From positions 1 to 40,571 of the forward strand of contig CAIMDZ010000049.1 in NCBI GenBank assembly GCA_903839875.1: a stretch of DNA of 40,571 nt. The letters run 5' to 3'. The position numbers were made by a program, and so were the translations under genes. The stretch's first letter is position 1, and the number at the start of each line of letters is the position of its first letter. Below the pieces are notes generated by a model, which made no database searches, was not told the DNA's origin, and was given only the letters and a program-made list of their open reading frames with translations. Positions 1 through 40,571 of this stretch are shown piece by piece. This DNA is from an uncultured Bacteroidota bacterium. Lineage in GTDB: Bacteria; Bacteroidota; Bacteroidia; Chitinophagales; Chitinophagaceae.

Positions 1-387
1 GGCACTCACATTACTGTGGCGCATGCTATGGTAGCTACAATTGGTATCAATAGTATGATCTTATTGGGCAGCCTCGGGTACATAATAAGAGTAGACGAAC
101 AGACAGACAAAATGAAGCGTGCGATAAACATCGGCTATTGGATAAGCCAGGTAAGTCTTTTCATTTTTTGGATTTCACTGGTAGCAGCAGGTGTCATTAA
201 AGGATACAGGTCTGTTACGCTGAACATGACTAATTTCCAGGAAATGATGCAGCCCGTTTTAGATGTTCTGAAAATATTTTTTGCCGCCGGCGTTGCTTTG
301 GCTATAGGCCTGGCAATAATTGCGGTTTGCTATATTAAAGTACTGATATCAAATAAAATTGAAACTGCTTTGGATCAGGCAACATAA
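1..387 (+). CDS. norB: Nitric oxide reductase large subunit (NorB-type), 3' end
   Basis: The reading frame is open from base 1, so the gene begins outside the window and only about 128 C-terminal residues are visible. They begin GTHITVAHAMVATIGINSM, which resembles the late transmembrane helices of the NorB / heme-copper oxidase subunit I superfamily, where a GTH...TxAH segment lies near the heme site. Two further hydrophobic helices follow (roughly residues 45-65 and 85-115 of the fragment). NorB reduces two NO to N2O in the inner membrane. The hemerythrin, Rrf2 and RIC genes downstream fit an NO function. A cbb3-type oxidase subunit I is the main alternative, because the fragment lacks the catalytic core. 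Confidence 0.72.
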   Translation, partial: GTHITVAHAMVATIGINSMILLGSLGYIIRVDEQTDKMKRAINIGYWISQVSLFIFWISLVAAGVIKGYRSVTLNMTNFQEMMQPVLDVLKIFFAAGVALAIGLAIIAVCYIKVLISNKIETALDQAT

Positions 388-404
388 AGAGAATGATTTG
401 AAAA

Positions 405-432
405 TAATAAAAGACAATTGTGTCTTTTATTA
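405..432. promoter_or_regulatory. Perfect 12-bp inverted repeat, probable Rrf2-type operator
   Basis: The arms TAATAAAAGACA and TGTCTTTTATTA are separated by ATTG, giving the core AAGACA-N4-TGTCTT. The site sits just upstream of a -7-like element and of the hemerythrin-rrf2 gene pair. The same core recurs at 18221-18238 before tryptophanase. Rrf2 regulators commonly bind dyads at their own promoters, so autoregulation by the gene at 962 is a reasonable inference. There is no T-run after the dyad, so a terminator for norB is less likely but cannot be excluded. Confidence 0.55.
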
Positions 433-442
433 AAAAGAATAG

Positions 443-450
443 TACCTTTA
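443..450 (+). promoter_or_regulatory. -7 promoter element (TACCTTTA)
   Basis: This matches the Bacteroidota -7 consensus TAnnTTTG at five of six fixed positions. It would place transcription start near 455 and give a short leader to the ATG at 468. That argues against the TTG at 459 as start codon. The dyad at 405-432 would overlap the -33 region, a repressor-like position. Confidence 0.4.
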
Positions 451-467
451 TAAGGTAATTGAAGAAA

Positions 468-959
468 ATGGAAGATCAAAAACCCATAAAAAGGAGTAAG
501 GAACTGGTTTCATTATCAAGTGATCACCATAATGGATTATTGCTATGCTGGAAGATAAGGACCGGTATAGCAAATGATACAAGCGTAGACCGTATTGCTG
601 CCTACGTTACCCGTTTTTTTGACATGCATCTTAAGCCCCATTTCGAGACTGAAGAAGAACTGGTGTTTACGTTATTACCGCAGGATAATAGATTAAGGTT
701 GATGGCTGAGACTGACCATAAAAATCTGGAGTTGCTTAAAACCAAAATAATAGAAAATGAATCGGAAAGGCTGAATACAATTTCGGAGTTTAATAGTTTG
801 TTAGAAAAGCACATCAGATTTGAGGAACGGGAGTTGTTCCCACTTATAGAACAAATGGTTTTGCCGGAATTACTGGTAGAAGCCGGTGAAAAAATACTGA
901 AAAAATCAAATAAAATCCCTGTTGAATGGGAAGATAATTTCTGGACCAAAAAAATATAG
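468..959 (+). CDS. Hemerythrin-like HHE domain protein
   Basis: A 163-residue soluble protein with the hemerythrin HHE pattern: DHHNG near the N-terminus, MHLKPHFETEEE in the second helix, TDHKN in the third and HIRFEERELFP in the fourth. These His/Glu positions are the usual ligands of a non-heme di-iron site. Family members sense or bind O2/NO or act as iron carriers. The gene ends 2 bp before the Rrf2 gene, so the two are probably co-transcribed. An in-frame TTG at 459 would add three residues; the ATG at 468 is preferred because of the promoter position. The exact ligand and role are inferred from context only. Confidence 0.8.
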   Translation: MEDQKPIKRSKELVSLSSDHHNGLLLCWKIRTGIANDTSVDRIAAYVTRFFDMHLKPHFETEEELVFTLLPQDNRLRLMAETDHKNLELLKTKIIENESERLNTISEFNSLLEKHIRFEERELFPLIEQMVLPELLVEAGEKILKKSNKIPVEWEDNFWTKKI

Positions 960-961
960 CT

Positions 962-1402
962 ATGTTTTCAAAATCTTGTGAATACGCAATCAGGGCTGCC
1001 ATTTATATTTCTGCAGAAAGCAGTAAGGAAAAGAAGGCAGGTATCGCAGATATATGCGATCATATCGAGGCCCCAAGGCATTTTACTGCCAAGATACTTC
1101 AGATTCTTACCCGGAATAAGATCGTAAGCTCCCAGAAAGGAGTGAATGGTGGATTCTATCTTACCAAAGAGCAGAACACCAAGCCACTGAGCGATATTGT
1201 GTCGGCAACAGACGGTAATGTCCTGTTTAACGGTTGCGGCCTGGGACTTAAGGAATGTTCTGAAGAAGAACCTTGTCCGCTGCACGAAAAGTTTGGTGTT
1301 ATACGTGCAGAGATTAAAAGGATGATGGAAGAATCATCAATAGAAAGCATGGCAAAGAAATTGAAAAAAGGAAATGGTTTTCTGCGGGCAGAGGTTTTCT
1401 GA
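962..1402 (+). CDS. Rrf2-family transcriptional regulator, NsrR/IscR-like
   Basis: A 146-residue protein with the typical Rrf2 N-terminus (FSKSCEYAIRAAIYI), a winged helix with the recognition region HFTAKILQILTRNKIV and the wing KGVNGGFYL. Three cysteines, C92, C99 and C105 (GCGLGLKEC...EEPC), lie where NsrR and IscR bind an Fe-S cluster, though the spacing is not identical to either. In NsrR, NO disassembles the cluster and relieves repression. Genes for NO reduction and repair on both sides point to an NO-sensing role. The probable targets are the AAGACA-N4-TGTCTT dyads at 405-432 and 18221-18238. Length is normal for the family. Confidence 0.88.
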   Translation: MFSKSCEYAIRAAIYISAESSKEKKAGIADICDHIEAPRHFTAKILQILTRNKIVSSQKGVNGGFYLTKEQNTKPLSDIVSATDGNVLFNGCGLGLKECSEEEPCPLHEKFGVIRAEIKRMMEESSIESMAKKLKKGNGFLRAEVF

Positions 1403-1436
1403 GGGGAGAGGGACAAAAAAATTTTTATTAAAATAA

Positions 1437-1452
1437 AGGACTTAAAGGTCCT
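1437..1452. promoter_or_regulatory. Dyad AGGAC-N6-GTCCT, possible variant Rrf2 operator
   Basis: Five-base arms lie 6 bp apart in the short gap between rrf2 and the membrane protein gene. The AGAC-N6-GTCT core of the dyads at 405 and 18221 has the same half-site spacing, so this may be a weaker relative. No convincing -7 element was found after it. Confidence 0.25.
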
Positions 1453-1473
1453 GCATGGAGATTATTATTGAAG

Positions 1474-2700
1474 ATGATGAATAAAAGTAAATGGTTGACC
1501 GTTGCCCTGGTAAACCTTTCTATCCTGGCGCTTTTAGGTGTAACATTGAGGTGCAAAATATTGTTTTCAATACCATTCATTGATTTTAAAAACACTTTGC
1601 ATGCCCATTCTCATTTTGCATTTGGCGGCTGGATCACCTTGTGCCTGTTAACATTAATGACTTACGAAATATTGCCTGAAAGCTTCAGCGGCAGACCTGT
1701 TTATAAGTGGCTCCTTACAGGTATATTGTTCAATGCTGCAGGTATGCTCTTTACTTTCCCTGTTACCGGTTATGCTTTTTTATCTATATTGTTTTCCACG
1801 CTTTTCATTTTCGTCACTTATATATTCACGTGGGTATTTATTAAAGACCTTTTAAAAAGCAATGCGGGAAGGCCGGTGATCCTGTTGAGCATAGTGTCCC
1901 TGCTGGCGCTGGTATTATCATCCGTGGGACCATTCACTCTGGCATACATGCTTGCATCCCATTCCGTCAATACATTGTTGTACCGTGATGCTATTTATAC
2001 GTATCTGCACATGCAATACAACGGGTTCTTTACACTAGCTATTTTTGCATTGTTCTTTAACATGGCTGGCAACAATGTTAGTGCCACCGGCAAAAAAAAT
2101 ATCCGGCGTTTTACAGTTGCGCTATCTGTTTGTGTAATCCCGACCTTATTCCTTTCTTACCTCTGGCATTACGAAAACATATTGATCCGCATTACCGCCA
2201 TAATCGGTTGCATTTGTCTTGCAATTACGCTGATACTGTTTCTAATAATGATGGGTTCGGTAAAGGATTTTCTGAAAACACTTACTCCGTTTGCCATCAA
2301 AATAGGTTTGCTCTCCATGCTGGCGTTTGCGCTAAAAACCGCTATACAGGCAGGCATAGTTTTCCCTGCTGTAGGGCAGGCGGTATTTGGCGACCGGCCA
2401 ATAATTATCGGTTATCTGCACCTCGTTATGCTTGGCTTTGTTTCCCTTTATCTTCTTGCCCATTTAGTTCAGTCAGGGTACTTTAACAACAGGTTAGGGA
2501 TGGCAAAAGCAGGCATTACTGTATTTACATCAGGGGTGATCTTAAACGAAATACTGCTGATGACGCAGGGATTGTCGGCTATGCTGATGGTGAGCAGCAC
2601 CTTATACCCTGTTCTGTTGCTGGGTGCGGCAATCTGGCTATTCATTGGCGCAATGATGATTGCAGTTCCATCTTTTAAAAATTTTAAAAAATCAATCTGA
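1474..2700 (+). CDS. Polytopic membrane protein, heme-copper-oxidase/NnrS-like
   Basis: About 408 residues and almost entirely hydrophobic, with roughly 12 predicted membrane helices. An early HAHSHFAFGGW segment and a late GYLHLVMLGFVSLYLLAHL segment place histidines inside helices, as in heme-copper oxidase subunit I and NnrS-type proteins that bind heme or copper. No oxidase metal-site set could be completed, so it is not called as an oxidase. It lies between the Rrf2 regulator and RIC, which suggests a part in the NO response. Two ATGs (1474, 1477) and a TTG (1468, 7 nt after a GGAG) compete as start. Confidence 0.6.
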   Translation: MMNKSKWLTVALVNLSILALLGVTLRCKILFSIPFIDFKNTLHAHSHFAFGGWITLCLLTLMTYEILPESFSGRPVYKWLLTGILFNAAGMLFTFPVTGYAFLSILFSTLFIFVTYIFTWVFIKDLLKSNAGRPVILLSIVSLLALVLSSVGPFTLAYMLASHSVNTLLYRDAIYTYLHMQYNGFFTLAIFALFFNMAGNNVSATGKKNIRRFTVALSVCVIPTLFLSYLWHYENILIRITAIIGCICLAITLILFLIMMGSVKDFLKTLTPFAIKIGLLSMLAFALKTAIQAGIVFPAVGQAVFGDRPIIIGYLHLVMLGFVSLYLLAHLVQSGYFNNRLGMAKAGITVFTSGVILNEILLMTQGLSAMLMVSSTLYPVLLLGAAIWLFIGAMMIAVPSFKNFKKSI

Positions 2701-2725
2701 TAATTTTCACTTTAAATATTGTAAA

Positions 2726-3673
2726 ATGAGCGAGACAAGAGTAATTGACGTAACAAAGATTGAGCCAAGGTTAAAGCACCCCACCATCTTTGATTCTTTT
2801 GATGCTTTAGGGGAAGGGGAAGCAATTCTTATCCATAATGATCACGACCCCAAACCACTGTATTACCAGTTAATTGCCGAAAGAGGCAATACTTTTACCT
2901 GGAATTATGAGAAAAGCGGCCCCATGATCTGGGAAGTGGAAATCCGGAAAAATGCTGCAAGGCAGGGTGTTGAAACCGTAGGTGAGATAGCCGCCAAGGA
3001 CCTGCGCAAAGCCGAAGTGTTCAAAAAACTGGGCATAGATTTTTGCTGCGGTGGTAAGAAAACACTGGAAGAAGTATGTACTGAAAAAGGGCTGGATGTT
3101 CTGAAGGTGAAAGAAGATATTGAAAAGTCTACGCAGGGTTCTTCGGCTGCACCGGTGCACGATTTTAACGCATGGAATCTCACTTTTCTTACTGATTACA
3201 TAACCAATGTGCACCATTCTTATGTGAAGCAGAATATTCCTATCCTCCTGGATCTGAGCCAGAAGGTTGCAGACCACCATGGCAAAACAAATACGGAACT
3301 GAATGGCATCAGGGATAAGGTGGATGAAATGGCCAGCGAGCTGAAAGTGCATTTAAAGAAGGAAGAAAATATTCTGTTCCCTTACATCAAACAACTGGAA
3401 AACAGTAAGCTCACCGGAAGCCCATTCCAGGGAGGTTTTGGATCTGTGCAGCAACCCATTGCTGTTATGGAAAACGACCATGATGTTGTTGGTGATCTGG
3501 CAGATGAAATAAGGATTCTTTCCGGCAATTACACCCTGCCCGAAAATGCCTGCAACAGTTATGCGCTCCTGTATAAAAAACTGGAGGAATTTGAGAACGA
3601 CCTGCATATGCACATCCACCTGGAGAATAACATACTGTTTCCAAAGGCAGTGGAGATGGAGAAGGTGGGGTGA
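2726..3673 (+). CDS. ric: RIC-type di-iron repair protein with N-terminal DUF2249
   Basis: A 315-residue protein in three parts: DUF2249 (about 10-75, with HNDHDPKPLYYQL), an ScdA_N/DUF542 segment carrying DFCCGG at 105-110, and a C-terminal hemerythrin domain (about 150-310) with HH163-164, DHH near 184, H209, H252 and H294/H298 as candidate iron ligands. RIC proteins (YtfE, ScdA, DnrN) repair Fe-S clusters damaged by NO or oxidants. The start is the ATG at 2726, after the upstream gene's stop; an overlapping upstream ATG would add 22 unrelated residues. Its position 25 bp behind the membrane protein gene suggests an operon. Confidence 0.9.
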   Translation: MSETRVIDVTKIEPRLKHPTIFDSFDALGEGEAILIHNDHDPKPLYYQLIAERGNTFTWNYEKSGPMIWEVEIRKNAARQGVETVGEIAAKDLRKAEVFKKLGIDFCCGGKKTLEEVCTEKGLDVLKVKEDIEKSTQGSSAAPVHDFNAWNLTFLTDYITNVHHSYVKQNIPILLDLSQKVADHHGKTNTELNGIRDKVDEMASELKVHLKKEENILFPYIKQLENSKLTGSPFQGGFGSVQQPIAVMENDHDVVGDLADEIRILSGNYTLPENACNSYALLYKKLEEFENDLHMHIHLENNILFPKAVEMEKVG

Positions 3674-3692
3674 GATGGAGCAAATGAATATT

Positions 3693-3850
3693 TTAATTGA
3701 ATGTTTGGAAAGTTGCCAAAATGAAAGCGTGAACACCAACGGCGGCGGTTTGGGTCGCAAGTACATTGCCTGGGTATCCGGCGGGAGTGTCCTGCGCGAG
3801 GTTGTTGGTGAAGAACACCAACAACGGCGGAAAAGTGGAGGTTGGTTCAG
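3693..3850 (-). repeat. Suspected dispersed intergenic repeat with a 10-bp hairpin
   Basis: GAACACCAAC occurs at 3731-3740 and 3823-3832. The second copy is part of a perfect hairpin, GTTGTTGGTG (3811-3820), loop AAGAA, CACCAACAAC (3826-3835). On the minus strand the stretch is open and reads PPLLVFFTNNLAQ...ATFQTF. I suspect this belongs to a repeat family scattered through related genomes rather than to a gene, but I cannot search for other copies. Confidence 0.4.
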
Positions 3851-3904
3851 ATTTTAGATTTATATCAGTTCTGCACTTTCCGGATTGAGGCATTGTCTTT
3901 TTTT

Positions 3905-4737
3905 CATTGTCGCTTTTTTTCATTTTTTTTGGCATCTTGCAATTGATTATCAATAGTTTATTGTAAATCATTGTCGCATCATTGTCGTATTGTTTTTGGT
4001 CACGTTTTGCGCTATTCATGTAATGCGGCTTGTGTTGTTTAGCCCATGTTGCGCAGGGCGGACACATGGGTACCGCCCCTACGATTATCGGTACCGGACC
4101 GACGAAAATATCAAATTAGGTGATTTATAATTCATAACTGTAGTTATTTTGTAAAAATTTACGGATAAAAAATAGTTTGCAGGCTCAGTAACTTTTTATT
4201 GATTTTCAATCAGTTGTAACTCAGGCAATTTCCGGTTTCTTTCCGGTTTTTTCAGGAAGCGGAAGTGCGACCGGAAGATGGGTTATATATTATAAACATC
4301 CTCCTTCGCTCATACGCTGTGTATAGGTAATCGCTTCGATTAGTGGGGCGAAATATGGGCTGCCGGTCATAGACTTTCGTTTTATTGGTGATTTAAGTCA
4401 AAAAGACTTAAACCAGCCGGGGGAGACCCGCGTATATGGGGACCAACCGGACGCATGGACCAGTAGGGGATTACAAATCCCCGGCCATAGGGTTTCGGAT
4501 TGCAAATCCGAAACAGCAGGGTCCCTCATTTATCATTAAACCCCATCCCTAAAGGGTGGTATTATTAATTAACGCATATAATCTAATATTCCTCATCACC
4601 AAATTTCATTGTCGCATTTTTACATTTTTATGTGGATAACTCATATTACATAAGGGGTTGAAATGCTTTACTGGCAGCTTTATTACAAATATCCAAATGT
4701 CGTATCATTGTCGTACTTTGTCGCATGTGCGACAATG
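3905..4737. repeat. Dispersed CATTGTCG(C/T)AT repeats
   Basis: Copies lie at 3905-3913, 3969-3979 and 3980-3990 (a direct tandem of two 11-mers), 4607-4617 and 4706-4715. A perfect inverted pair, TTGTCGCATGTGCGACAA, spans 4718-4735, and a shorter CATTGTC lies at 3891. The copies flank the hairpin group at 4392-4525 on both sides. The arrangement resembles iterons or protein-binding repeats, but no replication gene is adjacent. Confidence 0.6.
4392..4525. other. Group of consecutive hairpins, possible structured RNA or REP-type element
   Basis: Three perfect hairpins follow one another: TTTAAGTC/GACTTAAA with an A5 loop (4392-4412), GGGGATT/AATCCCC with a 3-nt loop (4466-4482), and GTTTCGGATT/AATCCGAAAC with a GCA loop (4492-4514). 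An outer pairing, GGGACC (4439-4444) with GGTCCC (4520-4525), encloses the last two and would make a closed multi-branch fold. Palindromes of the form GGAT-N-ATCC are known from mobile REP-like elements of Bacteroidota; a non-coding RNA is the alternative. Confidence 0.45.
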
Positions 4738-5042
4738 CTTTTTGTGTGTCATATGGGCGATGCCTCCCGATAGCTATGATAAATCTTCAACAGCATCCTT
4801 TTTGCATCAGGCTTTTTTGGTCGTGGGGTAAACAAATGTAAGACACAAATTTTAAATTACCAAATATAACTTACATGATAGTACAGTTTTGAGCCTATGA
4901 TAGAAAGTTTTTTTGATGGTAAGTGGTTTGTGGGCAATTGGTTAGGTATTATGAAGTGTGCGGAAAGCAGAAGTGCCGTGAGGACATCAAACCAGGGGAT
5001 GGGAATAACCATTTAGCTACAGTTCATTGAATACCATCACAG

Positions 5043-5180
5043 ATGGGGTTTCATTTATTGTTCCTGATACGCTTCGCTAACATCAGGAACAACGGGGTTC
5101 ATGTTGTAAGCTATAAAGATGCAATAGCGCATTATCACGGAATGACCGTAAGTGAAGCACTTAAAACATTGAGTAAATAA
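5043..5180 (+). pseudogene. Remnant of a gene 3' end, interrupted by an inverted repeat
   Basis: The frame from 5094 to 5180 reads like a genuine C-terminus (GVHVVSYKDAIAHYHGMTV then SEALKTLSK). Upstream of it the frame runs into the inverted repeat at 5058-5092 and shows no plausible protein. An ATG at 5043 would give a 45-residue peptide, but its first 15 residues come from the repeat. I read this as a gene tail cut off by a palindromic element. The two small genes just downstream may be former operon partners. Confidence 0.35.
5058..5092. repeat. Inverted repeat TTGTTCCTGAT / ATCAGGAACAA
   Basis: Perfect 11-bp arms are separated by a 13-nt loop containing GCTTCGC. It lies across the junction with the gene remnant at 5094-5180. 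No T-run follows on either strand, so a terminator is unlikely; a palindromic intergenic element is more likely. Confidence 0.6.
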
Positions 5181-5195
5181 TCGTAACTTTACCTT

Positions 5196-5357
5196 ATGGC
5201 AAAAACAAAGAAAGAGAAGCCAACCCCTAAGCAATACGCCGAAAAGGTATCTATTGAGGTAGATTTCCATGAGGCTATGAAGTTGTTAGCGCACCACGCC
5301 AACACGAAGGGGACAAAGAAGATAACATATAAGGATAGAGGTAGGTTATCGGAGTAA
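5196..5357 (+). CDS. Small protein of 53 residues, function unknown
   Basis: The ATG opens a Lys-rich peptide (MAKTKKEKPTPKQYAEKVSI... ending KDRGRLSE) with an amphipathic middle, DFHEAMKLLAHHANTK. The pattern of a lysine-rich head, a Tyr-x-x-Lys-Val segment and a short 'FxEAxKLLA' helix is one I associate with small uncharacterised Bacteroidota proteins, but I cannot name a family. A TAACTTTA element (-7-like) sits at 5184-5191, only 5 nt before the ATG. The next gene starts 14 bp downstream, so the two are probably one unit. Confidence 0.5.
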   Translation: MAKTKKEKPTPKQYAEKVSIEVDFHEAMKLLAHHANTKGTKKITYKDRGRLSE

Positions 5358-5371
5358 AACAGGAGCAAAAT

Positions 5372-5494
5372 ATGAGACAACAGAACTTTAATAAGGTTTA
5401 TTGGTATGAGAATACTGGTATAATAATATTGCTTTGTCTTATATTCCTACCTGCGGGGGTTTTGGCGCTCTGGTTAAAAACAAGGAAAAAATAA
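5372..5494 (+). CDS. Small single-pass membrane protein, 40 residues
   Basis: The ATG follows a clear AGGAG at 5361-5365, unusual for this genome and in favour of a real start. The peptide has a polar N-terminus, one hydrophobic segment (GIIILLCLIFLPAGVLALW) and a positively charged end (LKTRKK). The 'PxGxxALW' motif in a short helix is common among small Bacteroidota membrane proteins of unknown role. It lies 14 bp behind the 53-residue gene. Confidence 0.55.
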   Translation: MRQQNFNKVYWYENTGIIILLCLIFLPAGVLALWLKTRKK

Positions 5495-5731
5495 GCGGCA
5501 TATCGCATAATTTATATTTGTGTATTTTCAATCCTTTCTTAGCGATAGTTACCAAGATATTGAGCTATTGCTCGCTATTGTTTGTCTCTCTGCGTCCTGA
5601 AAAAGCGTTTCGCGTCGAAATGACGGCATTGATGGGGCAAGCATAGTAGCGCCCAGGAAGTACAAGCGAGCGTGGCAACGGATGGTGATGGAAGCGATGA
5701 AGCTGGTTACCTGATTATTTTTAGTTAGTTA
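5495..5731. other. Stretch with a possible short gene remnant
   Basis: The only coding-like piece is on the plus strand at 5646-5714, reading APRKYKRAWQRMVMEAMKLV and ending in TGA; it is basic and helix-like but has no start and may be a leftover C-terminus. The rest holds nothing I can identify. Confidence 0.3.
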
Positions 5732-5762
5732 GATGTGCCACACCTTAGAGGTGTGGCACATC
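5732..5762. repeat. Perfect palindrome GATGTGCCACACC / GGTGTGGCACATC
   Basis: Thirteen-base arms with a TTAGA loop directly follow the 3' end of nosY. It shares the TGTGCCACAC core with the repeat at 6555-6616 on the other side of nosY. It could end nos transcription, but the stretch after it on the minus strand is not a clean T-run, so it more likely belongs to a dispersed palindrome family. Confidence 0.7.
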
Positions 5763-5766
5763 GGTA

Positions 5767-6534
5767 TCAAAGGTCTTTCTTCCTGAATTTCCTTACTGAT
5801 AAGAATAAAGGAATAACGATCCAGAACATCATGCAGGCGAATACATAAATACTGCCGGTGGCTGACCCAAGGAATTTCTTGAACAGTGCGCCTGAATAAC
5901 CCATCATTACGGCGACATCCAATTGCAGTAAAACCAATATCCTGCCCAGGTCAACAGGGTTTAATGATATCATCCCCAATAATGGTTTCTCAATGGGGTA
6001 GTCGCTGAATGAGTAAATGAAGGAGAGCAGCAGGCCATCAAAGAGCAATGTAAAGAACAACGCGATAATTATGGCTGCGCCAATACCCTTTGTTTTGTCT
6101 TTGAATAAAACAAAGATCAATAATGCAAGCGCTGAAAAAATAAGCGAAAGAAACAGGCCGCTGATGATAAGCGTCAGTGCCGCCGGTCCATAAGAAAATA
6201 TACATACCGGCACCCCTATACCTATGATATAAGCAATACCCAATGCGAAAGCCACACCGGTATACGAGGCAAGCAGCATGGTTTTACGCTTTATGGGTTG
6301 TGCCAGCAGCAACTCGGTGAATTCAATGCTGTTGAAAAAATAAATGGTAGAGAATAGTATGCTGATAATGGGAACAAATAACAGGGTAATATTCAGCAGG
6401 CTCAGCAATCCCTTAGTGGCATTGCTGCCCATACTCAGAACACTTACCGACAATGCCGCGAGAATAATTGTATATACAATTATGGTCTTGTTTTTCAACA
6501 GGTCGAGTAATACGTATTTTATGATGGTTCTCAT
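5767..6534 (-). CDS. nosY: NosY-type ABC transporter permease
   Basis: A 255-residue membrane protein with about six hydrophobic segments and the N-terminal pattern of ABC-2 type permeases (IIKYVLLDLLKNKTIIVYTII). It is the last gene of the nos operon and pairs with the NosF ATPase encoded just upstream. NosDFY is needed to mature the tetranuclear CuZ site of N2O reductase, probably by moving a sulfur species across the membrane. The 89-bp gap to nosF holds a palindromic repeat, whereas nosF and nosD overlap, so the repeat probably inserted within the operon. Confidence 0.88.
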   Translation of the reverse strand: MRTIIKYVLLDLLKNKTIIVYTIILAALSVSVLSMGSNATKGLLSLLNITLLFVPIISILFSTIYFFNSIEFTELLLAQPIKRKTMLLASYTGVAFALGIAYIIGIGVPVCIFSYGPAALTLIISGLFLSLIFSALALLIFVLFKDKTKGIGAAIIIALFFTLLFDGLLLSFIYSFSDYPIEKPLLGMISLNPVDLGRILVLLQLDVAVMMGYSGALFKKFLGSATGSIYVFACMMFWIVIPLFLSVRKFRKKDL

Positions 6535-6554
6535 TTGTTTGGTTTTGGTTGCCG

Positions 6555-6616
6555 GTTAGGTGTGCCACACTTCGGAAGTGGTTAGGTGTGCCACACTTCG
6601 GAAGTGTGGCACACCT
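6555..6616. repeat. Tandemly duplicated palindromic element between nosF and nosY
   Basis: A 26-bp unit starting GTTAGGTGTGCCACAC is present twice in direct tandem (6555-6580 and 6581-6606). The second copy continues into a perfect palindrome with 16-bp arms, AGGTGTGCCACACTTC (6584-6599) and its complement (6601-6616), with a single G between. The core is shared with 5732-5762. It lies in the transcribed region and could form a stable stem in the nos mRNA. Confidence 0.8.
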
Positions 6617-6623
6617 TGCAGAT

Positions 6624-7352
6624 TCATTGCGCATATATTGTTTTGGGCATTTCTTTCTGCATGATGCTTGCAATTACTTTATTCAGTTTTTCTTCACCTG
6701 TTTGTTGCCGCAGTTCTTCCACGGTTTTGTAAAACATCAGGTGGCCGTCCTGCAGGTATACTATATGGCTGGTGATGTCTTCCACATCGCTCAACACATG
6801 CGATGTGATCAGGATCAATTTCCCGTTTGCCCGCTCCTTCGCTATTTTATCTTTCAGGAATTCACTGGATACAGGGTCCAATCCTGCCGTAGGTTCATCG
6901 AGTATGAAAATATCAGGTGAAAAAAGAAAGGCAAGACAGGCGCTCACCTTCTGCCGTGTGCCCCCCGATAAGCTCCGCATTGTTTTATTCAGGAAGCCCG
7001 GTATGCCCAGTCCGTGTATCAGTTCTTCATCATATTGTTTGCAGTCCTTTCTTATTTCCTTCAGCATATTTATCACCTGGCCCACCGTCATATTATCCGG
7101 GTAGCGGCCTATCTGCGGCATATACCCAATCTGCGAGCGGTAGGCAAATTGTGTTTTTATTTCAGTACCGTTTATTCTAATAATTCCCTGCTCAGGTATC
7201 ACCAATCCCAGTATAGACTTAATAAGCGTAGTCTTCCCCGACCCGTTTGGTCCAAGCAAAGAGATCGTCTGCCCGCGCTCAAAATTCAGGCTGATATCAT
7301 CAAGCGCCTTAAACTTACCGTATGATTTCGTCAGGTGTTCTATTGATATCAT
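6624..7352 (-). CDS. nosF: NosF-type ABC transporter ATPase
   Basis: A 242-residue nucleotide-binding protein with Walker A GPNGSGKTT, signature LSGGTRQKVS, Walker B IFILDEPTAGLD and the H-loop in TSHVLSDVE. It powers the NosDFY system that matures N2O reductase. Its start overlaps the nosD stop by 4 bp, so translation is probably coupled. Confidence 0.93.
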   Translation of the reverse strand: MISIEHLTKSYGKFKALDDISLNFERGQTISLLGPNGSGKTTLIKSILGLVIPEQGIIRINGTEIKTQFAYRSQIGYMPQIGRYPDNMTVGQVINMLKEIRKDCKQYDEELIHGLGIPGFLNKTMRSLSGGTRQKVSACLAFLFSPDIFILDEPTAGLDPVSSEFLKDKIAKERANGKLILITSHVLSDVEDITSHIVYLQDGHLMFYKTVEELRQQTGEEKLNKVIASIMQKEMPKTIYAQ

Positions 7353-8590
7353 AGCTTCAGTTTTTTCATCATTGGGTTATCATCCTTCAGTTTGTCAGGT
7401 ATCATTGTTGGTAATACTTTTTCTACCTTATCCATTATGTCAGTCAGGAAACTGTGGTACAGAATCATCGCATCAGGTATTTTCTCCGTGACCACTGAAT
7501 AGACGCTGACAGGATAGTACGGTACGTCGCCTATATTGTTCTTGTCAAGGTCATAGCCGTCATATTTATCCCAGTAATTGTGGTTGAAAAAATTAAGCAT
7601 CAGTGTCCCGTTTGTAGCTACATCAAAAGAGTTGCCGATAAAGTTGTTTTCCATAAAGTTACTACCGCTGCAACTTGCCTGCACCCTCAGCGCCCATCCG
7701 TTATCTTCAAACAGGCAATGCTTTACATCCACACGCGTAGTGCCTTCCATATGAATGCCTACTGTATTTTTAAGAAAGTGGTTGTGTTCTATTTTACTGT
7801 CCGTAATTTCTTTTAGCAAAAGTCCATAGGAGGCATCTCCCCAGTTGTGTATGAATTCATTGTCCTTCATGATTACCCCATGCGAATACATTACAGCTAC
7901 ACCCGCGCCATTGTCTTTGAATATATTGTGGGTGTAGGTATCATCATGCGAAAACATAAAATGAAGTCCGTACCGGAGGTTGCTGTAAGAATTGTTGTCC
8001 TCAATGTGTGAGTCGGTTACAAATTCAAAGTAGATCCCATCACGTTGCCCGGTGCAGGTATTTCCTTTCACAAGCAGATGATCCGACTTCCATGCATGCA
8101 CTCCGTTCCCGTTATTTATTTCGCTGGTGGATCTGGATTGAATAATATTATTGAAGACATAACAATAGGAAACATTCTGAAGGTATACACCGTAGGTATT
8201 GTCGGTCAGTTTATTATTCCTGATGGTAACAAAACGTGCATTAATAATTTTAATCCCGGCAATATCTGTTGTGCTGGCTCTTCCGGTATTTTGTATTTGT
8301 AACCCTTGTATGGTTACTGAATCCGCGCTGATGATAAATCCCTGGTATTTATTTTCTGCGTCAATTACCGGATACCCAATACCGATAATCGTGATTTTTG
8401 TTGTGACCACAATATCATGCTCCTTATAAACACCACTTTGTATAAACAAAGTATCGCCCTTGTGTGCAGCGGCGATTGCATTGCGGATACTGTTGGCAGT
8501 AGCATAAACTTTCAGGTTACTGGCGTAACATACCTTGCCAGGCAGGCATAGATATAGCGTCAAAAATGTAAAAGCCAGTATACTGTTCAT
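7349..8590 (-). CDS. nosD: NosD, periplasmic copper-site maturation protein
   Basis: A 413-residue protein with an N-terminal signal peptide (to about residue 23) and repeated short beta-helix turns (for example VTIRNNKLTDNTYGVYL and SHIEDNNSYSNLRYGLHF), typical of the right-handed parallel beta-helix of NosD. It works in the periplasm with NosF and NosY to assemble the CuZ centre. It starts 3 bp behind nosL and overlaps nosF. Length is normal for the family. Confidence 0.93.
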   Translation of the reverse strand: MNSILAFTFLTLYLCLPGKVCYASNLKVYATANSIRNAIAAAHKGDTLFIQSGVYKEHDIVVTTKITIIGIGYPVIDAENKYQGFIISADSVTIQGLQIQNTGRASTTDIAGIKIINARFVTIRNNKLTDNTYGVYLQNVSYCYVFNNIIQSRSTSEINNGNGVHAWKSDHLLVKGNTCTGQRDGIYFEFVTDSHIEDNNSYSNLRYGLHFMFSHDDTYTHNIFKDNGAGVAVMYSHGVIMKDNEFIHNWGDASYGLLLKEITDSKIEHNHFLKNTVGIHMEGTTRVDVKHCLFEDNGWALRVQASCSGSNFMENNFIGNSFDVATNGTLMLNFFNHNYWDKYDGYDLDKNNIGDVPYYPVSVYSVVTEKIPDAMILYHSFLTDIMDKVEKVLPTMIPDKLKDDNPMMKKLKL

Positions 8591-8593
8591 TGA

Positions 8594-9022
8594 TTAGTTC
8601 AGGTTTTCCCACTTTAAAAACTCAGAATTCAAACTATCTTTCAACGAATTCAAATTAGCAGCTGATGAAAAAGCTGCCAGGTTACCATTCATTGGTGATT
8701 TAAATAGTTCGCTGTGTAAATATACAACCTGGCGGGCATCTAAAAACTTGCCGTCGGCATTATTATAGTCGGCGATGAAAACCATAAGGTCTGTTTCCGG
8801 GAGGTTTTCTTCCTTTATATATTTTTTGAGGCAGGCAATATCATCAAACTTGAATGTCTTTCCTTTCTTTGTAACTATCTCTGCAGCATAACGTTTATCC
8901 ATTATAGTCATTTTGCATTGCATGCACGCATCGTGTCCATAATTGATTGGTTCAAATTCAGGCTTGCATGAGGTGAAGCTTAGAATAACAAGTAGTGTAG
9001 TAACTAAAACTGATGTTTTCAT
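8594..9022 (-). CDS. nosL: NosL copper chaperone lipoprotein
   Basis: A 142-residue protein with a lipoprotein signal (LSFTSC, Cys19) and the NosL hallmark HDACMQCKMTIMD, whose CxxCxM residues bind Cu(I). It delivers copper to apo-NosZ at the outer face of the membrane. Its start codon overlaps the stop of the membrane protein gene upstream by 4 bp, and nosD follows 3 bp later. Confidence 0.95.
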   Translation of the reverse strand: MKTSVLVTTLLVILSFTSCKPEFEPINYGHDACMQCKMTIMDKRYAAEIVTKKGKTFKFDDIACLKKYIKEENLPETDLMVFIADYNNADGKFLDARQVVYLHSELFKSPMNGNLAAFSSAANLNSLKDSLNSEFLKWENLN

Positions 9023-9597
9023 TTTGCAACTTTTTTCCTCCCTTCATAAACACACATACCAAGCAATATCACGCCTGCGGCAATATAAAACCAGCCTGCA
9101 ATATCGGGCTGAGACAATGCTTCGAAATTCAGCATTTTCTTATACCCAACCAATGGCGGCGTGTAAGACATGTCCGGGATCTTTATCGGGGCAGTCGGGT
9201 CAAGGTTGTGACCGTAATTATATTCCCACTTATAAAAATCATAAAACGAAAAGATCCCGATAAAAGCGAATAATCCTGTCCAAATGTAATAGACAAACTT
9301 CCTGTTCAGTAACAAGACCACCAAACCAAGCCCCATAAATATGAGCATCATTGTCGGCAGGAAAATAAACTCAGGAAAGTCTTTTTTATGAATTGTCTTC
9401 ATACCGATGTAATGATTCAATCCATTGATTATGTCCACATCTCCCTTCACATCATTGATCCATATTTTCATAGATAATCCACCGGGATACTGCGGGGCCC
9501 TCAGGTCTATCTGCCACATCGGCAGGAACCATAAGGTTGCTAAACAGCCGATCACAATGAAAATACTGATCTTCCCTGGTAATGTTAACTTTTTCAT
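9019..9597 (-). CDS. Nos-cluster membrane protein of unknown function
   Basis: A 192-residue protein with four likely membrane helices (about residues 10-27, 78-97, 104-122 and 164-184) and an outward loop around MWQIDLRAPQYPGGLSMKIW. I do not recognise a named family, but similar proteins sit between nosZ and nosL in Bacteroidota nos clusters. Histidines in GLNHYIGM and a conserved-looking PGGL...W segment would suit a metal or quinone role, which is speculation. It overlaps nosL by 4 bp, and a strong terminator separates it from nosZ. Confidence 0.75.
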   Translation of the reverse strand: MKKLTLPGKISIFIVIGCLATLWFLPMWQIDLRAPQYPGGLSMKIWINDVKGDVDIINGLNHYIGMKTIHKKDFPEFIFLPTMMLIFMGLGLVVLLLNRKFVYYIWTGLFAFIGIFSFYDFYKWEYNYGHNLDPTAPIKIPDMSYTPPLVGYKKMLNFEALSQPDIAGWFYIAAGVILLGMCVYEGRKKVAK

Positions 9598-9622
9598 CTG
9601 AAAATATTTGTCTTTATAGCGG

Positions 9623-9717
9623 TTCCCGATAGCTATCCGGGAGAGCTCCCTGAACTTCTGAATGTTGCCAACAGCAGGATATTTATTGGTCTGTGTGCTT
9701 CCCGATAGCTATCGGGA
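9623..9717. repeat. Two CCCGATAGCTATCGGG-type palindromes
   Basis: A perfect copy, TCCCGATAGCTATCGGGA, lies at 9700-9717, and an imperfect one with an extra C at 9623-9642 runs into a second small dyad, GGGAGAGCTCCC (9639-9650). The same palindrome occurs at 18037-18056, and a half copy at 4766-4777. Both copies lie in the leader between nosZ and the downstream nos genes. This looks like a dispersed genomic palindrome family. Confidence 0.75.
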
Positions 9718-9743
9718 CAACATTAGCATGGGCGCTTCATAGT

Positions 9744-9787
9744 GATAAAAAAAATGGTAATGCTGAATGATATCAGCATTACCATTT
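9744..9787 (-). terminator. Strong intrinsic terminator behind nosZ
   Basis: A perfect 15-bp stem (AAATGGTAATGCTGA at 9752-9766 with its complement at 9773-9787, loop ATGATA) begins 10 nt after the nosZ stop. On the minus strand it is followed at once by a run of T. It should stop much of the nosZ transcript before nosL-D-F-Y. Confidence 0.85.
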
Positions 9788-9797
9788 GTACGGATAA

Positions 9798-11768
9798 TTA
9801 TTTTTTTGCTGCAGTATCAGCGACAACACCAGTACTGAATTTCAAAGGAACATTGCTGCCTTTTGGAGATACTCTTAAGTACCCTGACATTTCCTGGTGC
9901 AGAGCAGAGCAGAAGTCCGTGCAATAGAACGGATAAATTCCCTGTCGTGTTGGTATGTATTTCAATGTTACTGTTTCGCCCGGCATGATAAGCAGTTCAG
10001 CCCCCGGGTTATTCTTAATAGCAAATCCATGTGGAATATCCCAATCCTGTTCCAGGTTGGTAACATGGAAGTAAACTTCATCGCCCACATAAACACCTTC
10101 AATATTATCAGGCGTTAAATGCGAACGTATAGCAGTCATCCACACATCTACCCTATTTCCGTTACGAACTACATTGGTTTTCTTTTCACCCATTGCTACA
10201 AATTCATGATGGTTTTTGTTGATGTCAAAGAATTTAACCTGTTTATCCCTGATTAATGATGCAGGGCATGCCTGTGCATAGTGAGGTTCTCCTATAGTAG
10301 GGAAGTCAAGCAGCAATTGCATTTTTTCACCTGATATGTCAAATAATTGTGCCGACTGGCAAAGTTCAGGGCCAGTAGGGAGGTAACGGTCTTTTGTAAT
10401 TTTGTTATAAGCTACTAAATATTTGCCCCATGGTTTTTTTGTATCGCCACCGGGTACCATTAAATGGCCTACTGAATAAAAGGTTGGAGCCCTGTCAACT
10501 ACCTGGAGATCACTCAACCTCCACTTCACTACTTCTGATGAAAGGAACATAGATGTATATGCATTTCCATGATCATCAAATTCTGTATGCAAAGGTCCAA
10601 GGCCTGGTTTCTTTACTTCACCATGTAACGCAGCTTCATATTTAATAACTGGTATGCCATAAAAGTCGCCTTCAAATTGTTTATCAGCGATAGCCTTCGT
10701 AATTTTTGCAAATGAAAATACAGGAATTAAAGCAGCCAGTTTGCCACTGCCAACTATATATTCTCCGGTTGGGTTTACATCGCAACCATGAGGAGATTTC
10801 GGGCAGGGTATCATATATACCATATCAGGACAATCTTTAGGGTCTAATACCAACACTTCCTTTTCCATTGTTGAAGTAGCAATTTGTTTATCTTCATCAT
10901 AGGTATTGTGCGCATACTCTGCAGGTACCTTTTTCCCCTTGCCTGCTTTTGCATATTCTTCAGCTTTTTTCCAGTTTACCGCAACAATAAAGTCTTTATC
11001 TTTCTGAGAAGCATTTACCTCGAGCAAGGTATATGCTTGTTCTGTATTATAGCAGGAGAAGAAAAACCAGCCATGAGAAGGTCCTTTACCGGCTCTGCTA
11101 AGGTCAAGATTCATTCCCGGAAGCATAATCTGGAAAGCAATGCTCATATGCCCCGTAGTTTTATCTACGCTAATGAATGATGCAGTACTTTTAAAATTTT
11201 GTTTAAAAGAACTTATTGGCACATCCTCTTCGCCTAAAGGCACAGAAAATCTTGTTCCGGCCACAACATACTCTGTATTTTCTGTCAGGAACGGAGAAGA
11301 GTGGTTGCCTGCGCTATTTGGAAGTTGCAGAATTTCCATGGTTTTAAAGGTTGTTAAATCAATCCTGGCTACACGGGGTGTGTTATTGGCATTTGCAAAA
11401 ATCCAACGTCCGTCTTGTTCACCGTTTGTCTGTGATAACATGAGGTGGTGCTGGTCATCCCATGGCACTGATCCATTGGAAGTGTTCAGCATAGGTTTGG
11501 TTTCTTCATTGTAGCCGTACCCGTTTTCGGGGAACATAGAAAATACAGGGATGACTTTCAATAGCCTGCCCGATGGAAGGCCGTATACAGTAACCTGTCC
11601 GCTAAAACCGCCGGATACGAAGTTGTAGAACTCATCATATTTTCCGGGTGCAACATATACTTTTGAGGCAGCATCGCCTTGCACAGCCGATTCCGCACTT
11701 TTCATTTTACAGCTTTGCATACTTGCAATTGCAGCAACCGAGCAAAGTGTGAGGATGATCTTTTTCAT
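9798..11768 (-). CDS. nosZ: Nitrous oxide reductase, clade II (Sec-exported)
   Basis: A 656-residue protein that reduces N2O to N2 in the periplasm. The signal region is MKKIILTLCSVAAIASMQSC, without a twin-arginine motif, which marks clade II. An N-terminal seven-bladed propeller holds seven candidate CuZ ligands: H107, H108, H156, H327 (SPHGCD), H394 (GPLHTEF), H435 (GHLMVPG) and H496 (EPHYAQA). The C-terminal cupredoxin domain holds CuA ligands H580, C616, C620, H624 and M627 in CTDFCSALHQEM; Phe619 stands where Trp is usual. The region between H156 and H327 is longer than in clade I enzymes. It follows the cytochrome gene by 28 bp. Confidence 0.97.
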   Translation of the reverse strand: MKKIILTLCSVAAIASMQSCKMKSAESAVQGDAASKVYVAPGKYDEFYNFVSGGFSGQVTVYGLPSGRLLKVIPVFSMFPENGYGYNEETKPMLNTSNGSVPWDDQHHLMLSQTNGEQDGRWIFANANNTPRVARIDLTTFKTMEILQLPNSAGNHSSPFLTENTEYVVAGTRFSVPLGEEDVPISSFKQNFKSTASFISVDKTTGHMSIAFQIMLPGMNLDLSRAGKGPSHGWFFFSCYNTEQAYTLLEVNASQKDKDFIVAVNWKKAEEYAKAGKGKKVPAEYAHNTYDEDKQIATSTMEKEVLVLDPKDCPDMVYMIPCPKSPHGCDVNPTGEYIVGSGKLAALIPVFSFAKITKAIADKQFEGDFYGIPVIKYEAALHGEVKKPGLGPLHTEFDDHGNAYTSMFLSSEVVKWRLSDLQVVDRAPTFYSVGHLMVPGGDTKKPWGKYLVAYNKITKDRYLPTGPELCQSAQLFDISGEKMQLLLDFPTIGEPHYAQACPASLIRDKQVKFFDINKNHHEFVAMGEKKTNVVRNGNRVDVWMTAIRSHLTPDNIEGVYVGDEVYFHVTNLEQDWDIPHGFAIKNNPGAELLIMPGETVTLKYIPTRQGIYPFYCTDFCSALHQEMSGYLRVSPKGSNVPLKFSTGVVADTAAKK

Positions 11769-11796
11769 TGTATTTTATTTGAGGTGTGAGAGAAAA

Positions 11797-12285
11797 CTAA
11801 TTTTTGCCATCATTATTACGCATGAATTCAAGTATGTTACGGGCATCATCATCGGTCAGATGCTGGTTGGGCATACGCACCATACATTTCTCCAGTAAGG
11901 CCTGAGCTGCCGGATCTTTATCTATCATCTCATCCGTGTTGGTAGCGAAATTCATGATCCATTCCGGCTTTCTTCTGTCGGTTACACCTTTCCAGCCCGG
12001 GCCTACCAGTTTTTCATCAGAAAGTTTATGGCACGCACCACATTTCACATCGTATATGGCTTTGCCACCTCCTATCATTTTCTGATCCAGCGGATGTGTA
12101 AGTTCTACATTTGTGAACTTGCCTTTACCTTTCGAATCATCAGATGTAACTGCTACACCTGTTTTATCACCAGGTTCTTTCTTGGTAGAATTTGCCGGTG
12201 TTTCAGATGCCGGTTGATTTGATCCGCAGCTTAACATAAATAAACATGCGATAAATGTTGCTGCCAGGAGGTGTTTCCTATTCAT
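11797..12285 (-). CDS. Lipoprotein monoheme c-type cytochrome
   Basis: A 162-residue protein from the ATG at 12285 (an in-frame TTG at 12312 would add nine residues). It has a lipoprotein signal (LFMLSCGS), a low-complexity Ser/Lys linker and a class I cytochrome domain with CGACH for heme c and a later MVRMPNQ segment that can supply the axial Met. It is the first gene of the nos operon and most likely passes electrons to NosZ, as cytochromes do in other clade II clusters. Confidence 0.92.
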   Translation of the reverse strand: MNRKHLLAATFIACLFMLSCGSNQPASETPANSTKKEPGDKTGVAVTSDDSKGKGKFTNVELTHPLDQKMIGGGKAIYDVKCGACHKLSDEKLVGPGWKGVTDRRKPEWIMNFATNTDEMIDKDPAAQALLEKCMVRMPNQHLTDDDARNILEFMRNNDGKN

Positions 12286-12322
12286 AATTGTTAGTTTTTT
12301 TAATTTTTTCAATTTAATTGCC

Positions 12323-12330
12323 CAAAATTC
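12323..12330 (-). promoter_or_regulatory. -7 element of the nos operon
   Basis: Read on the minus strand this is GAATTTTG, one mismatch from TAnnTTTG. If transcription starts about 5 nt later (near 12318), the dyad at 12352-12367 is centred at -41.5, the class II activator position. The spacing rule is assumed, not measured. Confidence 0.45.
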
Positions 12331-12351
12331 GCACCATTCCTAATTAAAAAA

Positions 12352-12367
12352 TATGACGATGGTCATA
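12352..12367. promoter_or_regulatory. Crp/Fnr-like dyad before the nos operon
   Basis: TATGACGATGGTCATA is a perfect 6-bp inverted repeat with a 4-bp spacer. The GAC-N4-GTC centre is that of NNR/DNR/HcpR-type sites in other bacteria (TTGAC-N4-GTCAA). It recurs in variant form at 12659, 13755, 18176 and 18199. The regulator itself is not encoded in the window. Confidence 0.6.
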
Positions 12368-12658
12368 AAAAAAAGATATTTAGGTCTTTTTTGTTAGTAA
12401 TTTTTATCAGAAGAGTTATTTTGAACATTATATATGAATTTATTAATCATAGATAGCTGATGGTATTTAATTATTTTATAAAATGGAAAAGCGAAACTAG
12501 AAATTAACATTAATTTTATAAATGTTATCAATCAGTACCTATACTGATATTGATCATTGCTAAACGGAGTAAAAAATTAATCATTTGCACAATAAATATG
12601 TTCTATTAGCTGGTTTATATTATAATAGAAACGCAAATAAAGACCTTTATATCCGCAA

Positions 12659-12703
12659 TATGACCACAATCATGTTTTTTGATTGTAGAAAAAAATAATT
12701 TCA
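12659..12703 (+). promoter_or_regulatory. Crp/Fnr-like dyad and -7 element before the fasciclin gene
   Basis: TATGAC-CACA-ATCATG lies at 12659-12674, and TAATTTCA (four of six fixed -7 positions) at 12696-12703. The distance puts the dyad at about -41.5 from the expected start, as at the nos promoter. Confidence 0.4.
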
Positions 12704-12739
12704 ACCGGTTAATTTTTTAAACAATTAAATATACATCAA

Positions 12740-13303
12740 ATGAAAAAACAATTTTTAATGATTGCAGCTTGTCTGTTGTCAATGACAATTTCCTGCAACA
12801 ATGAAGGATCTTCTGATAAGGAGAAAGCCCCGGCTGAAAATGCATATCAATCTTCAGCCAAAACGGAGATAAAGGATGATGTTTCACAGAAAGATGTCGT
12901 TCAGGTGGCTATGGGCAGCAAAGACCATACAACACTTGTGTCTGCAATCAAGCAAGCAGACCTGGTTGATGTGCTAAAAAAATCAGGACCTTTTACCGTG
13001 TTTGCCCCCACCAATGCTGCATTTGATAAACTACCCAAGGGTACTCTTGATGATCTTATGAAACCTGAGAAAAAAGATGCACTGGCTGATATTCTGCAGT
13101 ATCATGTATCCGTAGGTATTTATAAAGAGGACATGCTTACCGATGGAAAATCTTTGGGCCAGGTCAATTCCCAAAACATAACTATTACCAACAAAGACGG
13201 GAAAATAAAAATAAATGGCACAGCCAATATTGTAGGTACCGTGTCAGCTTCAAACGGTATTATTTATATTATTGATGAAGTGCTGTTGCCACCCAAAAAG
13301 TAA
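12740..13303 (+). CDS. Fasciclin-domain lipoprotein
   Basis: A 187-residue protein with a lipoprotein signal (LLSMTISCNN, Cys19), a charged linker to about residue 55 and one fasciclin domain. Visible FAS1 motifs are TTLVSAIKQADLVDVL, GPFTVFAPTNAAFDKLP and the C-terminal NGIIYIIDEVLLPP. FAS1 domains mediate adhesion or ligand binding at the cell surface; the ligand here is unknown. The upstream Fnr-like dyad suggests co-regulation with nos. It is transcribed alone: a strong terminator follows. Confidence 0.92.
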   Translation: MKKQFLMIAACLLSMTISCNNEGSSDKEKAPAENAYQSSAKTEIKDDVSQKDVVQVAMGSKDHTTLVSAIKQADLVDVLKKSGPFTVFAPTNAAFDKLPKGTLDDLMKPEKKDALADILQYHVSVGIYKEDMLTDGKSLGQVNSQNITITNKDGKIKINGTANIVGTVSASNGIIYIIDEVLLPPKK

Positions 13304-13328
13304 TCCAGGTTTTATCAGGAGTGTACTA

Positions 13329-13360
13329 CTGCCGGAAGAAATAATTTCCGGCAGTTTTTA
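13329..13360 (+). terminator. Intrinsic terminator after the fasciclin gene
   Basis: A perfect stem CTGCCGGAA (13329-13337) / TTCCGGCAG (13346-13354) is followed by TTTTTATTATTAT. It lies 26 nt after the stop. Confidence 0.9.
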
Positions 13361-13754
13361 TTATTATACTTCACGCGGTATTGATTCAGTGCAAAAAAAG
13401 TTTCACGCAAAGTCGCAATCATTCCTTTGACAGGGACCAGATAATAGAGTTTTTAAGCTCGCAAACCCCGTATGTTAATTACACTAACTTATCCCGTTTG
13501 CAGTATATATCGCAAGCCTGATGGAATTTTAATTTGTAATTATCAGGTCGGTTCAGCAATCGGTTCGCACCACATGATTTGCATTATTCAGACTGAAAAA
13601 CGTTGCAGATAATTAGTGACTTCAATTGTATTTTCCGGTTTAAAATTATAGCAATCAATAAATTATCGCCGAAATGACGTAAAATTACCATCAAATTGAG
13701 GTGCTGATATAATGATGCATGGGTAATTGTTAAATTTAACCGTAATTTCCTAAT
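13361..13754. other. Intergenic stretch without recognised content
   Basis: About 390 bp, AT-rich, with frequent stops in all frames. I see no gene and no RNA fold that stands out. Confidence 0.6.
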
Positions 13755-13770
13755 AATGATCATAGTCATA
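13755..13770. promoter_or_regulatory. Crp/Fnr-like dyad before the 608-residue gene
   Basis: AATGAT-CATA-GTCATA has five-base half sites ATGAT/GTCAT with a 4-bp spacer. The -7 region expected at about 13792-13799 (GACCTTCA) is a weak match. The site lies 57 bp before the start codon. Confidence 0.4.
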
Positions 13771-13826
13771 GTAAACTGAACAAAATTGAACGACCTTCAC
13801 ACGTTAAATTGTGATTTAAAACCAAA

Positions 13827-15653
13827 ATGTTCGAAAAAATGAATAAATCTTTGCTACATACTTTTCATATACCGGTTCTTGGATTGAGCTATTCTGTTGA
13901 TACACCTGTGAAGGTAGCCCGATATGGGATATCATCAGTTGTCTCGATCATAGAAGATGAACTGATAGAGAAAATGAGAGAATATCACTGTGGCCGGTCG
14001 AATGAAGAATATATCGCGATTACAGTTAAAGATGAGAATTACAGGGCACGCAGAATTACTGCGTATTTAAACTTGCTCGACAGGATCGTAAAAAGGCAAA
14101 TAAAAGAACTGAAAACACTTCCTTTTGAACCCGGCAGTGACATTGTGAAATATTTCGAACTTCTGCCGGATCATTCTGAGATAAGGAAGGAGTATGAACA
14201 AGTGAACGCATTGCCGGATAGCAACGAAAAGAAATTGTTGCAAAACAGGTTAAGGCAAAAGATTAAGGCAGGTTCGATTGATGTAAATATTATGTCGAAA
14301 ATTGACAACCTGAGTTATGCCAGTGATGGAACCCCGCTTCCACCCGAATTTTCCGATGCACTTGCTGCTTTAAGGGGTTATGCCAACAGTAGTCTGCATT
14401 CTTCAGTGGTATTATCAGCCGGGTATAATCCCCGTTTATATTCTTACATCGAAAACTTTAGTGACTTCTTTCCTGATGGTGATGGGAACATGCGGAAGAA
14501 GATCATACTGAAGGTAAGTGATTACCGCTCTGCATTAATACAGGGAAAGATACTGGCCAAAAAAGGCATCTGGATTTCAGAGTACAGAATTGAATCCGGA
14601 TTAAATTGCGGTGGGCATGCTTTTCCAACCGACGGATATTTGTTAGGCCCTATTCTTGAAGAATTCAGACAGAAAAGGGCAGACCTTGAAAATGAATTAT
14701 TCAATTTGTGCAACAGCGCCAACCTCGCCAAGGGTAATAACATCTTTGCTTCGAAACCAGGCATTAAAATTACGGTCCAGGGCGGAATAGGCACAGCTAA
14801 TGAAGACAATTTTTTACTCGACCACTATAAAATGGATGGTACCGGTTGGGGAAGTCCGTTCCTGTTAGTGCCTGAAGTTACCAACGTGGAAGAAAATACA
14901 CTACAGCAATTAGCAACTGCCGAGCAGGAAGACTACTATCTCAGTGGCGCTTCACCATTGGGTGTACCGTTTAATAACTTCAGAAAGAGCACCTCGGAGA
15001 AGCAAAGACTGGAACGCATAAATAAAGAAAGACCCGGAAGTCCATGCTATAAGAAATTCCTTTCTTCGGATACGGAATTTACTACCACACCTATATGCAC
15101 TGCATCCCGCCAATACCAGGATTTGAAAATTAAGCAACTCGAGGAAAAAAATATTTCACCTGAACAATATACCCTAGAACTAAACGCCATCATTGAAAAG
15201 GATTGCCTGTGTGAAGGGCTGAGTTCATCAGTATTACTGAAAGATCATATTCCGGTTGCCCATAGTCTTTCGGCTGTGGCCATTTGTCCTGGTCCGAATC
15301 TTGCCTATTTCTCAGGTGTTTTTTCATTGAAGGAAATGGCAGATCATATTTATGGCAGGATAAATATTCTCAACTCAAGAGACCGCCGGAATATGTTTAT
15401 CAATGAACTCCAGCTTTATGTTGATTACTTAAAAACAGCGGTAGGGAAAAGTTTAGATGAAATGACTGTAAAACAAAACAGGTATTTACAGAATTTTAAG
15501 GCAAACCTGCAGGACGGGATCAACTATTATCACGACCTCATACCCAGCATAAAAAAAGAAACACAACACTATAAGGATAAAATGATAAACGAATTAAAAT
15601 CGTTTCAAAATCTCCTGAGTTCCATTAGTATTCCATCCCCGGCAATTATTTAA
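13827..15653 (+). CDS. Unrecognised 608-residue protein, possible FMN/TIM-barrel plus Fe-S
   Basis: A soluble protein with no signal peptide. The N-terminus (HIPVLGLSYSVDTPVKVARY) and a later VQGGIGTANEDNF...GTGWGSPFLLVPEVTNV recall flavin-binding TIM barrels such as nitronate monooxygenase or glutamate synthase, where GGIGT contacts phosphate. GLNCGGHAFPTDGYLLGP (about 258-275) is a striking invariant-looking motif. Cysteines C407, C424, C460, C462 and C487 could ligate an Fe-S cluster. The last 100 residues look coiled-coil. A Fnr-like dyad precedes it and putA follows after 29 bp. The function is unknown; a redox enzyme is my inference. Start: ATG at 13827 or, 12 bp later, at 13839. Confidence 0.75.
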   Translation: MFEKMNKSLLHTFHIPVLGLSYSVDTPVKVARYGISSVVSIIEDELIEKMREYHCGRSNEEYIAITVKDENYRARRITAYLNLLDRIVKRQIKELKTLPFEPGSDIVKYFELLPDHSEIRKEYEQVNALPDSNEKKLLQNRLRQKIKAGSIDVNIMSKIDNLSYASDGTPLPPEFSDALAALRGYANSSLHSSVVLSAGYNPRLYSYIENFSDFFPDGDGNMRKKIILKVSDYRSALIQGKILAKKGIWISEYRIESGLNCGGHAFPTDGYLLGPILEEFRQKRADLENELFNLCNSANLAKGNNIFASKPGIKITVQGGIGTANEDNFLLDHYKMDGTGWGSPFLLVPEVTNVEENTLQQLATAEQEDYYLSGASPLGVPFNNFRKSTSEKQRLERINKERPGSPCYKKFLSSDTEFTTTPICTASRQYQDLKIKQLEEKNISPEQYTLELNAIIEKDCLCEGLSSSVLLKDHIPVAHSLSAVAICPGPNLAYFSGVFSLKEMADHIYGRINILNSRDRRNMFINELQLYVDYLKTAVGKSLDEMTVKQNRYLQNFKANLQDGINYYHDLIPSIKKETQHYKDKMINELKSFQNLLSSISIPSPAII

Positions 15654-15682
15654 AAAGTAAATAAGCGAACAAAAGTAAGTTT

Positions 15683-16861
15683 ATGAAACCCGATTTCAAT
15701 AATACAGAAATAGCATTTAAGTATCGTACTGACAGTGACATGAAACGTGCGCGCTTCTTGTTTTCTTTTATGGCCTCACCTTTCCTCACCAAATTCGGGA
15801 TAGGCGCCGCAAAATTAGGCATGGCATTGCATATGCCAATAAAGGGGTTGTTAAAGAGTACCATATTCAGCCAGTTTTGTGGCGGAGAAACACTGGAAGA
15901 AACCGCCCATACATCTGAGGTTATCAGCAGGTATAATGTGGAGACCATACTCGACTATGGGGTAGAAGGAAAAGAAAGCGACGAAGAATTTGACAAGGCT
16001 GTGCCTGAGTTTATCAGGGCCATTGATTATGCGGCTTCCCAAAAACATATTCCATTCATCAGCCTGAAGATAACAGGATTTGCACGGTTTGGATTACTGG
16101 AAAAGATACATTCAGGACAATCATTGACCATGGACGAGACGGCAGAATGGAAGCGTGTGCATGATCGTATTGATAAAATCTGCGGAGCCGCCGCCGGGAA
16201 ACGTATTATGGTACTCATTGATGCTGAAGAAACATGGATACAGGAACCATGCAACCAGCTTACAGAGGCAATGATGGAGAAGCACAATCTGAAGGAAGCA
16301 ATTGTGTTTAATACTTACCAGTTTTACAGCCATGGCACCTTACCTTTTTTAAAGTATGCGATAGACCAGGCAGTACAAAAGAAATACATACTCGGCGCGA
16401 AACTCGTAAGGGGAGCCTATATGGAGAAAGAAAGGGAGCGTGCAAAGCAAATGGGATATGAAGACCCTATTCAACCAGATAAGGCGAGTACAGACCGCGA
16501 TTATGATGCCGGCGTATTGCTATGCCTGCAAAATCTTGATAAGCTTGCTGTCTTCATAGGAACGCATAATGAGAAGAGTTGCGCGGATACTACTACATAT
16601 ATGGATGCGCATGGCATTATACCCAACCATCCCAGGGTGTTCTTTTCCCAGCTCTACGGCATGAGCGATAATCTTTCTTTCAATCTTGCCCATTCTGGCT
16701 ACCTTGTTTCCAAGTACCTGCCGTATGGCCCGGTAAAAGATGTGATACCCTACCTCATGCGCCGCGCAGAAGAGAACACCTCTGTCGCCGGACAAACAAG
16801 CCGTGAGCTTACTATGATCAACAACGAGATAAAAAGAAGGAGAAAATTATTAGTACGTTGA
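15683..16861 (+). CDS. putA: Proline dehydrogenase
   Basis: A 392-residue monofunctional flavoenzyme that oxidises proline to pyrroline-5-carboxylate and passes electrons to quinone. Diagnostic pieces are KLVRGAYMEKER, FIGTHNEKS, FFSQLYGMSDN and the C-terminal YLMRRAEENTS, which carries the substrate-binding Arg pair. The P5C dehydrogenase domain of bifunctional PutA is absent, as usual in Bacteroidota. The 29-bp gap to the 608-residue gene suggests co-transcription from the Fnr-like site. It converges with queD. Confidence 0.94.
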   Translation: MKPDFNNTEIAFKYRTDSDMKRARFLFSFMASPFLTKFGIGAAKLGMALHMPIKGLLKSTIFSQFCGGETLEETAHTSEVISRYNVETILDYGVEGKESDEEFDKAVPEFIRAIDYAASQKHIPFISLKITGFARFGLLEKIHSGQSLTMDETAEWKRVHDRIDKICGAAAGKRIMVLIDAEETWIQEPCNQLTEAMMEKHNLKEAIVFNTYQFYSHGTLPFLKYAIDQAVQKKYILGAKLVRGAYMEKERERAKQMGYEDPIQPDKASTDRDYDAGVLLCLQNLDKLAVFIGTHNEKSCADTTTYMDAHGIIPNHPRVFFSQLYGMSDNLSFNLAHSGYLVSKYLPYGPVKDVIPYLMRRAEENTSVAGQTSRELTMINNEIKRRRKLLVR

Positions 16862-16868
16862 AGAATGA

Positions 16869-17222
16869 TCACCCCGTATAAATAGCTCCCGAAGTAGGCG
16901 TTTCATTCAATTCTATTTTACTGAGTAAGGGCAAACCGGGTTTTACCTTATTCCAGATCCATTCAGCCAATAATTCACAGGTCGGGTTTTCCAGCCCCGG
17001 TATGTTATTGAGCATTTTATGGTCGAGCATATCTACCACCGGCCCTACCACCTGTTTTATGTCTGCAAAGTCCATTACCCAGCCCAGTTCTTTATCTAAT
17101 GGTCCGTCCAGGAAAATAGTCAGATGATAGGTATGACCGTGTATTTCCCTGCATTTATGTGTTACCGGCACTTTACTCAGAAAATGTGCCGAATCGAAGG
17201 TGAATTGCTTAAAGATAACCAT
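16869..17222 (-). CDS. queD: 6-carboxytetrahydropterin synthase / PTPS family
   Basis: A 117-residue protein of the T-fold PTPS/QueD family. Zinc ligands are H13 (FDSAHF), H28 and H30 (EIHGH), and C24 (HKCREIHGH) is the catalytic cysteine. The CxxxHGH arrangement fits QueD, which makes 6-carboxytetrahydropterin for queuosine. The late ENPTCELLAEWIW and the conserved Glu in IELNETPTSGA also fit. It follows the YhbP-like gene by 21 bp on the same strand. Confidence 0.9.
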   Translation of the reverse strand: MVIFKQFTFDSAHFLSKVPVTHKCREIHGHTYHLTIFLDGPLDKELGWVMDFADIKQVVGPVVDMLDHKMLNNIPGLENPTCELLAEWIWNKVKPGLPLLSKIELNETPTSGAIYTG

Positions 17223-17243
17223 TTGAATACCGGGGTTGATTTT

Positions 17244-17684
17244 TTACAAAGCTAATTCTTCTGCCAGCTTTTTCCATGAACGTTTGTAACCAAAGCCTTT
17301 TGAATTATCAGTAAATTTTACATATTGAAATTCTACTATCCATATTTTTCCAGGCATGGCCATAGCTATAGGATTTTTGGAATAGTAGGCCGAGGCTGCG
17401 GGTGTCAGCGAATCCTCATCTTCTTCATAGGCAACCCCTTCAAATTGAATGCCACGTATAGCTTCAGGATTAAAATTGTCGGGCAAAATAGTGCCTGCAA
17501 CTCTGTTGTTCCGCATCAACAGGTCGCCATGTCTGGTATTGGCCGATGATTTAAAGACAATATGGCCTTCCTTTTCAAATACCGTATATAGTACATTGAA
17601 GCAATAAGGTAAATCGCCTGAGCAACAACAGATAGTGGCTACCTGGTTAGCCGTAATAAATTCGGTTATTTCTTTTTCTACCAT
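17244..17684 (-). CDS. YhbP-like flavin-binding split-barrel protein (UPF0306)
   Basis: A 146-residue protein of the pyridoxamine-phosphate-oxidase-like split barrel. The N-terminal helix EKEITEFITANQVATICC, the RHGDLLMRNNRVAGTIL segment and the C-terminal KGFGYKRSWKKL agree with the YhbP/UPF0306 group in order and length. FMN binding is expected from the family; the substrate is unknown. It is probably co-transcribed with queD. Confidence 0.75.
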   Translation of the reverse strand: MVEKEITEFITANQVATICCCSGDLPYCFNVLYTVFEKEGHIVFKSSANTRHGDLLMRNNRVAGTILPDNFNPEAIRGIQFEGVAYEEDEDSLTPAASAYYSKNPIAMAMPGKIWIVEFQYVKFTDNSKGFGYKRSWKKLAEELAL

Positions 17685-18175
17685 AGTGGGTACTATTTTG
17701 CTTTTCGTCTGTTATTGGTTGGCGGCCTTTGGGAGGATATAGCTGATTTTTTCCCTGACCGGGCACAATTCTGCTGGCTGCTTTTACAGCTTAAATACTC
17801 TGCATAAAATTTCAGGTAAGCTTCCATCTTCAATGCTTCCTGGTCATCACATGCTTTCATACACTTCTTTATTTATCAGATGCTCCTGGCTCTTATAAGT
17901 TTAACGCTTACAGGCCCTGCTTATTTGCCGGTGGGCGTTAAAAAAAAGTTACAGTCTATCGCCTTTCTCTGATTAGTGAAGATGATAAAATAAATCCTAC
18001 AATTTGACTGCTCTTTTCCATTTCTGCTTCGTTGCAATCCCGATAGCTATCGGGATAAATATATTGATATTCGCAGATTTTGCGCCTCGCATAAAAGAAA
18101 AATAACCATCCAACTTCGCAGGATTTATTTTGTATCTTCACTTAGGCAAAAAAATGCATAATAGCGTTAGGAAAA
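17685..18175. other. Intergenic stretch with one dispersed palindrome
   Basis: A perfect 20-bp palindrome, ATCCCGATAGCTATCGGGAT, spans 18037-18056 and matches the copies near 9623-9717. I found no gene in the rest. Short open frames here lack coding character. Confidence 0.6.
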
Positions 18176-18214
18176 TATGACTGTAGTCACAGCCGGGCTA
18201 TGATTTAGGTCATA
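18176..18214. promoter_or_regulatory. Two Crp/Fnr-like dyads before tryptophanase
   Basis: TATGAC-TGTA-GTCACA (18176-18191) and TATGAT-TTAG-GTCATA (18199-18214) are 23 bp apart centre to centre, about two helical turns. A TTTG at 18239-18242 could be the 3' half of a -7 element; the second dyad would then be at -41.5. The first would be near -64.5. Confidence 0.5.
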
Positions 18215-18220
18215 CTTTAT

Positions 18221-18238
18221 TAAGACAGAAATGTCTTA
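18221..18238. promoter_or_regulatory. Rrf2-type operator over the tryptophanase promoter
   Basis: TAAGACA-GAAA-TGTCTTA is a perfect dyad with the same AAGACA-N4-TGTCTT core as 405-432. It lies between the activator-like dyad and the presumed start of transcription, where a bound repressor would block polymerase. It overlaps the ATG at 18231, which is one reason to place the start codon at 18273. Confidence 0.5.
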
Positions 18239-18272
18239 TTTGCGCCTTGTTAGAAACTTTGATACAATAATT

Positions 18273-19649
18273 ATGGAATTCAAAACAATTATTGAGCCTT
18301 TTAAGATCAAGTCGGTTGAGTCAATACATATGTCAACTGAGCAGGAGCGTATTGCATACCTCGAAAAAGCACATTACAATCCTTTCCTTCTAAAGTCGCA
18401 GGAAGTGATTATTGACCTGCTTACCGACAGCGGCACATCGGCCATGAGCAATGAACAGTGGGCGGGCATTATGCGCGGCGATGAATCGTATGCAGGCGCA
18501 AAAAGCTGGGAACGGCTGGAGTTCGAAATAAACGACCTTACCGGTTATCCATACATACTGCCTACCCACCAGGGCAGAGCTGCAGAACACATTTTATACA
18601 GCTATCTCGGAGGTGCAGGTAAGACCTTTATCAGTAATACTCATTTCGATACTACCCGCGCCAACATCGAGTTCAACGGTGCAACAGCAATTGATATACC
18701 CACACCTGCAGCAAAGGACCGCAATTCCAGCGATCCATTTAAAGGCAATCTGGATACCACAAAGCTGGATTCATTGCTGGCAGAGACCGGGTCTGATAAT
18801 ATCGGCGCTGTAATTCTTACTGTTACCAACAACAGCGGCGGCGGACAGCCTGTGAGCATGCAGAATGCGATTGACGTTTCGGCGATCTGTAAAAAACACA
18901 ATGTCCTCTTCATCCTTGATTGTTGCCGTATTGCCGAGAATGCTTACTTCATCCGCCATTTCGAGAAAGGTTATGAAAGCGTTACCTACCGCGAAATTGC
19001 AGAACAGATGTTTTCACTGGCTGATGGCGCTATTATGAGCGCCAAGAAAGATGCCCTGGTAAACATGGGTGGCTTCCTTGCAGTGAGGAACGAGGCGCTT
19101 GCCGAAGCCTGCACCAGCCTGCTCATTATCAATGAAGGGTTCTCCACTTATGGCGGCCTGTCGGGCAGGGATATGGAAGCCATTGCTATCGGCCTTCGCG
19201 AAGTGTTTGATGCCGACTATCTTAATTACCGCATTAAGAGTACCCGCTACCTTGGTGAGCACATGAGGGAAAAGGGAGTGCCCGTAATTTACCCAATCGG
19301 CGGCCATGCTGTTTATGTGGATGCAGGTTTGTTGTACCCTCATATACCAACCGATCAATATCCCGGCCAGGCTCTTGTTTGTGAACTTTACAAGATTGGC
19401 GGCATACGTGCAGTAGAGATCGGTTCAGTAATGTTCGGCAAGTATGATGAGGATCAAAAGCTGGTTCCCGCCCCTATAGAACTTGTCCGGCTGGCCATCC
19501 CCCGCCGTGTTTATACCCAAAGTCATATAGATTATGTGATCGAGGTTTTTGACGAGATCATCAGAAATGCCAAAAATACGAGGGGGTTGAGGATAACCAA
19601 AGAACCAAAATTCCTGAGGCACTTTACCGCGCATTTTGAGCCGATGTAA
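18273..19649 (+). CDS. tnaA: Tryptophanase
   Basis: A 458-residue PLP enzyme of the beta-eliminating lyase family. The PLP lysine lies in DGAIMSAKKDALVNMGG; other family pieces are PTHQGRAAEHIL, LTVTNNSGGGQPVSM, LDCCRIAENAYFI and VELVRLAIPRRVY-like PIELVRLAIPRRVY. MSAKKDA favours tryptophanase over tyrosine phenol-lyase (MSGKKD), though VNMGGFL recalls the latter. It converts tryptophan to indole, pyruvate and ammonia. The start at 18273 (MEFKTIIEPFKIK) fits the family; an ATG at 18231 would lie inside an operator. Confidence 0.93.
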   Translation: MEFKTIIEPFKIKSVESIHMSTEQERIAYLEKAHYNPFLLKSQEVIIDLLTDSGTSAMSNEQWAGIMRGDESYAGAKSWERLEFEINDLTGYPYILPTHQGRAAEHILYSYLGGAGKTFISNTHFDTTRANIEFNGATAIDIPTPAAKDRNSSDPFKGNLDTTKLDSLLAETGSDNIGAVILTVTNNSGGGQPVSMQNAIDVSAICKKHNVLFILDCCRIAENAYFIRHFEKGYESVTYREIAEQMFSLADGAIMSAKKDALVNMGGFLAVRNEALAEACTSLLIINEGFSTYGGLSGRDMEAIAIGLREVFDADYLNYRIKSTRYLGEHMREKGVPVIYPIGGHAVYVDAGLLYPHIPTDQYPGQALVCELYKIGGIRAVEIGSVMFGKYDEDQKLVPAPIELVRLAIPRRVYTQSHIDYVIEVFDEIIRNAKNTRGLRITKEPKFLRHFTAHFEPM

Positions 19650-19714
19650 TGTTGCGGGACCGACCAAGCATGGTCATTGACATAAGTGTTATTGGTATTT
19701 CCGACACCAAATTC

Positions 19715-19794
19715 AACCCTTTCGGGGTTAGTCAGTGTTCTTGTTGATCCGCCGGTTTTACCGGCGGCTATTCACGGGGAAGCCCGTTGGGCTT
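19715..19794. repeat. Three adjacent hairpins between tnaA and gluQ
   Basis: AACCC-TTTCG-GGGTT (19715-19729), CCGCCGG-N5-CCGGCGG (19749-19767) and AAGCCC-GTT-GGGCTT (19780-19794) follow each other. The last lies within the 3' end of gluQ and encodes its final residues. Together they may end transcription from both converging genes, but none has a clear T-run; a palindromic element is as likely. Confidence 0.6.
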
Positions 19795-20704
19795 GGTTAT
19801 TATCTGCGCTGTCATCAGGTTTGACCATCGATTCCACCAACTCTCCCCAGGTACTCACTTTCTCCCCCGCACCAAAATGTGTTCCAATGAGTGAATAAAT
19901 CTGCTCCGGCGTTTTCCCATCCTTCTTCAGGTGATGCACAGAGGTGGCCCCTTCCGACTTTGATAACTTATTGCCGTCCGCACCCACCACCAGCGGGTGA
20001 TGATAAAAAGTTATTTCCCTGAAGGCATCTTGCTTCAGCGCCTGCGCCAGATAGGCCTGCGCCAGGGTAGATGCCCAAAGGTCTTCACCCCTTACCACCA
20101 GGTCCACGCCGTAATAAATATCGTCAACCACCGAAATAAGCTGGTAAGCTGGTATGCCGTCCTTTCGCCTTACAATAAAGTCATTCATGGACACGGGAAG
20201 GGTGGCCTTTACAGTTCCCGTTAATGTCTTTACTGCCAGCTCCTTAAACTCTGATGTATCTAACCGCCAGCTTGTATTGGGCGTATCCATAGGTATGCCA
20301 ATTGTCCTGCACGTTCCGGGGTAACCTTTGTCAGGCCCGCCGCTCAGCACCTTTGCCCTGCTGCAGCTACATGCAAATACATGCCCCTCATCCCTTAGTT
20401 GCTGCAGTGTGTTTCTGTACATGCCCATTCTATGCACCTGCGAAAATTCCTGCTCATACTCCTTCATGTTTCGCGGCCCTTCATCCCATGGTATTTCCAG
20501 GAAGTTAAGGGTGTCAAAAATATCCTGAACATACAGTTTGTTGGTCCGCTCCAGGTCAAAGTCATCTATCCGCAGTAGTATGCTGGCATTCGTTTTCCTT
20601 GCCAGTGCAGCAGTAATGGCAAATGACAGAATATTACCCAGATGCAGGTATCCGCTGGGTGTAGGCGCAAATCTTGTCCTTTTAAAAGTAATGTGCTCTT
20701 CCAT
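19772..20704 (-). CDS. gluQ: Glutamyl-Q tRNA(Asp) synthetase
   Basis: A 310-residue class I synthetase-like protein without the anticodon-binding domain of GltX. It has HLGN at 21-24 (HIGH motif), NKLSKSEGA at 245-253 (KMSKS), and C112, C114, Y128 and C132 (ACSCSR...YPGTCR), the zinc site of GluQRS/YadB. It attaches glutamate to queuosine in tRNA(Asp), which fits with queD nearby. The last residues (NNQAQRASP) are encoded by a palindromic repeat, so the natural C-terminus may have been altered. Confidence 0.88.
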   Translation of the reverse strand: MEEHITFKRTRFAPTPSGYLHLGNILSFAITAALARKTNASILLRIDDFDLERTNKLYVQDIFDTLNFLEIPWDEGPRNMKEYEQEFSQVHRMGMYRNTLQQLRDEGHVFACSCSRAKVLSGGPDKGYPGTCRTIGIPMDTPNTSWRLDTSEFKELAVKTLTGTVKATLPVSMNDFIVRRKDGIPAYQLISVVDDIYYGVDLVVRGEDLWASTLAQAYLAQALKQDAFREITFYHHPLVVGADGNKLSKSEGATSVHHLKKDGKTPEQIYSLIGTHFGAGEKVSTWGELVESMVKPDDSADNNQAQRASP

Positions 20705-20900
20705 TTATTTTTAATGGGTTTGTCATCTTCACTTTGTTGCTTGTCATTGCATCTGTAACGTGTAAGATACATAAGACAGCGAAACTAAAGACATCCCCAT
20801 CCTTTCGTTCATCAAAAAATTGGTTTATAACGGACTTGCTGACCAAAATCATAAAAATGATTTAAATATCTTTTTAGGTTAGCGGCAATCCCACAATCTT

Positions 20901-21176
20901 ATGCTTTATACATTGCTTTCTTACCTGGTTCCTTCGGCTATCTTTTTATATATAGTATGCGGCTATGAAGGAAGAGACCTGAAAAAGAAATTCAGGAAAT
21001 TAGGTGATCTGTCGCGGATGAAAAAGGAACAGATCATTGAAAAAGCAGGTAAGCCGGATTCTGTAGCCGGATTAGCCAATGGTATGCAATTATTGGAATG
21101 GCGCAGATTTGGGTACAGAATAGACATAAAATTCGATTACGAAAATAATTTTATAGGCATCAGCCAGGAAAGCTGA
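20901..21176 (+). CDS. Small membrane-anchored protein with a BamE-like fold
   Basis: A 91-residue protein with an N-terminal membrane segment (LLSYLVPSAIFLYIVCG). The following LSRMKKEQIIEKAGKPDSVAG...LLEWRRFGYRIDIKFDYENNFIGI resembles SmpA/BamE-type domains (two helices, then a three-stranded sheet with a 'GKP' turn). The function is unknown. It stands alone between gluQ and truB. Confidence 0.55.
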   Translation: MLYTLLSYLVPSAIFLYIVCGYEGRDLKKKFRKLGDLSRMKKEQIIEKAGKPDSVAGLANGMQLLEWRRFGYRIDIKFDYENNFIGISQES

Positions 21177-21390
21177 TAACTATAATACCGATAGTAACAG
21201 GAACAAGCACCTCCGGATCTCCCAACCTGCTGCAAGCTAAGAGCAATCCCATCTTTCAGGTCCCCAATCAATCTCCCATCTTTCCATCTTCAAATATTAA
21301 GGGGGGAAGCTTGTGTCCTGATGAGCCCCCGCTCTTACCTGATATTCCGAAATTCAACACGTCAATCATTCAACCTATCAACCAATAACT

Positions 21391-21398
21391 TACCTTTG
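21391..21398 (+). promoter_or_regulatory. -7 element directly before truB
   Basis: TACCTTTG matches TAnnTTTG fully and ends 5 nt before the truB ATG, so the transcript would be leaderless or nearly so. No clear -33 element was seen. Confidence 0.5.
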
Positions 21399-21403
21399 CA
21401 ACA

Positions 21404-22111
21404 ATGCAAAAAAGGCCAACAGCCACTGAACTGAAGAAGGGCGGTGTAATACTTATAGACAAACCATATAAATGGACCTCATTTGATGCGGTCAATAGTA
21501 TTAAGATTGCCCTCAGAGCCAAAATAGGCCATGCGGGTACGCTTGATCCGCTGGCAACAGGATTGCTTATTTGCTGTACCGGCGAGATGACCAAAAAAAT
21601 ATCGGGCTACCAGCAACTGCCCAAAGAATATACCGGTATTTTTCACCTGGGCGCAGGCACCGCTACCTACGACCTGGAAAGCGAACCCATGAACGACAGA
21701 CCTTTTGAACATATTACTGAGACGCAGGTGCACGAAGCGGCAAAAAAACTCACCGGCGAAATAATGCAGGTGCCACCTATACACTCTGCGATAAAGAAGG
21801 ATGGCAAACGTTCTTACGACCTTGCCCGTGCAGGTAAGGAAGTGATTATGGAGGCAAGGCCGGTAACTATAGGTGAATTCGAGATATTGTCGGTAAGGCT
21901 ACCTGAGGTGCATTTCAGGATATTGTGCAGCACGGGCACCTATGTACGCTCGCTGGCGCATGACTTCGGTGAATTGCTGGGATGCGGGGCTTACCTGCAG
22001 GAATTGAGGCGCACAAAGATCGGCAACTTCAATGTTGACGATGCTTTGACGCCACAACAATGGAGAGATATTTGGAAACCGCCGGTTGTCAAAACAGATG
22101 AAATACTATGA
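21404..22111 (+). CDS. truB: tRNA pseudouridine(55) synthase
   Basis: A 235-residue enzyme that makes pseudouridine 55 in the T-loop of tRNAs. The catalytic Asp lies in GHAGTLDPLATGLL; other TruB pieces are GVILIDKPYKWTSFDAV at the N-terminus, QVPPIHSAIKKDGKRSYDLARAG and CSTGTYVRSLAHDFGELLGCGAYL. The C-terminal PUA domain is absent or very short, common in Bacteroidota. The start ATG follows the -7 element with almost no leader. Confidence 0.95.
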   Translation: MQKRPTATELKKGGVILIDKPYKWTSFDAVNSIKIALRAKIGHAGTLDPLATGLLICCTGEMTKKISGYQQLPKEYTGIFHLGAGTATYDLESEPMNDRPFEHITETQVHEAAKKLTGEIMQVPPIHSAIKKDGKRSYDLARAGKEVIMEARPVTIGEFEILSVRLPEVHFRILCSTGTYVRSLAHDFGELLGCGAYLQELRRTKIGNFNVDDALTPQQWRDIWKPPVVKTDEIL

Positions 22112-22174
22112 AAACTAAACCTTAATGAAGGGTTAAATTAATGTCAAGCGGTTGTTAATGGAAAAAAGCGGATA

Positions 22175-22203
22175 TTTGGGTGAATAAAAAAATCGTAACC
22201 TTG
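22175..22203 (+). promoter_or_regulatory. Promoter of the RelA/SpoT-fold gene
   Basis: TTTG (22175-22178) and TAACCTTG (22196-22203) are separated by 17 bp, matching the Bacteroidota -33/-7 pair with one -7 mismatch. The leader to the ATG at 22223 would be about 15 nt. Confidence 0.45.
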
Positions 22204-22222
22204 TATATTAATGTAATTGTTT

Positions 22223-24427
22223 ATGCACTACAAGAGCCATCAGTTCGCAGGGGAAAGCAATATTTCATTTGCTGTGAAGATAGAAAACCTCGTAAGGGAG
22301 ATTATCATTCAAAATGATATTCCCTATTATAGGATCGAGTCCGGTATAGAGCATCTTACCAATGCCGGAGCTGAAGAAAACCTTCCGGTTGTCAGGATTA
22401 TTACTTATTTTGAAGATACTGTAAACAAGATATCACACCTCCTTCATGTGGAGTTTGATGTTGATATTGAAAAGTCGGTAGATAAAAAAAGAATCAGGAT
22501 AGAAACCTTTGCATACAAAAATATTAATTATACAGCGCGGTTAACAACTCCCCGGCAACTACAGACAGAATACAGAAGATCAGGGGATAAGAAATTTGAA
22601 ATACAGATATGTTCTATGCTGCAGGATGCCTGGGGCGGGATTGAAAAAGAACTTGGATATGATTCGACTTTGGTTCCTGACGAAGCCAAACGTGATTTTT
22701 ACAGGGTGGGCGCCCTTTTAGAAATGGCGGATATTGAGTTCCTCAAAATCAGAACAGAACTGACTAAAAGGAAGTCAGACAAACAAGTGACTGCCCCGGA
22801 ACCTGAGAAGGCAGCACCAATAGCCCCCGTTGCAGAAAAGAACTTGAATACTTTTGCGGAGTATCTGCATGCAGTAGCCAAAGAATTAGTGAAGGAAGCC
22901 CAGGTTTCACAGCCAATTGCACAACCAATTGCTGATACAGCGCCTGTTCAGGAGTTTTCCAAAGTTGTGCCGCCTGTTCAGCAGGTTGTGCCCCAGCCTG
23001 AAGAGAAGAAAATTGAAGTTACTCCAGCTCCTGTAGTGGCACAGCCTGTTTACACACCACCTCCGGTAATGCAGCCGCCTGTGGCAGAACAGCCTGTTTA
23101 TACACCACCTCCGGTAGTACAGCAGCCTGTTTACACACCACCTCCTATAATAGAACAACCGGTATATACACCACCTCCGGTAGTACATCAGCCTGTATAT
23201 ACAGCACCACCTATAGCAGAACAACCAGTATATACACCACCTCCGGTAGTTCAGCAGCCTGTTTATACACCTCCTCCTGTGGTTCAACCTCCGGTAGTAC
23301 ATCAGCCTGTATATACAGCACCACCTATAGCAGAACAACCGGTATATACACCACCTCCTGTGGTTCAACCTCCGGTAGTACATCAACCTGTTTACACACC
23401 GCCACCAGTAGTTCAGCAGCCTGTTTATACACCACCTCCTGTAGTTCAGCAACCTGTTTACACACCGCCACCGGTAGTGCAGCAGCCTGTACCTGCCTCT
23501 CCAATGCAGCAGCCTGTAGCGCAACCAATAGCCCCACAGCGTGCTGCACCACAGGGTATAGCGCCAAAACCAACGGTAATTCCGCACCATGAACCTGTAA
23601 AGCATGTTATCTCTACCGGTGAAATGAGCGTTGAAAACCTGAAAGAACTGGTATACAGCATTAACCATAATGAAGTTAAAAACATAGTTACTGAAATACC
23701 TCAGCAGGTAGCTGAACAACCTAAACCGGTTGTGACTGCTCCACCACCGGTTGTTGCGGAAGTTCCAAGACCTGCACCTGAAGTTATTCCACCGGTGGCA
23801 GTTGTTCCGCAAGCGCCCGTTGCACCGGTTGTTGAAACTATTCAGCCGAACAGCTTTAATGTGAATAGTAACGGCAGCATTGAAAAAGCCAGTGAAATGA
23901 GTCGTGAGACCATAGCCGAGAGAACAATTCCTTTATACAGCGAACAACCGAAAACAGCAAAAGCAATACACTTTGATGAGAATGCGCAAATGAACGATGC
24001 TTTGCTCAGGGATTTTGTTAATACCAGTAAACTGGTAAAAGAGGTAGACCAGAAAATAGCTGAACGTGCGGGTGCGAAAATAAATGCGGAAATAGATATT
24101 GAAGGTGATGTTGAACGGCTTCGCTTCCTCAAGGTATATACGTTAAAACAACTTCAGGACAGAATACTGGATAATAAGGACGACATAGTAGCCTTTGCGG
24201 AAAAATGGATAGGTAAGGATAATGGCGGTTCATTCGATTCGGGTATATCTCTTTTCTATCTTGAATACCTGCTGGTAGGCAAGCGTAATGATCCTGCCTT
24301 TGCCGTTGATTATGTGGTGAAATTCATTTCGGATAATGACTATAGTGCACGCTATATCATACCCACTTACAATTCCATACATAATACAGAAGCGCCGAAT
24401 TTCTCGCATCTGACATTGAGGGCGTAA
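22223..24427 (+). CDS. Degenerate RelA/SpoT-fold protein with Pro-rich tandem repeats
   Basis: A 734-residue protein with no signal peptide. Residues about 1-175 follow the (p)ppGpp synthetase fold: VVRIITYFEDTVNKI, AYKNINYTARL and KFEIQICSMLQDAWGGIEKEL match the strands and the 'EIQIRT...HAW.EIEH' helix, but the Arg-Thr of EIQIRT is Cys-Ser, the His of HAW is Asp and the His of the YxSxH loop is gone, so synthesis activity is unlikely. Residues about 270-425 are 12 QPVYTPPPVVQ-like repeats. A charged C-terminal domain (about 560-734) is not recognised. TTG at 22217 is an alternative start. Confidence 0.8.
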   Translation: MHYKSHQFAGESNISFAVKIENLVREIIIQNDIPYYRIESGIEHLTNAGAEENLPVVRIITYFEDTVNKISHLLHVEFDVDIEKSVDKKRIRIETFAYKNINYTARLTTPRQLQTEYRRSGDKKFEIQICSMLQDAWGGIEKELGYDSTLVPDEAKRDFYRVGALLEMADIEFLKIRTELTKRKSDKQVTAPEPEKAAPIAPVAEKNLNTFAEYLHAVAKELVKEAQVSQPIAQPIADTAPVQEFSKVVPPVQQVVPQPEEKKIEVTPAPVVAQPVYTPPPVMQPPVAEQPVYTPPPVVQQPVYTPPPIIEQPVYTPPPVVHQPVYTAPPIAEQPVYTPPPVVQQPVYTPPPVVQPPVVHQPVYTAPPIAEQPVYTPPPVVQPPVVHQPVYTPPPVVQQPVYTPPPVVQQPVYTPPPVVQQPVPASPMQQPVAQPIAPQRAAPQGIAPKPTVIPHHEPVKHVISTGEMSVENLKELVYSINHNEVKNIVTEIPQQVAEQPKPVVTAPPPVVAEVPRPAPEVIPPVAVVPQAPVAPVVETIQPNSFNVNSNGSIEKASEMSRETIAERTIPLYSEQPKTAKAIHFDENAQMNDALLRDFVNTSKLVKEVDQKIAERAGAKINAEIDIEGDVERLRFLKVYTLKQLQDRILDNKDDIVAFAEKWIGKDNGGSFDSGISLFYLEYLLVGKRNDPAFAVDYVVKFISDNDYSARYIIPTYNSIHNTEAPNFSHLTLRA
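23042..23487 (+). repeat. In-frame tandem repeat encoding QPVYTPPPVVQ
   Basis: Twelve QPVYT units of 33 bp or, with an added QPPVVH-type segment, 48 bp. The variants APPIAE and PPVVH recur in the same order in units 5-7 and 8-9, a higher-order duplication. Near-identical codons across units suggest recent expansion. Confidence 0.9.
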
Positions 24428-24481
24428 AATCCCTGAATCCGCTGCGGCGTAGGATCACAATTTAGCTATAGGAAAATTTTT

Positions 24482-24516
24482 TGAGGCCTGGATAACATCC
24501 GGGCCTCATTTGTTTT
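24482..24516 (+). terminator. Intrinsic terminator after the RelA/SpoT-fold gene
   Basis: GAGGCC and TGGAT pair with ATCCG and GGCCTC around an AAC loop (24483-24507), and ATTTGTTTTTG follows. It begins 55 nt after the stop. Confidence 0.75.
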
Positions 24517-24532
24517 TGCAGCCTGGTAGCAG

Positions 24533-24552
24533 AGACGCAATGCATTGCGTCT
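24533..24552. repeat. Perfect 20-bp palindrome AGACGCAATGCATTGCGTCT
   Basis: It lies between two convergent genes, 20 nt past the terminator and 21 nt from the 3' end of the YdeI-like gene. I recall this palindrome as a common dispersed element in Bacteroidota and cyanobacteria, which I cannot verify here. Confidence 0.7.
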
Positions 24553-24573
24553 TTACTACACACCGGAATCGTT

Positions 24574-25224
24574 TTATTTTTTTGAAAGTTGTTTCGCGTG
24601 CATTTTGAGGAGGAGCATCTCCACCATTTTTTCAATTCGCCTGGTTCTTGTTTCGGGTTTCTTTGCCTGTGTGATGGCATCGAGGTATTCCTTTTTACAG
24701 GTGAATGACTGGGAATAGAAATAGGCGGACAGGCCTTTGCGGGCATCAACGGCGGCCTGCGCATCTGCAGGTAAATTCACGGTACGGTTTATGAAGTCTA
24801 TTCCTTCCGCTTTGCGTTCAGTCATGGGTAAATCGGAGTCGGAAGGTTTTTTACGGGGGGCATTGGTGATGCGCAATCCGGTCCAGTCATCATCAATGGA
24901 TACTGATGTCTGGCCACGGTAACCCGAATTGAAGACCACATCCCAGCTTTTCATCAATACCAGGTCTGACGAAATGGAGCCGGTCTTTTTGGGATAGCAT
25001 ATCCAGAAGAGGGTGTTGTGTGCTATATAGCCGGCAAGGCGGTGCATCTGACCGGTAAGCTCTTTGCTATCCATTACGAAAAGCAGCAACTGCTCTATGG
25101 GTTTCACCTTACCGGGCTTATGTTTCATATTATATCCGGCGAAATAGCCGAGACAGTTTGCGGGTGCGTTTATCAGCCATATGGGTTTATCTGCAGCCAT
25201 ATGTAGTTTTTTCAGGAGATCCAT
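24574..25224 (-). CDS. YdeI/OmpD-associated family protein
   Basis: A 216-residue soluble protein. The C-terminal half holds the YdeI motif: a short Leu/Ala segment (NLPADAQAAVDARKGLSAYF), then FTCKKEYLDAITQAKKPETRTRRIEKMVEML, typical of this family. The N-terminal half (PIWLINAPANCLGYF...LFWICYPKKTGSI) resembles a DUF3052-type domain. Biochemical function is unknown; family names refer to bacteriocin protection but this is not established here. Confidence 0.7.
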   Translation of the reverse strand: MDLLKKLHMAADKPIWLINAPANCLGYFAGYNMKHKPGKVKPIEQLLLFVMDSKELTGQMHRLAGYIAHNTLFWICYPKKTGSISSDLVLMKSWDVVFNSGYRGQTSVSIDDDWTGLRITNAPRKKPSDSDLPMTERKAEGIDFINRTVNLPADAQAAVDARKGLSAYFYSQSFTCKKEYLDAITQAKKPETRTRRIEKMVEMLLLKMHAKQLSKK

Positions 25225-25265
25225 TTTCTGAAAAGTTTTATCGAAGATAATGAGAAAGGTCTATC

Positions 25266-26459
25266 CTACAATTGTTTTGCAGACAGGCGCTCCAGTCTCC
25301 TCAATGCTTCATTCAGCGTTTCTTCCTTTTTAGCAAAACAGAAGCGGATCAGTTTATCATCCTTTTTGTTTTTGTAGAAAGCGCTGACCGGTATGGTAGC
25401 TACGCCATATTCTTTGGTGAGCCATTGTGCAAATTCCATATCCGGCATATCGCTGATGCGCTCGTAACTGGCTATCTGGAAGTAGCTGCCCAGGGCGGGT
25501 TGGCGTATGGTGAAAGGTGTTTTCTGCATTAGAGAAAGAAAGTGATCTCTCTTTTGCTGCATCACCATGTTCACGGGTGTTGCGGTTTCGGTGGGCAGGT
25601 GGCTGGCAAGAGCAAATTGGGCAGGGGTATTTACACAAAAAGAAACGAACTGGTGTATCTTCCTGAATGCATCAGTAAAGGCAGGCGGCGCTATTGCGTA
25701 ACCCATTTTCCATCCGGTGCAGTTAAATACTTTGCCGAATGAGTACAACGCAAAACTCCGCTGCCTCAGTTCAGGGTGCTCTAAAACACTGTAGTGGCGC
25801 AGGCCATCAAAAACAAGCTGTTCATACACCTCATCGGCGAGAATAACTATGTTGGTGTCGCGCACAATGTCAGCAAGGGAGTCCCAATCACTTTTATCCC
25901 AGATGGTTCCTGTGGGGTTGTGCGGGGTGTTGATTATTATGGCTCTTGTTTTTGGAGTGATGGCGTCTTTCACTTTGTTCCAGTCAACTTTGAAATCAGG
26001 AGCTGAAAGGGCAACGGGTATTGCCTTTGCGCCGTTCATTTCTATATTGGGTATGTAGCTGTCATAGGCGGGTTCCAGGAGGATGGCTGCATCTCCTGGC
26101 TGTAGTACGGCAGTAAAAGCTGTGTATATAGCGTAGGTGGCGCCGGGTGTGATGGTGATCTCGTTATCAGGATCTATACCGAGGCCATAACGCTTTCTGA
26201 AGTTGTCTGCAATAGCTTGTCGCAGTGAGGGTAGGCCAGCCATTGGGGCGTATTGGTTGTGGCCTGTGCGGGCTGCCTCGCCCAGCAAAAAAGACAACTG
26301 TTCATCAATATGAAAATCGGGGAAACCCTGCGACAGGTTGATGGCGTTGTGCTGATGAGCGAGGGCGCTCATGACTGTAAAGATGGTGGTGCCGGTAGCC
26401 GAATGTTTAGCCCCAAACTCCTGAAGGGGCTTCCCCACATTATCTATTTCATTTAGCAT
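25266..26459 (-). CDS. Class I/II aminotransferase, methionine-aminotransferase type
   Basis: A 397-residue PLP enzyme. The PLP lysine lies in SFGKVFNCTGWKMGY; INTPHNPTG, ADEVYEQLVFDG and the late IRFCFAKKEETLNEA (substrate-carboxylate Arg) are the other markers. The N-terminal GTTIFTVMSALAHQHNAINLSQGFPDF fits YbdL/kynurenine aminotransferase-like enzymes, which act on methionine and aromatic amino acids with 2-oxo acids. It stands alone. Confidence 0.9.
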   Translation of the reverse strand: MLNEIDNVGKPLQEFGAKHSATGTTIFTVMSALAHQHNAINLSQGFPDFHIDEQLSFLLGEAARTGHNQYAPMAGLPSLRQAIADNFRKRYGLGIDPDNEITITPGATYAIYTAFTAVLQPGDAAILLEPAYDSYIPNIEMNGAKAIPVALSAPDFKVDWNKVKDAITPKTRAIIINTPHNPTGTIWDKSDWDSLADIVRDTNIVILADEVYEQLVFDGLRHYSVLEHPELRQRSFALYSFGKVFNCTGWKMGYAIAPPAFTDAFRKIHQFVSFCVNTPAQFALASHLPTETATPVNMVMQQKRDHFLSLMQKTPFTIRQPALGSYFQIASYERISDMPDMEFAQWLTKEYGVATIPVSAFYKNKKDDKLIRFCFAKKEETLNEALRRLERLSAKQL

Positions 26460-26845
26460 AAAACAATAGTTTGGTAACTTTTAAATGAGGATATGTTGAA
26501 AACTAAATCAGGGTAAATATAAGAAAGGCATCAGAACTTTGTATGCTCATACAAAATACAAAAGCCTTTAACAAGATTAGTGGTCTTGTAAATGCAAGTT
26601 TACTGAAGATTGAAAATATCTGCAAACCACGATTGAAATTTTCATCCACAATTTTTGAACAATGTTCAGCATGGCCTTCACTGTGTAAAGTATAGCTAAT
26701 GCGGCAACATGGTTAAGCATACCAAAGGAGCAACGAGAGGCTTTTTCGATGCGGAATCTTAAGTTACTGATAAGAACTGCTCCATGAGCTAATGAATAAA
26801 TGAGGAATTAAAGAAAACGAAAATTATTGCCTGATGACTTCCCGG
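26460..26845. other. Intergenic stretch without recognised content
   Basis: About 390 bp, AT-rich. A small dyad TGAACA-A-TGTTCA lies at 26656-26668; nothing else stands out on either strand. Confidence 0.5.
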
Positions 26846-27646
26846 TTAATCCCGGCTAATCATCGAACTAAACGGATTACGTAAACCTTCAAATTCCATG
26901 AGATCTACTTTAATACTCCCAACTAATATAGGACTTTCTACCCGAAGCGGAACACGATTTTGGTCATCAGATACCCAAACAGTCATTTTTTCGCCCCCAT
27001 CAAAAATAGTTCCCTCAATTAATAAAGGAACGATCTTGATCGAATTAAAGATGCCCATCTTAGTCTTTATCTGCTCCTTCCCTTCGTACTTTATGTATAG
27101 CGAATATAACTTATCATCCAGGAACATAGTGAATGGTATCTTATCTCCTGGCCTGTATTTATTATAGTCAATATTCCGGGCAAAGTAAATGGCGGAAAGA
27201 ACGTCCTGTGTACACCTGGTGACGGTATAAACTTTATTATTTGAATTGGCCTGCAACGCCTCGTGATTAAAGGTTATATCCTGGTAAATTTTTGTACTGC
27301 CCTCATGCACATTCCTGATAAACCTTACCGGAGCCATGGTTTCTTTATCTATATAAGTCTCATATTTATCCTTTACCTTATAAAACCATTCATATGAATT
27401 TGCTGTTTTCCCATCGCCAATTATATGGTACACTTTGTGACCGTTCATATCTTCTGTTGTAATGTTAAAATTCGCATTCCCTGCATTTATCCATATGAAA
27501 CCCATATTATAATATACATGGAAAGTCAGTCTTTCTCCCTCCTTAAAACTTGTGTTCTTCGTCGAACAAAAATCATTCTGTGCATAAGTATGGAAACATA
27601 AAACCATTAGTAAAATAATTGAGTTTATTTTGTTTAACATGCCCAT
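26846..27646 (-). CDS. Secreted DUF3108 protein
   Basis: A 266-residue protein with a signal peptide (MLNKINSIILLMVLCFHTYAQ). The body has the DUF3108 pattern: FKEGERLTFHVYYNMGFIWINAGNANF at the start and KMGIFNSIKIVPLL...MTVWVSDDQNRVPLRVE near the end. The fold is thought to be a lipocalin-like barrel, with unknown ligand. The open frame extends to 27913 but those residues overlap the upstream gene and have no plausible sequence, so ATG 27646 (or 27640) is chosen. It follows the flippase-like gene by 47 bp. Confidence 0.85.
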   Translation of the reverse strand: MGMLNKINSIILLMVLCFHTYAQNDFCSTKNTSFKEGERLTFHVYYNMGFIWINAGNANFNITTEDMNGHKVYHIIGDGKTANSYEWFYKVKDKYETYIDKETMAPVRFIRNVHEGSTKIYQDITFNHEALQANSNNKVYTVTRCTQDVLSAIYFARNIDYNKYRPGDKIPFTMFLDDKLYSLYIKYEGKEQIKTKMGIFNSIKIVPLLIEGTIFDGGEKMTVWVSDDQNRVPLRVESPILVGSIKVDLMEFEGLRNPFSSMISRD

Positions 27647-27693
27647 TTTATCTATTCTTAAATTTATCATAAATATATTTCTGTTCACATATT

Positions 27694-28635
27694 TTAACTT
27701 ATTAATCTCATCCTGATTATCAAAACACTGCCAATAATTGCAGGTATTATAAGATTCAATAACCATATTCCGGTTGTGGCCGTAATAATACCTATGGTAT
27801 TTGTGGTAAAATGCCGGAAAAGAAAAATGCAGACATTTCCTCTGATACCAAGCTCTGTAAGCGCTATTGAAGGTATTATAGCCATGATCCAGAAAAACAA
27901 TGCAGCCATACAAAAACCTTCAGCGAACGGAACATCAACATTCATCCACTTTAATAAAAACAAATATTGTGCCGTAAAAATTGCAAAGCGCAAAATAGAA
28001 ATTCCTAAAACCGAAATTTGCCTTTTTGTCGTGATCCTTGTTAACAGTCTGCCATACAAGGTAAACTTTTGCAGCCAACGGAATTTTTCGAGCCAGGGCA
28101 ACCAGTAATCAAACTTCCGGTATAATACCGCAGCTAAAATGTTCACCAGAATGCACAACCCCAATGCCACCCTGGCAATTAACGCCGGGAAGGCAATATT
28201 ATAATATATTAAACCCAACAGCCCAAAAAAATAAACGCTCCACAATTGGGCCGTAATACCCAATATGGAGACGTTAATGTACCTGGAGGTATTGCCTTTA
28301 CCAAGGTATAGAATGCGGCCGGGATATTCACCTATTCTATTTGGGGTAATGATCGCAAAAGCTACTCCGGCAAGATAGCTGGAAAATGCCCTCTTATAAC
28401 TGATAGGAGCCACCGACCGTGTAAGCATATACCATTTAAGCCCTTCAAGCGAAGTGTTCACAAACATAAGCGCAATGCAGGCCCATAGCAACCAGTATGG
28501 CCCGGGGTGCTGCCACGCGTCGCTGTTTATGCTGTTTGCCTGCTTCATCACCTGCCCGTATATGCTCCACAGCAGAAATATTGAAAAAGCTCCGCCAGCA
28601 AGGTAATTCAGCCATATTTTGGTATTTTTGTTCAT
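27694..28635 (-). CDS. Flippase-like membrane protein (LPG synthase TM / UPF0104)
   Basis: A 313-residue protein with seven to eight membrane helices. Family marks are the N-terminal NTSLEGLKWYML, the TPNRIGEYPGRILYL segment (usually 'TPGRxGExxR') and a late IIPSIALTELGIRGNV. UPF0104 proteins move or modify lipids; no catalytic LPG synthase domain is attached. Its start is 17 bp from the preferred ruvC start, so the promoters are divergent and overlapping. Confidence 0.8.
   Translation of the reverse strand: MNKNTKIWLNYLAGGAFSIFLLWSIYGQVMKQANSINSDAWQHPGPYWLLWACIALMFVNTSLEGLKWYMLTRSVAPISYKRAFSSYLAGVAFAIITPNRIGEYPGRILYLGKGNTSRYINVSILGITAQLWSVYFFGLLGLIYYNIAFPALIARVALGLCILVNILAAVLYRKFDYWLPWLEKFRWLQKFTLYGRLLTRITTKRQISVLGISILRFAIFTAQYLFLLKWMNVDVPFAEGFCMAALFFWIMAIIPSIALTELGIRGNVCIFLFRHFTTNTIGIITATTGIWLLNLIIPAIIGSVLIIRMRLIS
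28623..28630 (+). promoter_or_regulatory. -7 element of ruvC inside the divergent gene's start
   Basis: TATTTTTG fits TAnnTTTG completely. Transcription would begin near 28635, so translation could not start upstream at 28619. On the minus strand, TATCTTTC (28654-28661) is a one-mismatch -7 for the flippase-like gene. Confidence 0.4.
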
Positions 28636-28651
28636 TAATTATAGAAACTGT

Positions 28652-29254
28652 TTGAAAGATAGCACCCACAGTGATCCATTCGGACAGATTATCCTCGGAA
28701 TTGATCCCGGAACCCTGGTAATGGGGTATGGCCTGATTTCTGTTAACAAAAGTAACGTAACATTAATAGAAATGGGTGTGTTACAGCTCTCCAAACATAA
28801 GGATCATGCGGAAAGGCTTCACCTTATCTTCAAAAAAATGGAAAGTTTGATAAAAATTCACCGGCCCGTAGCCGTTGCTATAGAAGCCCCTTTCTTTGGA
28901 AAAAATGTGCAGAGTATGCTAAAGCTGGGCAGGGCGCAGGGTGTGGCAATTGCTGCTGCCATGGCCTCCGGCCTTCATGCGGTTGAATACGCTCCGCGAA
29001 AAATAAAACAATCTATTACCGGAAGGGGTAATGCTACAAAAGAACAGGTTTGGAAAATGCTGGGCCATACACTCAATATTACAGAGGATGTCAGATTTAT
29101 GGATGCCACCGATGCCGTGGCGGTAGCCCTTTGTCACCACTACCAGGGAAGAACAATTGCGCTTACAAAAGAGACAAAACCCAAAACATTAGCTAAAAAA
29201 AATACGAATAATTGGGCCTCGTTTATAGCTATGAATCCGGATAGAATTAAATAA
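28652..29254 (+). CDS. ruvC: Holliday junction resolvase RuvC
   Basis: A 200-residue endonuclease that cuts Holliday junctions with RuvAB. The acidic residues lie in LGIDPGTLVMGYG, VAIEAPFFGKNVQS and FMDATDAVAVALCHH, in the RNase H-like order D-E-D-D. There is no ATG before the domain. TTG at 28652 gives MKDSTHSDPFGQIILGIDPG and fits the -7 element; TTG at 28619 would overlap the divergent gene and lie before the expected transcript start. Length is close to the usual 170-190 plus a short basic tail. Confidence 0.92.
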   Translation: MKDSTHSDPFGQIILGIDPGTLVMGYGLISVNKSNVTLIEMGVLQLSKHKDHAERLHLIFKKMESLIKIHRPVAVAIEAPFFGKNVQSMLKLGRAQGVAIAAAMASGLHAVEYAPRKIKQSITGRGNATKEQVWKMLGHTLNITEDVRFMDATDAVAVALCHHYQGRTIALTKETKPKTLAKKNTNNWASFIAMNPDRIK

Positions 29255-29336
29255 ATTAATATTTTAAGAGTAATTAGTTTAATATTTTCTGCTACCATTC
29301 TCAATAGAAATATTATATTAGCGGTGGAGAAATAAT

Positions 29337-29344
29337 TATATTTG
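29337..29344 (+). promoter_or_regulatory. -7 element of the response regulator gene
   Basis: TATATTTG is a full TAnnTTTG match 15 nt before the ATG, implying a leader of about 10 nt. The -33 region is not clear. Confidence 0.5.
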
Positions 29345-29358
29345 TCTAACTGTATTTT

Positions 29359-30057
29359 ATGATGCAACCAAAAGTAAAAATATTGTTAGTGGAAGATGAC
29401 CCGGTTTTAGGGTATGTAGTCAAAGATTTTTTGCATAAGCAGGATTTTGATGTTACTCATTGTACCGATGGTGATGTTGCCTGGCAACAATTCATGAAGA
29501 ACATGTACGACATCTGTTTACTCGACATCCTGCTTCCCGGGAAAAAGGATGGTATGGAACTTGCTAACAGTATCCGTAAAAAGAATGAGAATATTCCTAT
29601 CATTCTGCTTTCATCCAAAAACATGGATAATGATAAGATAGCAGGGTTTGAAACAGGTGCAGATGATTATATTACAAAGCCGTACAATTTGCAGGAGTTA
29701 TTGTTACGTATCCAGGTGTTCCTGAAACGTACCAAGAAAAAGGATGATACCGGGCCTTTAATATTCAAAATAGGCGACCTTGATTTTGATTATACAAATC
29801 TTGTTCTCGGAAATGAAAAGGTAGAATACCAGCTTACACAGCGGGAAGCAGATCTTGTAAGGTATTTATGTATGAATGCAAACCGCGTACTCAAACGGGA
29901 TGAGATCTTAATGAACGTGTGGGGCAAGGATGATTATTTCCTGGGAAGAAGTATGGATGTATTTATTACCAAGGTCAGGAAGTATCTTAAATCACAGACC
30001 AATGCTAAATTACAAACAATACATGGCATTGGTTTCAGGTTTAATTATAACCAATAA
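29359..30057 (+). CDS. OmpR/PhoB-family response regulator, orphan
   Basis: A 232-residue two-domain regulator. The receiver domain (about 1-122) has the acidic pocket VEDDP, phospho-acceptor D56 in CLLDILLP, and the Thr/Lys switch in DDYITKPYN. The winged-helix domain (about 135-232) has QLTQREADLVRYLCMNANRVLKRDEIL and FLGRSMDVFITKVRKYL. No histidine kinase is adjacent on either side, so the partner must be encoded elsewhere. Confidence 0.94.
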   Translation: MMQPKVKILLVEDDPVLGYVVKDFLHKQDFDVTHCTDGDVAWQQFMKNMYDICLLDILLPGKKDGMELANSIRKKNENIPIILLSSKNMDNDKIAGFETGADDYITKPYNLQELLLRIQVFLKRTKKKDDTGPLIFKIGDLDFDYTNLVLGNEKVEYQLTQREADLVRYLCMNANRVLKRDEILMNVWGKDDYFLGRSMDVFITKVRKYLKSQTNAKLQTIHGIGFRFNYNQ

Positions 30058-30070
30058 AAGTTTGAAAGTT

Positions 30071-31495
30071 TTACCGGGTTAATTGCTCAATTTCCGATAT
30101 CAATTGTTTTGGATCGCCTGGAGATGGTGTATTTTGTAATGCGAATTTTCCTTCCTTGTCAATGAGGAAATACGCCGGTAAGCCCTGTACTCCATATAGC
30201 TGTACCTCCTTGGCATACCAGCCACCTTTAGCATGCGTAAAAATACCCCCGAGATTAAATTTTGAGACCAGCAGATTTGAGGTTGTCGTGTCTTCATCAA
30301 TTGACAGGTAAACAAACTCAACCTGTGTATTTTTTAGCTGTCCCTTTATTCTCTTTTCATTGATCATTTCACCAACGCATTGTTTACACCCGCTTGCCCA
30401 GAAACTCAAATACACAACCTTACCTTTCAGATCAGATAGTCTAAGGCTTTTACCTTCGGGAGTAATAATGCTGAAGTCGGGAGCCGGCTGACCTTTCGCC
30501 AGTCTTTTAGCCATCGAAATCTGTTTGTTCAGCAAGGGAAGGTATTCACTTACGGGCCAGTGTTTTTTGAAGGTATTAAACAAGCTGTCCGTTCTTGCTG
30601 CATCCTGGAATTTCACTTTGCTATATAGGCTCTGGGCTATGTAGTATTCCGCGCTTTTCGGCGGCAGTATTTTATAACAAAGCCGGTATATGCTGTCTTC
30701 CACCTGTCTCATTTTATCAGGGTCATTCCCGGATGCGCCATATCCTGCGGCTTTTAATTTTATCTCGAAGACACCCGTGAGGTAAAGCAGGTAAGAAGGA
30801 ACCTGTAACAAAGTATCATTAAACACGTAAGGCATTTCTGTAAGCACCCTAAAATTTTCTTCCGGAATAGAGTCGGTATATTTTCTTCGCTTTATCATTT
30901 CATGCACCTGCGGGTACTGCTGCGTGAAAAAGTAATTATAATATTGGAAGTAAGCTGTACAGTATCTGATAAAGCCAGGAGGCAATCCGGCTTTATGTAA
31001 ATTCAGAAAACCTTCTTCACCAAATCGTTCAGTAGCTATTTCTTTAAGAAAGTCACCGGAAGGTTTGCTTATGGCTGCTTTAATTTTTATAGTGTATCTG
31101 TTCATCCTGCCCCTTTCCAAAGTATGCAGGCAAACAAAATTTGCTACTTCACTGCCCCTGCCTTTATAATGAACCGTAGAATCGAAATGCGCAGCATCAG
31201 CAGTCATGTACAGGCTGTCGCCGGAATGAAGTATCATCTCTGATACTTTCCTGCCATGCACCAGGTCAGCCTGAATGTAAATGCCGGCAGGTACCGGAAA
31301 TGAAATTGAAAAATTACCGTTCTTATCCACATGTGCATAATACTCTTTGGGAAAATAGGCGATCCTGTTATCGTTATAACTGATCAATACACTGTCAGAA
31401 AGTGGATGATCAATCTTGCCGGATAGTTTTACAACGTCTTTACCGAATGTGATTGAGCCAGTGAAAATAAAAAGGATAAGGCATAAGCATCTCAT
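30071..31495 (-). CDS. TlpA-type thiol-disulfide protein, exported
   Basis: About 474 residues from the ATG at 31495, with a signal peptide (MRCLCLILFIFTGSITF). A DUF4369-like beta domain occupies the first ~130 residues, a helical middle follows, and a C-terminal thioredoxin fold has the redox pair in FWASGCKQCVGEM and the cis-Pro in GLPAYFLID. Such proteins reduce or exchange disulfides in the periplasm. An in-frame ATG at 31537 would add 14 hydrophobic residues before a second start-like region. It converges with the response regulator gene. Confidence 0.87.
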   Translation of the reverse strand: MRCLCLILFIFTGSITFGKDVVKLSGKIDHPLSDSVLISYNDNRIAYFPKEYYAHVDKNGNFSISFPVPAGIYIQADLVHGRKVSEMILHSGDSLYMTADAAHFDSTVHYKGRGSEVANFVCLHTLERGRMNRYTIKIKAAISKPSGDFLKEIATERFGEEGFLNLHKAGLPPGFIRYCTAYFQYYNYFFTQQYPQVHEMIKRRKYTDSIPEENFRVLTEMPYVFNDTLLQVPSYLLYLTGVFEIKLKAAGYGASGNDPDKMRQVEDSIYRLCYKILPPKSAEYYIAQSLYSKVKFQDAARTDSLFNTFKKHWPVSEYLPLLNKQISMAKRLAKGQPAPDFSIITPEGKSLRLSDLKGKVVYLSFWASGCKQCVGEMINEKRIKGQLKNTQVEFVYLSIDEDTTTSNLLVSKFNLGGIFTHAKGGWYAKEVQLYGVQGLPAYFLIDKEGKFALQNTPSPGDPKQLISEIEQLTR

Positions 31496-31566
31496 AACAA
31501 TTAAGGTTAGTAATGTTGTAAAAAATCTTTTGTGCACATATGAGCCTGCAACTTTCAGCGTTTCAA

Positions 31567-31586
31567 CCTGCCTACCGGTAGGCAGG
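31567..31586. repeat. Perfect 20-bp palindrome CCTGCCTACCGGTAGGCAGG
   Basis: It sits 20 bp behind the metH fragment and upstream of the TlpA-type gene, so it is transcribed if the two share a message. Likely a dispersed palindromic element. Confidence 0.7.
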
Positions 31587-31605
31587 GCAGGTTTTACCTT
31601 TTAAC

Positions 31606-32652
31606 TTAATTACTCACTAGTTCCGGCAACTTCCGTGGCGCAAAGTTTTTCATTGCTTTCGCGATGGCGGCAATATGTTCCGGCGTAGTGCCGCAGCAAC
31701 CGCCTACCAGGTTCACCCAGCCTTCTTTTGCCCATTCTGATATTATGGCAGCCGTGTGCTCCGGACGTTCGTCATATTCACCCATTGCATTTGGCAGTCC
31801 TGCGTTAGGGTAGGCGCTTACATAGCATGCAGCTATTTGAGAGAGTTCCTCTATATGCGGCCGCATCTGCTGAGCGCCCAATGCACAATTAAGCCCTATG
31901 CTCAGCGGGTTTGCATGCATCATAGATATGTAAAATGCCTCTAGAGTTTGACCACTTAATGTTCGTCCTGATGCATCGGTGATGGTACCGGAGATCATCA
32001 CGGGTAGCTTTGCTTTCTTTGTATCCCTGAAATATTTGTTGATGGCATAGATTGCTGCTTTCGCATTCAGCGTATCGAAAATAGTTTCTACCAGCAACAC
32101 ATCAACACCTCCATCCACAAGCCCTTTTATCTGCTCATAATAGGCATCGGCCACTTCATCGAATGTTACGGCACGATAGCCCGGATTGTTCACATCCGGT
32201 GATAGTGACAAAGTTTTATTCATCGGGCCTATTGCGCCTGCCACGAATAGGTCGTCAGTTGACAGTTGGCAGTTGACAGTTGGCAGTTGGCGGCTGGCAG
32301 CAAATTCTGCAATGGCTTCCCTCGCCAACTTTGCGGCCGCAACGTTCACCTCATATGCAAGCGACTGCATATCATAATCAGCCAGTGATATGGCCTGTGC
32401 ATTGAAGGTATTTGTTTCAAGTATGTTTGCCCCTGCCTGCAGGTATTGTTTGTGTATCTCCTTTATGATGTCTGGCCGTGTAAGGCAGAGCAAGTCATTA
32501 TTTCCTTTCACATCTTTATGCCAGTCCTTAAAACGATCTCCCCGGTAATCAGACTCCTCTAATCTGTGGCGCTGTATCATTGTACCCATTGCACCGTCAA
32601 TTATCAGTATCCGTTCATTAAGTAGTTTCTTCAGTTTTACTTCTGTAGTCAT
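31606..32652 (-). CDS. Homocysteine S-methyltransferase module of MetH
   Basis: A 348-residue protein equal to the first module of cobalamin-dependent methionine synthase ([22 protein letters not shown] at the start). Zinc ligands are expected in LNCALG and GGCCGTT. The pterin, cobalamin and reactivation modules are absent; in Bacteroidota these are often a second gene, which is not next to this one. The start is the ATG at 32652; the longer frame adds 37 implausible residues. A 7-bp tandem repeat is embedded in frame. Confidence 0.85.
32256..32300. repeat. Heptamer tandem repeat (CAGTTGA/CAGTTGG) inside metH
   Basis: Six 7-bp units, CAGTTGA, CAGTTGG, CAGTTGA, CAGTTGG, CAGTTGG and CGGCTGG, then CAG, make 45 bp, exactly 15 codons, so the frame is kept. 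They encode the segment [15 protein letters not shown], which is probably a surface loop. Confidence 0.85.
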
Positions 32653-32968
32653 ATATACAAAGATAGGTTGATTGGTTGAAATGTTGACAAATGGAGGTGG
32701 ATTCGTGTGAAGGTTGAAAACCGGGACTTTTATGTAAAGAATATATGCTCCGGTCAAAGTCATGCGTATACCCCATTTGTCTTTGCAGGGAATGTCAGGT
32801 GGTACTTCATGGTTATGATGAAGCCATAAAAGCTAAGAAAGCTTTAAGCCTTATAAATTTAGTCGTACTATGGCTTTTATTAGTAAAATGAAGAAATGTC
32901 TTAAAGGAGGAATGATTCATCCTGTTATATGCTATGGGTGAATCAGCTCTGCTTTGATCTAACCTGCT
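32653..32968. other. Intergenic stretch with a possible 23-residue peptide
   Basis: On the plus strand ATG 32870 opens a peptide ending at 32941 (MAFISKMKKCLKGGMIHPV then ICYG). TAAATTTA (32854-32861) is a one-mismatch -7 element before it. The reverse side holds an imperfect hairpin (32913-32945) which may end the 77-residue gene. I cannot tell a real peptide from chance. Confidence 0.25.
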
Positions 32969-33202
32969 CTATTTATCTCTTTTTACCACAGACCCCAGTA
33001 ATGTAAGCCGGATTGTCGAGCCCTTTGGATCGCTGAAGTTTACTAACCTTAATTGTTTTAACTGGCTGAGGCTAGGCATCAGGCTTTCTGTGGTTACCAA
33101 TAATTCACTTGCAAGTTCACTTGTATTTACCGGGGGCCTTGGGTGAATTCCACGGGCGCTTATTTCCTTTATTTTCCTGAAAACAAGGTTTTCTGTTGAC
33201 AT
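32969..33202 (-). CDS. Small winged-helix-like protein, 77 residues
   Basis: The order helix (ENLVFRKIKEISARG), helix (NTSELASELLVTTESLMPSLSQLKQLRLVNF) and a strand pair (KGSTIRLTLLG) suggests a compact winged helix-turn-helix. It may be a small DNA-binding regulator; no family was recognised. It lies just after another small minus-strand gene and near the cold-shock gene. Confidence 0.6.
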   Translation of the reverse strand: MSTENLVFRKIKEISARGIHPRPPVNTSELASELLVTTESLMPSLSQLKQLRLVNFSDPKGSTIRLTLLGSVVKRDK

Positions 33203-33256
33203 TTTTACTTTTTTATTAATGCTCTTAGTGAAAAGTTGAAAGAATACTTATTGTGA

Positions 33257-33478
33257 CTAAATTTGTCCTCTGCTCAGTTTATTTAGCAGGGTTACATAGG
33301 CAGCCTTTGCACCTGATGGCAATTCCTTTATTATTTCGGGCTGGATGTGGGGGTACGATTTATCATCTTTCCATTCAATGTTGCCATCCCATTTTTTTTG
33401 TAATTCAGGTGCTACCTGTCTCATTATTCTTGAAAAGGAAGCGTTGAATTTACTTTTTAACTCTTGTGTGATAAGCAT
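33257..33478 (-). CDS. Small protein of 73 residues, function unknown
   Basis: A soluble peptide (MLITQELKSKFNASFSRIM... ending LLNKLSRGQI) with helices at both ends and a WDGNIEWKDDKSYPHIQPE loop. Amino-acid use is normal for a coding sequence. The gap of 54 bp to the winged-helix gene allows co-transcription. I recognise no family. Confidence 0.5.
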   Translation of the reverse strand: MLITQELKSKFNASFSRIMRQVAPELQKKWDGNIEWKDDKSYPHIQPEIIKELPSGAKAAYVTLLNKLSRGQI

Positions 33479-33591
33479 AATTTACAAAATATGGAAAGCT
33501 TAGAAATATATGAACTACCTAAAGGTAATCATTTTTGCACCTAAAAAGGCAACTATTATTATGCTAAATATACTGTAACAAATATTTGTGA

Positions 33592-33620
33592 TTTGTTTAA
33601 AATTAAATACGGTACATTTG
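33592..33620 (+). promoter_or_regulatory. Promoter of the cold-shock gene
   Basis: TTTG (33592-33595), 17 bp, TACATTTG (33613-33620): a full match to the Bacteroidota -33/-7 pair. The expected leader is about 24 nt. Confidence 0.65.
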
Positions 33621-33648
33621 CTTTTTATAATTAAACAATTTATTTGAA

Positions 33649-33840
33649 ATGCAAGAAGGTACAGTAAAGTTTTTTAATGGAACTAAAGGATTTGGTTTCA
33701 TTACCCCGTCAAACGGCGGCGAAGATATTTTTGTCCATGTTTCCGGTCTTTATGACGAGATACGTGAAAATGACAAAGTTTCTTATGAAGTTCAAAATGG
33801 TAAAAAAGGTTTAAATGCTGTTAATGTAAAAGTTATCTAA
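33649..33840 (+). CDS. Cold-shock domain protein
   Basis: A 63-residue single cold-shock domain. RNP1 is KGFGFIT and RNP2 is DIFVHVS, the nucleic-acid-binding strands of CspA-like RNA chaperones. The length is normal for the family. It has its own promoter and a strong terminator, so it is monocistronic. Confidence 0.96.
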   Translation: MQEGTVKFFNGTKGFGFITPSNGGEDIFVHVSGLYDEIRENDKVSYEVQNGKKGLNAVNVKVI

Positions 33841-33864
33841 GCTTATTAAATATTTCATCATTTC

Positions 33865-33894
33865 AAAGCCCCGATTTCGGGGCTTTGCTTTTTA
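33865..33894 (+). terminator. Intrinsic terminator of the cold-shock gene
   Basis: AAAGCCCCGA (33865-33874) pairs with TCGGGGCTTT (33877-33886), then GCTTTTTAT. It begins 24 nt after the stop. Confidence 0.9.
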
Positions 33895-33927
33895 TATGAA
33901 GAGCCAGACGGGCATTCTTCCCAATAT

Positions 33928-34335
33928 TCAGACATGCTGAAAATTAATAGCAACAAGGAAGAATACTATGCTAAAATAGGCCCATAACATAGAAAATAAT
34001 ACATGGATGAATGTTTCGAATAATTTCCCTTTCCATAATTCAGGTGAATAGACCAGGAACTGAAACACAAGCCTGCACCCCCAGAAAACAAACAACCCAA
34101 ACGATATGATGCGGCCAAGGCCGGTATGCATTAAATCTGCCGGGCAGCATATGCATAATATCCCCATTAATAATATCACAAATGCCACAAAAAACATATG
34201 CACATACATCAGTTGCCTGTTAAGCAGGGTTAAGGATGCAAGTTCTTTTTTCCAGTTAAAGTAGCCTGGCAAAAAAATGTGCATCACTGCAAGTGCCATT
34301 AGGAGGAATCCGGTAATTTTAAGATGTAGTTCCAT
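33928..34335 (-). CDS. Small four-helix membrane protein, unknown
   Basis: A 135-residue protein with four hydrophobic helices and several His/Cys in or near them (MHIFLPGYFNW, QLMYVHMFFV, CICCPAD). No family name is recognised. Its ATG lies immediately behind the methyltransferase stop, so it is the last gene of the TPR-DoxX-DUF2071-methyltransferase operon. The His positions could bind a cofactor, which is speculation. Confidence 0.7.
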   Translation of the reverse strand: MELHLKITGFLLMALAVMHIFLPGYFNWKKELASLTLLNRQLMYVHMFFVAFVILLMGILCICCPADLMHTGLGRIISFGLFVFWGCRLVFQFLVYSPELWKGKLFETFIHVLFSMLWAYFSIVFFLVAINFQHV

Positions 34336-35085
34336 TTATTGTAGTATAAAGGTGCTAACAAAAGGAGTAATTGAAAATTCATTTGTAACCGACAAACCTG
34401 ATGAGCTAAAAGTTTTCTTCCATTCTTTTTTTGAAAAAAAATGGAAGAACCCAATATTATAGGCTACAAAGTTTGCGAAATTTCTTTGGTGCTCCAATAC
34501 AATGATCTTTCCTCCGGGCTTCAGTGCAAGCCTGAGCGCGCTGAAAAATTTTATCCGTTCAGTGGTATCTCTTATTTCATGTACGGTCAGTATCGCGAAA
34601 ATAACATCAAATGAACCAGGCTTGAATGGCACATCTGAGGTGTTAATTGCAATTGTACGGGGCCAGGGCGCATAGGCCTTCCTGGCACGTGTGATTGCAA
34701 TTTCAGTATGTTTCGCCGGGTCATAAAAATCATAGGCTGCAATATGTGCTGCATCGAATTTATGAGCGAGAAGGATACTTGTTTCATCAAACCCTGCATT
34801 GATATTTGCGATTTCCGCAGTTTCCGGTATTTCAACTTTATGGAGCCAATCGAGTTTATATAGTTTGGAGCAATCGTAGATGTAATAGGACACAGCCAAT
34901 GAAAGAAGCATACCTAAAACCATCAGAAGAATTCCCATTGAAATTACCAATTTCATTGGAGATGGAACAAACTGAGTCAATAAAGCCAATATACCAACTA
35001 CAGCCAGGAACAGGAAATAAAAATGCCGGTTGAACCTGACTATATTAGTAACCCCTTGAAAAGGTTTCCTGGTTATCACTTCCAT
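34336..35085 (-). CDS. Membrane-anchored SAM-dependent methyltransferase
   Basis: A 249-residue protein with two N-terminal membrane helices (about 23-70), then a class I methyltransferase domain. The AdoMet region is less canonical than usual (IANINAGFDETS rather than a GxGxG loop), followed by HIAAYDFYDP, FDVIFAILTVHEI and LKPGGKIIVLEHQ. The substrate is unknown. It overlaps the DUF2071 gene by 10 bp. Confidence 0.8.
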   Translation of the reverse strand: MEVITRKPFQGVTNIVRFNRHFYFLFLAVVGILALLTQFVPSPMKLVISMGILLMVLGMLLSLAVSYYIYDCSKLYKLDWLHKVEIPETAEIANINAGFDETSILLAHKFDAAHIAAYDFYDPAKHTEIAITRARKAYAPWPRTIAINTSDVPFKPGSFDVIFAILTVHEIRDTTERIKFFSALRLALKPGGKIIVLEHQRNFANFVAYNIGFFHFFSKKEWKKTFSSSGLSVTNEFSITPFVSTFILQ

Positions 35086-35813
35086 ATTTCTGTTTTACCT
35101 TTTTTCCAATAGTAAGGAATGTCGCTTATGATAAACGCATTCGCCAAAACAATGCTCCGGAAATGAAACTGATCTATAAATCCTGCATGGGACCTGATTA
35201 CTTCAACTCCCTTTGGTATCCAGTCTTCGCGCACGCCTTCGATGATCAATACTTCTTTGGTCTTATGGTTGCAGGTAAATGTAAATGGTAAAGGGCCCGC
35301 AAACCGCCTTGCTTCTTTCCAGTCGCGGAAAGGTGACCGGGGAGGCAGTGAAGCCTGTTCATTATCCATATTCACAGCAATATCAAGTTCAGACTTTATA
35401 GACTGAACAGTTAAGTTTCCGGCTTCCTTCCTGAAAACGATGTCAGTAGTTCCATAATTATAGTGCGTAAACAAATTGCCGAAAAGCGACATTTTCTTTT
35501 TGTCTGTTTCCGATTTAATAATATACAACCCTCTTAATCTTTTGCCTTCATTGGTGGTATATTTTACAAAGATGCGATATCCTGTAAGATAGAAATTATT
35601 GCCCATAAACCTGGGGAAACCTTTGGGACGCAGATCTTTTGTCTTGACCATTGCTACTGCTATGAAAGCCCATTTGTCATCAAATGTATCGAGTGATAAA
35701 CATTCAGGGGTCAACTTTATTAATTCATCTTTCGCCACAGCATATGTTAGCACCAGTGAAGTTTCAAAAAAAGTTTCAACTGCAAAAGGATGGTTTTTTA
35801 AGAAGGATAACAT
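35076..35813 (-). CDS. DUF2071-like protein
   Basis: A 245-residue soluble protein. The pattern PFAVETFFETSLVLTYAVAKDELIKLTPECL at the start, WAFIAVAMVKTKDLRPKGFP and a later FRIFVKY-like YRIFVKYTTNEGKRLRGLYI agree with DUF2071 (YqjF-like), whose fold resembles acetoacetate decarboxylase. The reaction is unknown. It is sandwiched in an operon with a DoxX-like protein and a methyltransferase. Confidence 0.7.
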   Translation of the reverse strand: MLSFLKNHPFAVETFFETSLVLTYAVAKDELIKLTPECLSLDTFDDKWAFIAVAMVKTKDLRPKGFPRFMGNNFYLTGYRIFVKYTTNEGKRLRGLYIIKSETDKKKMSLFGNLFTHYNYGTTDIVFRKEAGNLTVQSIKSELDIAVNMDNEQASLPPRSPFRDWKEARRFAGPLPFTFTCNHKTKEVLIIEGVREDWIPKGVEVIRSHAGFIDQFHFRSIVLANAFIISDIPYYWKKGKTEIWK

Positions 35814-35833
35814 AACGTATGTGCCACAAGATA

Positions 35834-36229
35834 TTAATGTTTGTTCACAGTTGGTTCTCTGATTATAAATTCATTGAGTAGAATCAACATAATCAAAAAG
35901 GTAGCTACCACTATATTCAGACGTCCAAACAAAAGAAGGTCGGGCGCCATAACGAATTCAATAATGTTCATGGCTGCAATAATTATGATCTGGGCTATGG
36001 CACACAGTCGTGGCTTTATTTTAGTCAGTATCCAGACTGCCATCAACATTTCTGAAACACCAATTGCGTTTGTCAAAATGGCTGAATGAGCAGCGCCAAG
36101 AATTCTGCCAATGATCGCCTGGTGCCGGGGAACAAGGTGCAGCGCTTTGCAGAAAAGGCCGTTAATAAGCCAAACCAGCGCGATACCCGTTGTTAGTAGG
36201 TTCTTAAGCAGGAAAACCAACTGCTTCAT
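35834..36229 (-). CDS. DoxX-like membrane protein
   Basis: A 131-residue protein with four membrane helices and the DoxX-like N-terminus (GIALVWLINGLFCKALHLVPRH). The GVSEMLMAVWIL helix also fits. DoxX proteins sit in the cytoplasmic membrane and often join redox systems. It follows the TPR gene by 9 bp and precedes DUF2071 by 20 bp. Confidence 0.75.
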   Translation of the reverse strand: MKQLVFLLKNLLTTGIALVWLINGLFCKALHLVPRHQAIIGRILGAAHSAILTNAIGVSEMLMAVWILTKIKPRLCAIAQIIIIAAMNIIEFVMAPDLLLFGRLNIVVATFLIMLILLNEFIIREPTVNKH

Positions 36230-36238
36230 GGGCCAAAG

Positions 36239-36814
36239 TTATTTACAAAATTGCTTTATTGCATCGGCTTCATCCGGGCTACCCATTTCTTTTGCCATCG
36301 TCATATCTGCACACCCTGATTCCTTTTTACCAGACAATATCTCGTCCCATCCCCTGTAAAAATATGCTTCATGATATTTGACATCAAGCTGTATCGCTTT
36401 CGACAGATCAACGATAGCATGAGCGTAGTCTTTAAGCTGATGTCTTGCATAACCCCTGTAAAACCAGGCTTCTTTGAAGTCTGGGGCCAGTTCTATTGCC
36501 TTGTACAGATCGTTAACCGCGTTAAGAGGTTCTTCCATATCAAGCGCTACTATTCCACGGTTGTAATAATTGTGGGCGTTCTTAACGTCCTTCCTGATGG
36601 CTGTAGTCAGGTCTTCTATCGCGCCCCGGTAGTCTTTCTTCCCCTTTTTGGCAAGTCCGCGGGTGGAATATGCATTGACCCGCTCAGGGTTCATCCGAAT
36701 TACCGTTGTAAGATCCTCAATTGCACCATTGAAATTCCCGATGGAATACCTTGCGTTACCTCTGCCGCTGTATGCATTCTCATAGGTTGTATCAAGCAAA
36801 AAAGGAATTAGCAA
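36239..36814 (-). CDS. TPR protein, N-terminus uncertain
   Basis: About 191 residues made of four to five tetratricopeptide repeats (for example NAYSGRGNARYSIGNFNGAIEDLTTVIRMNPE and EAWFYRGYARHQLKDYAHAIVDLSKAIQLD). There is no ATG before the first repeat; the frame opens at a TTG (36814) behind a stop. Either TTG is used or the gene has lost its 5' end, where a signal peptide would normally be. TPRs mediate protein contacts; no partner is evident. Confidence 0.75.
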   Translation of the reverse strand: MLIPFLLDTTYENAYSGRGNARYSIGNFNGAIEDLTTVIRMNPERVNAYSTRGLAKKGKKDYRGAIEDLTTAIRKDVKNAHNYYNRGIVALDMEEPLNAVNDLYKAIELAPDFKEAWFYRGYARHQLKDYAHAIVDLSKAIQLDVKYHEAYFYRGWDEILSGKKESGCADMTMAKEMGSPDEADAIKQFCK

Positions 36815-37002
36815 AACCAGCCGCTAAGAGCCTGCCGCCAGGACAAAACAGCGGGCTATAACTAAAACTGCATGTGCACAATATGGTTCACCTGCGCGTA
36901 GGCTACAATAGGGTTGTTTTGTATTTTATTTATCATCGCCTGCTCCTGCCAAACTCTTGTAAAAGATAGTTAAACACCAATATCTAAATTGTACAAAAAA
37001 AC

Positions 37003-37599
37003 TCAATCCAGGATTTTGATGCAGGTAACAGGATGCACCTCGAAAGTAGTGTGCCTCCATAAATTACCGCCATTGGGATTATCAACCACACTGTTTGGCC
37101 AATGATGCTTACTGTCAAAGAATCCATATCCGCCTATTTCCACCATATGGCCCTCCATGGTGGCTTTCAATGCTTTTGTAGACCAGTCCACACCTTGTTT
37201 ATCCATTATATCGCGTATACGGCTGTTCACCTCGCATACTATGGCATTTGTATTCACCTGGTCCACGCTATTGCTCTCCACTATTTCAATATGGGTATCC
37301 CACATTGTTTTATCTGTCATTTCCTGGCAATTGCATGTTTCATGGCCGCCGTCTTTCACCAGCAGGCAATACCCCCTGAATTTTACATTCTTTGCGGGCA
37401 TACCGTCGTCACGTCTCAATTTGAAAAGCTCTTTAAAGTCAACTGCAATGTAATGGTCATTAATTACGTACCGGTTTTTCATACTGTCATCGTGCGATTT
37501 CGGTTTGCCTCCTACCGGGCATCCTTTAAAAGTTTTGTAGTTCTGTGCATGTGCTGCTGTGGCTAAAGCCAGGAATAAAATAATAAGTGTTTGTTTCAT
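37003..37599 (-). CDS. Secreted protein of unknown function
   Basis: A 198-residue protein with a clear signal peptide (MKQTLIILFLALATAAHAQ). The mature part is rich in His, Asp and Cys (GCPVGGKPKSHDD, GGHETCNCQEM, KHHWPNSVVDNPNGG), which suggests a small domain stabilised by metal or disulfides. C-terminal WRHTTFEVHPVTCIKIL could be a beta-sandwich end. I recognise no family. It stands alone; about 190 bp without genes lies between it and the TPR gene. Confidence 0.7.
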   Translation of the reverse strand: MKQTLIILFLALATAAHAQNYKTFKGCPVGGKPKSHDDSMKNRYVINDHYIAVDFKELFKLRRDDGMPAKNVKFRGYCLLVKDGGHETCNCQEMTDKTMWDTHIEIVESNSVDQVNTNAIVCEVNSRIRDIMDKQGVDWSTKALKATMEGHMVEIGGYGFFDSKHHWPNSVVDNPNGGNLWRHTTFEVHPVTCIKILD

Positions 37600-37811
37600 G
37601 ATTTTTTGTTTTGATTATAAATAAATGACAGGAAATAAAGATAAACAAAAAATCCATTCGTAGTTGCTATTGTTAACAAAAGGTGTTCCGTACTACGATA
37701 GGGATTTAGATTATTGAAGGATAGGGTTTTGATGAATTGTTGACTTGTCTCTAAACACTTCATTAAGTTGGTATCCAAGAATTGAATGATAAAAAAATAG
37801 CCTTCTTGTAT

Positions 37812-38698
37812 CTAGAGATACCTGAGATACTTGGCGATACTCATAAAGATTACCGAAGCTGTCAGGCACCATGCCACAAGCACTATTCCCTTTCCCATTT
37901 TAGCACGCAAAGATGCTAATTGTTGCCCCTGTACCTGAGTGGGCGGGCCACCTGCCGCTGCATAGCCTTTGCGATGCTATTCATTTTATTGGAAGTTGGC
38001 GTGATAACTATAAACCCTATCAGATAGGCTGCTATGGCCGCAACAGAGCCGATAGAAATACCGATACCATAGTTAGAGGAAAACCATTCGCCACCAGAGC
38101 TGTTATACAGCAGCAGTATTAACAGCAGGCCTGACAGTACATTGAGTGCAGTAATAATGTTCATCCATACAGGCAGGTTCTTTGTTCTAATATTTACAAA
38201 AAATCCCTGAATGTGTTGCTTAGGTGTACGCAAAAGGTTTAATTTGTCCTTAGTGAGAAAGTCTAAGTTTTCAGCAACCTTGTTTTTCTGTAATCGCAAA
38301 TCTTCGACTTGCTTATTTCTTTTGCCAGTCAGCTTGTCCAGTTCCTTCCATGCGTTCGCTTCAATAGCTGAAATTTCGAGTTCGGTAAAATGGATGCGGT
38401 CAAGAATTTTCTGCACCTCTCCGGTAATGAATTTGTCATTAATATGCTTTAGAGGATTAGGGCAGCCCTTTTGACATCGGGAGCGATAGTAATTAATACC
38501 TTTTTGAAGGTAGGGAGAATAGCCCCGTTTGCATGTGCCGCACTTAACAAGTCCCCGATAGGTAAAAAAAGCCAGTTCAGGGTAATACACTTTTACCGCT
38601 TTCTTTTTGAGAACTGATTGCACCTTGTAGTATGTGGCAAGGTCAACAAGCGGCTGATGTACCTTGAGGAAAAGAAAAATATTGAGGTAGAAGGACAA
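37812..38698 (-). pseudogene. Serine-recombinase remnant joined to a frameshifted membrane protein gene
   Basis: Residues 1-155 match the zinc-ribbon and coiled-coil part of large serine recombinases (FTYRGLVKCGTCKRGYSPYL, RCQKGCPNPLKHINDKFI, ending DKLNLLRT); the catalytic and recombinase domains are missing. The remainder (NLPVWMNIITALNVL, two membrane helices) belongs to another gene. At about 37955-37962 the frame breaks: the listed frame stops at 37916, whereas a +1 shift continues with GGPPTQVQGQQLASLRAKMG and another helix to a stop at 37812. The part up to 37811 is therefore coding-like but out of frame. This is a chimeric, decayed locus. Confidence 0.7.
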
Positions 38699-38746
38699 AC
38701 TTTAGAAAAGGAATTAGTTTCCGATAGGCTATTATTAACCTACTAA
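38657..38746 (+). pseudogene. Possible 3' remnant of another gene
   Basis: A plus-strand frame reads MYLEEKKNIEVEGQTLEKEL then VSDRLLLTY and ends in TAA. It is charged and helix-like. It overlaps the start of the recombinase remnant on the other strand. It may be the tail of a gene cut off by the same rearrangement, or chance. Confidence 0.25.
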
Positions 38747-38763
38747 ATTTTAATAAAAAAATA

Positions 38764-38797
38764 AAAAAACCCAACCTGTAAACGGGTTGGGTTTTTT
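38764..38797. terminator. Bidirectional intrinsic terminator
   Basis: AAAAAACCCAACC (38764-38776) pairs with GGTTGGGTTTTTT (38785-38797) around an 8-nt loop; A- and T-runs make it active both ways. It serves the 90-residue minus-strand gene that ends at 38818 and would end plus-strand transcription from the left. Confidence 0.85.
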
Positions 38798-38817
38798 ATA
38801 TTAAAAATGGGGACGGA

Positions 38818-39090
38818 CTACCACCACATATCAACTGTATCTTTGTTTTTCAGTTTGTAATCAGCCAATACTTTTTTAGCCTTTTCCACTTCTGTTTTTT
38901 CAACAGCAATTTTGCCGGTGTATCCGATCTTATCTTTCACAAAGCGAAATTTTCCCTTCGCCAATGCTTCGCCTAATATCTCACGGATCCAATGGCGATA
39001 CCTATGATAATTAGAACTAAAGATATTTACCATTACCTTTTTTGTTGGTGCTGCTTCAGCCACCTTCTTTTCACTCTTCTTTTTAGTCAT
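38818..39090 (-). CDS. Small basic protein, 90 residues, unknown
   Basis: A lysine-rich N-terminal tail (about 1-20, KKKSEKKVAEAAPTKKV) is followed by a folded part with NIFSSNYHRYRHWIREIL, KGKFRFVKDKIGYTGKIAVEK and an ending in DMWW. The basic tail would suit nucleic-acid binding, which is inference. It has its own terminator. No family recognised. Confidence 0.55.
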   Translation of the reverse strand: MTKKKSEKKVAEAAPTKKVMVNIFSSNYHRYRHWIREILGEALAKGKFRFVKDKIGYTGKIAVEKTEVEKAKKVLADYKLKNKDTVDMWW

Positions 39091-39400
39091 ACAATTTATT
39101 TTAGATGGCTAAAGGACGGATAAATTGCCACTCCACCAAGGAAAATCCATTCTTTTGACCTATACATAGTATTGGTCGGATCTATGAGGGTATGGGCCGC
39201 TTATCAGTAGTGATGCCGTTTTCAGCGGACTTTTTATCGTCCAGCGGGAATAAATCTTTAAGTGTGTGTTAGATTGTTTAAAAAATGCGTGTTAAACGCA
39301 TTTTCTTTCAAAATGGGCTTGTCTGGTCGTAAACTGATACTTTCTATTGTCGGGTAAAAACGGGTGAAATTTTGAACTGTTATTTTGAAATATATAGTTT
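39091..39400. other. Intergenic stretch before accessory genes
   Basis: About 310 bp with no coding frame of note. A segment near 39210-39255 (CCGTTTTCAGCGGAC) holds a short imperfect hairpin. It may mark the edge of the accessory region. Confidence 0.35.
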
Positions 39401-39547
39401 ATGATTGTGACCGAGAATATTAGAATTGAGTTGCTGAAATTAGCCGTTGAAATATTAAAGGTGGAAAAGAAACCATTAACAGTAGAAAACCTGATGAGTA
39501 CCTATCGGCAATTAGTGATAAGAATATGTTTGCCGACAGGTATATAA
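39401..39547 (+). CDS. Small protein of 48 residues, unknown
   Basis: ATG 39401 opens MIVTENIRIELLKLAVEIL followed by KVEKKPLTVENLMSTYRQL. Two amphipathic helices with a 'LKLAVEIL...TVENLM..Y..L' pattern resemble small proteins that I associate with mobile elements of Bacteroidota. No clear promoter or Shine-Dalgarno site was seen. It converges with the HUH-like gene, whose 3' end lies 9 bp away. Confidence 0.45.
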   Translation: MIVTENIRIELLKLAVEILKVEKKPLTVENLMSTYRQLVIRICLPTGI

Positions 39548-39556
39548 CAACTCATT

Positions 39557-40072
39557 TTAGTTCTTTAATATTAATTGTGGTGAGTACCTAAACATCATTT
39601 GTTTAGTGTGATATAATATAAAGTCATGGTCTAATTTTTCTTTCTTAACCCCATCAATCTTTGAAACACAACCCCGCTTATTTTTTTGTGAATTTAATTG
39701 GTAGGTAAGTTGATTAATATAGTCCTCATTAACGCCAGTAATAAATAAATGAAAATGAAATCCTGAATAAAAATCGGTTTTAACAATGCTGGTTGTATGC
39801 TGGGACATAAAGAAATCATGGGTGGTTTCAAATATGGATATGTACTTTATCAAATCATTTTCTTTACCTGAATAGTAGCCCTGCGGGTTTCTTCTTTTCA
39901 CATATTCTTTCGTACTTCTTCGGATATGCTTTTTTAGTTCGTTTAACGAAAAGTTTGACCCCTTTATGTTTTGTTGGACGACAATATAATACATGTTTTC
40001 AGTTGGCAACAGGGATACTTCATTAAGTATCTTTTTTTGGTGTTCGTTTATTTCATAGGTATAGTTACTCAT
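39557..40072 (-). CDS. Small protein with HUH-nuclease-like motifs
   Basis: A 171-residue protein. NMYYIVVQQN (about 26-35) could be the first Rep strand; FHFHLFITG with H106 and H108 is an H-U-H-U-U-U pattern; and YHTK (Y154, K157) is a Y-x-x-K pattern in a helix. The order and spacing agree with rolling-circle Rep and transposase HUH domains, in which the His pair holds the metal and the Tyr cuts DNA. No helicase domain is attached. The assignment rests on motifs alone. Other small genes and a hairpin lie just upstream. Confidence 0.45.
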   Translation of the reverse strand: MSNYTYEINEHQKKILNEVSLLPTENMYYIVVQQNIKGSNFSLNELKKHIRRSTKEYVKRRNPQGYYSGKENDLIKYISIFETTHDFFMSQHTTSIVKTDFYSGFHFHLFITGVNEDYINQLTYQLNSQKNKRGCVSKIDGVKKEKLDHDFILYHTKQMMFRYSPQLILKN

Positions 40073-40162
40073 TAGGTCTAGTAGTATTGGTATAGGACAA
40101 TCATTTCAATCACAGATGTAATTGATTAGAGCCTTAATTTTTATAGTGTTTTACAGAACTAT

Positions 40163-40190
40163 TAACTGCCACGCTCGTTGTCGTGGGTTA
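40163..40190. other. Hairpin upstream of the HUH-like gene
   Basis: TAAC-TG-CCACG (40163-40173), loop CTCGTTGT, CGTGG-GTTA (40182-40190): nine base pairs with a 2-nt bulge. It could be a replication-origin hairpin for a HUH protein or a weak terminator for the 52-residue gene, which ends 5 bp away. Confidence 0.35.
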
Positions 40191-40194
40191 TTTT

Positions 40195-40353
40195 CTATTG
40201 CTTCATTTTTTCTATTGCCATCTTTAAATCCAATATCTTTATTTCTGCCTGTAATTTTCTTTTCTTTAAACTATCCTTCTCCAGCCACATTTTTTTATAT
40301 AATTCGCTTCGCTTTTTCTTTAAGCCGTTCATTTTATCAATATCATATCCCAT
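40195..40353 (-). CDS. Small coiled-coil protein, 52 residues
   Basis: The peptide begins MGYDIDKMNGLKKKRSELYK and continues in Lys/Glu/Leu heptads (LQAEIKILDLKMAIEKMKQ) to a TAG, which predicts a coiled coil. Its ATG is 1 bp after the stop of the 68-residue gene, so translation is probably coupled. It was found by reading the minus strand and has no known family. Confidence 0.5.
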   Translation of the reverse strand: MGYDIDKMNGLKKKRSELYKKMWLEKDSLKKRKLQAEIKILDLKMAIEKMKQ

Positions 40354-40354
40354 T

Positions 40355-40561
40355 TCACTTTTTATTTTTTATCAGCCTTTTGTAGTTTTTGATTTGTCTT
40401 TTCAAATACTTTTCAAACATGAAATCAATAAACATTACTACTGCTTCCTCCTTAATTAAATACCTATTGTTGTATATTATGTAATCATCTTTTTGAAAAT
40501 CAAACAATAGCATTTCCATTTTAAGTTTTGATTTGCTTATTCTTAAAATCGCTCGTAGCAT
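40355..40561 (-). CDS. Small protein of 68 residues, unknown
   Basis: A basic, helix-rich peptide (MLRAILRISKSKLKMEMLLF... ending YKRLIKNKK) with a central YIIYNNRYLIKEEAVVMFI. Alternative ATGs lie 14 and 16 codons in. It is next to the 52-residue gene and near the HUH-like gene; the three could be one accessory cassette. The promoter lies beyond the window. Confidence 0.45.
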   Translation of the reverse strand: MLRAILRISKSKLKMEMLLFDFQKDDYIIYNNRYLIKEEAVVMFIDFMFEKYLKRQIKNYKRLIKNKK

Positions 40562-40571
40562 AGTAGTATCA

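Follow-up and report, generated by a model that had tools for sequence, protein, structure and literature searches.

The dyad ATGAY-N4-RTCAT, which is shared by the nos operon, a fasciclin gene, the pair formed by a 608-residue gene and putA, and the tryptophanase gene tnaA, is a conserved predicted operator of the Crp/Fnr type at the class II position. These genes lie together in the 40.6 kb stretch of Bacteroidota DNA analysed here (the window), and elsewhere in the genome the same dyad precedes dozens of further genes. We consider it probable that the dyads are operators of a Crp/Fnr activator working in the class II manner on Bacteroidota sigma-A promoters, with a protein that we call FnrA as the likeliest main reader of a low-oxygen regulon.

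Bacteroidota that carry clade II nosZ are considered sinks of N2O, and to our knowledge it has hardly been described what switches on their nos genes. The NosZ encoded in the window is of this Sec-dependent (clade II) type according to NCBIfam.

Dyads and promoters in the window

The five dyads reported by the first-pass annotation are all present, though each lies one base further right than had been stated; four are exact and the distal tnaA copy carries one mismatch (Table 1). Four exact dyads compare with 0.23 expected in the window from the genome's off-spacing density (P ~1e-4). When one mismatch is tolerated, the window contains 15 matches, whereas shuffling gives a mean of 6.6; because of this, one-mismatch copies alone are weak evidence. 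The tnaA gene of one relative (G028) has the same dyad pair, with the same mismatch.

The annotation had found no further good copy, which is not quite right. The candidate upstream of a 91-residue ORF had been missed; it has a 5/6 match to the -7 box. In addition, the dyad between the nos and fasciclin genes had also been overlooked. The latter is without a good -7 box, though its symmetry is kept in relative G008, where the sequence has changed to CTGACTTAGGTCAT. The annotation had further placed -7 elements at the class II distance. Within the window these are modest, and the pattern becomes strong genome-wide and in orthologues; the fasciclin promoter of G008, for example, has a 5/6 box (TATATTTA) at 36.5 bp. 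An alternative ATG for tnaA at 18231 would lie upstream of the predicted transcription start.

Table 1. Genes, dyads and -7 elements of the window, with the fnrA gene from elsewhere in the genome. Distances run from the dyad centre to the G of the -7 element.
Feature	Position	Strand	Details
nos operon	5767..12285	-	Pfam; cytochrome c (11797-12285), NosZ (9798-11768), unmatched ORF (9019-9597), NosL, NosD, ABC ATPase, ABC permease
nos -7 box	12323..12330	-	GAATTTTG; 5/6, 36.5 bp
nos operator	12353..12366	-	ATGACCATCGTCAT; exact dyad, predicted by motif match
Extra dyad between nos and fasciclin genes	12544..12557	+	CTGATATTGATCAT
Dyad upstream of fasciclin gene	12660..12673	+	exact
Fasciclin -7-like element	12696-12703	+	TAATTTCA; 4/6, 36.5 bp
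Fasciclin-domain protein	12740..13303	+	Pfam
Dyad upstream of 608-residue gene	13756..13769	+	exact; weak -7 box GACCTTCA, 3/6
608-residue protein	13827..15653	+	FabX/PfaD/FabK-like TIM-barrel fold
Proline dehydrogenase (PutA-like)	15683..16861	+	Pfam; second gene, after the 608-residue gene
Distal tnaA dyad	18177..18190	+	ATGACTGTAGTCAC; one mismatch, 23 bp upstream of proximal dyad
Proximal tnaA dyad	18200..18213	+	ATGATTTAGGTCAT; exact
tnaA -7-like element	18235..18242	+	CTTATTTG; 4/6, 35.5 bp from proximal dyad
tnaA, tryptophanase	18273..19649	+	
Candidate dyad upstream of 91-residue ORF (20901-21176)	20839..20852	+	CTGACCAAAATCAT; -7 box TAGGTTAG, 5/6, 36.5 bp
fnrA	G000:C66:37945-38643		

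Genome-wide enrichment and conservation

A motif search of the whole 5.29 Mb genome, one of the checks that the annotation had proposed, found ATGAY-N4-RTCAT 76 times, compared with about 30 times for each other spacing (301 sites for ten other spacings together), so about 30 of the 76 are expected by chance. The other spacings served as the control; the reversed pattern (24 sites versus 76) was set aside because its count varies among genomes from 0 up to 100. The sites avoid coding DNA, with 53 of the 76 outside ORFs even though ORFs make up 85% of the fetched DNA. Moreover, the Bacteroidota -7 box TAnnTTTG is phased with the dyad: 11 copies stand 36.5 bp from its centre and 4 stand at 37.5 bp, against a mean of 0.18 at 68 other offsets. 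In F. psychrophilum, the -7 box spans -12 to -5 (PMC9723704). Because 36.5 bp separate the dyad centre from the G of TTTG, this places the operator near -41.5 relative to the predicted start, which is the class II position.

The dyad had been put forward as a special link between nos, tnaA and putA. It belongs instead to a genome-wide regulon, with about 46 sites more than the off-spacing mean. Pfam covered 50 first genes downstream of sites, and those behind dyads include pyruvate:ferredoxin oxidoreductase, FeoA, cytochromes, nos and universal stress proteins, together with the catabolic genes gcvP, ornithine aminotransferase, hydroxyacyl-CoA dehydrogenase, tnaA and putA. The place of proline breakdown in this set is qualified: putA does lie downstream of the 608-residue gene here, but it is an occasional member, as PutA is encoded in the flanking DNA retrieved for 9 of 106 loci of the 608-residue family.

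Footprinting in relatives, likewise proposed earlier, revealed an exact N4 dyad at 20 of 23 nosZ loci (counted between -950 and -500, and including two loci of G014), at 14 of 24 loci of the 608-residue gene from the genus or order (26 were fetched, and two that start inside the gene were dropped) and at 12 of 26 tnaA loci (25 distinct, as L151 scored the same gene as L131). Each set contains the window's own locus. Each alternative spacer length between 0 and 12 is represented there by one dyad at most. Among named loci of the 608-residue gene, drawn from the best 80 of at least 580 confirmed, 23 of 77 have an exact dyad; three were dropped for having too little upstream DNA, and at least 4 of the 80 (L222, L224, L226, L278) are already in the first set. 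Dyads at '-1412' of several nosZ loci were rejected: on our reasoning they coincide with the end of the nos-linked Crp gene and are probably protein-coding.

Chance palindromes in AT-rich intergenic DNA could produce the common one-mismatch copies of the window and the poor -7 boxes at two of its promoters. The spacing controls, the intergenic bias, the phasing of the -7 box and the conservation of N4 spacing alone before orthologues argue against this explanation, which we reject and to which we give a negligible probability. The motif is neither as common in random or coding DNA nor unconserved at orthologues, the two outcomes on which the annotation had staked its prediction. As features of sequence, the operator, its position, its enrichment, its conservation and its presence upstream of fnrA are established.

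Candidate readers of the operator

We infer the identity of the reading protein, oxygen as the signal, and activation as the outcome. The annotation had predicted one Fnr-type regulator, and FnrA is indeed the best candidate; the genome, however, encodes six HTH_Crp_2 proteins, and the dyads persist in relatives that lack FnrA. Both FnrA and a second protein, FnrB, score above the Pfam cut-offs for PF00027 and PF13545, which assigns them to the Crp/Fnr superfamily, and neither reaches the NCBIfam FNR model PRK11161 (45.5 bits for FnrA and 83.2 for FnrB, cut-off 228). Four cysteines (C9, C12, C17 and C109) are invariant in 11 of 11 FnrA/FnrB proteins; C109 aligns with the central FNR cysteine, and the N-terminal three correspond by place only. 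The FnrA helix TEQVSR aligns with VETISR of FNR (E--SR). In this genome, fnrA has no in-frame ATG, GTG or TTG start before residue 108.

FnrA orthologues are found in 7 of 35 genus genomes. The six genomes with the highest N4 excess among the 35 all carry FnrA, a comparison that ignores kinship; the seventh genome with FnrA, G003 (82% complete), ranks 11th. All 7 have dyads upstream of fnrA, and in 6 of them a perfect -7 box follows at 36.5 bp. The fnrB gene (contig C24) is itself preceded by two exact tandem dyads. We rejected FnrB as the main reader, since Gln replaces Glu in its helix and the Arg is missing, and since its orthologues were found in four genus genomes only (G000, G008, G020, G029); it is retained as a target and possible partner.

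The 28 genomes without FnrA, many of which still have dyads upstream of nosZ, tnaA or the 608-residue gene, could be accounted for if the main reader were REC-Crp, a fusion of response regulator and Crp that would be phosphorylated by the adjoining PAS histidine kinase in FixLJ-like fashion, with FnrA using the same operator where present. Of 13 genus genomes examined, 12 encode full-length REC-Crp (a contig end interrupts the copy of the other), its recognition helix TESLIR has Thr-Glu and Arg in common with FnrA, and PAS kinases adjoin both copies in this genome. Yet G001, G004, G007, G009 and G016, which have REC-Crp and are without FnrA, nosZ, tnaA and the 608-residue gene, show little or no motif excess (N4 ratios 0.93-1.43); in G017, where REC-Crp is apparently present, the 608-residue gene has no dyad; and, among relatives, all 12 full-length REC-Crp loci lack an upstream exact dyad paired with a good -7 box. 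We regard REC-Crp as an unlikely main reader. It seems more doubtful still that the activator is a sensor of carbon or energy status in the manner of Crp or MalR, so that starvation would co-induce N2O respiration and amino-acid catabolism. The catabolic targets fit such a signal, and PMC8510549 gives a carbon-sensing role to the Crp/Fnr proteins of Flavobacteriales and Saprospiraceae, but the FNR-like cysteines are conserved and the remaining targets, from pyruvate:ferredoxin oxidoreductase to universal stress proteins, speak against it.

An oxygen-labile [4Fe-4S] cluster is to be expected in FnrA, as an FNR-type protein. If FnrA is the reader, its binding to ATGAY-N4-RTCAT as oxygen falls would bring it into contact with RNA polymerase at the -7 box and would activate fnrA itself together with a regulon numbering some tens of promoters. 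These would provide N2O reductase, cytochromes, pyruvate:ferredoxin oxidoreductase, iron uptake and the FabX-like enzyme, and also amino-acid catabolism through tnaA, gcvP, ornithine aminotransferase and the putA behind the 608-residue gene. The operator probably couples N2O respiration to low-oxygen amino-acid use.

Wider reach and comparison with known regulators

The 608-residue protein has a fold like that of FabX-type flavoenzymes, including the catalytic His in the flavin barrel, and it is on this fold that the link rests. It differs from Helicobacter pylori FabX in length (608 versus 366 residues) at 18% identity, and its family has five invariant C-terminal cysteines, spaced otherwise than the four (C300, C304, C308, C320) of the [4Fe-4S] subdomain of FabX (PMC8626469). 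When the family was compared with solved structures by sequence profile, FabX did not appear, and the only match was a coiled-coil one to apolipoprotein A-I. For the L069 array of putative small RNAs, Rfam returned sub-threshold matches only (FopS sRNA RF04319, 24.2 bits, E 0.68, gathering score 56).

More tentatively, ATGAY-N4-RTCAT at -41.5 might be a general low-oxygen operator of Bacteroidota that jointly induces N2O reduction, amino-acid fermentation, the FabX-like enzyme (for unsaturated fatty acids when desaturases are without oxygen) and a tandem small-RNA array; its readers would be FNR-type proteins carrying Thr at Crp position 180. The fixed operator-promoter geometry should make the low-oxygen regulon readable from sequence in genomes and metagenome bins. 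It also predicts that N2O uptake by these bacteria accompanies amino-acid breakdown, including that of tryptophan to indole, and gives the unannotated 608-residue family a testable role.

FNR is an oxygen-sensing Crp/Fnr activator whose box is TTGAT-N4-ATCAA. The system described here resembles it in the TGA-N6-TCA core, the class II position, the four cysteines, the E--SR helix, the anaerobic-type targets and the dyads upstream of its own gene. The conserved sites do not match the canonical FNR operator, however, as their outer base is A rather than T and their fifth base is Y, and FnrA has Thr rather than Val preceding the recognition Glu. The operator of DNR in denitrifying Pseudomonas and beta-proteobacteria is CTTGATnnnnATCAAG, and that of HcpR2 in Bacteroides and clostridia is GTAACnnnnGTTAC, with a regulon limited to hcp in most of these species (PMC1274295). 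Like DNR, the predicted regulator is a Crp/Fnr activator with dyads upstream of nosZ, but the outer bases differ from CTTGATnnnnATCAAG and the targets extend far past denitrification. With HcpR2 it shares the Crp/Fnr family and the phylum, whereas its half-sites do not match GTAACnnnnGTTAC and its regulon is not hcp alone.

A fixed-spacing dyad and its conservation

The first-pass annotation had placed five ATGAY-N4-RTCAT dyads, candidate Crp/Fnr-type operators, before the nos operon, the fasciclin gene, the pair formed by a 608-aa gene and putA, and tnaA; pattern search of the window recovered all five, each one base further right. Gene calls there comprise a nos operon with a Sec-type (clade II) NosZ, fasciclin, proline dehydrogenase and tryptophanase. 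The genome-wide search that the annotation proposed, covering 5.29 Mb in 226 contigs (97% complete), yielded 76 exact copies, versus 301 in total, or approximately 30 each, for the same half-sites at ten control spacings (N5-N14), a 2.5-fold excess (Poisson P 2e-12). Using a simple ORF caller on the stretches fetched around sites, 53 of the 76 lie outside ORFs, even though ORFs make up 85% of this DNA. About 30 of the 76 sites are expected to be chance occurrences.

Features located in this analysis
Feature	Location	Remarks
Exact dyads	window 12353, 12660, 13756, 18200	
One-mismatch dyad	window 18177	
CTGAT..ATCAT dyad	window 12544	
Additional candidate dyad with -7 box	window 20839-20852	5' of 91-aa ORF without Pfam match
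FnrA	C66:37945-38643	adjoins multihaem cytochrome gene and ResB/cytochrome-assembly gene
FnrB	C24	5' of ferredoxin and NrfD genes
fnrA frame upstream of first usual start	L031:2736-3065	no ATG, GTG or TTG before 3066; homology begins near 2745
Five dyad promoters in series	L069 (C221:100-8900) 4026-4930	ORF-free
PAS histidine kinase/REC-Crp pairs	L038:4740-7570; L011:2647-4936	

Conservation before orthologous genes, another of the checks proposed, was evident at this spacing. NosZ, TnaA and the 608-aa protein were sought in 60 genomes (that of the window, 34 from its genus and 25 others), and DNA upstream of the loci found was scanned. Exact N4 dyads precede 20 of 23 nosZ, 14 of 24 608-aa and 12 of 26 tnaA loci (25 of the latter distinct), and the exact dyad at any other spacer between 0 and 12 turns up at one locus per gene at most. 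With one mismatch allowed, the respective counts rise to 22, 21 and 21, while other spacers reach no more than 9, 8 and 5. The loci listed as having none are G053 for nosZ; G017, G040 and a gene fragment of G010 for the 608-aa gene; and G046, G047, two in G043 and G052 for tnaA. In a wider set, the best 80 of 580 confirmed named 608-aa-family loci, 77 were scored: 23 carry an exact N4 dyad and 50 one within a single mismatch (other spacers, at most 2 and 13). Dyad-bearing loci among these 77 come from records whose titles name Bacteroidota or a genus of that phylum, for example Pedobacter, Dyadobacter, Mucilaginibacter, Pontibacter and Runella; loci titled Ignavibacteria, Chlorobiota or Omnitrophota, and several from Bacteroidota, have none.

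In genome G008, whose NosZ is 96% identical to that of the window, the dyads before nos and fasciclin persist with no more than one mismatch, and the G008 fasciclin promoter carries TATATTTA at 36.5 bp. There the third dyad (12544), CTGAT..ATCAT, has become CTGAC..GTCAT, with both sides changed together, which by itself would be mild evidence because the remaining region is fairly similar in G008.

Promoter geometry and candidate regulon

Among 79 oriented upstream sequences, the G of a TTTG lies 36.5 bp from the dyad centre in 16 cases, compared with three at 35.5 and five at 37.5. The full Bacteroidota -7 box, TAnnTTTG, is found 11 times at 36.5, four times at 37.5 and five times at 58.5, which is 22 bp further; over 68 other offsets its mean is 0.18 and its maximum 2. 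When scored out of 6, boxes of at least 5 stand in register on one side of 36 of 62 sites that reach at most 60 nt into an ORF; the four control offsets give 6, 6, 2 and 6. Of 14 coding sites, 2 have such a box. Upstream of orthologues, a dyad with such a box in register precedes 14 of 24 608-aa, 15 of 26 tnaA and 9 of 23 nosZ loci. With the outer bases freed, 28 of 29 intergenic sites having a perfect box end in TCAT in a set drawn from stretches picked around exact sites, as do 10 of the 11 whose outer bases differ. A Flavobacterium psychrophilum study (PMC9723704) places this box at -12 to -5, and so the 36.5-bp phasing centres the dyad at -41.5, the class II position originally proposed.

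We sorted the first genes behind sites by box strength. Energy and iron genes are expected FNR targets. Strong boxes (at least 5/6, in register) precede genes for pyruvate:ferredoxin oxidoreductase, NuoA, FeoA, Nramp, a cytochrome c, two universal stress proteins and AhpC, as well as GcvP, ornithine aminotransferase, a cysteine-synthase-like enzyme and a hydroxyacyl-CoA dehydrogenase fusion. Others encode an NHL-repeat protein, MlaE, 3-dehydroquinate synthase, EF-G and several proteins without a match; members such as EF-G and 3-dehydroquinate synthase fall outside the theme. Weaker or shifted boxes precede ferredoxin followed by 2-oxoacid:ferredoxin oxidoreductase, a B12-binding protein, HemA, a paired-CXXCH protein, an HgmA-like protein, succinyl-CoA synthetase, a second hydroxyacyl-CoA dehydrogenase and an acetyl-CoA hydrolase family protein. 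The amino-acid genes in the set bear out the predicted link to tryptophan and proline breakdown and extend it.

Elsewhere in the genome, TAnnTTTG matches perfectly at 36.5 in all five serial promoters of L069. In four of them a GC hairpin and T-run lie 66-77 nt past the predicted start, and the fifth also has a hairpin. This region looks like a tandem array of putative Fnr-type-controlled small RNAs; all Rfam matches fall below gathering scores (STnc40, 28.4 vs 45; Bacteroidetes FopS, 24.2 vs 56).

Candidate regulators and known systems

A profile search of the genome returned six HTH_Crp_2 proteins, of which FnrA is the best candidate; four cysteines are invariant in all 11 FnrA and FnrB proteins. 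FnrA orthologues (48-56% identity) occur in seven of 35 genus genomes, including the window's own, and are absent from the 25 other genomes searched; the best match in G030 reaches only 30%. The six largest N4 excesses all belong to FnrA genomes (76, 85, 62, 59, 66 and 61 found vs 30, 36, 25, 28, 33 and 32 expected), and the seventh, G003 (82% complete), comes 11th. Without kinship correction, the hypergeometric P for the association is 4e-6. All seven fnrA promoters contain a dyad within one mismatch. The proximal dyad, ATGACNNNNCTCAT, is accompanied by a perfect -7 box at 36.5 in six, and a distal dyad is present in six, 22 bp away in the five where both were found. This arrangement would suit a self-activating master regulator. 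The lack of a usual start in the fnrA frame of this genome points to an unusual start codon or to an assembly error in the sequence.

A single regulator for all sites, as first envisaged, is at odds with the genomes that lack FnrA and yet keep dyads, such as G002, G010, G011, G012 and G032. The dyads themselves are confirmed, and their reading as this kind of operator is correct, but its scope was too small and its commitment to one regulator too strong. Candidate readers where FnrA is lacking are the REC-Crp response-regulator fusion (in 12 of 13 genomes examined), a small Crp-family protein encoded divergently from nos (G002, G011, G012, G024 and G032), or another cysteine-bearing Fnr (G010, G018, G022 and G034). 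In the window, the fasciclin gene occupies the place of that divergent Crp gene. The operator may also travel with horizontally exchanged genes, since the 608-aa gene and tnaA have their nearest relatives (in G011, 70%, and G028, 84%, respectively) in genomes without FnrA, and the nearest NosZ is that of FnrA-bearing G008.

Among the open-access papers that our searches listed, we recognised none describing an ATGAY-N4-RTCAT operator in Bacteroidota. The two PAS histidine kinase/REC-Crp pairs are FixLJ-like, the receiver being joined in one protein to the Crp DNA-binding part. FnrA resembles FNR in its E--SR motif, whereas the operator reads ATGA here rather than TTGA, differing at base 3. Crp position 180 is tied to this base in one study (PMC1274295), and FnrA and REC-Crp have Thr at position 180 in common, from which we infer that this Thr specifies the A in the operator.
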